Assembly: GCA_903915035.1 (NCBI GenBank)
Contig: CAIWRI010000002.1
Location: forward strand, 1-50,403
DNA: 50,403 bases
Direction: 5' to 3'
DNA from: an uncultured Nitrosomonadales bacterium
GTDB taxonomy: Bacteria > Pseudomonadota > Gammaproteobacteria > Burkholderiales > Gallionellaceae
Below the pieces are notes generated by a model that did not search any database, had not been told where the DNA came from, and worked only from the letters and a program-made list of their open reading frames with translations. Position 1 is the first letter of the stretch. Each line of letters opens with the position of its first letter. The position numbers were made by a program, and so were the translations under genes. Positions 1 through 50,403 of the stretch are shown piece by piece.

Positions 1-73
1 AAAAGTGCTCTTTGCAACCCGTAATTTGCCAAAAAATTCATAAAACATCAACTTAATCAAAGGAGTATCGTTT

Positions 74-154
74 ATGTCGAAAACTTCATACCTGCCACAC
101 GACGAACAGGTGGGGCAATGGAGCGATGTGGTCAGCATCAAGGCCGTCAGCTAA
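74..154 (+). CDS. possible 26-residue small protein, unknown
   Basis: A short ATG frame encoding a peptide that begins MSKTSYLPHDEQ and ends in SIKAVS. It has a good ribosome binding site (AAAGGAG about 8 bases before the ATG) and is followed by a perfect hairpin at 172-190. I recognise no family. It could be a real small protein, the leader of something upstream of the window, or the remnant of a larger gene whose 3' part was lost. The rest of bases 1-332 shows no other gene. Confidence 0.25.
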   Translation: MSKTSYLPHDEQVGQWSDVVSIKAVS

Positions 155-171
155 GCATCTCAAGTCAACTA

Positions 172-190
172 TGGCGGCCATTCGCCGCCA
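172..190. terminator. 7-bp perfect hairpin after the small frame
   Basis: TGGCGGC and GCCGCCA are separated by five bases. No T-run follows on the plus strand, so termination is uncertain. It may close the short transcript that starts near base 60. Confidence 0.3.
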
Positions 191-332
191 CCGGTCATTC
201 CGGGTAGGCTATGCAAAAGGCATTCAGCAGCGACTTGCTGCTATCTCGGCCTTATTCCTTTGACAAAGAACCCGACATACTTGAAGCCCTGCATCCTTAC
301 CTTTTCGGCCTAAAAATTCGCGACTGCAGCAG

Positions 333-1724
333 TTACAGACTATTTTCCAACTGATGCGTGCAGTCCAGCGCGGCCAGCTTGTAACATTCAGCGAGCGTCG
401 GATAGTTGAATACATTGGCCACCAGATCGCGCACCGTGCCGTTCAGGTTCATCACCAGCTGCCCGATATGGATAAGTTCGCTGGCCTGCTCGCCGACGAT
501 ATGCACACCAAGCAATTTTTCATTGCGTGTATCCACGATCAGTTTCAACATTCCCTGCGCATCACCGATAATCTGTCCGCGTGCACTGTCCCTGAAATAA
601 ACGCGACCGACCAGATAAGGGATATTTTCCTGCTGCACTTCCTTTTCGGTCTTGCCCACATAGGAAATTTCAGGGATGGTATACACCGCCATGGGCAAAT
701 TTTCCGCCATGACATGCTGTTCGCCGCCGAAGGCATACAATACTGCGGCACGCCCCTGCTCCATGCCGGTTGAGGCAAGTGCGGGACGCCCGATCAAATC
801 GCCCACTGCAAAGATATTGGCGACATTGGTCTGAAAATGCTGATTGACTGCTATCCAGCCGTCTTTTGCAACGATGCCGGCACGCGCGACTTGCAGGCCC
901 GCACTGTTAGGCTCCCGTCCTTGCGCATACAGCACAGCATCAGCATGGATGGTCTTGCCGCTCTCCAGCGTCGTTCGCGTGCCATTTTCGACACAGCATA
1001 TTTCTGCGACGCGCTCCTGCATATAAAATTTAACACCCATATCGAGAAAACTGTCAGCCAGCACGGCGACGACATCCTCGCTTAAATATTCAAGCAACTG
1101 CGCATGACTGTCCACCACCGAAACTTGTACGCCCAGCGCGGCAAAAATAGAGACGAATTCGCAGGCAATCACACCGCCGCCGACCACCAGCAAGCTGTCC
1201 GGCAAATGACGTAAATTCAAAATGGAGGTCGAATCCAGTACGGTTTTTTTATCGAAGGGAACATTGCCCGGGCGCCGCGGACGGGAACCGCTGGCCAGCA
1301 AAATGACATCCGCCGTGATGTTGCGGATATTGCCGGCAGGATCGACAACCTGGAGTGTATGTGCATCAACGAACGAGGCCTCACCCGGAATCAGCGCGAC
1401 GCCGGAGCGCAACAGTCTTTGCAAAATGACCGATTCCTGCTGGGCGATCACACCTTGCTTCCTGCGCACAGCATCTGCCAGCAGGCCATGACGACTGCGA
1501 CCATCATGCGCCTGACGCATTCCGCCGGAGCGGGTCAACTGGTAAGCCACTTCACGCAGTGCCTTACTCGGAATAGTGCCAGTTTGCAAGCCGGCGCCGC
1601 CCAACTGGGGTTTACGTTCAATGATCGCCGCTCGTTTGCCCATGTGAGCCGCCTGCCAGGCAGCGTGTTGACCGGCAGGGCCGGAGCCGATAATGAGTAT
1701 GTCGTAGTCCATGCGCATTTCCAT
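333..1724 (-). CDS. sthA: soluble (Si-specific) NAD(P)+ transhydrogenase
   Basis: A 463-residue FAD-dependent pyridine nucleotide oxidoreductase. The product is expected to pass hydride between NADPH and NAD+ in the cytosol and so balance the two pools. Visible features are an N-terminal FAD site (GSGPAGQHAA), a central NAD(P) site (VVGGGVIACEF), the later FAD motif IFAVGDLIG, and a C-terminal dimerisation domain. The segment that carries the redox disulfide in lipoamide dehydrogenases reads AGLQTGTIPSKAL with no cysteine, which fits a transhydrogenase, although E. coli SthA keeps one cysteine there. Three in-frame ATGs (1724, 1718, 1712) are possible starts; the protein fold proper begins at MDYD (1712). 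It is transcribed leftward with no partner gene. A divergent dihydrolipoamide dehydrogenase-like role is the alternative. Confidence 0.82.
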   Translation of the reverse strand: MEMRMDYDILIIGSGPAGQHAAWQAAHMGKRAAIIERKPQLGGAGLQTGTIPSKALREVAYQLTRSGGMRQAHDGRSRHGLLADAVRRKQGVIAQQESVILQRLLRSGVALIPGEASFVDAHTLQVVDPAGNIRNITADVILLASGSRPRRPGNVPFDKKTVLDSTSILNLRHLPDSLLVVGGGVIACEFVSIFAALGVQVSVVDSHAQLLEYLSEDVVAVLADSFLDMGVKFYMQERVAEICCVENGTRTTLESGKTIHADAVLYAQGREPNSAGLQVARAGIVAKDGWIAVNQHFQTNVANIFAVGDLIGRPALASTGMEQGRAAVLYAFGGEQHVMAENLPMAVYTIPEISYVGKTEKEVQQENIPYLVGRVYFRDSARGQIIGDAQGMLKLIVDTRNEKLLGVHIVGEQASELIHIGQLVMNLNGTVRDLVANVFNYPTLAECYKLAALDCTHQLENSL

Positions 1725-2038
1725 AGTATTTATCCCGGACGAATACTACCCCAATTTGACGGCAAGGGCTCATCCATATCCGCAATCCGGGTAAGAAAAG
1801 CGAAGAAATGCAACGTTTTTTTTCGTAACCCCCGCCGGAGAATCGACCCGCCGGAAGGGCCGGACGACATGAATTTCCTGAGGCTTTTGCAGGCATTGAT
1901 CAAACTGTCCGGACTGAACTATCAGTAACGACTTAGCTGGTTCGTCAATCCTGAGAGCTGAGAATTTGCTGATAATTACAAACCATGTTACTGTTATTCC
2001 GTATTCTACCCCTCTAATATTTTCATCTGGGATTAACC
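1725..2038. other. intergenic region between sthA and the Anbu cluster
   Basis: This holds the divergent 5' regions of sthA and the first Anbu gene. There is no convincing gene. A 19-codon ATG frame at 1869-1928 has no well-placed ribosome binding site. The part just before the Anbu gene is A+T rich and ends in GGATTAACC directly before its ATG, but I could not fix a clear promoter. Confidence 0.5.
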
Positions 2039-2812
2039 ATGACTTACTGCCTTGCCATCAATGCGGAAACTGGCTTTGTGCTCTGTTCTGACTCGCGCAC
2101 CAACGCCGGCTTTGATAACATTTCGACTTATTCAAAGATGCATACTTTCGCCTGGCCGGGCAACAGAGTGTTCGCGCTGCTGGCATCAGGCAATCTGGCC
2201 ACCACACAATTAGTGGTAAAACGTCTGCATGCGGATCTTGCCAGTGGAGCCAGCCCTAATTTGCTCAGCGTCAACAACATGCATGAAGCGGTAGATTATG
2301 TCGCGACGGTCAGCAGTCACGTACAAAATATGCATGTAGTGAGAGATGGCGGAAAGGTCAATTTTGAGGCTACTTTTATTCTGGCAGGGCAAATAGGATC
2401 AGATCGCCATGAAACACTGATGATCTATCCGCAAGGAAATTATATACACGAGTCCAGTGAACACCCGTATTTGCAAATCGGCGAAATTAAATACGGCAAA
2501 CCGATTCTGGACCGGGTGATCAAGCGGGATATATTGCTCGAACGCGCCGCCCGTTGCGCCTTGGTGTCGATGAATTCGACCGTGCGCAGCAACCTGACCG
2601 TAGCACCACCGATTGAATTGCTGGTTTACCGCAAAGACAGTCTGTGTATTACACACAAGCTCAGCCTGGCTGAAAATGATGACTTTGCCAGACAGCTGTC
2701 CGAAGTCTGGAATCAAGGTCTGGTCACGGCCTTACAAAATCTGCCGAAATTTGACTGGGAACTTTCAGACGCAGCGGTTGTTACTGATAACGCGCTCAAA
2801 TCAGCAAAATAA
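2039..2812 (+). CDS. Anbu-type bacterial proteasome homologue, copy 1
   Basis: A 257-residue protein of the proteasome-like Ntn-hydrolase family known as Anbu (COG3484). After removal of the initiator Met the chain begins Thr-Tyr-Cys, giving the Thr nucleophile. The conserved stretch SDSRTNAG supplies Asp17 of the mature chain, and TYSKMH supplies Lys32. Further family blocks are SGNLA and QIGEIKYGKPILDRVIK. Known Anbu proteins assemble into open helical or lock-washer rings, and their peptidase substrate is not settled. The ATP-grasp and alpha-E genes downstream are the usual Anbu partners. It lies 234 bp upstream of the ATP-grasp gene, separated by two hairpins, so it may be transcribed partly on its own. 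A clear paralogue lies at 5486-6235. Catalytic residues are intact in both. Confidence 0.88.
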   Translation: MTYCLAINAETGFVLCSDSRTNAGFDNISTYSKMHTFAWPGNRVFALLASGNLATTQLVVKRLHADLASGASPNLLSVNNMHEAVDYVATVSSHVQNMHVVRDGGKVNFEATFILAGQIGSDRHETLMIYPQGNYIHESSEHPYLQIGEIKYGKPILDRVIKRDILLERAARCALVSMNSTVRSNLTVAPPIELLVYRKDSLCITHKLSLAENDDFARQLSEVWNQGLVTALQNLPKFDWELSDAAVVTDNALKSAK

Positions 2813-2863
2813 CCGCCTTTTGAGCGGTTCATCATTAAGCTCAGCGCGTGTTGAGCTTAATGA
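2811..2863 (+). terminator. tandem hairpins after Anbu copy 1
   Basis: Two perfect inverted repeats follow the stop codon: AACCGC/GCGGTT (2811-2829, 7-base loop, overlapping the stop codon) and TCATTAAGCTCA/TGAGCTTAATGA (2832-2863, 8-base loop). Neither has a strong T-tract, so they may be a weak terminator, an mRNA 3'-stabiliser, or (the second, a 12-bp perfect arm) a protein-binding operator for the genes downstream. Confidence 0.45.
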
Positions 2864-3046
2864 ATCCGGCAACCAACCAGTCAGGGTTAAAAGCATGCAC
2901 TAATTTGGGGCTTTATGCACCAGCAAAGCGCCCAACCAGCAGTCCATTCGCAATGATTATTCACAACACCTTGATTATAAAACCACATTAATATGGCATG
3001 AATTATGCTATCTTGTAAGTAGGCTTAAATCAATTGACGGAAGTGA

Positions 3047-4480
3047 ATGATGAAAATTGCTTATGATGAAATGTATGCACCGGATGGCTCGGTGCGTAAG
3101 AATTACCAGGAATATTCAAAATGGCTCCAGGCCATGCCGGCTGATGTGATCGCACGCAAACGCGAAGCCGCAGATGTCGCGTTCCATCGTGCCGGGATTA
3201 CTTTTGCCGTTTATGGCGAAGCTGAAAGCCAGGAGCGACTGATCCCGTTTGATATTGTACCGCGCATCATTCCAGCACATGAATGGACTCGCCTTGAGTC
3301 GGGACTGCGCCAGCGCGTCAAAGCGCTGAATGCTTTCTTGCACGATATTTATCACGATCAGGAAATTATCAAGTCAGGCCGCATCCCCGCTCAGCAAATT
3401 CTCGGCAATAGCCAGTTTCGCCACGAAATGGTCGGCGTAGATGTGCCTGAACAGATTTACGCGCATATTGCCGGTGTCGACCTGGTACGTGCCGACCATG
3501 GCAAGCAACTCGGTGAGTATTATGTGCTCGAAGACAATTTGCGCACGCCGTCAGGCGTCTCTTACATGCTGGAAAATCGCAAGATGATGATGCGATTGTT
3601 TCCTGATTTGTTCACCCGTCAAAAGATTGCGCCTGTTGAACATTATCCGGATATGTTGCTCAACAGTCTGCGCTCGGTCGCACCCAAAGGCGTCACCAAC
3701 CCAAACGTGGTTGTGCTGACACCGGGTCAGTACAACAGCGCCTATTTTGAGCATGCCTTCCTGGCTCAGCAGATGGGCGTCGAACTGGTAGACGGCCTTG
3801 ACCTGTTTGTCTTGAATGAAATCGTCTATATGCGCACCACCGAGGGACCGCTGCGCGTGGATGTGATTTATCGTCGGATCGACGATGATTTCCTCGATCC
3901 GAAAGCGTTTCGCCCTGACTCCATGCTGGGCGTAGCGGGCTTGTTCTCAGCTTACCGGGCGGGCAATGTCACGCTGGCAAATGCTGTCGGTACAGGCATT
4001 GCCGATGACAAGGCAATTTATGTACATGTGCCGGAAATGATCCGCTTTTATTGCGGTGAAGAACCGATTTTATCCAACGTACCGACCTGGGAGTTGAGTA
4101 AAGCAGATGATCTGAAGTATGTACTGGCAAATCTGGCTGAACTGGTCGTCAAGGAAGTCCATGGCTCGGGCGGATACGGCATGCTGGTAGGCCCTACCGC
4201 GAGCCGTGATGAAATCAGTTTGTTCCGCGAAAAAATCATCAGCAATCCGGCAGGCTATATCGCCCAACCTACCCTTGCTCTCTCAACCTGCCCTACCTTT
4301 GTCGACAGCGGCGTAGCGCCGCGCCACATTGATCTGCGTCCCTACGTGCTGTCAGGCAAGGAAGTCACTATGGTGCCGGGCGGCCTGACCCGCGTGGCAT
4401 TAAAAGAAGGCTCTCTGGTGGTTAATTCATCACAGGGCGGTGGCACCAAAGACACCTGGATACTGGAAGGAGGAATGTAA
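3047..4480 (+). CDS. circularly permuted ATP-grasp type 2 protein
   Basis: A 477-residue protein of the circularly permuted ATP-grasp family found with Anbu (COG2308). These are predicted ATP-dependent ligases that form amide bonds, perhaps in making or tagging a peptide; no substrate is established. Recognisable blocks are the N-terminal YDEMYAPDGSVRKNYQEY, the central YYVLEDNLRTPSGVSYMLENR, the VVKEVHGSGGYGMLVGP segment (glycine-rich nucleotide loop) and the C-terminal RHIDLRPYVLSG. Two ATGs lie in tandem at 3047 and 3050. The stop is followed one base later by the alpha-E gene, and an AGGAGG inside the last codons serves that next gene, so the two are translationally coupled. Confidence 0.87.
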   Translation: MMKIAYDEMYAPDGSVRKNYQEYSKWLQAMPADVIARKREAADVAFHRAGITFAVYGEAESQERLIPFDIVPRIIPAHEWTRLESGLRQRVKALNAFLHDIYHDQEIIKSGRIPAQQILGNSQFRHEMVGVDVPEQIYAHIAGVDLVRADHGKQLGEYYVLEDNLRTPSGVSYMLENRKMMMRLFPDLFTRQKIAPVEHYPDMLLNSLRSVAPKGVTNPNVVVLTPGQYNSAYFEHAFLAQQMGVELVDGLDLFVLNEIVYMRTTEGPLRVDVIYRRIDDDFLDPKAFRPDSMLGVAGLFSAYRAGNVTLANAVGTGIADDKAIYVHVPEMIRFYCGEEPILSNVPTWELSKADDLKYVLANLAELVVKEVHGSGGYGMLVGPTASRDEISLFREKIISNPAGYIAQPTLALSTCPTFVDSGVAPRHIDLRPYVLSGKEVTMVPGGLTRVALKEGSLVVNSSQGGGTKDTWILEGGM

Positions 4481-4481
4481 T

Positions 4482-5474
4482 ATGCTTTCATCAACCGCAG
4501 AACACCTCTACTGGATGGCGCGCAGCATGGAGCGCGCTGAAAATACCGCACGCATGCTGGATGTAACCTATCGCATGTCTTTACTCAAGCAATCCTCGCT
4601 GGAAGCACATCACGAATGGCGCGCCATGCTGTCTATCAGCGGCCTGCACGAAGATTTCGAAGCGCGTTATGAAGTTCCTGATTCAGCCCATGTATTGCAT
4701 TTCATGGCGCTGGACGAAAAAAATCCGGGCAGCATCTATAACAGTATTTTCACCGCTCGCGAAAATGCCCGTGCGGTGCGCGGCTCGATCACGTCAGAAA
4801 TGTGGGAAGCGCTCAATGCGACCTGGCTGGAAATGCGCCGGATAAAAAATGAAGGGATCGAAGCGGACGGCATTTCCCGCTTCTTTGACTGGGTAAAAGA
4901 ACGTTCACATCTCTCGCGTGGCATCGCCCATGGCACCATGTTACGCGACAACTCCTTCCGCTTCATCCGGCTGGGGAGCTTTCTGGAACGGGCTGACAAT
5001 ACCGCGCGTATCCTGGATGTGAAATATCATATTCTGTTACCCAGCCTGAGAGACATCGGCGGTGCGGCTGACTATTACCAGTGGAGCGCCTTGCTGCGCT
5101 CAGTGTCGGCATTTGAAGCTTATCGCAAGGTTTATCGTGATCAGATCACGCCCAAGCGGGTCACTGAATTACTGATACTCAGACCCGACATGGCCAGATC
5201 GCTGGTTACCTGCATGAATGAGGTAAACCGTTTGCTGCATGAGATAGACGGTCCGCGCGCGACCGAATTGATCGGGCAATGCGCTTTGCTGCGCAGCAAG
5301 TTGCACAACGACAAGATCGATAATATCTTCCAGTATGGTTTACATGAATATATCTCCGAGTTTCTGGAAAAAATTTATGATCTGGGCAATCTGGTCAACA
5401 CGACCTTCTTCTGGCCGGCAGATGAATTGAAAGCAGCGGATACCGTGTCCAGCCAAAAGCAACTAAGTTACTAA
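4482..5474 (+). CDS. alpha-E domain protein
   Basis: A 330-residue, almost entirely helical protein of the alpha-E family (COG2307), the constant partner of type-2 ATP-grasp proteins in Anbu clusters. The diagnostic repeat is seen twice: SMERAENTARMLDV near the N-terminus and FLERADNTARILDV near the middle. The start is at MLSSTAEHLYW, with AGGAGG eight bases upstream; an in-frame ATG at 4440 lies inside the ATP-grasp gene and lacks this site. The biochemical role is unknown; it is assumed to work with the ATP-grasp ligase. The second Anbu gene follows after 11 bases. Confidence 0.87.
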   Translation: MLSSTAEHLYWMARSMERAENTARMLDVTYRMSLLKQSSLEAHHEWRAMLSISGLHEDFEARYEVPDSAHVLHFMALDEKNPGSIYNSIFTARENARAVRGSITSEMWEALNATWLEMRRIKNEGIEADGISRFFDWVKERSHLSRGIAHGTMLRDNSFRFIRLGSFLERADNTARILDVKYHILLPSLRDIGGAADYYQWSALLRSVSAFEAYRKVYRDQITPKRVTELLILRPDMARSLVTCMNEVNRLLHEIDGPRATELIGQCALLRSKLHNDKIDNIFQYGLHEYISEFLEKIYDLGNLVNTTFFWPADELKAADTVSSQKQLSY

Positions 5475-5485
5475 AGAAGCGCCCT

Positions 5486-6235
5486 ATGACTTATTGCGTT
5501 GCAACCATGATTGATGCCGGCATTGTTTTTGCATCGGATTCACGCACCAATGCCGGCGTGGACAATATTGCCACTTATCGCAAGATGAGAGTGTTTGAGC
5601 GTCCTGGTGAGCGGATACTGGTGATCATCAATTCGGGCAATCTGGCGATTACCCAGGCCACCCTCAATGATCTTGAACAGGCAATCCGGCACAATAACGA
5701 AATCCATCTGATGAATGTCGCGTCCATGTATGAAGCGGCTGAACTGATAGGCAGTGCGTTGCGTCAGGTGCGTCATCGGGACGGTCCTTATCTGGCTGAA
5801 AACCGGGTGGATTGCAGCGCTAATTTCATTATCGGCGGGCAGATCGCTGGGGAGCAGCAGCGGCTTTTCCTGGTCTATCCTGAAGGTAATTTCATTGAGG
5901 CAACGCCCGATACGCCCTATTTTCAGATCGGCGAAGTCAAATACGGCAAACCTATTATTGATCGTGTCATCAAACCTGACACCTGTATGGATGACGCCAT
6001 CAAGTGCATCCTGGTGTCCTTCGATTCAACCATGAGATCCAACCTGTCGGTGGGCATGCCGATTGATCTGGTTTGCTATAACCGGGACAGCTTGCAAGCA
6101 GGTCTCGTGCATCGTTTTGACGAACAAGATAATTATATGCAACAACTCAGAGCCAGCTGGAACGAAGGCGTGCGACGCGCCTTTGCACAGCTGCCCAATT
6201 TTAAGCCGGAATCGCAACAGAAAGGTTACCCATGA
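5486..6235 (+). CDS. Anbu-type bacterial proteasome homologue, copy 2
   Basis: A 249-residue paralogue of the Anbu gene at 2039-2812. It keeps the Thr-Tyr-Cys N-terminus, SDSRTNAG (Asp17), TYRKMR (Lys32), SGNLA and QIGEVKYGKPIIDRVIK, so it should be an active Ntn-hydrolase. It differs from copy 1 mainly in surface helices (for example residues 60-110) and at the C-terminus. It is 11 bases downstream of the alpha-E gene and overlaps the next gene by four bases (ATGA), so it sits firmly in the same operon. Whether the two Anbu chains form mixed or separate rings cannot be read from sequence. Confidence 0.88.
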   Translation: MTYCVATMIDAGIVFASDSRTNAGVDNIATYRKMRVFERPGERILVIINSGNLAITQATLNDLEQAIRHNNEIHLMNVASMYEAAELIGSALRQVRHRDGPYLAENRVDCSANFIIGGQIAGEQQRLFLVYPEGNFIEATPDTPYFQIGEVKYGKPIIDRVIKPDTCMDDAIKCILVSFDSTMRSNLSVGMPIDLVCYNRDSLQAGLVHRFDEQDNYMQQLRASWNEGVRRAFAQLPNFKPESQQKGYP

Positions 6236-9200
6236 CTATCCGCGTTGCACTAAATCATCAGACCAGCTACACCTTTGATCGTGCCGTCAAACTCTGGCCG
6301 CATGAGATACGTCTGCGTCCTGCCGCACATAGCCGTACCCCTATTCTCAGTTATTCGCTGAACATTGAGCCTGCCGGACATTTTCTGAACTGGCAGCAGG
6401 ATCCTTTCGGCAACTGGGTGGCGCGCCTGGTGTTTCCCGAAAAAGCCGGCTCGCTGAAAATCACCGTTGATCTGGTCGCCGATATGACCGTGATCAACCC
6501 TTTTGATTTCTTCATGGAAGAATTTGCCGAAACCTATCCGTTTGCCTATCCGGAAGGCTTGAAGCGCGAACTGTCTCCCTATCTGGAAGCGGATCCGCTC
6601 ACGCCGCTGCTGGCTGACTGGCTGGCTCGAACCCGCAGTGAACTGCTGGCAAAACCGCTGCGCACCATTGATATGCTGGTTGGCATCAATCAGCGGGTAA
6701 AAGACGATATCAATTATATCGTGCGCCTTGAAGTCGGCGTGCAGACACCCGAGCAAACGCTGGAACTGAAACTGGGTTCCTGCCGCGACTCGGCGTGGCT
6801 GCTGGTACAGGCGTTGCGCCATTTGGGACTGGCGGCGCGCTTTGCTTCCGGTTATCTGATCCAGCTCAAAGCGGATGTCAAGGCACTGGATGATGGTCCT
6901 TCCGGCACTGAATACGATTTCACCGATTTGCATGCCTGGACTGAAGTTTACATTCCCGGCGCGGGCTGGATCGGGCTGGACCCGACTTCCGGCCTGCTGG
7001 CAGGCGAAGGACATATCCCGCTCGCCTGCACGGCAATGCCCTCTTCCGCTGCGCCTGTCATCGGCGGCACGGAAGTGTGCGAAAGCCATTTTGATTTTGC
7101 CATGTCTGTGACCCGCATTCACGAAGATCCGCGGGTGACTCAGCCGTACACCGAAGCACAGTGGCAGGCGATACTGGATTTGGGCTATCAGGTCGATAAC
7201 GAACTGGAAAAACAGGACGTGCGCCTGACCATGGGCGGCGAGCCTACTTTTGTCTCTGTCGATGACATGGAGGGAGATGAATGGAATTTCACCGCCTTGT
7301 CGGATGCGAAACGCGAGCTGTCGGGCGAGTTGCTGGTGCGTTTGCAAGGCCATTTTGCACCGGGTGCCTTGCTGCATTTCGGTCAGGGAAAATGGTATCC
7401 CGGCGAGCCCCTGCCGCGATGGGCGCTGGGCTGTTACTGGCGCGTTGACGGCAAACCGCTGTGGCACGATCGCAAGCTGCTGGTTACCGGCAATAAAACA
7501 GGCACGCAGAAAACCGCTGATGCACAGCATTTTATCAGCAGGCTGACAGAGGAATTGAAACTGGATGCCGGCTTGGTCATTACCGCTTACGAGGATGTCA
7601 CAAAAATCATCAATGAAGAGCTGCGCTGGCCGGACAACCTTGATCCGCTCACCGCTGACCTTAAAAAATCCGACGAACGTCGTCGTCTGGCAAAGCTGAT
7701 CGAAGCAGGCTTAGGCGAGCCTGTAGGCTACGTGCTGCCGCTGAAAGCACTGCCGCCCGAGCAGACTCAAGCCGCCGGCAAAGCGCTTATTTCAGCAGGA
7801 TTTTACTCCAGCCTCTGGCCGCTACGCCGTGAACACCTGTATCTGATCGGCGGTGACTCGCCGCTCGGACTGCGCCTGCCCCTGGCTTCCCTGCCCTGGC
7901 TGGCGGATGAAGACAGAGAAGAAGAGTTTGGCCGCGATCCCTTCGATGCCACCAGCGAAGCACCTGATCGTCAGACTGACCACGACAGAGCCCCTCTCCA
8001 CACGCCTCCCCCGCAGGCAGGGGAGGAGGTAAACGATTTGCTACGCAAGACTAACGACTCTTACGATCCGCGTGAAATTGTGCACACGGCCCTCTGTGCC
8101 GAGGTACGTGACGGCGTGTTATGCATCTTTTTGCCGCCGGTGCCCAAACTGGAAGACTTCGTCACGCTGATCAACGCCATTGAAACCGCAGCCGCCGCAT
8201 TGAAACTGCCCTTGCGTCTGGAAGGCTATACCCCGCCCTCAGATCCACGCGTCAAGGAATTCCGCATCACACCGGATCCGGGAGTCATTGAGGTCAATAT
8301 CCATCCGTCCGGCAGCTGGCAACAACTGGTCGAAAACACGCATATTCTCTATGAGGAAGCCAGACTTGCCCGACTGTGTGCCGAGAAATTCATGATGGAC
8401 GGGCGGCATACCGGCACCGGCGGCGGCAATCACGTCACGCTGGGCGCGGCTACTCCGGCAGATTCACCCTGCTTGCGGCGCCCGGATGTGCTGATGAGTC
8501 TGATCACCTTCTGGCAGCATCATCCTGCGTTGTCCTATCTGTTCTCCGGCATGTTTATCGGGCCGACCAGTCAGGCGCCGCGCGTCGATGAAGCGCGACA
8601 TGAAAGCCTGTATGAGCTTGAGATTGCCTTTCAGCAAATGGCAGAACATCTCAAACCCGGTGCGGAGAACAAGCAACCTTGGCTGGTGGATCGGCTGTTG
8701 CGCAATCTGCTGGTCGATCTGTCGGGCAATACGCACCGTGCAGAGTTCTGTATCGACAAGCTATATTCACCCGACAGCGCCACAGGCCGACTGGGTCTGG
8801 TTGAATTTCGCGGCTTTGAAATGCCGCCGCATGCGCAGATGTCGCTGCTGCAAATGCTGTTGTTGCGCGCCCTGGTGGTGCGCTTCTGGCAAAAGCCGTA
8901 TCAGGGCAATCTCAACCGCTGGGGAACCGAGTTGCATGATCGCTACATGCTGCCGCATTTCGTGGCACAGGACATGAAAGATGTGGTGCAGGATCTGCAG
9001 CGTGCAGGCTATGCCTTTGAATTCGAATGGTTCGCACCTTTCCTGGAATTCCGCTTCCCGCGCTTTGGCACGGTCGCCTATCACGGTATCGAAATCGAAC
9101 TGCGTCAGGCCATCGAACCCTGGCATGTGCTGGGCGAAGAAGTCGCTGCGGGTGCGACGGCACGCTATGTCGATTCCTCGCTGGAACGCATGCAGATCAA

Positions 9201-9651
9201 GGTGCGCAACATGAATGACAACCGGCATATTGTCACCTGTAACGGTCGTCCGCTGCCGCTGACCAGCACCGGCACACGCGGCGAATACATTGCTGCGGTG
9301 CGTTATCGCGCCTGGGCACCGCCGTCCGGTCTGCACCCGACCATAGGCGTACAGGCACCGCTGGTATTCGATCTGGTGGACAGTTGGAGCGGGCGCTCGA
9401 TCGGCGGTTGTACTTATCATGTCGCCCATCCGGGCGGGCGCAATTACGACACCTTCCCGGTCAACGCCAATGAAGCCGAGGCCAGACGTGTGGCGCGTTT
9501 CTGGAATCACGGACATACGCCGGGCCTGATGCATGTACGTCGTGAAGGGCGCAATCCGGATTATCCGCTGACGCTGGATTTACGCCGCGCACCTGAACCG
9601 ATGATGGAAGGCGTAGCGGATGTACCGAGTGAAATGATGCAGCAACAGTAA
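6232..9651 (+). CDS. transglutaminase-like / DUF2126 protein
   Basis: A very large (1139-residue) protein and the last gene of the Anbu operon. Residues about 1-290 are a transglutaminase-like domain: bacterial N-terminal beta region, then the catalytic Cys in LELKLGSCRDSAWLLVQAL, His in DLHAWTEVY and Asp in WIGLDPTSGL. From about residue 320 it is DUF2126 (RLTMGGEPTFVS, NHVTLGAATP, VEFRGFEMPPHAQMSLLQML). The family is routinely encoded next to alpha-E/ATP-grasp genes; a thiol protease or amide-forming role is inferred, not shown. Residues about 583-606 contain a low-complexity linker (APLHTPPPQAGEE) that is the translation of a palindromic DNA repeat and is probably not ancestral. It overlaps Anbu copy 2 by four bases. 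A bidirectional terminator follows. Confidence 0.85.
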   Translation: MTIRVALNHQTSYTFDRAVKLWPHEIRLRPAAHSRTPILSYSLNIEPAGHFLNWQQDPFGNWVARLVFPEKAGSLKITVDLVADMTVINPFDFFMEEFAETYPFAYPEGLKRELSPYLEADPLTPLLADWLARTRSELLAKPLRTIDMLVGINQRVKDDINYIVRLEVGVQTPEQTLELKLGSCRDSAWLLVQALRHLGLAARFASGYLIQLKADVKALDDGPSGTEYDFTDLHAWTEVYIPGAGWIGLDPTSGLLAGEGHIPLACTAMPSSAAPVIGGTEVCESHFDFAMSVTRIHEDPRVTQPYTEAQWQAILDLGYQVDNELEKQDVRLTMGGEPTFVSVDDMEGDEWNFTALSDAKRELSGELLVRLQGHFAPGALLHFGQGKWYPGEPLPRWALGCYWRVDGKPLWHDRKLLVTGNKTGTQKTADAQHFISRLTEELKLDAGLVITAYEDVTKIINEELRWPDNLDPLTADLKKSDERRRLAKLIEAGLGEPVGYVLPLKALPPEQTQAAGKALISAGFYSSLWPLRREHLYLIGGDSPLGLRLPLASLPWLADEDREEEFGRDPFDATSEAPDRQTDHDRAPLHTPPPQAGEEVNDLLRKTNDSYDPREIVHTALCAEVRDGVLCIFLPPVPKLEDFVTLINAIETAAAALKLPLRLEGYTPPSDPRVKEFRITPDPGVIEVNIHPSGSWQQLVENTHILYEEARLARLCAEKFMMDGRHTGTGGGNHVTLGAATPADSPCLRRPDVLMSLITFWQHHPALSYLFSGMFIGPTSQAPRVDEARHESLYELEIAFQQMAEHLKPGAENKQPWLVDRLLRNLLVDLSGNTHRAEFCIDKLYSPDSATGRLGLVEFRGFEMPPHAQMSLLQMLLLRALVVRFWQKPYQGNLNRWGTELHDRYMLPHFVAQDMKDVVQDLQRAGYAFEFEWFAPFLEFRFPRFGTVAYHGIEIELRQAIEPWHVLGEEVAAGATARYVDSSLERMQIKVRNMNDNRHIVTCNGRPLPLTSTGTRGEYIAAVRYRAWAPPSGLHPTIGVQAPLVFDLVDSWSGRSIGGCTYHVAHPGGRNYDTFPVNANEAEARRVARFWNHGHTPGLMHVRREGRNPDYPLTLDLRRAPEPMMEGVADVPSEMMQQQ
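7991..8030 (+). repeat. REP-like palindromic element inside a coding region
   Basis: The stretch contains CCTCCCC (8005-8011) and GGGGAGG (8020-8026) around CGCAGGCA, preceded by CCCCTCTCC. This pattern resembles dispersed intergenic palindromes of many proteobacteria. It is read in frame as PLHTPPPQAGEE within an interdomain linker of the DUF2126 protein. A related CCCTCTCCC/GAGGGCGAGGG element lies at 18209-18243. Confidence 0.55.
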
Positions 9652-9663
9652 GCAAGTCTCACG

Positions 9664-9690
9664 GTAAAAACGGGCGCGGCCCGTTTTTAC
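9664..9690. terminator. bidirectional Rho-independent terminator
   Basis: GTAAAAACGGGC and GCCCGTTTTTAC form a perfect 12-bp stem with a 3-base loop. The A-tract and T-tract on the two arms allow use from both strands. It lies between the convergent DUF2126 gene and xthA and contains the xthA stop codon. Confidence 0.85.
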
Positions 9691-10451
9691 GCCAGCTCTA
9701 CCACTACCGGTGTGTGATCGGACGGGCGTTCCAGCTTGCGCGGAGCCTTGTCTATCACACAGCGTTTACATTCAGGCACCAGCGGCGAACTGATCAGGAT
9801 ATGATCAATACGCACGCCCATGTTGCGCCTGAAAGCCATCATGCGGTAATCCCACCAGCTGAAGGTTTTTTCCGCCTGCTCAAACAAACGATAACTGTCT
9901 GTTAATCCTAACGCCTGCAACGCCCTGAAAGCATCGCGTTCCGGTTCACTGACCAGCACGCTGCCAGCCCATGCAGCCGGATCATGCACATCACGATCTT
10001 CCGGCGCGATGTTGTAATCACCCAACAGCACCAACTTGGGATAGCGCAACAATTCTGCTTTGAGCCAGTCATGCAGGGCTGCGAGCCAGCCCAGCTTGTA
10101 CTGATACTTGTCCGAATCCAGGCTTTGACCGTTGGGAATATACACACAAATAACGCGCACATCGCCAAACGTGGCGGCGATGACGCGCTTTTGCTCATCC
10201 ACAAAATCCGGGATTCCCAGCTGCACATCCGTTGCCTGCTCGCGGCTCAAAATCGCCACGCCGTTATAGGTTTTCTGCCCGATAAACACGCTGTGATAGC
10301 CCGCTGCCAGTAGTTCACTTTGCGGAAAATCAGCATCCTGCTGCTTGGTTTCCTGCAAACACAGCACGTCAACCGGATTGGCCGCCAGCCAGTCCAGCAC
10401 CTGCGGCAGACGCACTTTTAACGAATTGACATTCCAGGTCGCCAGCTTCAT
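9687..10451 (-). CDS. xthA: exodeoxyribonuclease III
   Basis: A 254-residue endonuclease/exonuclease/phosphatase-fold enzyme that cleaves 5' to abasic sites and trims 3' ends in base excision repair. Family motifs are MKLATWNVNSLKVRL at the N-terminus (Asn metal ligand), CLQETKQQ (catalytic Glu), VYIPNG, LLGDYNIAPED and the C-terminal RIDHIL and PSDHTPVV. Full length compared with E. coli (268). The ATG overlaps the stop of prlC by one base, so the two form one leftward operon. It ends within the terminator shared with the DUF2126 gene. Confidence 0.92.
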   Translation of the reverse strand: MKLATWNVNSLKVRLPQVLDWLAANPVDVLCLQETKQQDADFPQSELLAAGYHSVFIGQKTYNGVAILSREQATDVQLGIPDFVDEQKRVIAATFGDVRVICVYIPNGQSLDSDKYQYKLGWLAALHDWLKAELLRYPKLVLLGDYNIAPEDRDVHDPAAWAGSVLVSEPERDAFRALQALGLTDSYRLFEQAEKTFSWWDYRMMAFRRNMGVRIDHILISSPLVPECKRCVIDKAPRKLERPSDHTPVVVELA

Positions 10452-12487
10452 CAGGCCAGCCCGTTATGACGCAACAGCGCGTCGATGGCAGGCTCACGCC
10501 CGCGGAAAGCGGCAAAGGATTCCATGGCAGGCCGGGAGCCGCCCACGGCCAGAATCTCCGCACGGAAGCGCGCCCCGACATCCGGATTGAGCACGCCTTG
10601 CTCTTCGAACAGACTGTAGGCATCAGCAGACAATACTTCCGCCCATTTGTAGCTGTAATAACCCGCACCATAGCCGCCCGCAAAAATATGCGAGAAGCTT
10701 TGCGGAAAACGGTTAAATTCCGGCGGGATCAGTACAGCCACCTCATCGCGCACTTCGTCCAGCAGTTGCAATATGGACTTTTCGCCACCCGCTTCATAAT
10801 CGCTATGCATCAGCATGTCGAACAAGGCGAATTCAATCTGGCGCAAGGCCTGTAAACCGCTCTGGAAATTCTTCGCCGCCAGCATCTTGTCGAATAAGGC
10901 GCGCGGCAAAGGCTCACCGCTCACAACATGCCGCGTCATGCCGCGCAGCACATCCCATTCCCAGCAATAGTTTTCCATGAACTGACTGGGCAACTCGACC
11001 GCATCCCATTCCACGCCATTGATGCCAGAGACGCCCAGATCTTCCACTTCGGTGAGCAGGTGATGCAGTCCGTGGCCGAATTCGTGGAACAAGGTAATCA
11101 CATCGTCATGGGTGAAAACCGCCCGCTTGCCGCCAACCGGTGCGGCAAAATTACAGTTCATATAGGCTACCGGCGTCTGTATGCCGGAGGGCAACCTGCG
11201 ACGTGTAATCACGTCATCCATCCACGCCCCGCCGCGCTTGCTGGCTCTGGCATACAGGTCGAAATAAAACTGACCGACAAGCTGGCCTTGCGCATCCAGA
11301 ATATCGAAAAAGCGTACGCTGTCGTGCCAGACTTGAACTTGTCGAAGCGCAGTCGCATCGACAATTTTCAAGCCATACAAGGTTTCCACCAGACTGAACA
11401 GGCCCGTCAAGACGGCATCTTCCGGAAAGTATTCCTTCACTTCCTGCTCGGAAAAAGCATAGCGCTGCTCGCGCAGCTTTTCGCTGGCATAACTGACATC
11501 CCAGGAATGCATTTCACTGAGGCCAAGCTCCTCGCGTGCAAATTCGCGCAGTTCGAGCAGATCCTTCTCGGCAAAAGGGCGGGCGCGCTGCGCCAGTTCA
11601 CGCATGAATGCCACGACCTGTTTCGGCGTCTCGGCCATTTTTGCTGCCAGCGACAATTCGCCATAGTTGGCAAAACCGAGCAGTTGCGCCTCTTCGGTAC
11701 GTAATTGTACGATTTCCTCCATCAGCGCAGAATTGTCAAATTCAGGCTTGCCGAACTCCGAGGCGCGGGTGGCATAAGCACGATAGATTTTTTCACGCAA
11801 CACACGGTTATCGGCAAACTGCATTACCGGTAAATAGGACGGTGCTTTGAGCGTAAACAGCCAGCCTGACTTGTCCGCTGCAAGGGCTGCCTCCTCCGCT
11901 GTCTGCAATGCATCTTCCGGCAAACCGGAAAGTTCATCCCGACTCTCGACAAGCAGACTGTACTCGTTGGTCGCATCGAGTAAATTATCTGAAAAGCGCG
12001 CGGATACTTCAGACTGGCGCTCCTGAATTTCAAGGTAACGCGCCTTCTTGTCTTCCGGCAATTCCGCACCGCCCAGACGAAAATCGCGCAGCTCGTTTTC
12101 GATGATTTTTTGCCGCGTGGCATTCAGGGTTGCAAATTCAGCACTATTGCGCAGTAATTTGAATTTATTGAATAACGCCAGATTCTGGCCAAGCTCGGCA
12201 TAATACTGGGTCATCACCGGCAGCACAGCGTTGTAGGCATCGCGCAATTCGGGCGAATTCATCACCGCGTTCAGGTGTCCGACCGGCCCCCAGGCACGCG
12301 ACACGCGCTCATGCGCATCTTCCATCGGTACAACAAAGTTATCCCAGCCAGGTTGAGTACTGTCGGCCAGTAATCTGGCTATCAGCGCACGGCAATCGCC
12401 GAGCAGCTGCGCTATGGCAGGGGCTACCTGTTCAGGTTTGATCTGTGCAAAATGCGGCAAGCCGCTAAAGTCGAGTAATGGGTTCAT
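10451..12487 (-). CDS. prlC: oligopeptidase A (M3 metallopeptidase)
   Basis: A 678-residue cytosolic zinc metallopeptidase that degrades short peptides, including signal-peptide fragments. The zinc site is FHEFGHGLHHLL (HEFGH). Other family signatures are the GVEWDAVELPSQFMENYCWE block and AGYYSYKWAEVLSADAYSLF near the C-terminus. Length equals that of E. coli PrlC (about 680). It is the first gene of the prlC-xthA pair. The upstream 350 bp contain an integrase fragment and a palindrome. Confidence 0.92.
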   Translation of the reverse strand: MNPLLDFSGLPHFAQIKPEQVAPAIAQLLGDCRALIARLLADSTQPGWDNFVVPMEDAHERVSRAWGPVGHLNAVMNSPELRDAYNAVLPVMTQYYAELGQNLALFNKFKLLRNSAEFATLNATRQKIIENELRDFRLGGAELPEDKKARYLEIQERQSEVSARFSDNLLDATNEYSLLVESRDELSGLPEDALQTAEEAALAADKSGWLFTLKAPSYLPVMQFADNRVLREKIYRAYATRASEFGKPEFDNSALMEEIVQLRTEEAQLLGFANYGELSLAAKMAETPKQVVAFMRELAQRARPFAEKDLLELREFAREELGLSEMHSWDVSYASEKLREQRYAFSEQEVKEYFPEDAVLTGLFSLVETLYGLKIVDATALRQVQVWHDSVRFFDILDAQGQLVGQFYFDLYARASKRGGAWMDDVITRRRLPSGIQTPVAYMNCNFAAPVGGKRAVFTHDDVITLFHEFGHGLHHLLTEVEDLGVSGINGVEWDAVELPSQFMENYCWEWDVLRGMTRHVVSGEPLPRALFDKMLAAKNFQSGLQALRQIEFALFDMLMHSDYEAGGEKSILQLLDEVRDEVAVLIPPEFNRFPQSFSHIFAGGYGAGYYSYKWAEVLSADAYSLFEEQGVLNPDVGARFRAEILAVGGSRPAMESFAAFRGREPAIDALLRHNGLA

Positions 12488-12571
12488 GAATAGGTCCGTT
12501 CATTGGGAAACTTACCCTGGCATATTACTACGAAATAGCGCATTCAGCGCGAGGGAACGGCTGCTATCGAC

Positions 12572-12589
12572 GCGCAGTCGCGACTGTGC
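12572..12589. repeat. 18-bp palindrome upstream of prlC
   Basis: GCGCAGTCG followed directly by CGACTGTGC is a palindrome with one G/T mismatch, centred between 12580 and 12581. It lies about 85-100 bases upstream of the prlC start. It could be an operator or the edge of a decayed element, since it abuts the integrase fragment. Confidence 0.35.
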
Positions 12590-12592
12590 ATA

Positions 12593-12712
12593 TTAAAACC
12601 TCACCCGCCAGTATTCCGCCGCTCCTACAAGCCAAGCGCGCCCTCCCCCATCAACCCTTTGATAATCCTTGCCTGTTAGCTTGAAAGCTTCGATTTCTTT
12701 TTCTATTAGCAT
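12593..12712 (-). pseudogene. integrase N-terminal fragment (Arm DNA-binding domain)
   Basis: A 39-codon leftward frame starting at an ATG and reading MLIEKEIEAFK, TGKDYQRVDGGG, then WRVRF before a stop. The spacing matches the N-terminal Arm-type DNA-binding domain (DUF4102) of P4-type tyrosine integrases: a short helix, then K-x-Y-x4-D-G-G-G, a short strand and W-R-x-R-F. The catalytic domain is absent, so it is a fossil of a former integrated element next to glnA. No tRNA or attachment site is visible. It is too short to be more than a probable assignment. Confidence 0.5.
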
Positions 12713-12840
12713 GGAGTCCCCACGTTTTTTGTTGTCCCCATGGGTTAAATTCGGATTCAGGGAGATTTAGGGGGCAGGGGAATTCGAGAAGGACTTTATC
12801 GCAGGCTTTGATTGGATTATCCGGGATTGCTTTGGACGAT
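12713..12840. other. remaining glnA-prlC spacer
   Basis: No gene is visible. It contains two direct copies of GTCCCCA (in GTCCCCACG near 12716 and GTCCCCATG near 12735), which flank a T-run beside the integrase fragment. They may be traces of the former element. Confidence 0.35.
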
Positions 12841-12907
12841 AAAAAGGCAGGAACCCTTGCTATTGCTTGAGTTACCTGCCTTTTTCAGGACTTCCCTGGA
12901 AGTCCTG
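12841..12907 (-). terminator. glnA terminator region
   Basis: Leftward transcripts from glnA first meet a 9-bp hairpin CAGGACTTC/GAAGTCCTG (12886-12907) and then the arms AAAAAGGCAGG/CCTGCCTTTTT (12841-12885, loop about 23 bases), which end in a run of five T on the minus strand. The second is a good Rho-independent terminator candidate. Confidence 0.65.
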
Positions 12908-12923
12908 GGAACCATCTAAAAAA

Positions 12924-14339
12924 TTAGATGCTGTAGTACATTTCAAACTCAACAGGATGAGTGGTCATGCGCAGGCGCGTGACTTCGTCCATCTTCAACG
13001 TGATGTATGCGTCGATGAAGTCATTGGAAAATACGCCGCCACGGGTCAGGAATTCGCGGTCTTTATCCAGTGCATTCAACGCTTCGTCAAGTGACGTACA
13101 TACCGTTGGAATCAATGCATCTTCTTCAGGCGGCAAGTCGTACAGATTCTTGTCAGCCGGGTCGCCAGGGTGAATCTTGTTGGCGATACCATCTAAGCCT
13201 GCCATCATCAGTGCGGCAAAGCACAAGTAAGGGTTGGCTGTCGGGTCCGGGAAACGGGTTTCAATACGGCGTGCCTTGTCGCTGGCGACGTGAGGAATAC
13301 GAATTGACGCAGAACGATTTTTGGCAGAATAAGCAAGCTTAGTCGGTGCTTCGTAATGAGGAACCAGACGCTTGTAGGAGTTGGTGCCCGGATTGGTAAT
13401 CGCGTTCAGTGCCTTGGCATGCTTGATGATACCGCCAATGTAATACAGCGCGGTGTCAGACAGACCGGCATAACCATTGCCTGCAAACAGATTCTTGCCG
13501 TCTTTCCAGATAGACTGGTGCACATGCATGCCGGAACCGTTGTCGCCAACGATAGGCTTGGGCATGAAAGTTGCTGTCTTGCCGTGTTGATGAGCCACAT
13601 TGTGCACAACATATTTCAGATATTGAGTCTGATCGGCGCGACGCACTAGCGTGTCGAACTTGGTACCGATTTCGCATTGACCGGCAGTCGCCACTTCGTG
13701 GTGATGCACTTCAACTTCGATGCCGATATCTTCCAGTGCCAGACACATCGCAGCGCGGATGTCATTCAGGCTGTCAACCGGAGGAACAGGGAAGTAACCG
13801 CCTTTAACGACTGGACGGTGACCGGTATTGCCCCCGTCATATTTTTCATCCGAGGACCAGGCCGCTTCTTCGGAATTGATTTTGACCGAACAGCCGGACA
13901 TATCAATTTTCCAGTTGACCGAGTCAAAGATGAAGAATTCCGGTTCAGGGCCGAAGTAAGCCGTGTCGCCCAGGCCGGAAGATTGCAGGTAAGCTTCAGC
14001 GCGCTTTGCGATAGAACGTGGATCGCGGTCATAGCCCTTGCCGTCGGTAGGTTCAATGACGTCGCAGGTAATGTTCAGCGTGACATCTTCAGTGAAAGGA
14101 TCAAGGTAGGCGGCGGAAGGATCCGGCATCAACAGCATGTCGGAAGCTTGAATACCTTTCCATCCTGCGATGGAAGAGCCATCAAATGCGTGACCTTCTT
14201 CAAACTTGTCCATACCAACATATTTGGCAGGAACCCCTACGTGCTGCTCCTTGCCCCGTGTATCAGTAAAACGAAAGTCCACGAATTTGACATCGTGGTC
14301 CTTAATCATTTGCAACACATCATTAGCGGTCTTCGCCAT
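12924..14339 (-). CDS. glnA: glutamine synthetase, type I
   Basis: A 471-residue enzyme that joins ammonia to glutamate at the cost of ATP, the entry point for nitrogen made by the nitrate pathway encoded at 21-32 kb. Family motifs are FDGSSIAGW, the ammonia/metal motif [20 protein letters not shown], the [10 protein letters not shown] loop and [20 protein letters not shown]. The adenylylation tyrosine lies in NLYDLPPEE, so activity should be under GlnE control. The start is MAKTAND, preceded by GGAGAGAG; an upstream in-frame ATG at 14360 lacks a ribosome site. The 257-bp upstream region has only an imperfect sigma-54-like match (minus strand, 14498-14513, TTGCA present but AG in place of the -24 GG). 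Confidence 0.96.
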
Positions 14340-14596
14340 AACTCTCTCCAAAATAATCAATCAAACAGTGAACTACTACCCGAAATATCCCAAGCAAAAA
14401 ACATGCCAATTCACCAAACAAGTCGTCGCGCGCATTATTAAGCGAGCGTTTTCTTCCTTTTCATTTTCTCCGCCAGCGGCGCAGAGGTGTTTGGGCTTGC
14501 AATGCGTGCGCTAAATCAATGTGCATTGTGCCATAAGCCGGCAAACTAACACAAATCGCACCTAAAAGGGGACGCACGCCAGAGCCGCACGCACTA

Positions 14597-15796
14597 TTAT
14601 AGGGCGTGATGAATTTGAATGGTGCGGAACAGCGGATCATTGAGCGCAAGCTGATTGCAGCGCACCTGTAAAGCTTTGGCGTCCAACTGCCCGCCGGGCG
14701 GCAGATAAAGTTCAGCATCAATATGACCATCCAGATAATGGAACACCACACGATAGCTGAGCAGTTGACTATCGCCAAGCCGCTCGGCTAGCTGTGCCAG
14801 CAAAACCGGCCGGTCAGGCAATTTAGCGTTATGTGCGATTTGCATATCGTCTTCCGGATCGATATGCACCATGACGTCGAGCACAGGATGCGCTTTGAGT
14901 ACCGCATGACGTGCCGTTTCGGCAATGTAATGTCCTTCAGATACGCTGATTCTGGGATCGACTAAGATATGCGCATCGACCAGGGCATTATCTGCCATTT
15001 TACGCGTGCGCAATTCATGCAGACCGAGCACGCCATGCGTTTTTAGCAAAGTGGCACGAATCGCTTCCACTTCTTCAGCATTAAGTCCGGTATCGATCAG
15101 TTCCGACAGCGCTTCGAGCGCCAGCTTACCGCCCATATGCGCAATCATTACCCCAACCACCGCTGCGGCGACCAGATCCAGAAAGGTATAGCCTAGCAAA
15201 TTGCCGATAATTCCGACCACCACCACCAAAGAGGATGCTGCGTCAGAACGCGCATGCCAGGCGTTTGCCACCAGCATCTGTGAGCGCACCCTGAGGGCGA
15301 CCGACAGCATGTAGCGAAACATGCCTTCTTTGGCAAGCAGTGCAAATATGGCAATAGCCAGTCCCAGCGGACTGACCGCGCTGAATGTCAGGGGATGCTG
15401 CAAGCGGATTGCGGCAGCCACCAGCAAACCCACCCCCAGTGCGGCGAGAAAAACACCCAATATCAGCGTGGCGGCAGTCTCGATTCGGGCGTGGCCATAC
15501 GGATGATTGGCATCGGCATGACGATTGCCGTGCCGGTTGGCGAACAGCACCAGTAAATCGGCAATCAAATCTGACAGTGAATGCAATCCGTCGGCCATCA
15601 GTGCCTGTGAATGCGCAAATATTCCGCCACTAACCTGCAGCAGGGTTAGCAGTAAGTTGATGGCGATGCTTACCAGCGTACTTTTTTGTGCGGCGGCAAA
15701 GCGTTCCGGATTGGCGGGTTCAAATGTCGCTTTGTCAGTATGTGCAGGTTGTATGTGATTTTTCATTTCGATTGAGCTAGTATGCGTCTGTTGCAT
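14597..15796 (-). CDS. cation diffusion facilitator family transporter
   Basis: A 399-residue inner-membrane metal/proton antiporter of the CDF family, expected to export zinc, iron or a similar divalent ion. Six hydrophobic segments lie between residues about 40 and 225. The two metal-site motifs are HSLSD (His72, Asp76) and HARSD (His181, Asp185), and a histidine-rich loop (NRHGNRHADANHPYGHAR) lies between. After the usual cytoplasmic dimerisation domain it carries about 90 extra residues, making it longer than FieF (300). The start at 15796 has no strong ribosome site; Met11 is an alternative. Metal choice cannot be read from sequence. It is divergent from the rhodanese gene. Confidence 0.85.
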   Translation of the reverse strand: MQQTHTSSIEMKNHIQPAHTDKATFEPANPERFAAAQKSTLVSIAINLLLTLLQVSGGIFAHSQALMADGLHSLSDLIADLLVLFANRHGNRHADANHPYGHARIETAATLILGVFLAALGVGLLVAAAIRLQHPLTFSAVSPLGLAIAIFALLAKEGMFRYMLSVALRVRSQMLVANAWHARSDAASSLVVVVGIIGNLLGYTFLDLVAAAVVGVMIAHMGGKLALEALSELIDTGLNAEEVEAIRATLLKTHGVLGLHELRTRKMADNALVDAHILVDPRISVSEGHYIAETARHAVLKAHPVLDVMVHIDPEDDMQIAHNAKLPDRPVLLAQLAERLGDSQLLSYRVVFHYLDGHIDAELYLPPGGQLDAKALQVRCNQLALNDPLFRTIQIHHAL

Positions 15797-15841
15797 GCAG
15801 CATAGCGCATGATTCGTTAAACTGGAACTGGAAAAAAGACC

Positions 15842-16294
15842 ATGGGAAAAATTACCTCTATTTTGCTAACTGCGCAACAACGTGCAAAAGACAAAAAACT
15901 GCCTTATGAGGGGGCGTTATATCCGGACGAGGCTTACGAACTTCTTCAGTCCGCGCCCGGCGCAAAACTGGTTGATGTGCGCTGCCGTGCAGAGCTGGAC
16001 TGGATCGGGCGTATTCCCGATGCGGTAGAGATTGAATGGTTAACTTATCCCGGCATGAAAGCCAATCCGAATTTCAATGCGGAACTGTTGCAGCAGATTG
16101 ATAAGGAAGCGCTGGTGCTGTTTATTTGCCGCAGTGGCGCACGTTCGCATGCGGCGGCGGTGGCTGCTACCCAGGCCGGCTTTCGCGATTGTTACAATGT
16201 ACTGGAAGGTTTTGAGGGTGACAAGGATGGTCGCGGGCATCGCAGCAGCAGTCAAGGCTGGCGTGTGGCCGGCTTGCCTTGGGTGCAAAGTTGA
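15842..16294 (+). CDS. rhodanese-like sulfurtransferase
   Basis: A 150-residue single-domain rhodanese. The active-site loop is ICRSGARSH with Cys96 as the persulfide carrier, and the domain starts with ALYPDEAYELLQ and KLVDVRCRAELDWIGRI. No signal peptide is seen, so it should be cytosolic. The sulfur acceptor is unknown. It sits between a CDF gene on the other strand and an ABC permease 134 bp downstream, with no clear functional link. Confidence 0.85.
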   Translation: MGKITSILLTAQQRAKDKKLPYEGALYPDEAYELLQSAPGAKLVDVRCRAELDWIGRIPDAVEIEWLTYPGMKANPNFNAELLQQIDKEALVLFICRSGARSHAAAVAATQAGFRDCYNVLEGFEGDKDGRGHRSSSQGWRVAGLPWVQS

Positions 16295-16428
16295 TCGTGG
16301 TTTATTCGGTCGGACAAACACCTTGCCGGCTTTCGCATCTGTTGAGATATTAAAACTGTAACATTTCGCAGGCATAATCATGTTTGCGTGACTTCCGATT
16401 TTCCAAGATAGTAAAGTACAACTCACAG

Positions 16429-18159
16429 ATGAGTGAATATAAGCAATTTTTCCCAAGGCAGGTCGTTGATTCAAGATGGAATCGCTGGGACTGGGCATTG
16501 TTGCCCATGGTGCTGGCTATCCTGGTATTGTTAGCTTACGGCGGCGAGCAGATGGCGAAGCCCTTTCAACTGGGCGAAACACTACCGCTTTCGCTGGCGC
16601 CAATAAACTTACCCTATTATCTGTTACGCACCACTTTGCGCATGTTTATCGCGCTGGGTGCATCAATCGGGTTCAGTTGTGTATTCGCCGTGCTGGCAAC
16701 CAAATACCGCGCTGCTGAGAAGGTTTTGTTGCCGATGCTGGATATCCTCCAGTCGATACCGATACTGGGATTTTTGTCCATCACCGTGACCGCGTTTATT
16801 GCCTTGTTTCCGGGCAGTCTGCTCGGCGTTGAATGCGCGGCAATTTTTGCAATCTTTACCTCTCAGGCCTGGAATATGGCTTTTAGCGCCTATCAGGGCT
16901 TCAGGACAGTCCCTGCTGAGTTGAAAGAAGCGGCGCGGGTGTTCAAACTTTCCGGCTGGCAGCAATTCTGGCGGCTGGAACTGCCCTTTGCCACGCCGGG
17001 TCTGCTGTGGAATATGATGATGTCAATGTCAGGCGGCTGGTTCTTTGTCGTCGCTTCTGAAGCCATTTCCGTATCCAATCAGAATATCAAGCTGCCCGGT
17101 ATCGGTTCGTATATTGCCATGGCCATCGAGCAGAAGGACTTGCATGCCATTGCCTGGGCTATCTGCGCGATGCTGGTCGGAGTGATTCTCTACGACCAGT
17201 TGTTTTTCAGGCCACTGTTAGCCTGGGCGGACAAATTCCGTTTTGAAGAGTCAGGCAGCGAAACGGCACAGGAATCCTGGTTGCTCGACTGGTTGCATAA
17301 AACCGAACGCACGCAAGGCATCGTTACCGCATTTGCCAGACTGCTTGAACGTTCATTCGTCTTATTCAGGCTCAGTTTTGACGGAACATCAATCAAGGCG
17401 CGACCTCTGGCGGCTTCAAACGCGCCGCAACGCATCTGGGATGCGGTGATTGCTGCGGTGGTTTTCTATTCCTTGTGGACCTTGTTTCATTTTATCCATG
17501 CCGAGGTCAGCTGGAGCGAGGTCGGACACGTGTTTGTGCTGGGGTTTTACACCATGCTTCGTGTTGTTGTGCTGATTTTTCTGGCCGCCCTGATCTGGAT
17601 TCCGGTTGGCGTGTGGATAGGTTTGAATCCGCGTATAGCAGGAAGGGCACAAGCCGTTATACAGTTCCTGGCGGCCTTCCCGGCCAATCTGATGTTTCCC
17701 GTGGCTGTGTTCCTGCTGGTCAGATACCGCCTCAATCCGGATATATGGCTCTCCCCGCTGATGATCCTGGGCACCCAGTGGTACATCCTGTTTAATGTGA
17801 TCGCGGGTGCCTCTACCATTCCGACAGAATTACGCTATGCCGCACAGAATATGGGGCTGACCGGATTGCTGAAATGGCGGCGTTATCTGCTGCCGGCAAT
17901 TTTTCCCAGTTTCGTCACCGGCGCCATTACTGCCTCAGGCGGGTCATGGAATGCCAGTATCGTGGCCGAATATGTCACCTGGGGAAATACCACCGTTTCG
18001 GCGCACGGCATCGGCAGCTATATCGCCGAGATGACCGCGCACGGTGATTTTCCCAGAATTGCCTTGGGGATAGGTGTGATGTGTGTGTTTGTGCTTGGCT
18101 TTAATAACTTCGTCTGGCGACGTATGTATGCCATGGCTGAAAATCGTCTGCATTTTTAA
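16429..18159 (+). CDS. NitT/TauT-type ABC transporter permease, double length
   Basis: A 576-residue inner-membrane protein made of two fused permease domains. Each half has about five to six hydrophobic segments and an EAA-like loop: RTVPAELKEAARVFKLSGWQ in the first, and TIPTELRYAAQNMGLTGLLKW in the second. Permeases of the nitrate/sulfonate/bicarbonate group are usually single-length dimers; here both halves are on one chain. I chose the ATG of MSEYKQFF; an upstream in-frame TTG at 16384 would add 15 residues. The partner ATPase follows after a 123-bp spacer rich in inverted repeats. No binding-protein gene is adjacent, and the substrate is unknown. Confidence 0.82.
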   Translation: MSEYKQFFPRQVVDSRWNRWDWALLPMVLAILVLLAYGGEQMAKPFQLGETLPLSLAPINLPYYLLRTTLRMFIALGASIGFSCVFAVLATKYRAAEKVLLPMLDILQSIPILGFLSITVTAFIALFPGSLLGVECAAIFAIFTSQAWNMAFSAYQGFRTVPAELKEAARVFKLSGWQQFWRLELPFATPGLLWNMMMSMSGGWFFVVASEAISVSNQNIKLPGIGSYIAMAIEQKDLHAIAWAICAMLVGVILYDQLFFRPLLAWADKFRFEESGSETAQESWLLDWLHKTERTQGIVTAFARLLERSFVLFRLSFDGTSIKARPLAASNAPQRIWDAVIAAVVFYSLWTLFHFIHAEVSWSEVGHVFVLGFYTMLRVVVLIFLAALIWIPVGVWIGLNPRIAGRAQAVIQFLAAFPANLMFPVAVFLLVRYRLNPDIWLSPLMILGTQWYILFNVIAGASTIPTELRYAAQNMGLTGLLKWRRYLLPAIFPSFVTGAITASGGSWNASIVAEYVTWGNTTVSAHGIGSYIAEMTAHGDFPRIALGIGVMCVFVLGFNNFVWRRMYAMAENRLHF

Positions 18160-18243
18160 CGGGCATGGCAGTAGCCACCCCAAATAATTAAACTTGCCAT
18201 GCCCGTTCTCCCTCTCCCAAACCCTCTCACGGAGGGCGAGGGA
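18160..18243 (+). repeat. compound palindromic spacer between permease and ATPase genes
   Basis: Directly after the permease stop codon lie CGGGCATGGCA (18160-18170) and TGCCATGCCCG (18195-18205), a perfect 11-bp inverted repeat with a 24-base spacer. It is followed at once by a REP-like palindrome, TCCCTC...GAGGGA with inner CCCTC/GAGGG (18209-18243). Such structures between genes of one operon often protect the 5' mRNA or lower expression of the downstream gene. Confidence 0.6.
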
Positions 18244-18282
18244 TCAAACGATCGCTTCGCGAGTTTTACGCTAAGGAAAATA

Positions 18283-19593
18283 ATGAACGCGCCTATCGTC
18301 GAACTAAAGTCTGTCGGAAAATCATTTCGTTCAGCGGATGGAACCGCCCGCTCGGTGCTGGAAAATGTCGATTTTTCCCTGCGGGAAGGGGAAATCGTGG
18401 CCTTGCTGGGCAAGTCCGGTTCGGGAAAATCCACCATGCTGCGCATTATGGCAGGACTGATTTCTGCCGATGAGGGGCAAGTGCATTACCGCGGCTTGCC
18501 GCTGTACGGACCGGCTGATGGCATCAGCATGGTGTTTCAGTCCTTTGCGCTGTTCCCCTGGCTGACGGTACAAAAAAACGTCGAACTGGGGCTGGAAGCA
18601 AAAGGCATGCTGCCCGATGAGCGGGCGATCAAAGCCAAGGCTGCCATTGAACTGATAGGCCTGTCAGGTTTTGAAGGCGCATTACCGCGAGAATTGTCAG
18701 GCGGCATGCGTCAACGTGTCGGGATTGCCCGTGCGCTGGTGATGGAACCTGAAGTGTTACTGATGGATGAGGCTTTCTCAGCCCTTGATGTACTGACCGG
18801 CGAGCGTCTGCGCGAAGATATTCTGGAACTTTGGGAGTCAGGGCGACTGCCGACTAAAGCCATCCTGGTGGTATCGCATAATATTGAAGAAGCGGTGATG
18901 ATGGCCGACCGCGTGCTGGTTTTTGCCAGCGATCCGGGACGTGTGCGCGATGAATTAGCCGTAAAACTGACGCGCCCCAGAGAAGTAGAGGGTTCGGAAG
19001 TGCGCGGACTGATTGATAAGGTTTACGGCTTAATGACGGCGGGTAGTATGCGTGCAGGGCGCGGGGCTGACAAGGGTGTCAAGCTGGGCTTAGGCGACCG
19101 GTTGCCGGAAGTGGGCATTTCCAGCATGGAAGGCGCGCTGGAAATTCTGGCTGAAGAACCCTATCTTGGCCGGGCTGACTTGCCCAAGCTCGCCGAAGAC
19201 ACCGAACTAAATGACCATGAACTGCTCGATGTTGCCAGCGCGCTGACTTTGCTGGGTTTCGCGCAGTTGGAGCAGGGCGATATCATGCTGACCGAACTGG
19301 GTTCACGCTATGCGCTGGCGGATCAGGCTGAACGGAAAGCAATCTTCGGGCAACAATTGCAAAATAATGTGCCTTTGATCGCATATATCCGCCATGGTCT
19401 GGTGCAGGATCCTTCCGGTGATCTGCATGAGGACCTGTTTCTCAAGTTGCTGCATTTCACCCTGAGTGAGACGGATGCACTGGCCGTGTTGCGTGTGGCA
19501 GTTGAATGGGGGCGCTATGGCGAGCTTTTCGAATACGACTTCAATACCGGCATTCTCAATATGCCTGCCAGTGAGGAAGTGGATATTACGTAG
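18283..19593 (+). CDS. NitT/TauT-type ABC ATPase with C-terminal AAA-associated domain
   Basis: A 436-residue ATPase partner of the double permease. Residues 1 to about 250 are the nucleotide-binding domain: Walker [10 protein letters not shown] (43-51), Q-loop [12 protein letters not shown], signature LSGGMRQR, Walker B VLLMDEAF and the switch His in VVSHNIEEA. Residues about 290-430 form the C-terminal domain seen in a subgroup of these ATPases (AAA-associated, PF09821 type), thought to be regulatory. The start at MNAPIVELK has AAGGAAA just upstream; an earlier in-frame ATG at 18199 lies inside the inverted repeats and is unlikely. Confidence 0.85.
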
Positions 19594-19598
19594 TCGCA

Positions 19599-19621
19599 TC
19601 AGCTTCAGCTTCAGCTTCAGC
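19599..19621. repeat. CAGCTT tandem repeat
   Basis: Three and a half perfect copies of the hexamer CAGCTT begin six bases after the stop codon of the ABC ATPase. The tract is short and outside coding sequence. Confidence 0.6.
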
Positions 19622-20032
19622 AAATATTTTCGCCACAAGGCCGGTGGCTGGTTACTTTGGCTGTGTCCAAGTATGTTTTTAAGGATGAGCCCTGACTGCA
19701 TTGTCTTTTTCCGCCAAAAAAGCAGCGGCGACCGGCCAAGCCGCCTGTTGCGGGTTTAGTTCCGCCATTTCACATTCATCACGCGTACCATCCGCAGCTT
19801 AAATGCCGCTGGTCTGCGCAATAAATCGCCTGTTCCTGAATGAGCCTGCCCATCTTCACCGCTGCCGGCTCTACTTGCCGCAGGCAAGGGCAAACCATCT
19901 ATCTTCGACGGCGTACAGAGGGGTGATACGCGAGAAGTATTACAACAAGAAAGCGGCCTCCAGGTTTTATGGCGAGTAGGTAATATCAGTTAGAGAGTGA
20001 CTTTAAACCCCGCACAACTACAAATTTCAGGT
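19622..20032. other. intergenic region after the ABC module
   Basis: No convincing gene is visible on either strand. A weak hairpin (GCCAC/GTGGC, 19632-19648) could help end the ABC transcript. A leftward frame across about 19750-19930 shows no recognisable motif. Confidence 0.4.
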
Positions 20033-20124
20033 AAAAAAAAGGCATCGTAAGATGCCTTTAAAACTGAAGTTAAGGGGGCTTCAGGAGGGAGAATGAGGTA
20101 AAAGTGCAGTTACTCACTAATATG
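20033..20124 (-). ncRNA. candidate leftward small RNA, about 90 nt
   Basis: A minus-strand promoter at 20131-20160 (TTGACT, 18 bases, TATAAT) points leftward, and 70-90 bases further lies a strong Rho-independent terminator: stem AAAGGCATC/GATGCCTTT, 4-base loop, then a run of eight T in all on the minus strand (20038-20059 plus tail to 20033). No start codon opens a frame between them. The RNA would contain a hairpin (CTGAAG/CTTCAG, 20064-20084) with a CCCCC-containing loop, and a single-stranded CUCCCUCCU tract complementary to ribosome binding sites, as in many trans-acting small RNAs. Expression is unproven. Confidence 0.5.
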
Positions 20125-20157
20125 TTAGGAATTATAATTGTTAACCTATTAGTGAGT
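20112..20157. promoter_or_regulatory. 46-bp palindromic operator upstream of the MarR gene
   Basis: ACTCACTAATA (20112-20122) and TATTAGTGAGT (20147-20157) are perfect inverted copies, and the exact centre is the palindrome AATTATAATT (20130-20139). The element overlaps promoters in both directions. This is the arrangement expected for autoregulation by the adjacent MarR-family protein. Confidence 0.65.
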
Positions 20158-20160
20158 CAA
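20131..20160 (-). promoter_or_regulatory. sigma-70 promoter for the candidate small RNA
   Basis: On the minus strand TTGACT (20160-20155) is followed after 18 bases by a perfect TATAAT (20136-20131). The predicted start is near 20124. Both hexamers lie within or at the edge of the 46-bp palindrome, so a bound MarR dimer would block it. Confidence 0.6.
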
Positions 20161-20170
20161 TAGGTATAAT
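20141..20170 (+). promoter_or_regulatory. probable rightward marR promoter
   Basis: TTAACC (20141-20146), an 18-base spacer and a perfect TATAAT (20165-20170) precede the regulator gene by about 60 bases. The -35 is weak (4 of 6) and falls in the right half of the operator. Confidence 0.45.
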
Positions 20171-20228
20171 AAAAAAATTAATATCAGCCGTATAGCTTAG
20201 TCACATAATTCTTGTAGTGGAGTGCCGC

Positions 20229-20684
20229 TTGAATAAACTAATTACTTACCCGAACCTTCCCCATCGGTTATTGAAATCCCGCGAGTGCCTGATGGGACAT
20301 TTCCGCCCCATATTGAACCACTTCGGTATAACTGATCAACAATGGCGGATATTGCGTGCGCTAGATGAGCACGGCCGGCTTGAGCCAAGAGAAATATGCG
20401 AGATGTGCCATTTTTCCAGTCCCAGCATGGCGGGAATGCTGGCACGCATGGAAGACATACAATTAATTATGCGCGGTCGTATACCAGGAGATCGGCGAAG
20501 AGTGTCAGTGTACTTGTCGCCGCAAGGTATAAAGCTATTGAGCCAAGTCGGCCCTTTGATTGACTTGCAATATTCTTATCTTGAGCAAGCTTGCGGGAGT
20601 AAGATGTTTGCAGACTTACTTACGACGCTCGAAGAGTTCATTGATCTGACAATGCGCCCCATCAAACATGTTGACCTGCCTTGA
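20229..20684 (+). CDS. MarR-family transcriptional regulator (HpaR-like)
   Basis: A roughly 151-residue winged-helix regulator. FRPILNHFGITDQQWRILRAL and GRLEPREICEMCHFSSPSMAGMLARMEDIQLIMRGRIPGDRRR (split by the wing) match the MarR fold and most resemble HpaR, the homoprotocatechuate pathway repressor, although no such pathway is nearby. I favour the TTG at 20229 with GGAG six bases upstream; a GTG at 20217 adds four residues but lacks a ribosome site. Its ligand is unknown. It lies between the candidate small RNA and the nitrate region, and the palindrome upstream is the obvious target. Confidence 0.8.
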   Translation: MNKLITYPNLPHRLLKSRECLMGHFRPILNHFGITDQQWRILRALDEHGRLEPREICEMCHFSSPSMAGMLARMEDIQLIMRGRIPGDRRRVSVYLSPQGIKLLSQVGPLIDLQYSYLEQACGSKMFADLLTTLEEFIDLTMRPIKHVDLP

Positions 20685-21177
20685 AATGGACGAATACCCG
20701 GGAAACGGTGTTTTTGAATGGAATGTCATCGCGGTGTAAATCGCGCGCAAAGTTTGCATGATATCTCCGTTTGCCTTTATTCGCCGGCTGCCAGCACTGT
20801 CAGAGCTTGGGTTGTCAAGGCTGATAGCTGCAAAGAACGAATCGCCCGATATGGTCATTTCACGGTCAGGATTTGCAACTTGGCTGGCATCCCTTAGGTA
20901 CGCATGGCGGCTTGTTTATTTATACCGGTCAGGCGGCACTTAGCCAATGGTTACATCCCCCCTCGGAGTCACGCAACAATTCTGACAGGCTCCTGCTACT
21001 TTCAGCTTCCCTGAAGAGGGCCTCAGGGAATGAGAAATGCTACCCGCGCAAAATGCACTTATTTGATGCAGGGCATGCACCAAAATAATTGTTTTCAGCG
21101 AATGCTAAATCTTCAGGGCATGCCATTTGTCAGCACAACATATTAATTATTAACTGTTAATTATTTATTGCATCGTC
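20685..21177. other. nrtA upstream regulatory region
   Basis: No gene is visible. It holds an 8-bp inverted repeat TTCCCTGA/TCAGGGAA (21007-21030), a probable NtrC site (21054-21070), a half-site TGCACC (21075-21080), and two direct copies of CAGGGCATGC (21069-21078 and 21114-21123) spaced 45 bp apart. Confidence 0.5.
21054..21080 (+). promoter_or_regulatory. probable NtrC enhancer sites
   Basis: TGCACTTATTTGATGCA agrees with the NtrC consensus TGCACC-N4-TGGTGCA at 11 of 13 defined positions. A second half-site TGCACC starts 21 bp (two helical turns) later. They lie about 110-125 bp upstream of the sigma-54 promoter at 21178, the usual enhancer distance. Confidence 0.6.
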
Positions 21178-21193
21178 TGGCACGCGTATTGCT
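21178..21193 (+). promoter_or_regulatory. sigma-54 promoter of the nrt operon
   Basis: TGGCAC-GCGTA-TTGCT is a perfect match to the -24/-12 consensus TGGCAC-N5-TTGCW. The predicted start is near 21203, seven or so bases before the first leader hairpin. Confidence 0.85.
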
Positions 21194-21202
21194 TTATAGC
21201 TT

Positions 21203-21296
21203 GCATCAACGAGTCAACGACGATTCGGCGAAATGCAACACAGGACAAAGGCGTCCCACTGCGTATCTGCGCGGTTGGATGCCTTTTTATTTTTTA
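21203..21296 (+). promoter_or_regulatory. ANTAR-type antiterminator leader of nrtA
   Basis: Hairpin P1 is CGAGTC [AACGAC] GATTCG (21210-21227) and hairpin P2 is GGAC [AAAGGC] GTCC (21243-21256). Both hexaloops have A at position 1 and G at position 4, the rule for RNAs bound by ANTAR proteins such as NasR and NasT. The loop and 3' side of P2 (AAAGGCGTCC, 21247-21256) are also the 5' arm of a terminator whose other arm is GGATGCCTTT (21277-21286), followed by a T-rich tail to 21296. Stabilising P2 would therefore prevent termination. The nrtA start lies 35 bases beyond. Confidence 0.85.
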
Positions 21297-21330
21297 ATTC
21301 CGGTTTCTTTGATATCAAGGAGTGCAAATC

Positions 21331-22734
21331 ATGCAAAACACGTTAACCAGCAAAGACAAGCATAAAAATCGTCGTGGTTTTCTCAAACTGACAGCTATCA
21401 CAGCCTGCCTGTTCGCCTTTGCAGCCCTCCCCTGCGCCGAAGCGGCCACCGGCAAGGCCGAGAAAACTTCGCTGAAATTCGGATTTATCAAACTGACCGA
21501 TATGGTACCCCTGGCGGTTGCCTACGAAAAAGGCTATTTCGAAGACGAAGGACTCTCGGTCAAGCTCGAAGCGCAGGCCAACTGGAAAGTGCTGCTTGAC
21601 CGGGTCGTGACGGGCGAACTGGATGGCGCGCATATGTTAGCCGGTCAGCCTATTGGCGCTACCATCGGCATCGGCACCAAGGCCGAGATCATTACCCCAT
21701 TTAGCATGGATATGAATGGCAATGCGATCACGCTCTCCAATACTGTCTGGAAAGAGCTGAAAAAGAAACTGCCGGTGAAAGATGGCAAACCGGTGCACCC
21801 GATAGATCCGAAATACCTCAAAGAGGTCGTCAACGAATATAAGAAAGCCGGCAAATCATTCAAGATGGGCATGGTGTTCCCGGTGTCCACGCATAACTAC
21901 GAGTTGCGCTACTGGCTGGCGGCAGGCGGCATGAATCCCGGCTATTACGCCCCCCTCAAGGGCGATACCAGCGGCACGCTCAAGGCTGATGTGCTGCTGT
22001 CGGTAACGCCGCCACCGCAAATGCCCTCGACCATGGAGGCCGGCACGATAGATGGCTACTGTGTAGGGGAGCCCTGGAACCAGCAGGCGGTATTCATGGG
22101 GATCGGTGTGCCGGTTGCGACGGATAACGATGTGCAAAAGAACAATCCTGAAAAAGTATTCGGTATTTCCAAAAAGTGGGCGGATGCCAATCCGAATACC
22201 CTGATTCATGTGGTCAAGGCGCTGATCCGTGCCGGTTACTGGCTCGATGAGCAAAAGGACAAGAACCGCATGGAAGCGGTAAAAATGATCTCGCAATCCA
22301 AGTATGTGGGGGCAGACGAAAAGGTGATTGCCAACAGCATGACAGGCACTTTCGAGTATGAAAAAGGCGACCAGCGCATGGCACCTGATTTCAATGTGTT
22401 CTTCCGTTACAACGCCACCTACCCGTACTACAGCGATGCGGTCTGGTATCTGACGCAAATGCGCCGCTGGGGACAGATTCCGGATGCAAAACCGGACAGC
22501 TGGTATCTGGATATGGCTAAGAAAATCTACCGTCCGGACATTTATGCCGCTGCGGCGAATGACCTGATCCGGGAAGGCAAGATGAAGGCGTCCGATTTTC
22601 CGAATTTTGCAACTGAGAGCGGATTCAAAGGGGTGGAGACCGGCTTTATTGACGGGATCAGCTACGACGGTCGCAAACCGAATGATTATCTTAAGAAATT
22701 CAAAATTGGCTTAAAAGGTAATGAACAGCCGTGA
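21331..22734 (+). CDS. nrtA: nitrate ABC transporter substrate-binding protein
   Basis: A 467-residue NrtA/CmpA-family periplasmic protein that captures nitrate (possibly nitrite, bicarbonate or cyanate) for the membrane complex. The N-terminus has a twin-arginine export signal (KNRRGFLKL followed by a hydrophobic stretch and PCAEAA), then [20 protein letters not shown] and the [17 protein letters not shown] block typical of nitrate binders. The start is the ATG at 21331 with AAGGAG nine bases upstream; an in-frame ATG nine bases earlier overlaps that site. It is the first gene of a four-gene operon under the sigma-54 promoter and ANTAR leader. A stem-loop separates it from nrtB. Confidence 0.9.
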
Positions 22735-22742
22735 AAATGATG

Positions 22743-22760
22743 CCCCGGCCTGTGCCGGGG
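22743..22760 (+). terminator. intercistronic stem-loop nrtA-nrtB
   Basis: CCCCGGC and GCCGGGG enclose CTGT, a very stable 7-bp GC stem with no T-run. It probably protects the nrtA message from 3' decay, so that the binding protein is made in excess of the membrane parts, rather than ending transcription. Confidence 0.55.
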
Positions 22761-22782
22761 TGCAAATGACGAGGAAATGAAA

Positions 22783-23772
22783 ATGACAATGAAACTCTCA
22801 GCTTGGCCGGGACTGACGGCAAGGATGCTGCCCAAAAACGGCGATTCAATCACAAAGGTAATTTTTCGCAGTATCGCGCCGCCCTTGCTCGGCATCATGA
22901 TATTCCTGAGTTTCTGGCAAGTTGGCGCAAGCCATGTTCAGACATCGCTGGGTACCTTGCCAGGACCGCTTGCCGTGATCAATCAGGCCGGCAATCTGTA
23001 TCAGGAATATCTGGATGAAAAAGCGCGCAAAGTCAACTTTGATGAACGGCAAAAGCTGCGCAAGGCGGAATTTCTTGCACAAAATCCGGGGCAGACGTTT
23101 GATGTTATCTATTACACCGGACAGCCTACCTATCTGGATCAGATATTTACCAGCCTCTACACGGTATTTGTCGGCTTCATGCTAGGAACGATCATTGCAG
23201 TGCCGCTCGGTATTCTGTGCGGCCTGAACAAGACAATGCAGGCGGCGATCAATCCGCTGATCCAGATTTTCAGGCCGGTATCGCCGCTTGCCTGGTTGCC
23301 TATCGTCACGCTGGTGGTCAGTGCGCTGTATGTCAGTGCCGATCCAATGTTCGCCAAATCTTTTGTGATTTCGGCAATTACGGTGACGCTGTGCTCGATG
23401 TGGCCGACGCTGGTCAATACCGCGTTGGGTGTCGCCTCGATAGACAAGGACTTGCTCAATGTTTCCAGGGTATTGCGCCTGTCAACGCGCACCAAGATCA
23501 TGAAAATCGTGCTGCCGTCATCGCTCAAACTGATCTTTACCGGTATGCGACTGTCTTTAGGAGTGGCCTGGATGGTGCTGATTGCGGCCGAGATGCTGGC
23601 ACAGAATCCGGGGCTGGGTAAATTTGTCTGGGATGAATTTCAGAATGGCAGTGCGCAGTCCTTGCAACGCATCATGGTGGCGGTATTCACGATCGGTTTC
23701 GTCGGTTTTGTGCTGGACCGGATTATGCATACCTTGCAGCAGATGGCCAGTTTCGGACAGCGTACTGACTAA
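22783..23772 (+). CDS. nrtB: nitrate ABC transporter permease
   Basis: A 329-residue inner-membrane permease. A first hydrophobic segment ([18 protein letters not shown]) is followed by a charged insert of about 65 residues, then the core permease domain with the EAA-type loop ([33 protein letters not shown], split by the loop glycine) and [10 protein letters not shown] at the end. This layout is that of cyanobacterial NrtB/CmpB. The ATG at 22783 has GAGGAA eight bases upstream; the ATG at 22777 is too close to it. Confidence 0.87.
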
Positions 23773-23792
23773 GCGGAATACTCAGGAGAAAA

Positions 23793-25505
23793 ATGATGTC
23801 CCACTATCAACTTAAAACGAGCGAAGCGCCTTCAGCTGAAACTTTCGTGCCGGGTCTGGAATTCAAAGGCGTGAGCAAGTCATTTGGCACCGGCGTGCCG
23901 GTGTTGAACGATATCAATTTACAGATCAAACAGGGGGAGTTTGTCGCCATCGTTGGTTTTTCAGGCAGCGGAAAGTCAACCCTGATTTCGCTGATCGCGG
24001 GTTTGCAGTTCCCAGACAAAGGTGAAGTGCTGTGCAACGGTCAGCCTGTCACCGGACCCGGGCCTGATCGCGGGGTGGTATTTCAGAATTATTCACTGAT
24101 GCCGTGGATGACGGTACGCCAAAACGTCGCACTGGCAGTCGACCAGGTATTCAGCCATGCCTCTAAAGCCGAACGCAATGCAAGGGTAGAAAAATACATC
24201 GACATGGTGAATCTCACCCCCGCGATGGATAAACGACCATCCGAGTTGTCAGGCGGCATGCGTCAGCGGGTCTCGGTGGCGCGTGCACTGGCGGCATCCC
24301 CGGATATTTTGCTGCTGGATGAACCGTTGAGTGCGCTGGATGCGCTGACCCGTTCCAAACTACAGGATGAAATTATCCGCATCTGGAGTCAGGAAAAGAA
24401 GACCGTGATCCTCATTACCAACGATGTGGATGAAGGCATCATCATGGCCGACCGCATCATCCCGTTGAATCCGGGCCCGAATGCGACACTGGGGCCTGAA
24501 TTTATCGTCACGCTGCCGCGCCCGCGCGACCGGGCAGCGATCAATCACTCAGCGGAATTCAAGCGTATTCGCGGCAATGTGACCCAGTATCTGATGCAGG
24601 CCGGCGCTGCGAAAAATGCGTCAGCCGGGGGCAACGTGATCAAATTGCCTCAGGTGTTGCCGAATACTTCGCGTGAACATCAGGACAGTGTAAAGAAGGG
24701 TTCGGGCGAAGCACTGGCACCGAATGAGGCGCGTTACGTGGATTTTTCGCAAATCTCAAAAATCTACCCGACGCGCAAGGGCTCGGTGAAAGTGGTCGAC
24801 GGGTTTGATTTGAAGATACGCAAGGGAGAATTCATCTCCATTATCGGCCATTCCGGTTGTGGCAAATCGACGGTGTTGTCGATGATGGCGGGTCTTAACG
24901 AGATCAGTGAAGGCGTCATCGTGCTGGATGGCCGTGAAATTGACAAGGCGGGTCCTGACCGCGGTGTGGTGTTTCAGGCACCCAGCCTGATTCCCTGGCT
25001 CAGCGCCTATGAAAATGTCAGTCTGGGCGTGGAGCAGGTTTATCCGCACGCGACGAAAGAGGAACGTCAATGCATTATCGAAAGCTATCTGACTCGGGTA
25101 GGGCTAGCTGAAGTGTGGGATAAAAAAGCCGCCGAACTCTCCAACGGAATGAAGCAACGCGTGGGGATAGCCCGTGCTTTTGCGCTGTCGCCCAAGATGC
25201 TGCTGCTCGATGAGCCGTTTGGTATGCTTGATTCGTTGACGCGCTGGGATTTGCAGGAAGTATTGATGGAAGTCTGGACGCGCACCAGGGTGACTGCCAT
25301 GATGGTGACTCATGATGTAGATGAGGCGATTTTGCTTGCTGACCGGGTGGTGATGATGACTAACGGCCCGAATGCCCGGGTAGGCAAGATACTTGACATT
25401 AATCTACCGCGCCCGCGTACCCGCAAGATGTTGCTCGAACATCCGGATTATTACGATTTGCGTGAACAGTTGCTGACTTTTCTGGCGGAGTGCGATCATG
25501 GTTGA
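23793..25505 (+). CDS. nitrate ABC transporter ATPase, two fused ATP-binding domains (NrtC/NrtD-like)
   Basis: A 570-residue cytoplasmic subunit with two complete ATPase domains in tandem. Domain 1: Walker [10 protein letters not shown] (55-63), signature LSGGMRQR, Walker [13 protein letters not shown]. Domain 2: Walker [10 protein letters not shown] (about 351-359), signature LSNGMKQR, Walker [13 protein letters not shown]. The first domain has ITNDVDEG where the switch His is normal (His replaced by Asn), while the second keeps THDVDEA, so the two sites may be unequal. In cyanobacteria NrtC and NrtD are separate ATPases. The stop overlaps the next gene by eight bases. Confidence 0.87.
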
Positions 25506-26646
25506 GCATGCGACAAGCGGTGTGCCGGAACTCCATGAAATCAGAGTAGGCTTCATGCCGCTGACTGATTGCGCCCCGCTTATCATCGCCCGGGTGATGA
25601 AGTTTGACGAGAAATATGGCATCAAAATCCTTCCTGTCCGGCAGCCGTCATGGGCGGCTGTGCGTGACAAGGTGATCAATGGCGAGCTGCATGCTGCTCA
25701 ATTGCTTTATGGCATGGTGTATGGCGTACATCTTGGTATTGGCGGCTTACAAAAAGACCTGGCCGTGCTGATGACCATTAATAACAACGGTCAGGGAATT
25801 TCGCTTGCCAGCCATCTCAAAGCCAAGGGGGTGAGCGATGGCGCCAGCCTTGCCAAACTGATTAAAGCGCAGCCGGGCATCTATACTTTCGCGCATACTT
25901 TTCCGACCGGCACGCATGCCATGTGGCTGTATTACTGGCTGGCCAATTACGGCATCAATCCACTCAATGACATCAGAACCATTACCGTGCCGCCGCAGCA
26001 GATGGTGGCAAAGGCAAGAATGGGCAGCATGGATGGTTTTTGCGCAGGGGAACCCTGGAACACGCGCGGCATAGACGAGAAGGTCAGTTTTTCGGTGGCG
26101 TCCTCTCAGGATGTCTGGCCTGATCATCCTGAGAAAGTATTGGGCGCAACGGCAGAGTTTGTACAGCACTATCCGAATACCGCGCGGGCGCTGGTGATGG
26201 CGATGCTGGACGCTGCAAAATACATCGACGTCCGCAGCAACCGGGAAAAAGTGGCTGAAATCATTTCGGCTAAGCCTTATGTTGATGCGCCGGCGGGCGT
26301 GATAAAAGCACGTTTCACCGGCAATTATGAAGATGGTTCGGGCAGGCAGTGGCATGATCCGAATTACCTGAAGTTTTTCAATGACGGCAAGGTCTCCTTT
26401 CCCTATCTGTCTGATGGCATGTGGTTTATGACTCAGTTCAAACGCTGGGGATTGCTGAAGGAAGATCCTGATTACCTGGCTGTTGCCCGCCAGATTAATC
26501 AGATTGAGCTATATCAGCAGGCTGCGGCTCAAATCAATGTCGCTGTGCCGCAGGACGCGATGCGCGGCTCGATATTGATGGATGGCATCGTCTGGGATGG
26601 CTGCAACCCTGCCACTTATGCCGCTGGTTTTAAAGTATGCGCATGA
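25498..26646 (+). CDS. cytoplasmic NrtA-like nitrate-binding protein (NasS-like sensor or detached NrtC C-domain)
   Basis: A 382-residue NrtA/CmpA-family protein without any signal peptide. The fold begins about residue 14 with [20 protein letters not shown] and keeps the nitrate-pocket block [15 protein letters not shown] soluble NrtA relative fits two known proteins: NasS, the nitrate sensor that holds the ANTAR antiterminator NasT inactive, or the C-terminal regulatory domain of cyanobacterial NrtC, here as a separate gene. The ANTAR leaders before nrtA and nirB favour the NasS reading; the position after an NrtC-like ATPase favours the other. Its ATG lies inside the end of the ATPase gene, so translation is coupled. 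No nasT follows. Confidence 0.8.
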
Positions 26647-26758
26647 TGGTGCATTGAAACAGCATAGTGAACCAAAAGTGTGCATCTCAGACGTTTTCAT
26701 TGACAAGTAATGGCAGCACGAGCGTTGAGTTAAGCTGATAGTGTGGTGTTTCACCGGA

Positions 26759-26774
26759 TGGCATACATATTGCT
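26759..26774 (+). promoter_or_regulatory. sigma-54 promoter of the nirB operon
   Basis: TGGCAT-ACATA-TTGCT matches the -24/-12 consensus with one change. It shares ATTGCTTTATA with the nrtA promoter. Possible NtrC half-sites (TGGTGCA at 26647-26653, TGTGCAT near 26680) lie upstream. The predicted start is near 26784. Confidence 0.75.
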
Positions 26775-26783
26775 TTATAAATA

Positions 26784-26906
26784 CTGAAATCTTTTCTGAC
26801 CCAACGGCGGGTAGGAAAAACCGACAAAGGCGTCGACTTGAATTGAAAGATACCGGACAACACGACAGTTTGCCCGGGCATCTGAAATTCAGGCGACGCC
26901 TTTTTT
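26784..26906 (+). promoter_or_regulatory. ANTAR-type antiterminator leader of nirB
   Basis: P1 is TTTTCTGACCC [AACGGC] GGGTAGGAAAA (26792-26819, one G/A mismatch) and P2 is CGAC [AAAGGC] GTCG (26822-26835); both loops have A at 1 and G at 4. AAAGGCGTCG (26826-26835) can instead pair with CGACGCCTTT (26894-26903), which is followed by T's, forming a terminator with a 58-base loop. P2 and terminator are mutually exclusive, as at nrtA. The 12-mer GACAAAGGCGTC is identical in the two leaders. Confidence 0.83.
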
Positions 26907-26920
26907 ATTGCGAGGATGAA

Positions 26921-29368
26921 ATGATGACTGTTAAAAAAACAAGACTGGTTGTGATTGGCAACGGCATGGCCGGCATACGCACAATTGAAGAACTGCTCAA
27001 GATGTCGCCGGATGAGTATGAAATTACCGTGTTTGGTGCCGAATTGCAGCCCAATTACAACCGGATACTGCTCTCGCCGGTGTTGTCAGGAGAAATGAAG
27101 TTTCAGGATACGATATTGAATGACTGGAGCTGGTACGAAGATAATCACATCACTTTACATGTCGGCAAAACAGTCAGCAAGATTGACCGTTTCCGTTGCC
27201 GGGTTGAGACAGAGGACGGGCTGGTCGTGCCTTATGATCGTTTGCTGATCGCAACCGGATCAAATCCCATCATGTTGCCGGTACCGGGCATGACTCTGCC
27301 GGGTGTGCTGGCTTATCGCAGCATAGATGATGTCGAAAAAATGCTCATCGCAGCGAAAACCGGTAAGCGCGCAGTGGTGATCGGTGGCGGACTGCTGGGG
27401 CTGGAGGCGGCGAATGGCTTGTCACTACAGGGTATGGAAGTATCCGTGGTGCACCTGTGCGACTGGCCGATGGAGCGTCAGCTCGACAAGGTTGGCGGTG
27501 GCATGTTGAAAGAAGCTTTGGAAAAACGCGGGCTTAAATTTTACCTGGCGCGTCAGACAGAAGCGATACTGGGCGAGGATAAGGTAACCGGACTGCGTTT
27601 CAAGGACGGTGAGGAAATCGAAGAGGACCTGCTGGTGATGGCGGCCGGCATACGCCCCAATATTCAACTGGCTAAATCAGCCGGCATCCATTGTGAGCGC
27701 GGCATTGTGGTGAACGATACCATGCAGACGTTTGACCCGAAAATCTATTCGGTAGGCGAATGTGTGCAGCACAGGGGGCAAACTTACGGGCTGGTCGCGC
27801 CCTTGTTTGAGCAGGCCAAGGTGGCGGCCAATCATCTGGCGCAATACGGCCGTATGCGTTATGAAGGCTCCTCCGTTTCCACCAAACTCAAGGTGACCGG
27901 CATTGATCTGTTCTCGGCGGGTGAGTTTAATGCCGGAATCGGCGATGAAGAACTGCTGTTGCAGGATACCGCGCGGGGGGTGTATAAAAAACTGGTGTTG
28001 CGCGACAATAAATTGCGCGGTGCGGTAATGTATGGCGAGACTATGGATGGTCCGTGGTATTTTCAGTTGATGCGGGATGGCACCGATGTGTCCGAGCTGC
28101 GCGAACATCTGTTGTTCGGGCAGATGCATCTGGGTGACTCAGGTCTGGGCGGCGTCTCCAGCGTGGCTGCCATGCCGGATAATGCGGAAATTTGCGGCTG
28201 CAATGGCGTATGCAAGCGCACCATCGTCAATGCAATAATCGACAAGAAGCTGTTTACCCTTGAAGAAGTTCGCGCGCATACCAAGGCCTCCGCTTCTTGC
28301 GGCTCCTGTACCGGCTTAGTCGAGGCGCTGCTGCAAAATACGCTGGGCGGGGATTATTCTGCCAAGTCCAGCAAAAAGGCGATTTGTGCTTGTACTGAGG
28401 CTGCGCATCAGGATGTGCCCCGTGCGATACAGGATCTTAAAATCAAAACGATGGCGGAGCTGATGCAGGCCTTAGCCTGGAAAACGCCGGATGGCTGTCA
28501 TGTCTGCCGTCCCGCGCTGAACTATTATCTGATGACGGCCTGGCCCGGTGTCTACCAGGATGATTCCCGTTCGCGCTTCATCAACGAGCGTGTGCATGCC
28601 AACATCCAGAAGGATGGCACTTATTCAGTAATCCCGCGTATCTGGGGCGGGATGACCTCCCCTGCCGAATTGCGCTCAATTGCTGAAATCGCCGAGCGTT
28701 ATCAGGTGCCTACCGTGCATATCACCGGCGGTCAGCGCATCGGCCTGTATGGTGTCACCAAGGAGAACCTGCCCAAGATGTGGGGCGAACTGGTCGAGGC
28801 AGGCTTTGTCTCAGGGCATGCTTATGGCAAATCGCTGCGTACGGTCAAAACCTGCGTCGGACTGGATTGGTGTCGTTTCGGTACGCAAGATTCCAGCGGG
28901 CTGGGCATCAAGGTCGAAAAGATGACCTGGGGTTCCTGGACACCGCATAAATTTAAAATTGCCGTGTCCGGTTGTCCGCGCAATTGTGCGGAAGCGACGA
29001 TCAAGGATTTCGGCATTGTCTGTGTGGACTCGGGCTATGAGATTCACATCGGCGGCAATGGCGGCATCAAAGTGCGCGTGACCGATTTTCTGTGCAAGGT
29101 TGAGACAGAAGCGCTGGTGCTGGAATACTGCGGCGCATTCATGCAACTGTATCGCGAACAAGCGCACTATATGGAGCGCACCGCCCCCTGGATAGAGCGG
29201 GTAGGCCTGGCTTATGTGAAGCAGCATATTGTTGAGGATGCAGCGGGCCGGGCCGCGCTGTATGCGCGTTTCCTGGAGTCACAGCGCTATTCTCAGGATG
29301 ACCCGTGGAAAGAGCGCGCTGAGGGGAAAGATGCGCATGAATACGCAGCACTGGCCACGATAGCGTAG
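26921..29368 (+). CDS. nirB: assimilatory nitrite reductase [NAD(P)H], large subunit
   Basis: An 815-residue cytosolic enzyme that reduces nitrite to ammonium with NAD(P)H, passing electrons through FAD, Fe-S centres and sirohaem. Domains: FAD-binding (VIGNGMAGIRTIEEL near residue 12), NAD-binding (VVIGGGLLGLEAANGL), two BFD-like [2Fe-2S] domains (CGCNGVCKRT near 425 with CGSC; CACTEAAH with CHVC), then the sulfite/nitrite reductase half-domain and the sirohaem/[4Fe-4S] cysteines in TCVGLDWCRFGTQ (about 643) and CPRNC (about 685). ATGs at 26921 and 26924 follow GAGG. It heads a nirB-nirD-nasA operon under the sigma-54/ANTAR leader. Confidence 0.95.
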   Translation: MMTVKKTRLVVIGNGMAGIRTIEELLKMSPDEYEITVFGAELQPNYNRILLSPVLSGEMKFQDTILNDWSWYEDNHITLHVGKTVSKIDRFRCRVETEDGLVVPYDRLLIATGSNPIMLPVPGMTLPGVLAYRSIDDVEKMLIAAKTGKRAVVIGGGLLGLEAANGLSLQGMEVSVVHLCDWPMERQLDKVGGGMLKEALEKRGLKFYLARQTEAILGEDKVTGLRFKDGEEIEEDLLVMAAGIRPNIQLAKSAGIHCERGIVVNDTMQTFDPKIYSVGECVQHRGQTYGLVAPLFEQAKVAANHLAQYGRMRYEGSSVSTKLKVTGIDLFSAGEFNAGIGDEELLLQDTARGVYKKLVLRDNKLRGAVMYGETMDGPWYFQLMRDGTDVSELREHLLFGQMHLGDSGLGGVSSVAAMPDNAEICGCNGVCKRTIVNAIIDKKLFTLEEVRAHTKASASCGSCTGLVEALLQNTLGGDYSAKSSKKAICACTEAAHQDVPRAIQDLKIKTMAELMQALAWKTPDGCHVCRPALNYYLMTAWPGVYQDDSRSRFINERVHANIQKDGTYSVIPRIWGGMTSPAELRSIAEIAERYQVPTVHITGGQRIGLYGVTKENLPKMWGELVEAGFVSGHAYGKSLRTVKTCVGLDWCRFGTQDSSGLGIKVEKMTWGSWTPHKFKIAVSGCPRNCAEATIKDFGIVCVDSGYEIHIGGNGGIKVRVTDFLCKVETEALVLEYCGAFMQLYREQAHYMERTAPWIERVGLAYVKQHIVEDAAGRAALYARFLESQRYSQDDPWKERAEGKDAHEYAALATIA

Positions 29369-29414
29369 CTCGGATTTTAATCCGACAAATTAATCACGAA
29401 AAAAGGTAAATATA

Positions 29415-29735
29415 ATGAACTGGATACAGGTAGGTGCTCTGGAAGATATTCCGCGTCAGGGGTCCCGGGTGGTCAATACGGCATCGGGCGAGATCGCCCT
29501 GTTTCGCAGCATCGACGACCAGGTATTCGCTCTGAATAATCGCTGTCCGCACAAAGGCGGGCCCTTGTCTCAGGGCATCGTGCACGGACGTCGCGTCACG
29601 TGTCCGCTGCACAGTTGGGTGATTGATCTGGAAACAGGTTCAGCGCTGGCACCGGATGTCGGCTGCGCGCATCGCCATGAAGTGCGCATTGCGCATGGCG
29701 CGCTGTTTTTGGAAATCAAAGATCATGCTATCTGA
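29415..29735 (+). CDS. nirD: assimilatory nitrite reductase, small subunit (Rieske)
   Basis: A 106-residue Rieske-type partner of NirB. The cluster ligands are in CPHKGGPLSQG and CPLHSW, so the iron-sulfur site is complete; many NirD proteins have lost it. It lies 46 bp after nirB, and its last 11 bases overlap the start of nasA. Confidence 0.92.
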   Translation: MNWIQVGALEDIPRQGSRVVNTASGEIALFRSIDDQVFALNNRCPHKGGPLSQGIVHGRRVTCPLHSWVIDLETGSALAPDVGCAHRHEVRIAHGALFLEIKDHAI

Positions 29736-32403
29736 TAGCGCGATCCGCGATCCGCAATCTGCAATCAATACTACCTGTCCTTATTGCGGAGTCGGCTGCG
29801 GGGTGAGTGTCTCCCGCGAGCAGGCGACTGAGGGCGTAAAGGCATGCGCGAGCTTCACGATAAGCGGCGATAAACAGCATCCGGCCAATTCAGGCCGGCT
29901 GTGCGCCAAGGGCGTGACACTGGCAGAAACGCTGGGCAGCGGGGGACGCCTGCGGTATCCGCTGATTGACGGTCAACGCGCCAGCTGGGATGAGGCGCTG
30001 GATATGGTTGCGACAGGTTTTAAACGCATCATTGCCGAGCACGGGCCGGATGCGGTGGCATTCTATGTGTCGGGTCAGCTACTGACTGAAGATTATTATG
30101 TGGCCAACAAGCTGATGAAAGGCTTTATCGGCAGCGGCAACATCGACACCAATTCACGCCTTTGCATGTCATCCGCCGTGGCGGCGCACAAACGTGCTTT
30201 CGGTGCGGACGCAGTACCGGTCTGTTATGAAGATATTGAGATGGCGGATCTCGTGGTGCTGGCAGGTTCAAATTATGCCTGGGCGCATCCGGTGCTGTAC
30301 CAGCGTCTGGCGGCCGCGAAGAAGGCGCGCCCTGCGATGCGGGTAGTGGTGATTGATCCCCGGCGTACGGCGACCTGTGATATTGCCGACTTGCATCTGG
30401 CGATCGCACCGGGTAGCGATGCCTTTTTATTTAACGGCTTGTTGCAGTATTTACGCCGCGAAGACAGGATAGCTCTGGATTATCTTGAAGCAAATGTCGA
30501 CGGCTATGCGGCAGCTTTTGCAGCAGCGCGCGAGACGGGATCAGTTCCCCGCGTGGCGCAAGTCTGCGGCGTGCCTGAAACAGAGATCAGTGAGTTTTTC
30601 AGTCTGTTTGCGCGTTATGAGCGTACCGTGACGATCTTCTCGCAAGGCATCAATCAATCCTCCAGCGGCACCGACAAAGCCAATGCGATCATCAACGTGC
30701 ATCTGGCCACCGGTCGTATCGGCAAGCCTGGCATGGGGCCGTTTTCAGTCACCGGACAGCCGAATGCGATGGGCGGACGGGAAGTGGGCGGACTGGCGAA
30801 TCAACTGGCGGCGCATATGGATTTTTCCGATCCGGGCAATGTTGCGCGCGTGGGCAGATTCTGGGATGCGGCCAACATGGCCCAAGCGCCCGGACTCAAG
30901 GCGGTAGAGATGTTCCAAGCGATTCTTGACGGTAAAATCAAGGCGGTGTGGATCATGGGCACCAATCCTGTCGCCAGCATGCCGGATGCCGACCGCGTGC
31001 GTCTTGCCCTGAAAAACTGCGAACTGGTGGTGGTGTCCGATTGTGTGCAATACACCGATACCACGGCTTGTGCCGATATTTTGCTGCCGGCCAGCGGCTG
31101 GGGGGAGAAAGATGGTACGGTGACCAACTCCGAGCGCTGTATCTCGCGGCAAAGATCCTTTGTGCCGCATACAGGGGACGCCATGCCCGACTGGTGGATC
31201 ATCACGCAGGTCGCACAGCGCATGGGGTTCTCTGCTCAATTTCCTTATAGCAAACCTGCACAGATTTTCCGCGAACACGCAAGCCTGTCAGGCTTTGAGA
31301 ATGCAGGCTCACGTGCCTTCGATATTAGCGGCCTGGCCGAACTGGATGACGCCGCCTACGATGCGCTGCTGCCGGTGCAATGGCCGGTTAACAGTCAGGC
31401 GCAGGCAGGCACGCAAAGACTTTTTGCTGATAACAGATTTTATACCCCCAATGGCCGTGCGCGCATGCTGGCGATTGCGCCGCAGCTGCCGGCGATACCG
31501 GCAGATGATAACTTCCCGCTGGTGCTCAATACCGGCAGGATACGCGATCAATGGCATACCATGACGCGCACAGGACTGGTGCCTCGCCTCAATGCGCATC
31601 TGTTCGAGCCCTATGTACAACTGAGATCCGGACTGCCGGATGGTTCGCTGGCACGTCTGACCAGTCGTCAGGGCAGCATGCTGGCACGTGTGCAGTTGAG
31701 TGCCGATCAGCGTGCTGGCTCGGCGTTTGTGCCCATGCACTGGAGCGATGCCTATGCCAAATCCGCTCGGGTTGACGCCCTGACCGCATCCATTACCGAT
31801 CCTGTTTCAGGCCAGCCTGAATTTAAACACACCCCGGTACGGATAGAGGCGTACCAGCCCGCCTGGCAGGGATTCGTGCTGAGTCGCCGCCGTCTTGAAC
31901 TATCTGACAGCAGTTATTGCGCCTGTACACAGGGCGACGCTTACTGGCGACATGAAATAGCCGGTGAAATAGTGCCCAAGGACTGGTCCGCCTGGGTAAA
32001 AACGGAGCTGGATGCGGGCGCTTCTTCCGCAAACTGGCTGGAATATCGCGATGACGGCATGGGGCGTTACCGTGCCGCCTGTATCCTGGATGGCCGCCTG
32101 GAGGCGGTATTTTTCATCGCATCCGATCAAAAGCTGCCCGAACGCGAATGGCTGGCCAGCCTGTTCAACAAACCACAGCTTGAAAATATCGATTTGTCCG
32201 GTTTGCTCGCAGCCCGCGCACCGAAGGGAGCGGATACCGGACGTGTGGTGTGCGCCTGTTTTGCCGTGGGTGAAAAAACCATTCTGAATGCCATTCAAAA
32301 TCAGGCATTGCAGAGCGTCGAAGCGGTAGGGCAGTGTCTCAAAGCCGGTACCAATTGCGGCTCCTGCGTGCCGGAAATCCGCCGTTTTCTTGAAAGTCAT
32401 TGA
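29725..32403 (+). CDS. nasA: assimilatory nitrate reductase catalytic subunit
   Basis: An 892-residue molybdopterin enzyme that reduces nitrate to nitrite in the cytosol. The N-terminal [4Fe-4S] cysteines are Cys18, Cys21, Cys25 (CPYCGVGCGV) and Cys60 (CAKG). SRLCMSSAVAAHKRAFG and GTNPVASMPDADR mark the molybdopterin domains, and NTGRIRDQWHTMTRTG the C-terminal one. The last 50 residues form a BFD-like [2Fe-2S] domain (VVCACFAVGEKT, CGSCVPEI), as in Klebsiella NasA, which receives electrons from a NasC-type reductase or ferredoxin; no such reductase gene is in the window. The start at MLSDSAIRD overlaps nirD by 11 bases, giving coupled translation. Confidence 0.93.
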   Translation: MLSDSAIRDPQSAINTTCPYCGVGCGVSVSREQATEGVKACASFTISGDKQHPANSGRLCAKGVTLAETLGSGGRLRYPLIDGQRASWDEALDMVATGFKRIIAEHGPDAVAFYVSGQLLTEDYYVANKLMKGFIGSGNIDTNSRLCMSSAVAAHKRAFGADAVPVCYEDIEMADLVVLAGSNYAWAHPVLYQRLAAAKKARPAMRVVVIDPRRTATCDIADLHLAIAPGSDAFLFNGLLQYLRREDRIALDYLEANVDGYAAAFAAARETGSVPRVAQVCGVPETEISEFFSLFARYERTVTIFSQGINQSSSGTDKANAIINVHLATGRIGKPGMGPFSVTGQPNAMGGREVGGLANQLAAHMDFSDPGNVARVGRFWDAANMAQAPGLKAVEMFQAILDGKIKAVWIMGTNPVASMPDADRVRLALKNCELVVVSDCVQYTDTTACADILLPASGWGEKDGTVTNSERCISRQRSFVPHTGDAMPDWWIITQVAQRMGFSAQFPYSKPAQIFREHASLSGFENAGSRAFDISGLAELDDAAYDALLPVQWPVNSQAQAGTQRLFADNRFYTPNGRARMLAIAPQLPAIPADDNFPLVLNTGRIRDQWHTMTRTGLVPRLNAHLFEPYVQLRSGLPDGSLARLTSRQGSMLARVQLSADQRAGSAFVPMHWSDAYAKSARVDALTASITDPVSGQPEFKHTPVRIEAYQPAWQGFVLSRRRLELSDSSYCACTQGDAYWRHEIAGEIVPKDWSAWVKTELDAGASSANWLEYRDDGMGRYRAACILDGRLEAVFFIASDQKLPEREWLASLFNKPQLENIDLSGLLAARAPKGADTGRVVCACFAVGEKTILNAIQNQALQSVEAVGQCLKAGTNCGSCVPEIRRFLESH

Positions 32404-32436
32404 TGGATAGGCGCTATTTAACCCGATAAATGGCAC

Positions 32437-32487
32437 AATTAAAACCAGCACGTGGAAAACCGCATTTGTCAGCTGCTGGTTTAATTT
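32437..32487 (+). terminator. probable terminator after nasA
   Basis: AAACCAGCA (32442-32450) and TGCTGGTTT (32474-32482) form a perfect 9-bp stem. AATT/AATT lies on the outside with one bulge, and a short T-run follows. The loop is 23 bases. Confidence 0.5.
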
Positions 32488-32636
32488 GTGGCATAAGTAA
32501 GGCATGCTCAAATGACCGTTGCCGGCAAGCTTGAAAAACGACTATTGATCAAGAAAAAGACAGTTTTAAAATTACTAGGCATTGCTAACGGTATTTTGTC
32601 AGCAACAAGCTGTGCAAAATTCGTTATGATTGGGCC

Positions 32637-33959
32637 ATGCAAAAATCAAACAATACCGAAATGGTACGCCGCTCCCTGTCAGCCGTCTGGCATCCTTGCT
32701 CGCAGATGAAGCACTATGAAACATTTCCGCTGATTCCGATTGCCAGAGGATTGGGAGCCTGGCTATATGACTTTGACGGCAAGCGCTATCTGGATGCGGT
32801 CAGTTCATGGTGGGTCAATCTGTTTGGTCATAGCAACCCGCAGATCAATGCCGCACTGCGCGAACAACTGGAACAACTGGAACATGTGATGCTGGCAGGC
32901 TTTACCCATGAACCTGTGATTGCATTATCTGAACGACTGCATGAACTTGCGCCTCCCGGGCTTGGGCATTGCTTTTACGGTTCGGATGGCGCATCGGCTA
33001 CCGAAATCGCCCTCAAGATGAGCGCGCACTACTGGCGCAATAGCGGTTATGCCGACAAAACAAACTTTATCAGTTTGCAGAACAGTTACCACGGCGAGAC
33101 GCTGGGCGCGTTGTCAGTCACCGATGTCGCCCTGTTCCGCGATGCGTACGGTACGCTGATCAGGCAGCAGGCGACCGTGATCAGTCCTGACGACAGGCTG
33201 GCAGAAGCTGATGAGACGCGTGAAACTTACGCACTGCGTTGTGCTCACGCACTTGAATTACATTTACAGCAGCATCATGCACAGCTTGCCGCACTGATCA
33301 TCGAACCGCTGGTGCAGGGCGCAGCGGGGATGGCGATGTATCACCCGGCATACCTTACGCGCGCGCGCGAACTTTGCGACCAATATGGTGTTCATCTGAT
33401 CGCCGATGAAATTGCGGTAGGTATGGGCAGAACCGGCACGATGTTCGCCTGCGAACAGGCGAATATAACGCCCGATTTTCTGCTGCTCTCCAAAGGCATC
33501 ACCGGCGGCTATCTGCCCTTATCGGTGGTCATGACGAAGGATTCTATCTATCAGGCCTTTTATGCTGATGAAATGGCGCGCGGTTTTCTGCATTCGCATT
33601 CTTATACCGGCAATCCGCTGGCCTGCCGTGCGGCACTCGCCACACTGGATATTTTCAAACAGGATGAGGTGTTAGCCGCTAATCGGTTGAAGGCCGCCTG
33701 TCTGAATCGCATCGCCGAACCATTGCGCGCTCATCCCGCAGTGCGTAACTGGCGCAACACCGGCATGATCTGGGCCTTCGAAGTAATGACGCCCTATAGC
33801 GACTTTGCACAGCGTTGCTTTTCGCTAGGCTTGCAGCATGAACTGCTGCTGCGACCGATGGGTAATACGGTTTATTTTATGCCGCCCTACATCATCACCG
33901 AAGCCGAAATGCAGCTGCTGGTCACGCGCACACTGCATATCATCCAGGAACTTACTTGA
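32637..33959 (+). CDS. bioA: adenosylmethionine-8-amino-7-oxononanoate aminotransferase
   Basis: A 440-residue class III PLP aminotransferase that makes 7,8-diaminononanoate in biotin synthesis, using S-adenosylmethionine as amino donor. Typical BioA features are SSWWVNLFGHSNPQIN, FYGSDGASATEIALKM, the NSYHGETLGALSVTD block, LIADEIAVGMGRTG and the PLP lysine in LLLSKGITGGYLPLS. No other bio gene is close. The ATG at 32637 is the first in frame; the upstream 230 bp hold the nasA terminator. The last four bases overlap the TTG start of dacB. Confidence 0.92.
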   Translation: MQKSNNTEMVRRSLSAVWHPCSQMKHYETFPLIPIARGLGAWLYDFDGKRYLDAVSSWWVNLFGHSNPQINAALREQLEQLEHVMLAGFTHEPVIALSERLHELAPPGLGHCFYGSDGASATEIALKMSAHYWRNSGYADKTNFISLQNSYHGETLGALSVTDVALFRDAYGTLIRQQATVISPDDRLAEADETRETYALRCAHALELHLQQHHAQLAALIIEPLVQGAAGMAMYHPAYLTRARELCDQYGVHLIADEIAVGMGRTGTMFACEQANITPDFLLLSKGITGGYLPLSVVMTKDSIYQAFYADEMARGFLHSHSYTGNPLACRAALATLDIFKQDEVLAANRLKAACLNRIAEPLRAHPAVRNWRNTGMIWAFEVMTPYSDFAQRCFSLGLQHELLLRPMGNTVYFMPPYIITEAEMQLLVTRTLHIIQELT

Positions 33960-35353
33960 AAGTCGCGCTGTTTTTTCTTTATTTACTGGGCACACTGTTT
34001 CCGGCTGGCGCCGGTGAACTGCCCCCATCCGTACTGCTGGAACTGAAAAAAGCCAATATTCCCGTTGAGTCCGTCGCCATCGAAGTACGCGAAGCGGGCA
34101 ACGAGCTGATCAGCTTGAACGCAGACAGGGCAATGAACCCGGCGTCCACCATGAAGCTGCTCACCACGTATGCCGGACTGGAAATACTGGGGCCGGCCTA
34201 TCGCTGGAAAACAGAAGTTTATCTCGATGGCAAGCTGGAAAATGGCATTTTATATGGCAATGTTGTTTTTAAGGGTTATGGTGACCCTAAGCTGACCGTT
34301 GACGCGCTTTGGCTATGGCTGCATGAGCTGCGTCAGCGCGGTTTGCGTGAAATTCGCGGAGATATCGTGCTGGATCGCCGTTTTTTCGCGGATCATTTCA
34401 ACGATTCTGCTGCCTTCGATGATAAGCCTGGCCGCGCCTACAATGTGACACCGGACGCGCTGCTGCTTAATTTCAATGCATCGTATCTGCGACTGATACC
34501 GGGCAATAATGCGCAAACTACCGCGCTGCTGGAACCCGAACTACACGGCTATCCGCTGATTAACCGGATCACGACTTCCGCCAGTCTGCCCTGTAACGGC
34601 GAAGATGCCTATCAGTCGCACCTCGAAGGACACGGCATCGTGCTGGAAGGGCAGATTCCGGCTGACTGTGGCGAAGCACATGATTATTTTGCGCTGTTGA
34701 CGCATGAAGAATATTTTGCCGCAGTATTTACCGCGCTTTGGCAGGAAACGGGCGGCACGATACAGGGAACAGTACGCGAAGGATCGGCACCTGAAGGTCT
34801 ATCGGCATTTTCTACTCACCTTTCCCCGCCCTTGTCGGAAGTCATCCGCGACATTAATAAGTTCAGCAATAATGTGATGGCAAGACAGCTGTTTCTCACA
34901 CTGGGCAGCGTAGATAACGGGCAAGTCAGCATAACAAACAGTAAAGCCGCCATTGCACACTGGCTGGAAAAACAACCTTTTGTCGAGCTGGTGCTGGAAA
35001 ACGGTGCAGGCTTGTCGCGAACCGAGCGGATCAGTGCGGCTCACCTGGCAGATATTCTGCAACAGGCGGCAGACGGGCCGTTTGCAGCTGAGTTTACCGC
35101 TTCGCTGCCGATATTAGGCATGGACGGTACCGTCAAGAAGCGTTTTAAGGGAGATAAAATAGCAGGCTCCGCCCATCTCAAGACCGGATCACTGGAGGGC
35201 GTAAAGTCCCTCGCAGGTTATGTGCATGCAGCTCACGGCAAACAACGGGTACTGGTGTTTATCATCAATCATCCGAATGCAAAATACGGGCAATCCGCAC
35301 AGGACGCGCTGATAGCATGGCTGGAGAAAGGGCAATTGATAATTGATAATTGA
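33956..35353 (+). CDS. dacB: D-alanyl-D-alanine carboxypeptidase/endopeptidase (PBP4, S13)
   Basis: A 465-residue penicillin-binding protein that trims and cuts peptidoglycan cross-links in the periplasm. It has a signal peptide (KVALFFLYLLGTLFPAGAG) and the three active-site motifs: SxxK in STMK (Ser64-Lys67), SxN in KFSNNVMARQ, and KTG in HLKTGSLEG. The start codon is TTG, overlapping the bioA stop as TTGA. The final codons lie in an AATTGAT heptamer repeat, so repeat-number change would alter the C-terminus and stop. Confidence 0.9.
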   Translation: MKVALFFLYLLGTLFPAGAGELPPSVLLELKKANIPVESVAIEVREAGNELISLNADRAMNPASTMKLLTTYAGLEILGPAYRWKTEVYLDGKLENGILYGNVVFKGYGDPKLTVDALWLWLHELRQRGLREIRGDIVLDRRFFADHFNDSAAFDDKPGRAYNVTPDALLLNFNASYLRLIPGNNAQTTALLEPELHGYPLINRITTSASLPCNGEDAYQSHLEGHGIVLEGQIPADCGEAHDYFALLTHEEYFAAVFTALWQETGGTIQGTVREGSAPEGLSAFSTHLSPPLSEVIRDINKFSNNVMARQLFLTLGSVDNGQVSITNSKAAIAHWLEKQPFVELVLENGAGLSRTERISAAHLADILQQAADGPFAAEFTASLPILGMDGTVKKRFKGDKIAGSAHLKTGSLEGVKSLAGYVHAAHGKQRVLVFIINHPNAKYGQSAQDALIAWLEKGQLIIDN

Positions 35354-35359
35354 TAATTG
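35334..35359. repeat. AATTGAT heptamer tandem repeat at the dacB stop
   Basis: Three perfect copies of AATTGAT plus a partial copy run through the last codons and stop of dacB. As the unit is 7 bases, gain or loss of one copy shifts the frame. Confidence 0.7.
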
Positions 35360-35419
35360 TCCCAGGTAGAATACGCCTGAGCTTGATGAGCAATATAACT
35401 GTATGGTGGCGATGCTAAA

Positions 35420-35800
35420 ATGCCCTGCTGGATAGTAATGCGGTCATGGGATATCTGAATCAGGATCCGGCACTTGGCTTTATTGAGCGATTTGAACAAG
35501 CCTTGCTTGAAGGTGCAGCAGTTGCTGTGATTACCACCATAGAGGTTTTAGGTTGGCGTGGGCATGATGCGGTCAGTCGGTTAAGTGCAGAAAAATTGCT
35601 GGGATGTATGGATGAAATTTCATTATCCACAGCAGTTGTTCAGCAGATCTCTTCGCACTCGTTATTCGATCAAACTTCCTGATGCAGTTATTGCCGGGAC
35701 GGCCATCAGCGATGATCTGAAACTGATGACGCGTAATCTGGCAGATTTTGAACGGGTTGCCGGATTACATGTCGTCAACCCGTTTGTCATGGCCATATAA
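35420..35800 (+). pseudogene. frameshifted VapC-type PIN-domain toxin
   Basis: The core reads LLDSNAVMGYLNQDP, ITTIEVLGWRG and LSTAVVQQ in one frame, then shifts to another reading LRTRYSIKLPDAVIAGTA and LMTRNLADFERVAGLHVV. Together these give the PIN-domain acids Asp (LLDSN), Glu (TTIE), Asp (LPDA) and Asp (LADF). The ATG at 35420 is out of frame with the core, and an in-frame TAA lies at 35416, so at least two frameshifts are present (near 35423 and near 35650). No antitoxin gene fits into the 66 bp between dacB and the fragment. It is a dead toxin half of a VapBC system. Confidence 0.7.
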
Positions 35801-35808
35801 TTTTTGCT

Positions 35809-37272
35809 TTAAAGTCCCAGTTCACCCCACATCGCATCCACTTTGGCTTTGACTGCGGCATCCATTACAATCGGCGTGCCCCATTCCCGCTGTGTTTCTC
35901 CTTGAAACTTGTTAGTTGCATCCAGACCCATTTTCCCGCCTAAACCGGATACCGGACTGGCAAAATCAAGGTAATCTATCGGTGTATTTTCTACCAGCAA
36001 AGTGTCACGCACCGGGTCCATGCGCGTGGTAATCGCCCAGATCACTTCCTGCCAGTTGCGGATGTTGATGTCTTCATCTACCACGATAATGAATTTGGTG
36101 TACATAAACTGGCGCAAAAATGACCAGATACCGAACATCACGCGCTTGGCGTGTCCGGCATATTGTTTGCGGATTGAGACAATCGCCAGGCGATAACTGC
36201 AGCCTTCCGGCGGCAGATAAAAATCGACAATTTCCGGAAACTGCTTTTGCAACAGCGGCACAAACACTTCATTGAGCGCCACCCCCAGCATGGCCGGTTC
36301 ATCGGGCGGCTTGCCGGTATAGGTGGAATGATAAATCGCATCGCGGCGCATAGTGATGCGCTCGATGGTAAAGACGGGGAAGCTGTCCTGTTCATTGTAA
36401 TAGCCGGTATGATCGCCGTAAGGACCTTCCATCGCCTCCTCCCCCGGATACAGGAATCCTTCCAGCACGATTTCAGCGGAGGCCGGCACTTGCAAGTCGC
36501 TGCCCAGACATTTGACCAGTTCGGTCTTAGAACCTCTGAGCAAGCCGGCAAACTGATATTCAGACAAACTATCCGGCACCGGCGTGACCGCACCCAGAAT
36601 GGTGGCAGGATCAGCACCGATCACCACGGCAAGGGGAAACGGGACACCGGGATTTTTTTGGCAATGATCGCGAAAATCCAGCGCACCGCCGCGATGCGCC
36701 AGCCAGCGCATGATCACCTTATTTGGTGCAATTACCTGCTGCCGGTAAACACCGAGATTCTGGCGGATCTTGTCCGGACCACGGGTGACCACCAGCCCCC
36801 AGGTAATCAGCGGTGCGACGTCCCCTGGCCAACAATGCTGAACAGGCAGTTTGCTCAAATCCACCTCCCCGCCTTCCCAGACCACGTCCTGACAGGGCGC
36901 ACTGGACAACACTTTGGGCGACATATTCAACACCTGTTTCAAAATCGGCCATTTTTCCCAGGCATCTTTAAGTCCCTTGGGCGGCTCGGGTTCTTTCAGA
37001 TAGGCTAGCAGCTTGCCCACTTCGCGCAGCGCTGAAACCGATTCTTCACCCATGCCCAGCGCCACACGGCGCGGCGTGCCAAATAAATTAGCCAGCACCG
37101 GCATAGTATGACCTGCAACATTTTCAAACAATAGCGCAGGACCTTGTGCGCGCAGCACGCGATCACAGATTTCAGTCATTTCCAGATGAGTGGAAACCGG
37201 CAGGCTGACGCGTTTAAGTTCGCCAATTTTCTCCAGCTGCGCAATAAAATCGCGCAAATCACGGTATTTCAT
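35809..37272 (-). CDS. ubiD: UbiD-family 4-hydroxy-3-polyprenylbenzoate decarboxylase
   Basis: A 487-residue decarboxylase of ubiquinone synthesis that uses prenylated FMN supplied by Ubi[22 protein letters not shown] at the N-terminus, [13 protein letters not shown], the [12 protein letters not shown] block and the C-terminal [11 protein letters not shown] are all family hallmarks, and the length is that of E. coli UbiD (497). GGAGAA precedes the ATG. It is followed in the same direction by nothing, and it converges on the vapC remnant. The prFMN-synthesising ubiX is not in the window. Confidence 0.93.
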
Positions 37273-37301
37273 TTCTTCTCCTTAAATCCACTCACCACAC
37301 A

Positions 37302-38171
37302 CTAATAAATTTTTTGTTCGCATGCCGGTCGGGTCTTGAAGCGTTTGTGCAGCCAGAAGTACTGCTCGGGCATTTCGCGCGCACGAGCTTCAATGAATTC
37401 GTTCATGCGCCGCGCGTCCAGAATAGCGTCACTGCTGGGATAATTCTCCCAGGCGGGATAGAAAGTCAACAAATAACCCTCGCCTCCCGGCAGCATGCGC
37501 GTGATGCACGGCACAACGATGGCTCCTGTCATCTGCGCGATGCGCGACATCGACGTCATAGTAGCGGCAGGCACGCCGAAAAAAGGGATGAAAGCGCCGT
37601 CCTTGATGCCCTGATCCTGATCCGGCGGATAGATAAACGGTTTGCCTTGACGCATGCCTTTGAGTATCGGACGCAAGCCCTGCTGGCGGGAATAAAGCAA
37701 CTGATTGCCAAAGCGCTTACGTTTATTTAACAGCAGTTCAGTCAGATACACATTTTTCTGATTCGCATACATGCACACGCTATCCGCATGCTGAGCAACC
37801 CATTGTCCCCCCGCGTCCATCGCCACAAAATGCGGGGTCAGTAAAATTGCCGGCCGGCCTTTGATTGCCTCGAAATGTTCAATCCCTTCGACACGAATCA
37901 GGCTGTTGATACGCGCAGCGCGGCTCCACCACAAAATACTGCGCTCTATCAGGCCGCGCGTAAACATCTTGAAATGTGCCCGTAACAGTTGGCGGCGCGC
38001 TGCATCGCTCATATCGGGAAAGCATAGCTGCAAATTGATACTGCCAACGCGGCGCCGTTCAGAGGCAAGCAGATAGAGCAGACTACCTGTGAAATTGCCG
38101 ATCAGCACGATCACGCGAAACGGCAAAAAATGAACCAGCCATAAAATAAAAACACCTGAACGAACTGCCAT
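37302..38171 (-). CDS. lipid A biosynthesis acyltransferase (LpxL/HtrB family), copy 1
   Basis: A 289-residue inner-membrane acyltransferase that adds a secondary acyl chain to lipid A. One N-terminal hydrophobic segment is followed by the catalytic motif HFVAMD (H-x4-D), then FGNQLLYSRQQGLRP, PDQDQG and the C-terminal WLHKRFKTRP. The stop of the upstream copy overlaps its ATG by one base. Its motif is HxxxxD, while that of its neighbour is HxxxxE, so the two probably do different acyl transfers. Confidence 0.85.
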   Translation of the reverse strand: MAVRSGVFILWLVHFLPFRVIVLIGNFTGSLLYLLASERRRVGSINLQLCFPDMSDAARRQLLRAHFKMFTRGLIERSILWWSRAARINSLIRVEGIEHFEAIKGRPAILLTPHFVAMDAGGQWVAQHADSVCMYANQKNVYLTELLLNKRKRFGNQLLYSRQQGLRPILKGMRQGKPFIYPPDQDQGIKDGAFIPFFGVPAATMTSMSRIAQMTGAIVVPCITRMLPGGEGYLLTFYPAWENYPSSDAILDARRMNEFIEARAREMPEQYFWLHKRFKTRPACEQKIY

Positions 38172-39043
38172 TACGAGGTACTTTCCTGATCCGGCGGCAA
38201 CACGCCACGCGATACTTTATAACGGTTATAACTCCATAAATATTGCGCCGGGCACTTCATAATCATTTTTTCCAGTGCCGCATTGATTTGCAGAGGGACA
38301 GGCTGCGTATAATCGAGCAGTAAAGGCTCAAAACGAATCGCATAGCCTGCATCCTGTCGTTCAGCGCTAACCAGCAGCAACGTTGCATCGTTTGCCTGTG
38401 CCAGTCGTCCCACCAGCGTCATGGTATAGGCCGAACGGCCAAAGAAATCAGCCCATACGCCTTCGCCGCCGCCGGGTACCTGATCGGGCAACAGGCCAAT
38501 CGCCTCGCCACGCTTCAATGCCTTAAACATCAAACGCACTCCGCTTAAGTCCGCTTTGGCGAGTTTGGCCTGCCCTCTTCCGCGACCAAGACACATTACT
38601 TCTTCCAGCCAGGCAAGTTTAGGCTGCCGGTACAAAATGGTGATCGGCTTGTGCTGCGCGCAATATAGCCCGGCAAGCTCAAAACAGCCCAAATGCGGCG
38701 TCAGATAAATAATGCTTTTACCGCTGGCTTCAGCCGCTTCAAAATATTCACGTCCCTTGCATTCCACGACACTGTCCAGCACTTCCCTGTATGAACGCCC
38801 CCAAATCCAGGGCAGCTCAACGATACTCTTGCCGGCCTCATCGATCACCGCTGACAATAGTTGCCGCCCTTGCGGGTCATCCAGTGAAAAACCGGCCTGC
38901 TGCAAGTTTTCCCGCATGCGTGTGGCATACTGTTTTGACAAGGCATAAGTCAACCGCCCAAGCCATGCGCCCAGACGATGTAAAACCCGCAACGGCAATG
39001 CCGATAACGAGCGAAAAATAAGCGTAAAAAGAAGTTTAGTCAT
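38171..39043 (-). CDS. lipid A biosynthesis acyltransferase (LpxL/LpxM family), copy 2
   Basis: A 290-residue relative of the gene downstream. Membrane segment at the N-terminus, catalytic motif HLGCFE (H-x4-E), then ITILYRQPKL, LLPDQVPGGGEGVWADFFG and the C-terminal YLWSYNRYK. It is the first gene of the two-gene leftward operon and divergent from metK. Which acyl position it fills cannot be read from sequence. Confidence 0.85.
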   Translation of the reverse strand: MTKLLFTLIFRSLSALPLRVLHRLGAWLGRLTYALSKQYATRMRENLQQAGFSLDDPQGRQLLSAVIDEAGKSIVELPWIWGRSYREVLDSVVECKGREYFEAAEASGKSIIYLTPHLGCFELAGLYCAQHKPITILYRQPKLAWLEEVMCLGRGRGQAKLAKADLSGVRLMFKALKRGEAIGLLPDQVPGGGEGVWADFFGRSAYTMTLVGRLAQANDATLLLVSAERQDAGYAIRFEPLLLDYTQPVPLQINAALEKMIMKCPAQYLWSYNRYKVSRGVLPPDQESTS

Positions 39044-39112
39044 AGGATGCTGGCAAGTTTGATGGAATTTGATAGAATGTTTCTAATTATTATTAAAATT
39101 TAACGGGAAATC

Positions 39113-40276
39113 ATGAGCGATTATTTATTTACTTCTGAATCTGTATCCGAAGGCCATCCTGATAAAGTCTCAGATCAAATCTCCGATGCCATTCTGGATG
39201 CAATTCTAGCTCAAGACCCCTATGCAAGGGTAGCTGCTGAAACATTAACCAATACCGGACTGGTAGTACTGGCCGGTGAAATCACTACCACTGCCAATGT
39301 CGATTATATTCAGGTCGCGCGCAATGCCATCAAACGCATCGGTTATGACAACACTGAATACGGCATAGACTATAAAGGTTGTGCCGTGCTGGTCGCTTAC
39401 GACAAACAAAGCCCGGACATCGCGCAAGGCGTCGATCGCGCATCGGATGACTTTTTAAATCAGGGTGCAGGTGATCAGGGACTGATGTTCGGTTATGCCT
39501 GCGACGAAACACCTACGTTGATGCCGGTGGCGATTTCTCTGGCACATCAGGTGGTGCAGCGACAGGCGCAATTGCGCCACGATGGCCGTCTGCCCTGGTT
39601 GCGTCCGGATGCCAAATCACAAGTGACCATACGTTATGTGGACGGCAGACCGCATTCTATTGATACCGTGGTGTTGTCCACTCAGCATGCGCCGGAGATG
39701 ACGCTGGAAGCGATCCGTGAAGCGGTGATTGAAGACATCATCATGCCTATGCTGCCTAAAGAGCTCATCAAGGGCAACATCAAGTTTCTGGTTAATCCGA
39801 CCGGCCGCTTTGTCATCGGTGGGCCGCAAGGCGATTGCGGGCTGACAGGACGGAAGATTATCGTGGATACCTACGGCGGCGCAGCACCTCATGGCGGCGG
39901 AGCCTTCTCCGGCAAGGACCCGTCCAAAGTAGACCGCTCCGCTGCCTATGCAGGACGTTATGTCGCAAAAAACATTGTCGCGGCGGGACTGGCCAGCCGG
40001 TGTCTGGTGCAGATTTCTTACGCAATTGGTATAGCGCTACCTACCAGCGTGATGATAGACAGCTATGGCACAGGAAAAATTTCCGACGAAAAACTGACCG
40101 AGCTGGTGCTGCGTCATTTTGATTTACGCCCGAAGGGCATCGTCAACATGCTTGATTTGTTGCGCCCCATTTATGAGAAGACTGCTGCCTACGGACACTT
40201 CGGCCGCGAAGAACCCGAATTCACCTGGGAAAACACTGACAAAGCAGCCGCGCTTCGCGCGGATGCCGGGCTGTAA
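39113..40276 (+). CDS. metK: S-adenosylmethionine synthetase
   Basis: A 387-residue enzyme that makes S-adenosylmethionine from methionine and ATP. Diagnostic motifs are [32 protein letters not shown], the [19 protein letters not shown] block and the P-loop-like [16 protein letters not shown]. Full length. The 69-bp upstream region is too short and too A+T rich for a known riboswitch. A short hairpin CGGGCT/AGCCCG spans the stop codon, with CCCC/GGGG just after; the convergent gene on the other strand is a fossil. It works with ahcY and metF of the same window in the methyl cycle. Confidence 0.97.
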
Positions 40277-40296
40277 GCCCGCCCCGGAGGGGTTTG

Positions 40297-40565
40297 TCAG
40301 TGTTTCGAGGAGGCATCGTTAATATGCCGACTCAAAACATTCAAAACCGTCCGTTCGCCACGAGAATATACCTTGAATAACGCCGGCTCGATAAATGCTT
40401 CTAAATAAACCACTGCTGCCTCCGTGCCTCAAAGTTAAATTTTTGAGGCGACAACTAGCCTGACACCGGGGGGGCCAGAACGCTCCATTCAATTTCTTCC
40501 GGTGATATTTCACCAAACAGGGGGATATTTGTCAAAATGGCTGAGATATTTACTGGGTTTGACAA
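40297..40565 (-). pseudogene. decayed Crp/Fnr-family regulator
   Basis: Two minus-strand fragments lie in order. The first starts at TTG (40565) after an AGGA site and reads MSNPVNISA then ILTNIPLFGEISPEEIE before hitting a stop at 40455, matching the N-terminus of Crp/Fnr regulators. The second, in another frame, reads VVYLEAFIEPALF and RTVLNVLSRHIND to a stop at 40297, matching the end of the cyclic-nucleotide-type domain and the start of the dimer helix. The middle of the domain and the whole DNA-binding helix-turn-helix are missing. The first fragment is a confident match; the second is weaker. Confidence 0.5.
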
Positions 40566-40706
40566 AATTAATTCCTGTTTTTGATAGTAGTGCTACGTTT
40601 AAAAATTTGAGAAGTCTGCTAATTGTCCATCCGACAGGGTTAGTTTGAAGCTAACCTTGACAGTCAGTTTTGCAGAGCACGTTGATTTTTTGATTCCATC
40701 TATCTT
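40566..40706. other. spacer downstream of nnrS
   Basis: It contains a GGTTAG/CTAACC hairpin (40638-40656, 7-base loop), perhaps a weak nnrS terminator. No gene is visible. Confidence 0.35.
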
Positions 40707-41894
40707 CTATCCCGGCATGCCGTCCGCGCGCGGCTTGATAAGGATAGGCGTGTAAATCCGGACAAACATGGCAAAGGCCAACAACCAGGCCAGCTGCGCG
40801 ATTCCCAGCCACAGCAAATAATGATTGGGGACGATTATCGGCAATAACACACGGGCAATAAAGGCTGCGAGCAATAAGACGAAAGCGGGCGTCATCCGTT
40901 GCTGATTAATATCGCGACCGGTGTGCGCCAGCGAGATGCGAGCCATCATGCCCAGGGTGATCATGCCGATGCCGCCCGGCGCGAAGGCGTGGATTGCCAG
41001 ATAAGGTGACAGGGATACAAACGGTGCTATTGCCTTGAGCAAAAAACCGAACACCGCGCCGGCATAACCCAGATATAACACCCACAGCAGCGGTTTTTTC
41101 CATATCCCGCTGGTATGCCAGCCCGCCAGTCGCATCAGATGTATCGCGAACAGCAAGCCGGCAAGTACGGCGCTGGCCGTTACATTTTGCCAGAATACAT
41201 CGGCAATTAAAAACATCAAAAATACATACAAACTGGCGTGATCCAGCCAGAGTCTGTTCTTTAAAGCCACGGGGTAGCCTACGCCCCGTTCGATGAAGAA
41301 TGGCAGCACGCGCCGCGTCATGGAAAAAACCAGCGCAAGCATGACATAGAGCCCGGAATACAGCCCCCACAGGACGCCATGTTCCAGCATGCCTGATGCG
41401 CCGAGATAAAAGCTCAGGTTAGCCAGCATCATCAACACCAGTTTGGCTGCGATACCGATTTGCTTATATTGTTTTACGCGCAATACAGGAATAAAGATCG
41501 CAACGGCAAACCACACATTAAATAGTAAATCCAGCAATGCCATAGGCAGTATCTGTGACGGCATCAGCCATCCTGCCAGTCGTGCCGCCAGCCACAGCGC
41601 AGCCAGACCTGCCAGTGGATATCCCTTGAGGGTGACCAGACCTGTCCAGTTAGTCACCGCAGTCAGCAAAAAACCGGCAACCACAGCCATGCCGTAACCG
41701 AAGATCATTTCATGCGCATGCCAGTTCAGGGTGGAAAATGGCAGATGCGGCTCAGGCCAGCCATAGACAGAAACGCCAATCCAGATCAATATCGTGATCA
41801 GCGCATATATGCCTGCCAGCAGAAAAAATGGCCGCAGGCCAAGATTAAACAGGACAAATTTGCTTGTAGGGCTGGCCGGGGGGTGAATGAGCAA
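40707..41894 (-). CDS. nnrS: NnrS-family haem-copper membrane protein
   Basis: A 395-residue inner-membrane protein with about twelve hydrophobic segments. NnrS proteins bind haem and copper, are induced by nitric oxide and protect against nitrosative stress. LFNLGLRPFFLLAGIYA at the N-terminus, LNWHAHEMIFGYGMAVVAGFLLTAV, SMTRRVLPFFIERG and HAFAPGGIGMITLGMMARISLAHTGR (split by the loop) are family marks and include the conserved His residues. The start is TTG at 41894 (no ATG in frame nearby), preceded by a GAGAGA tract. It is divergent from nsrR, its likely regulator. Confidence 0.87.
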   Translation of the reverse strand: MLIHPPASPTSKFVLFNLGLRPFFLLAGIYALITILIWIGVSVYGWPEPHLPFSTLNWHAHEMIFGYGMAVVAGFLLTAVTNWTGLVTLKGYPLAGLAALWLAARLAGWLMPSQILPMALLDLLFNVWFAVAIFIPVLRVKQYKQIGIAAKLVLMMLANLSFYLGASGMLEHGVLWGLYSGLYVMLALVFSMTRRVLPFFIERGVGYPVALKNRLWLDHASLYVFLMFLIADVFWQNVTASAVLAGLLFAIHLMRLAGWHTSGIWKKPLLWVLYLGYAGAVFGFLLKAIAPFVSLSPYLAIHAFAPGGIGMITLGMMARISLAHTGRDINQQRMTPAFVLLLAAFIARVLLPIIVPNHYLLWLGIAQLAWLLAFAMFVRIYTPILIKPRADGMPG

Positions 41895-42133
41895 AATGTA
41901 TTCTCTCTTTTTATTATTTTTTTAAAACAAATGGTTAGAAGCGATTTTTTCAGGTTAATGGCTTATTGTTGCGTACCTTAAGTACCTATCTGAATGAGAG
42001 TCATATTTTACTGAATACATTTAAAAGGCCTTATAGTCTTTCAAAGATGTAAAATAGATTCGAAATAAAATTCATAACATGTATCATTAATGTATGTTAA
42101 TAAATATCATCCTATCATGTCAAGACTTTTGTA

Positions 42134-42604
42134 ATGCAGCTTACACAATACACAGACTATTCTTTGCGCGTGCTGGTTTATCTGAGCGTAAAAAAAGAGG
42201 GTAAGTCCACAATCACGGAGTTGGCAGACTTCTACGCCATCTCGCGCAATCATCTGGTTAAAGTTGTTCACCACCTCGCACAGCAAGGATTGATTGTCAC
42301 GTTGCGCGGAAAAAATGGCGGAATGACCCTGGCACGCAGGCCGGAGCAAATTGGTATCGGTGAAGTCGTCAGATTGACCGAACCGAATTTTCATCTTGCA
42401 GAATGCTTCAATGGTGATAACAATAAGTGCGTGCTGACACCCGGTTGTAACCTGACGTCAATTTTGTATGAGGCACAACAGGCATTTCTAGCCACGCTGG
42501 ATCGATATACCATTGCAGATATAATTAATCATCCCGAATTGCTGCCGATTTTATTTTTCCCCCGCAGCCGTTCTAAAATAACCGGATACGCTGCATCCTC
42601 ATGA
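42134..42604 (+). CDS. nsrR: Rrf2-family nitric-oxide-sensing repressor
   Basis: A 156-residue winged-helix regulator. MQLTQYTDYSLRVLVYLSVK and ISRNHLVKVVHHLAQQG are the NsrR N-terminus and recognition region. The iron-sulfur cluster cysteines are Cys91, Cys99 and Cys105 (C-x7-C-x5-C; E. coli NsrR has C-x4-C-x5-C). Reaction of the cluster with nitric oxide relieves repression. Its divergent neighbour nnrS is a standard target. In the 239-bp spacer AAGATGTA (near 42044) matches one arm of the NsrR site, but I see no good second arm. Confidence 0.88.
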   Translation: MQLTQYTDYSLRVLVYLSVKKEGKSTITELADFYAISRNHLVKVVHHLAQQGLIVTLRGKNGGMTLARRPEQIGIGEVVRLTEPNFHLAECFNGDNNKCVLTPGCNLTSILYEAQQAFLATLDRYTIADIINHPELLPILFFPRSRSKITGYAASS

Positions 42605-42777
42605 CAATATGCAATGATCTTTCGCTGCAGGCATGTGCCCGATGCCGGCGCTGACTTCATGCAGACTGACTTTTCGAAGACCCGGTAATATCGAATATTC
42701 CTGACATCCGCAAATTATGGCAGGAATATTTGTCTGCCTCAGGCTAAACTCAGGCAGCAAAAATTCTCTTTTGCGTT

Positions 42778-42783
42778 TATAAT
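42778..42783 (+). promoter_or_regulatory. -10 element of the ahcY promoter
   Basis: A perfect TATAAT whose expected start (about 42790) falls exactly at the first base of the riboswitch. No good -35 is seen at the right distance. An imperfect inverted repeat CTGCCT/AGGCAG (42734-42757) lies just upstream. Confidence 0.6.
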
Positions 42784-42790
42784 CCACCTT

Positions 42791-42858
42791 CTCCGAGAGG
42801 TGCTGCAGCGGGTTTGAACACCCCCGTCAGGCTCGGGATTTCGTATCAACGGCACCTG
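42791..42858 (+). ncRNA. S-adenosylhomocysteine (SAH) riboswitch
   Basis: The SAH aptamer core is present: CCGAG (42793-42797) pairs with CTCGG (42832-42836), AGGTGCTGCAGCGGG supplies the conserved joining strand and internal hairpin, AGGCTCGG ends the main stem, and GGTGC (42799-42803) pairs with GCACC (42852-42856) as the pseudoknot. It lies just before ahcY, the classic site: SAH binding turns on the gene that removes SAH. The ribosome site (GGAG, 42881) is 25 bases after the pseudoknot. Confidence 0.9.
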
Positions 42859-42889
42859 TTCATTAACCTATACAATGAATGGAGTTTGT

Positions 42890-44317
42890 ATGTACGCTGT
42901 TGAAAACGGATTCACCGACTATCTTGTCGCCGACATGTCGCTGGCATCATGGGGACGCAAGGAATTGGCCATCGCCGAAATCGAGATGCCGGGTCTGATG
43001 GCTATCCGCCGCGAGTTCGCCGTAACGCAACCGCTCAAAGGCGCGCGCATCACGGGTTCTTTGCACATGACCATCCAGACCGGCGTGTTGATTGAAACGC
43101 TGACCGCGCTGGGTGCCGAAGTGCGCTGGGCCTCCTGCAATATATATTCCACACAGGATCATGCGGCTGCAGCCATCGTTGCAACCGGCGTGTCGGTGTT
43201 CGCAGTAAAAGGCGAGTCACTTGCCGAATACTGGGACTACACCCACCGCATCTTTGAATGGAAAGATGGCGGTCTGTCCAATATGATCCTGGATGACGGT
43301 GGCGATGCGACTCTGTTGCTGCATCTGGGCGCACGTGCTGAAAAAGATGCCGCACTGCTGGACAATCCGGGTTCCGAAGAAGAAATTTGCCTGTTTGCCT
43401 CGATCAAGGCCAAGCTGGCAATCGACAGCACCTGGTATTCCACCCGTCTTGCCGCCATCATGGGCGTGACCGAAGAAACCACCACCGGTGTGCATCGTCT
43501 GTACCAGATGCATGAACGCGGTGAATTGAAATTTCCTGCGATCAATGTAAATGATTCAGTCACAAAATCCAAGTTCGATAATCTGTATGGTTGCCGTGAA
43601 TCGCTGGTGGACGGTATCAAGCGCGCGACAGACGTAATGATCGCCGGCAAAGTCGCGGTGATCATCGGTTACGGCGATGTGGGCAAGGGTTGTGCGCAAG
43701 CCATGCGCGCATTGTCAGCTCAAGTTTGGGTCACGGAAATCGATCCAATTTGCGCACTGCAGGCGGCGATGGAAGGTTATCGCGTCGTGACGATGGATTA
43801 TGCCTGTGAATATGGTGACATTTTCGTCACTACCACCGGCAACTATCATGTGATCACCCACGATCACATGAAGAAGATGAAGCACCAGGCGATCGTATCC
43901 AACATCGGCCATTTCGACAACGAAATTGACGTCGCTTCGCTCAAGCAATATCAGTGGGAAAATATCAAGCCGCAAGTCGATCATGTGATTTTCCCAGCTA
44001 TGGATGGCAAGCCCGAAAAGCGCATCCTGCTGCTGGCGGAAGGCCGTCTGGTCAACTTAGGTTGCGGTACCGGTCATCCGTCCTACGTGATGTCATCCAG
44101 CTTCGCGAATCAGACCTTGGCGCAAATCGAACTTTTCACGCGACTCGACGCCTATCCGGTCGGCGTATATACTTTGCCGAAGCATCTGGATGAAAAGGTC
44201 GCACGCCTGCAACTGACCACGCTCAATGCCGAGCTTAGCGAGTTGACTGACCAGCAGGCAGCTTACATCGGCGTGGCAAAGAATGGCCCATACAAAACTG
44301 ATCACTACCGTTATTAA
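42890..44317 (+). CDS. ahcY: S-adenosylhomocysteine hydrolase
   Basis: A 475-residue NAD-dependent enzyme that splits S-adenosylhomocysteine into adenosine and homocysteine. [16 protein letters not shown] at the N-terminus, [29 protein letters not shown] and the NAD site [15 protein letters not shown] are diagnostic, and it ends in the family's KTDHYRY. I chose the ATG at 42890 (GGAG five bases before); ATG at 42875 lacks a site. It is controlled by the SAH riboswitch. The downstream membrane protein and metF genes follow the usual betaproteobacterial order. An imperfect inverted repeat (AGGAT..GGGAA / TTCCC..ATCCT, about 44322-44375) lies after it. Confidence 0.96.
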
Positions 44318-44389
44318 AAGCAGGATTGGGGAACTGAGTTAAAAGCAATTGATTTAATCCAATTCCCTATCCTAACTCCCGAATTTTAT

Positions 44390-44740
44390 ATGAAACTTAT
44401 CCTGATCTGGATACTAAACGCGCTGGCATTGATTGCCGTGGCGAACTACGTGACAGGTATCCAGGTAGACGGCTTTGCTGCTGCGCTGGTGGCCGCCTTC
44501 TTTTTGGGATTGGTCAATACACTGATTCGCCCCGTCCTGTTGCTGCTCACCTTGCCGGTAACACTGCTGACACTGGGTTTGTTCATTTTTGTGATTAACG
44601 GTTTCCTGTTCTGGTTTGCAGGTTCAGTTTTACGCGGCTTCATGGTTGACAGTTTCTGGCATGGCGTATTAGGCGCATTGCTGTACAGCGTATTTTCCTG
44701 GGCGCTGTCCGCAGCAGCTACACAATTGATGAGAAAATAA
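44390..44740 (+). CDS. small membrane protein of the phage-holin-like PF04020 family
   Basis: A 116-residue protein with four hydrophobic segments; IRPVLLLLTLPVTLLTLGLFIFVIN (interrupted by short turns) is the family core. Despite the name, chromosomal members are not lysis proteins and their role is unknown. Its stop is immediately followed by the metF ATG, so the two are coupled. Its place between ahcY and metF is conserved in betaproteobacteria. Confidence 0.85.
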   Translation: MKLILIWILNALALIAVANYVTGIQVDGFAAALVAAFFLGLVNTLIRPVLLLLTLPVTLLTLGLFIFVINGFLFWFAGSVLRGFMVDSFWHGVLGALLYSVFSWALSAAATQLMRK

Positions 44741-45577
44741 ATGCGTAATTCACATATCAGTTTTGAATTTTTTCCGCCACAGACGCACGAAGGCGTGGAA
44801 AAACTCACCAACGCACGCAGGCAACTGGCGGCGTTAAATCCGGAATTTTTCTCGGTGACCTTTGGCGCAGGGGGTTCGACACGCGACCGCACGCTGGAGA
44901 CCGTGACGCAAATCAAGGCGGAAGGCTTTGAAGCCGCCCCGCATCTTTCCTGCGTTGGCTCGACCCGGGAAAATATCCGGGCAATACTTAACACCTACCG
45001 TGATGCCGGAATTCGCCGCATCGTCGCCTTACGTGGCGATTTGCCATCCGGCATGGCAACTGCCGGCGAGTTCCAGTATGCCAACGAACTGGTTGAATTT
45101 ATTCGCAATGAAACCGGTGAACATTTTCATCTTGAAGTTGCGGCCTACCCGGAGATTCATCCTCAGGCAAGGTCCGCGCGTGACGATTTGCTCAACTTCA
45201 AACGAAAAATTGATGCGGGTGCAAATTCAGCAATCACACAGTATTTTTATAACGCCGACAGCTACTTTCATTTTGTCGATGAATGTCAAAAACTGGGTAT
45301 CACCTCCCCCATCGTACCCGGCATCATGCCCATCGTGCGTTACTCGCAACTGGCGCGGTTTTCAGATACCTGCGGCGCGGAGATTCCGCGCTGGATGCGT
45401 AAAACCATGGAAGGCTACGGCGACGACAACGAGTCCATACAGGCCTTTGGCCGTGAGTTGGTGGTAAAACTTTGTGAAAAGCTGCTCAAGGGTGGCGCAC
45501 CCGGCCTGCATTTCTACACGTTAAACCAGGCCTTACCCTGTATCGCTATTTACCAACAATTGGGATTGTCAAAATAA
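44741..45577 (+). CDS. metF: 5,10-methylenetetrahydrofolate reductase
   Basis: A 278-residue flavoprotein that makes 5-methyltetrahydrofolate for methionine synthesis. ISFEFFPPQTHEGVEKL, VTFGAGGSTRDRT, RRIVALRGDLP, SAITQYFYN and PGIMPI are family marks. It begins directly after the upstream membrane protein gene and its TAA overlaps the ATG of the U32 gene by one base, so ahcY, this gene and trhP are probably one operon. Confidence 0.95.
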   Translation: MRNSHISFEFFPPQTHEGVEKLTNARRQLAALNPEFFSVTFGAGGSTRDRTLETVTQIKAEGFEAAPHLSCVGSTRENIRAILNTYRDAGIRRIVALRGDLPSGMATAGEFQYANELVEFIRNETGEHFHLEVAAYPEIHPQARSARDDLLNFKRKIDAGANSAITQYFYNADSYFHFVDECQKLGITSPIVPGIMPIVRYSQLARFSDTCGAEIPRWMRKTMEGYGDDNESIQAFGRELVVKLCEKLLKGGAPGLHFYTLNQALPCIAIYQQLGLSK

Positions 45578-46914
45578 TGCAAGCACCTGAACTGTTATTA
45601 CCTGCCGGCTCTCTGGATAAAATGCGCGCAGCCTATGCCTTTGGCGCGGATGCAGTCTATGCCGGACAACCCCGCTATTCTCTGCGTGCGCGCAATAATG
45701 AATTCAAACTCGAAGAATTGCAGACCGGCATCGTTGAAGCCCATCAGCTCGGTAAAAAACTGTTTGTCGCCAGCAACCTGATGCCGCATAACGCCAAAGT
45801 CAAAACCTATATGGCCGATATGGAACCTGTCATCGAGATGAAACCTGACGCATTGATCATGGCGGATCCCGGACTGATCGCAATGGTGCGCGAGCGCTGG
45901 CCGGAAATCCCGGTGCATTTGTCTGTACAGGCAAATACCGTCAATTATGCGGCGGTGAAATTCTGGAAATCGCTGGGATTGACCCGCGTAATTCTTTCAC
46001 GCGAATTATCGCTTGATGAGATCGCAGAAATTCGTCAGGAATGCCCGGACATGGAACTGGAGGTGTTTGTGCATGGCGCGCTGTGTATCGCCTATTCAGG
46101 ACGCTGCCTGCTATCCGGCTATTTCAATCATCGTGATGCCAATCAGGGCACCTGTACCAACGCCTGCCGCTGGGATTACAAGATCGACAACGCTGAGGAA
46201 AACGGCACGGGGGACATCGAAAAACTCGATTTCGATTTTGACAAAGCGCTCGGCGAATCTGCGCTGTCCGATTGCGGCTCCCAGCCGCGTCATCCGATGG
46301 CGGATCGCGTATATGTGATTGCGCGTCAGGATCATCCGGATGAATTGATGCCGGTCATGGAAGACGAGCACGGCACTTATATCATGAACTCCAAGGATTT
46401 GCGCGCGGTGGAGCATGTCGAAAAACTGGCGAAAATCGGCATTGATTCACTGAAAGTGGAAGGCCGCACCAAGTCCATCTACTATGTCGCGCGAACTGCG
46501 CAAGTATATCGTCAGGCCATCGACGATGCGGTCGCAGGCCGCCCGTTCAACTACGGTTTATTAGGCGCGCTGGATGCACTGGCCAATCGCGGCTACACGG
46601 ACGGTTTTTATGAGCGCCACCATACTCACGAGCAGCAAAACTATATGCGCGGTCATTCGGAGAGCACCCGCCAGCAATATGTCGGCGACATCGTCAGTTG
46701 CGCAGGAGGCTATGCCCAAATTGAGGTTAAAAACCGTTTCGCGGTCGGTGACAGGCTGGAAATCATCCATCCGTCCGGCAACCAGATCATGCAGCTTAAC
46801 GAAATGCGAGGCAAAAATGGCGAACCGGTCACAGTCGCACCCGGCAGCGGCCATCATGTGCAAATTCCGCTAGCAGGCGATTTATCCCGCGGCATGATTG
46901 CAAGGTTCTTGTAA
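45577..46914 (+). CDS. trhP: U32-family protein, tRNA 5-hydroxyuridine synthesis (TrhP/YegQ)
   Basis: A 445-residue member of the U32 family. ELLLPAGSLDKMRAAYAFGADAVY at the N-terminus, HGALCIAYSGRCLLSGYF and NQGTCTNACRWDY carry the conserved cysteines of the iron-sulfur site, and the C-terminal half has the U32 accessory domain. E. coli TrhP (YegQ) makes 5-hydroxyuridine at tRNA position 34 using prephenate. The annotation as a collagenase-like peptidase is older. Overlaps metF by one base. Confidence 0.87.
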   Translation: MQAPELLLPAGSLDKMRAAYAFGADAVYAGQPRYSLRARNNEFKLEELQTGIVEAHQLGKKLFVASNLMPHNAKVKTYMADMEPVIEMKPDALIMADPGLIAMVRERWPEIPVHLSVQANTVNYAAVKFWKSLGLTRVILSRELSLDEIAEIRQECPDMELEVFVHGALCIAYSGRCLLSGYFNHRDANQGTCTNACRWDYKIDNAEENGTGDIEKLDFDFDKALGESALSDCGSQPRHPMADRVYVIARQDHPDELMPVMEDEHGTYIMNSKDLRAVEHVEKLAKIGIDSLKVEGRTKSIYYVARTAQVYRQAIDDAVAGRPFNYGLLGALDALANRGYTDGFYERHHTHEQQNYMRGHSESTRQQYVGDIVSCAGGYAQIEVKNRFAVGDRLEIIHPSGNQIMQLNEMRGKNGEPVTVAPGSGHHVQIPLAGDLSRGMIARFL

Positions 46915-46969
46915 ACGGTGATTCGCAAACTTATTTATCCAGGCAAGAATACAGAGTTATTTATCTCAA

Positions 46970-47416
46970 ATGATCTTCTCCAATCTCTCACAATCCGCTC
47001 GCTATGCGGCGCTGCATCCGCTGTTCCAGCGCGTTTTCGACTATATTCGAGATAATGACTTGTATGCGTTTTCGCCGGGTCGTTATAAGATCGCCGGTGA
47101 GGATCTGATTGCCATTGTCGAACATGTGTCAGGCCGCACACGTGAAATGGCACGACTGGAGGCACACCGTCATTACATCGACATCCAGCTTGTGCTCGAC
47201 GGTGATGAAACGATGGGATGGAAACCATTGGCTGATTGCTATAATCCGGTTGCCGAACACAGCATGGATCGCGACATTCGTTTTTTTATTGATGCACCGG
47301 CTTCGTGCATCTCCGTGCCCCCCGACCATTTCTGCATCTTTTTCCCCGAAGACGCGCATGCGCCGCTGATAGGTGACGGGCCGATACGTAAGGTGATTTT
47401 CAAAATCGCCGTTTAG
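46970..47416 (+). CDS. YhcH/YjgK/YiaL family protein
   Basis: A 148-residue cupin-like protein. GRYKIAGEDLIAIVEHV, EAHRHYIDIQLVLDGDE and PPDHFCIFFPEDAHAP match the family, with His/Glu metal ligands in the last two blocks. Relatives take part in sugar-acid or sialic acid handling; nothing here points to a substrate. It ends four bases before the convergent membrane protein gene. Confidence 0.82.
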   Translation: MIFSNLSQSARYAALHPLFQRVFDYIRDNDLYAFSPGRYKIAGEDLIAIVEHVSGRTREMARLEAHRHYIDIQLVLDGDETMGWKPLADCYNPVAEHSMDRDIRFFIDAPASCISVPPDHFCIFFPEDAHAPLIGDGPIRKVIFKIAV

Positions 47417-47420
47417 TGCA

Positions 47421-47909
47421 TCAGGCCGATGGCGGAAATATTGCGACCAGATTGTCAGGCACTTCTCTCTTGCTTGCATGGCTAAGCGCACCGGCTTCCA
47501 AAATCGCTGTTACCATCAGGCCTGCCATCGTGGGCAAAATGGCGATACGCGTCAATGCAATCCATAGTATATGCCCCATACTGGTACTGTTTGCGCTCAG
47601 ACTAACCAGCCAGGCGATAAAAATCAGCACCGCCGAAATCGCATAACCTGATGCCAGCCAGCGACTGTGTCTGAACGCCAGGTGCCAGTGCGCATCCACG
47701 AACCAGCTTGTGGGTTTTCTGCTGCGCAGATAAATCCCGGCGATAAGTCCGCCGGTACTGAACAATGGTATCAGCAAACCTGCCATGCCCAGCTTCAATA
47801 CGATGACAGCGGGTGCCATCAGCAAATTAAAAGCGAACAGACCCATGATGAGCAAATTGTGCGGGATTTGCGCTTGTTTGACTTCTGCTTCGGAGACTTC
47901 AAATTGCAT
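47421..47909 (-). CDS. conserved hypothetical membrane protein
   Basis: A 162-residue protein with four hydrophobic segments (LLIMGLFAFNLLMAPAVIVL; AGLLIPLFSTGGLIAGIYL; WLASGYAISAVLIFIAWLV; a fourth near IAILPTMAGLMVTAI). I know no function. The start used is MQFEVSEAEV; an in-frame ATG at 47963 would add 18 residues and overlap the upstream gene by 20 bases. It follows the BPSS1780-type gene on the same strand. Confidence 0.7.
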   Translation of the reverse strand: MQFEVSEAEVKQAQIPHNLLIMGLFAFNLLMAPAVIVLKLGMAGLLIPLFSTGGLIAGIYLRSRKPTSWFVDAHWHLAFRHSRWLASGYAISAVLIFIAWLVSLSANSTSMGHILWIALTRIAILPTMAGLMVTAILEAGALSHASKREVPDNLVAIFPPSA

Positions 47910-47943
47910 GATTTTTCCCGAATGATAATTGGTAATTTGAAGA

Positions 47944-48702
47944 TCAGGCCTGTTCCCGGTCATCGCGTCTAATGCCGGTGTCGGGTGTCAGCTCGGCCGG
48001 AAAAATATCACAAAAACTGGCATACAACGAAGTAAACATCATGGGAAGCAGAACCAGCCAGCCCAGCATCATCGGTATACTGGCAACCAGCGCCAGAGAC
48101 ATAAATATCAGGCCATAGACTAGCATCGCACCCATATTGCGGGTGAAAGCATGCAGGCTGAGTTTCATTGCATGAATCGGCGGCACGCTGCGAAAGAACA
48201 CCAGCATTGGCGCAAACTGCATAGACATCATCAGCAGACTAAATAGCAGGACACCTATCATCAGGGATGCGCCTGCACCGGCGACAGCCTGCTGTATCAT
48301 ATCGGGTGCAGTGGGCGCCTGATTATTCATCAAAATATCCACCAGAGTCGCGCCGCCGGACAGAATCATGGCACCATAAATAAGATATTGGCCAACCAGC
48401 GTAATGCCGCCCAACGCGATAAGACGAGAAGGATAATGGGCAAAGCCGATGAACAAGTGCGCCAGTTCCAGCTCGTCACCTTGTTCAAGTGAACGGCAGC
48501 CGGCCATCAGGCCAATCACCATGACGGGCATCAACAGACTGACTAATGGCTCGCCAATAAACGGCACGGCAGACAACGCACCTCCGCCAACAAAGCAAAT
48601 CACCAGCAGAACAATCCACAACAGCGGTGCCTTGATGAAAAGCGCGTAACCTTTTTTAATCCATTGCAAACCCTGTTTAGCTTGCAGTCGTTTTGGTTCC
48701 AT
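47944..48702 (-). CDS. BPSS1780-family membrane protein
   Basis: A 252-residue integral membrane protein of unknown function widespread in betaproteobacteria. The N-terminus QGLQWIKKGYALFIKAPLLWI and SLEQGDELELAHLFIGF are the family marks, with about six hydrophobic segments. It lies 57 bp downstream of thrB on the same strand and precedes another membrane protein gene. Confidence 0.78.
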   Translation of the reverse strand: MEPKRLQAKQGLQWIKKGYALFIKAPLLWIVLLVICFVGGGALSAVPFIGEPLVSLLMPVMVIGLMAGCRSLEQGDELELAHLFIGFAHYPSRLIALGGITLVGQYLIYGAMILSGGATLVDILMNNQAPTAPDMIQQAVAGAGASLMIGVLLFSLLMMSMQFAPMLVFFRSVPPIHAMKLSLHAFTRNMGAMLVYGLIFMSLALVASIPMMLGWLVLLPMMFTSLYASFCDIFPAELTPDTGIRRDDREQA

Positions 48703-48759
48703 TTTTTCCTTAAACTAAACTTGACGATTTGAAATCCGACCCGCAATTATTAACTGTCT

Positions 48760-49701
48760 CTATATCCAGACAGACCGCTTTGATGCAATATGATTTTTCA
48801 GTACTCGCTCGAAATGAGCCGGGTCATGCGCATGAATCAATTCTCCATCACGCGGCAAATACTTGTCGAACAGGCGTGACAACCAGAAACGCAGGGCTGC
48901 CAGACGCAACATGAGCGGCCAGGCGGCATGCTCTGCTTCCAGAAACGGACGAGTCACATGATAAGCGCGCAAGAACGTTTGCGTAAGCGGAGTGTTCAGT
49001 GTGCCATCGACATTCATACACCAGTCATTCACGGTGATAGCCACGTCATACAGCAGCGCATCGGTACAGGCGAAATAAAAATCAATCAAACCGCCGATGC
49101 GATCGCCTGTTAACAGCACGTTGTCCCTGAAGAGATCGGCGTGTATCAGTCCTTGGGGCAAGTGTAAGTAATTTTGCTGTGCGTGCAAGCTGACTTCGCT
49201 ATTGAGCAAAGCCGCTTGCGCCGGATTGGTAAACGGCAGGACTTGTGGCGTTGTACTCGCTCGCCATTGAGCACCGCGCGCATTGGGCATAATCTGCGCA
49301 AAACTCATTCCGGCAATATGCATCTGCCCTAGCATGGCACCCATCGCCTCGCATTGCGCCTGACTCGGAGCAGTCGTAGATTTTCCGGTAAGGCGACTGA
49401 CGATACAGGCAGGTTTTTTGTTCAGCACACCCAGAAACTGATTGTGGCGATTCGCCATCGGTGCAGGGCACGGGATGCCGTGGCGTGACAGATGTGCCAT
49501 CAGATTCAAATAGAACGGCAGCTCATCCGCACTCAGTTTTTCAAACAAGGTGAGTACAAAACGTCCATTACGGGTGGTCACAAAATAGTTGGTATTTTCG
49601 ATACCTGATGCGATACCCTGTAATTCCAGCAAATCTCCCAGAGAATAATCCCGAAGCCAGCCTGTCAACTCATCTTCAGAAACGGTAGTAAAGACTGACA
49701 T
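48760..49701 (-). CDS. thrB: homoserine kinase (aminoglycoside-phosphotransferase fold)
   Basis: A 313-residue kinase that phosphorylates homoserine in threonine synthesis. MSVFTTVSEDELTGWL, GIASGIENTNYFVTT, the catalytic loop GLIHADLFRDNVLL and GLIDFYFACTDALLYDVA (metal Asp) define the ThrB type common in pseudomonads and betaproteobacteria, unrelated to the GHMP-type enzyme of E. coli. It starts three bases after the DUF2782 gene and is probably cotranscribed with it. Confidence 0.92.
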   Translation of the reverse strand: MSVFTTVSEDELTGWLRDYSLGDLLELQGIASGIENTNYFVTTRNGRFVLTLFEKLSADELPFYLNLMAHLSRHGIPCPAPMANRHNQFLGVLNKKPACIVSRLTGKSTTAPSQAQCEAMGAMLGQMHIAGMSFAQIMPNARGAQWRASTTPQVLPFTNPAQAALLNSEVSLHAQQNYLHLPQGLIHADLFRDNVLLTGDRIGGLIDFYFACTDALLYDVAITVNDWCMNVDGTLNTPLTQTFLRAYHVTRPFLEAEHAAWPLMLRLAALRFWLSRLFDKYLPRDGELIHAHDPAHFERVLKNHIASKRSVWI

Positions 49702-49704
49702 GTG

Positions 49705-50031
49705 TTAGAACTTATGAATAATCCATTGCGGCGGGCGAAATCCCGAATCGAGACTTTCCTGCCGGGCAAATTTACCGTCTCCCCGGTCATCTATCAGATA
49801 GTAAGGAGGGCCTACACGGGGTGTGACCTTGATCATATACAGCCGGCCGCCCGAGCGATACTCCTCAATGGTCAGTTCGGTTTGTTTGACGATGGTCACG
49901 TCAGGCTCATCAGCCGTGTCCGGAGCCAGGAGAGGCGGTGGATCCAAGGGCGCTAGATTGGCCGGCTGCGGTTGAGCCGCGAACGCTGGAAAAGCAAATC
50001 CTGCGAGAATCAATAATGACAAGTAGCGCAT
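49705..50031 (-). CDS. DUF2782 family exported protein
   Basis: A 108-residue protein with an N-terminal signal peptide (MRYLSLLILAGFAFPAFA) and a proline-rich linker, then the compact DUF2782 domain (YRSGGRLYMIKVTPRVGPPYYLID). Function unknown. It is directly upstream of thrB, a pairing that recurs in betaproteobacteria. Confidence 0.83.
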   Translation of the reverse strand: MRYLSLLILAGFAFPAFAAQPQPANLAPLDPPPLLAPDTADEPDVTIVKQTELTIEEYRSGGRLYMIKVTPRVGPPYYLIDDRGDGKFARQESLDSGFRPPQWIIHKF

Positions 50032-50261
50032 GTTAGCAGCCTGTAATGAAGTGGGGTTTTTGCATTTTAGCGCATTTATCAGGCGGCAAGCTCATCATTT
50101 GTCGCTTGCGATGAAATCGACTGGCAAGGATGAAGCAAGCCCTGTCGGATAAGCACTATTTTAAACTGGTGTGCCTGAATATCAAGCACAAGACCAACCA
50201 TTTGGTATCGCAGCTATACTTTAGGATTGAAAGATAGTCTGATCGATTTGAGTTAATAACC
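50032..50261. other. spacer between the DUF2782 gene and the IS66 element
   Basis: It carries the upstream region of the DUF2782-thrB unit. No gene or clear promoter is seen. Confidence 0.4.
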
Positions 50262-50280
50262 ATAAGCGTCCGGCTGACTC
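50262..50280. mobile_element. possible IS66-family terminal inverted repeat
   Basis: ATAAGCGTCCGGCTGACTC resembles the GTAAGCG-type ends of IS66 elements and lies about 20 bases outside the transposase stop, where the right end is expected. The other end is beyond the window, so it cannot be paired here. Confidence 0.4.
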
Positions 50281-50300
50281 ACCTGTTCGAGTTAGTCAAT

Positions 50301-50403
50301 CTATGCTGTTAGTTTGATTGGCAGAAGTTCGTCGATGCGGCGCATGGTCCAGACGGGAAGTTTTTCCAGCGTATCTTTTAGCCAGGCAGATGGTTCTATG
50401 CCG
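50301..50403 (-). CDS. IS66-family transposase C-terminus (partial)
   Basis: The last 34 codons of a leftward frame that continues beyond the window edge. EPSAWLKDTLEKLP and RRIDELLPIKL match the C-terminal motif of the IS66 transposase (TnpC/ORF3), where W-L-x-D-x-L-x-x-L-P and the basic-I-D-E-L-L-P ending are characteristic. Whether the element is intact cannot be judged. Confidence 0.75.
   Translation of the reverse strand, partial: GIEPSAWLKDTLEKLPVWTMRRIDELLPIKLTA

Follow-up and report, generated by a model that had tools for sequence, protein, structure and literature searches.

Why would a genome keep two Anbu genes on either side of one set of partner genes? This question is raised by a 50,403-nucleotide stretch of DNA (the window) from a relative of Gallionella, in which the genes concerned are arranged as follows:

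333..1724, - strand: sthA, soluble transhydrogenase-like (NF003585 over cut-off), the divergent neighbour, which delimits the copy 1 unit on its 5' side
2039..2812, + strand: Anbu copy 1, 257 aa; clade A, in the second deep Anbu lineage
3047..4480, + strand: circularly permuted ATP-grasp protein, 477 aa; PF14403/PF04174; canonical (C) type
4482..5474, + strand: alpha-E protein, ATG start at 4482; PF04168; C type
5486..6235, + strand: Anbu copy 2, 249 aa; C clade, on the canonical Anbu-1 side of the tree
6232..9651, + strand: transglutaminase-like/DUF2126 amidoligase fusion, a single 1139-aa protein

Both Anbu genes are intact and bracket the ATP-grasp/alpha-E pair, as an initial annotation of the sequence had described, and they are the only two Anbu matches in the whole host genome. 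Copy 2 begins 11 bases 3' of the alpha-E gene and overlaps the next gene by 4 bases, in line with the tight coupling proposed for it. The DUF2126/transglutaminase partner is also present, but as one fused gene (6232..9651) rather than as separate genes. The view that most Anbu clusters contain one Anbu gene fits our samples: at least two Anbu matches were found in 20 of 159 Anbu-bearing genomes of the order (19 without G349, probably one broken Anbu gene in pieces and the only genome there whose matches were checked for intactness) and in 17 of 48 of the family (16 if G012 is excluded, its second match being a fragment).

Sequence and structure searches identify both copies as Anbu. In a search of PDB sequences at E <= 0.001, 5/5 matches were Anbu chains for each copy, and a structure search with an AlphaFold model of copy 1 (pLDDT 92.9, alignment of 52 rows; an earlier model from 9 similar rows was poor, with pLDDT 41) returned Anbu entries at all of ranks 1-31, the best being 5loy. 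BPH and HslV thus found no support as the identity of either copy, and no HslV match was found in the host genome. The copies are 42% identical (248-column alignment), and both lack a propeptide, the Thr directly 3' of the start Met being numbered 1. Thr1, Asp17 and Lys32, previously read as a sign that both copies look catalytic, are indeed present in both; they are kept in 19/19 clade A rows, and the 13 C rows keep Asp17 and Lys32 throughout and Thr1 in all but one, which has Ser1 (in our residue counts, the group called 'gamma' includes one Methylophilaceae fragment). An extra C-terminal helix (H5) spans residues 215-233 of the copy 1 model (block pLDDT about 95) and is followed by a further, less sure helix at 239-256, while in copy 2 H5 is placed by sequence alignment to solved Anbu only. 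A His-rich segment (H123, E124, H136, E137, H141) is a candidate metal site.

The S1 pocket reads T20-Y30-A48-L52-T55 in copy 1 and T20-Y30-N48-L52-T55 in copy 2. Both pockets lack the basic residues of Anbu-2 and are thus of the Anbu-1 type, by the reference residues given in section 13 of PMC5666114. The S1 differences are modest, and the residue differences between A and C are consistent: residue 48 is Ser or Ala in 19/19 clade A rows and Asn in 13/13 relatives of copy 2, and at 58 positions a residue at least 90% fixed in A is nearly absent in C. Since residue 48 differs between A and C, separate substrates for the two copies, as suggested at the outset, are plausible from their sequences. 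Two structural studies (PMC5666114, PMC6376114) found neither peptidase activity nor a substrate for their Anbu proteins, and an activity of either copy is therefore no more than predicted. An apparent replacement of the proteasome Asp166 by Asn in copy 1 was considered, on the strength of position 178 (Asn in A, Asp in copy 2), and dropped, because a weak profile alignment puts Asp166 near Asn184 instead, a position at which every A and C row has Asn.

Two paralogues near each other could have arisen by tandem duplication not long ago, one of them now being in decay, a case that, if seen in a phylogeny, would by the initial annotation's own account refute its reading. Our tree contains 136 rows (133 after the merging of duplicates, plus 3 PDB rows; 8 short Anbu rows of 187, fragments of L082, L104, L158 and L175, were dropped). 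Copy 1 falls within a second deep Anbu lineage of 103 rows (support 100/100), and in it within clade A, the 19 rows closest to copy 1 (support 100/98), which come from Gallionella, Sideroxydans, Ferrovum and Zetaproteobacteria. A search behind this sample kept 80 of 200 relatives (79 loci) and used patterns that favour copy-1-like sequences, and the relative sizes of the clades should therefore not be read as a census. An AU test on 75 rows rejected A and C as one clade (p-AU 1.6e-46), for a group that was named after the tree had been viewed. Both genes are open, and the median dN/dS is 0.077 in clade A, where dS could be estimated for 72 of 171 pairs, and 0.054 in C, where this was so for 19 of 78; by these estimates both clades are under purifying selection. 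A low identity, separate deep clades, the AU test and selection on both genes refute a recent duplication, which we regard as next to impossible.

If the copies are old, are they expressed together? The sequences that bear on this question are located before copy 1 and between copy 1 and the ATP-grasp gene:

1964..1995, + strand: promoter-like element private to copy 1, ATTTGCTG-N14-TGTTACTGTT, 44 bases before the ATG
2811..2829, + strand: inverted repeat 1, located where copy 1 ends, with no T-run on the + strand
2832..2863, + strand: inverted repeat 2, with a 12-bp perfect stem and an 8-base loop
2897..2911, + strand: NtrC-like site, GCACTAATTTGGGGC, 9/10
2917..2931, + strand: NtrC-like site, GCACCAGCAAAGCGC, 9/10
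2994..3009, + strand: sigma54 -24/-12 element, TGGCATGAATTATGCT, 11/12, before the ATP-grasp operon

The element before copy 1 consists of a -35-like TTGCTG (1966-1971), a 17-base spacer and an extended -10, TG-n-TACTGT (hexamer 1989-1994). TGNTAMTGT lies 44-61 bases 5' of the start in 17/17 non-Zetaproteobacterial A genes, and TTGC-N16-TGNTAMTGT is found in 16/16 testable non-Zetaproteobacterial A-type loci; as the element was derived from the same loci that were later searched, its presence there is circular, and the independent support is confined to its uniqueness, its spacing, the unforced upstream box and the random flanks. It has exactly one match per genome, always 5' of the A gene (8/8 genomes; one match in total for the reversed control), and it is common to three families and conserved over three genera; between genera the flanks are 25-26% identical, as expected of random sequence. 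The two Zetaproteobacterial A genes are without it. The element may depend on a special regulator or sigma factor, given that its -10 hexamer, TACTGT, matches TATAAT poorly, that a generic promoter scan did not list the element, and that its 8-base upstream consensus, GTTTGCCG, exceeds the length of a -35 box. A wider regulon was rejected, as up to 3 mismatches gave 80 matches in 8 genomes against 70 for the reversed control.

The copy 2 operon is preceded by a different signal. Sigma54 scores of at least 10/12 occur before 15/15 C operons (shuffles 28/300) and 24/24 B operons (43/480), and before 1/18 A genes (32/360); this single A gene, the Zetaproteobacterial L123, scores 10 at -11, which is not a promoter place. 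The best score at copy 1 of the window is 7/12. In 14 of the 15 C operons the site lies 29-44 bases 5' of the start, the best match in L041 being elsewhere. Within the window, sites scoring 12/12 precede glnA and a gene for a nitrate-type transporter. Genes for RpoN and NtrC are both present. The two NtrC-like sites are 20 bases apart, with 9 such sites on the window's whole + strand. Sites of at least 9/10 are found at 7/15 C operons (shuffles 16/300) and 0/24 B operons (22/480), but also at 6/18 A genes (10/360), which runs counter to our reading; five of these six A genes, in B-set (Sideroxydans-type) loci, have the site 168 to 182 bases 5' of the start. A control of the sigma54/NtrC type fits the published data on operons of the same type, I35_5080-83 in B. 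cenocepacia and PP_2685-2688 in P. putida (PMC5491218, PMC7801951).

Copy 1 could instead head the ATP-grasp operon and share its control, as it lies 234 bases from the ATP-grasp gene on the same strand and no + strand terminator was found in between. The two hairpins noted earlier beside copy 1 do exist as inverted repeats, the 40-base stretch of the second folding at -20.1 kcal/mol, but no such terminator was found at them; the region's 2 terminator-like sites are both on the - strand, a number as in shuffles (1.7). Terminators after copy 1 are thus unsupported in the window, and among 14 folded loci T-tailed hairpins occur only in L117 and L121. A shared operon is nevertheless highly improbable, given that a conserved promoter-like element precedes each of the two units, that sigma54 and NtrC-like sites lie between copy 1 and the ATP-grasp gene, and that in Sideroxydans the A gene, which has the same element, comes after a different operon. 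The separate expression suggested in the initial annotation is therefore supported at the level of sequence.

We consider it somewhat probable that one Anbu of the locus is made in nitrogen starvation and the other is expressed separately, each forming its own split-ring particle. Copy 2 would be a regular member of the ATP-grasp/alpha-E/Anbu/transglutaminase-DUF2126 operon, which NtrC-activated sigma54 RNA polymerase would switch on under a shortage of nitrogen. Copy 1, of the other deep Anbu-1 lineage and here without the partner set of its own lineage, would be transcribed alone from a sigma70-like, extended -10 promoter, and would thus be expected to be present while the operon is silent. 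Each copy would most likely assemble into a homomeric ring with a Thr nucleophile and a slightly different S1 pocket.

Two other explanations turn on where clade A occurs. Its distribution is patchy (14 of 158 family genomes), and all 14 genomes also carry a C (6) or B (8) Anbu, which adjoins the A gene in the family loci examined. Such pairing would suit mixed split rings with copy 1 as an accessory subunit tuning specificity, and both copies align with solved Anbu across the layer-pairing C-terminal helix, which the copy 1 model contains. The varying partner, however, leaves no constant interface for such rings, and two proteins made from different promoters would not be held at a set ratio. 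Moreover, A is the only Anbu-1-type match detected in two Ferrovum genomes (G450, G451) and two Zetaproteobacteria (G452, G453), so the notion that A never occurs alone is false, and the copy-2 type also occurs without A. Obligate mixed rings are therefore unlikely. Mixing, as envisaged in the initial annotation, may be optional, but we give mixed rings as a whole a low probability.

The same distribution could mean that there is no division of labour and that copy 1 is a roaming gene which replaces a resident Anbu or is being lost beside it. An A-type gene may precede an operon of the copy-2 type, follow an Anbu operon of another type or occur with neither of them, and A therefore travels between partner sets. 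In Ferrovum L151, A accompanies a C-type ATP-grasp and alpha-E without a C-type Anbu, which also speaks for a self-sufficient A, and in Ferriphaselus R-1 the second Anbu beside sthA is reduced to a fragment. Copy 1 is matched by 26 plasmid records, all below 60% identity, and by 2 phage records, both labelled Acinetobacter phage MD-2021a, longer than 230 kb and of doubtful label. Low dN/dS in both clades, an element conserved across three genera, pairs kept in 14/14 family genomes and consistent residue differences between A and C argue instead for lasting separate roles, and we hold the roaming gene to be a rather doubtful alternative to two Anbu under two controls.

Gallionella, Sideroxydans, Ferrovum and Zetaproteobacteria are lineages known for iron oxidation. 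We tentatively propose that these lineages may have in common a specialised Anbu, acquired in part by transfer and freed from nitrogen control, with its own conserved promoter or regulator site except in Zetaproteobacteria, which fits either partner set and has a standing job distinct from starvation, beside or in place of a nitrogen-induced Anbu. The usual Anbu operon appears tied to nitrogen supply, and guesses on the role of Anbu are thereby confounded. Here, an Anbu is set apart from the nitrogen switch and from its own lineage's ATP-grasp and alpha-E proteins, and beside different partner sets. Comparing the two copies could thus separate the functions of Anbu itself from those of the operon, and this locus offers a route to the role of a puzzling protein.

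The name Anbu dates from 2008, according to PMC5666114, and the idea that its partners make and break a tag comes from Iyer et al. 2009, as cited in PMC5666114 and PMC6376114. The Anbu-1 operon of Pseudomonas, Yersinia and Burkholderia relatives (5LOX, 5NYW) contains the same families (Anbu, alpha-E, ATP-grasp and transglutaminase), whereas here the transglutaminase is fused to DUF2126 and a second-lineage Anbu with its own promoter-like element is added. BPH and HslV share a fold superfamily with both copies, which match Anbu chains first. Two Anbu per genome are likewise described for the paralogues of Cytophaga hutchinsonii (PMC6376114) and for Anbu-1 and Anbu-2 of Azospirillum brasilense (PMC5666114). 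Unlike the Azospirillum pair, both copies here have an Anbu-1-like S1 pocket (Thr20, Tyr30, Leu52, Thr55), and what sets them apart is their lineage, residue 48 and the promoter. Overall, the presence of two Anbu in one genome was already known, and the regulatory contrast between the two copies is the main new finding.

Two open, full-length Anbu genes, 42% identical to each other, bracket an ATP-grasp gene (circularly permuted) and an alpha-E gene, as the initial annotation had claimed, and a single fused transglutaminase/DUF2126 gene lies 3' of copy 2. The features discussed here are:

2039-2812: Anbu copy 1, open, full-length gene
2897-2911 and 2917-2931: NtrC-like sites, both 9/10, 5' of the sigma54 element
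2994-3009: predicted sigma54 -24/-12 element, TGGCATGAATTATGCT, 11/12, 5' of ATP-grasp
5486-6235: Anbu copy 2, open, full-length gene
in the window: glnA (basis TIGR00653, PF00120)
in the window: nirB (basis TIGR02374)
in the window: nitrate-type ABC transporter and NasA-like reductase (names tentative)

For each copy, five Anbu chains were the only matches in a sequence search of the PDB, and a structure search with the AlphaFold model of copy 1 (pLDDT 92.9) placed Anbu at ranks 1-31, headed by 5loy (E 7e-28). Neither a third Anbu match nor an HslV match was found in the window genome (3.16 Mb, 155 contigs, completeness 100), which is of one genus with the sampled genome G069, and the HslV cut-off was passed in none of the 158 Gallionellaceae genomes. 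In 25 of these 158 (e.g., G154:C1:313557-313745), the HslV model gave a weak partial match over its first 60-66 positions, within open frames of 192-250 amino acids; these matches are perhaps BPH.

We searched for Anbu in the family (158 genomes, 48 with a match), in the order Burkholderiales (300 genomes, 159 with a match) and in a collection of 84,980 species genomes, which yielded 200 relatives, with 79 loci recovered. The phylogeny proposed as a check on the two copies assigns them to separate deep lineages. In a 136-row tree, copy 1 falls within a 103-row lineage (support 100/100) that stands apart from copy 2 and the solved Anbu of Pseudomonas, Yersinia and Hyphomicrobium, as well as from the other sampled betaproteobacterial Anbu. 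Nested within this lineage is clade A (19 rows, 100/98), which includes copy 1 and members from Gallionella and other Gallionellales MAGs, Sideroxydans, Ferrovum and two Zetaproteobacteria. A tree constrained to unite clade A with the copy-2 clade lost 112 log-likelihood units and was rejected (p-AU 1.6e-46, on a quick tree of 75 rows, with the tested group named after tree inspection). Given this deep separation, the pair was united either by transfer or by an old duplication with losses.

In a DUF2126 quick tree, the two Zetaproteobacterial rows fall inside a set of Gallionellaceae rows (SH-aLRT support of 94 for that set and 98 for the pair), which suggests transfer. Signs of mobility are also seen in an Anbu on an Acidithiobacillus caldus plasmid (NZ_CP005987.1, 28226-28984; 57% identical to copy 1) and in a verrucomicrobial MAG (L153) whose Anbu set is close to that of Acidithiobacillus L152. 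In Ferriphaselus sp. R-1 (G012), a second-Anbu fragment lies in broken pieces beside sthA (L082, 8797-9103) and a full-length Anbu on a different contig; two further genomes, one a Methylophilaceae MAG, carry broken Anbu genes (L104, 1322-1923; L175, 8257-9749).

The N-terminal Thr, Asp17 and Lys32, said to be kept by both copies, are indeed retained in 19/19 clade A rows; in the C clade, that of copy 2, Thr1 is present in 12/13 rows (one Ser) and Asp17 and Lys32 in 13/13 each. The S1 pocket of Pseudomonas Anbu involves positions 20, 30, 48, 52 and 55 (PMC5666114), numbered from the Thr after the start Met. A and C agree at positions 20, 52 and 55. At position 30, A has Tyr, and C has Phe (11 rows) or Tyr (2, including copy 2); at position 48, A has Ser in 16 rows and Ala in 3 (copy 1 among them), and C has Asn in all 13. 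At 58 positions, a residue at least 90% fixed in A is found in no more than 10% of C rows. The median dN/dS was 0.077 for A (dS estimable for 72 of 171 pairs) and 0.054 for C (19 of 78). Copy 1 also carries the His/Glu-rich segment of clade A (residues 123-141; H123, E124, H136, E137, H141), which copy 2 lacks and which could conceivably act in metal binding or at an interface. Four Gallionellaceae genomes (L049-L052) encode an Anbu-2-like protein, ~30% identical to copy 1, with different S1 residues and its own ATP-grasp and alpha-E; its Lys32 column holds Arg in the alignment, which may be a shift.

The partner sets are mainly of two types, C (that of the window) and B. A-type Anbu lies 5' of the C set in the window, five other family genomes and three Ferrovum-like loci, 3' of the B-type Anbu in the B set (another operon type) in eight family genomes, and 3' of transglutaminase-DUF2126 in two Zetaproteobacteria. 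At the Zetaproteobacterial locus L122, a more distant ATP-grasp (54%) and alpha-E (39%) follow after 0.9 kb, whereas L123 has neither in its 18.7 kb. Relative to the window's proteins, C sets from Gallionellaceae and Ferrovum-like loci are 82-89% (ATP-grasp) and 75-83% (alpha-E) identical, two more distant C-like sets (L045, L048) 66-68% (ATP-grasp), and B sets ~50% and ~30%; a quick ATP-grasp tree splits B from C, mirroring the Anbu split. All 14 A-bearing family genomes carry a second Anbu (C in 6, B in 8). Among five A-bearing genomes outside the family, one has C and four (G450, G451, G452, G453) gave no second match, many such genomes being draft or metagenome assemblies. The G450 contig stops 296 bases past alpha-E, so the place of a C-type Anbu would lie beyond its end. 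In G451 (Ferrovum, L151) alpha-E and transglutaminase are 83 bases apart, which leaves no C-type Anbu at that place. Since A-type Anbu is found next to both partner sets, and in L151 without the resident Anbu, it is unlikely to depend strictly on an ATP-grasp, alpha-E or Anbu partner of matching type.

The suggestion that copy 1 is a separate transcript gains a putative promoter-like element 5' of the A genes. Its consensus is GTTTGCCG-N14-TG-n-TACTGTT at fixed spacing, and it precedes A genes with C and with B neighbours, and is thus common to two genomic contexts. The TGNTAMTGT box lies 44-61 bases 5' of the start codon in 17/17 Gallionella, Sideroxydans and Ferrovum-like loci (for L109, anything upstream of the box falls beyond the contig end) and in 0/2 Zetaproteobacterial ones. 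Between genera (16 loci), identity is 100% inside the element versus 25-26% outside, in a comparison anchored on the downstream box with the TTGC box unforced. TTGC-N16-TGNTAMTGTT had a single match, 5' of the A gene, in each of the genomes scanned (8/8), and the reversed pattern one match in total. We read the element as a candidate extended -10 promoter of the sigma70 type; its GTTTGCCG part may have a dedicated regulator.

Sigma54 matches of at least 10/12 within 300 bases precede 15/15 C operons (28/300 shuffles), 24/24 B operons (43/480) and only 1/18 A genes (32/360), and matches of at least 10 precede 4/9 separate transglutaminase-DUF2126 genes (9/180). The best site lies 29-44 bases before the start in 14/15 C operons. 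In B operons the distance is 62-77 bases and the -12 half mostly contains TCGC. The window holds five matches of 11 or 12. Two are perfect and precede glnA (14408-14393) and the nitrate-type transporter (21178-21193), another precedes ATP-grasp, and the remaining two fall inside open frames (13560, 26759). NtrC-like sites of the 9/10 grade number nine on the window's whole + strand. Scores of at least 9 occur in 7/15 C, 0/24 B and 6/18 A regions, so the NtrC part of the predicted control is weaker than the sigma54 part; six A genes (L116, L117, L118, L119, L120, L121) have 9/10 sites and no sigma54 element there. The window genome has genes for RpoN and NtrC. Nitrogen-assimilation genes adjoin the Anbu locus (12924-32400). 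The genes at 33956-49701 look ordinary (peptidase S13, UbiD, two lipid A acyltransferases, S-adenosylmethionine synthetase, NnrS, S-adenosylhomocysteinase, peptidase U32 and an APH-family kinase).

With little better than even confidence, slightly lowered by the NtrC-like hits before A genes, and judging from sequence, we propose as the best reading that copy 2 with its operon would be a nitrogen-limitation Anbu. Copy 1, which comes from another lineage and differs somewhat in its S1 pocket, would be transcribed separately and probably forms a particle of its own.

In an open-licence literature library, outside which most subscription journals fall, we found no report of a separate promoter for one Anbu copy or of Anbu in iron oxidizers (Gallionella, Sideroxydans, Ferrovum, Zetaproteobacteria). 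Two Anbu per genome were already known (PMC5666114, PMC6376114), as is nitrogen control of this operon type. COG3484 (proteasome-type protease) appears in a predicted sigma54 regulon (PMC12316311). In B. cenocepacia, I35_5080-83 (DUF404/407, DUF403 and two transglutaminase-domain proteins) are in the common sigma54/NtrC set, in a description that does not mention Anbu by name (PMC5491218). In P. putida, NtrB/NtrC control of PP_2685-2688 was called likely, with the partners up 11- to 37-fold and the proteasome-like gene PP_2685 1.1- to 4.8-fold (PMC7801951).
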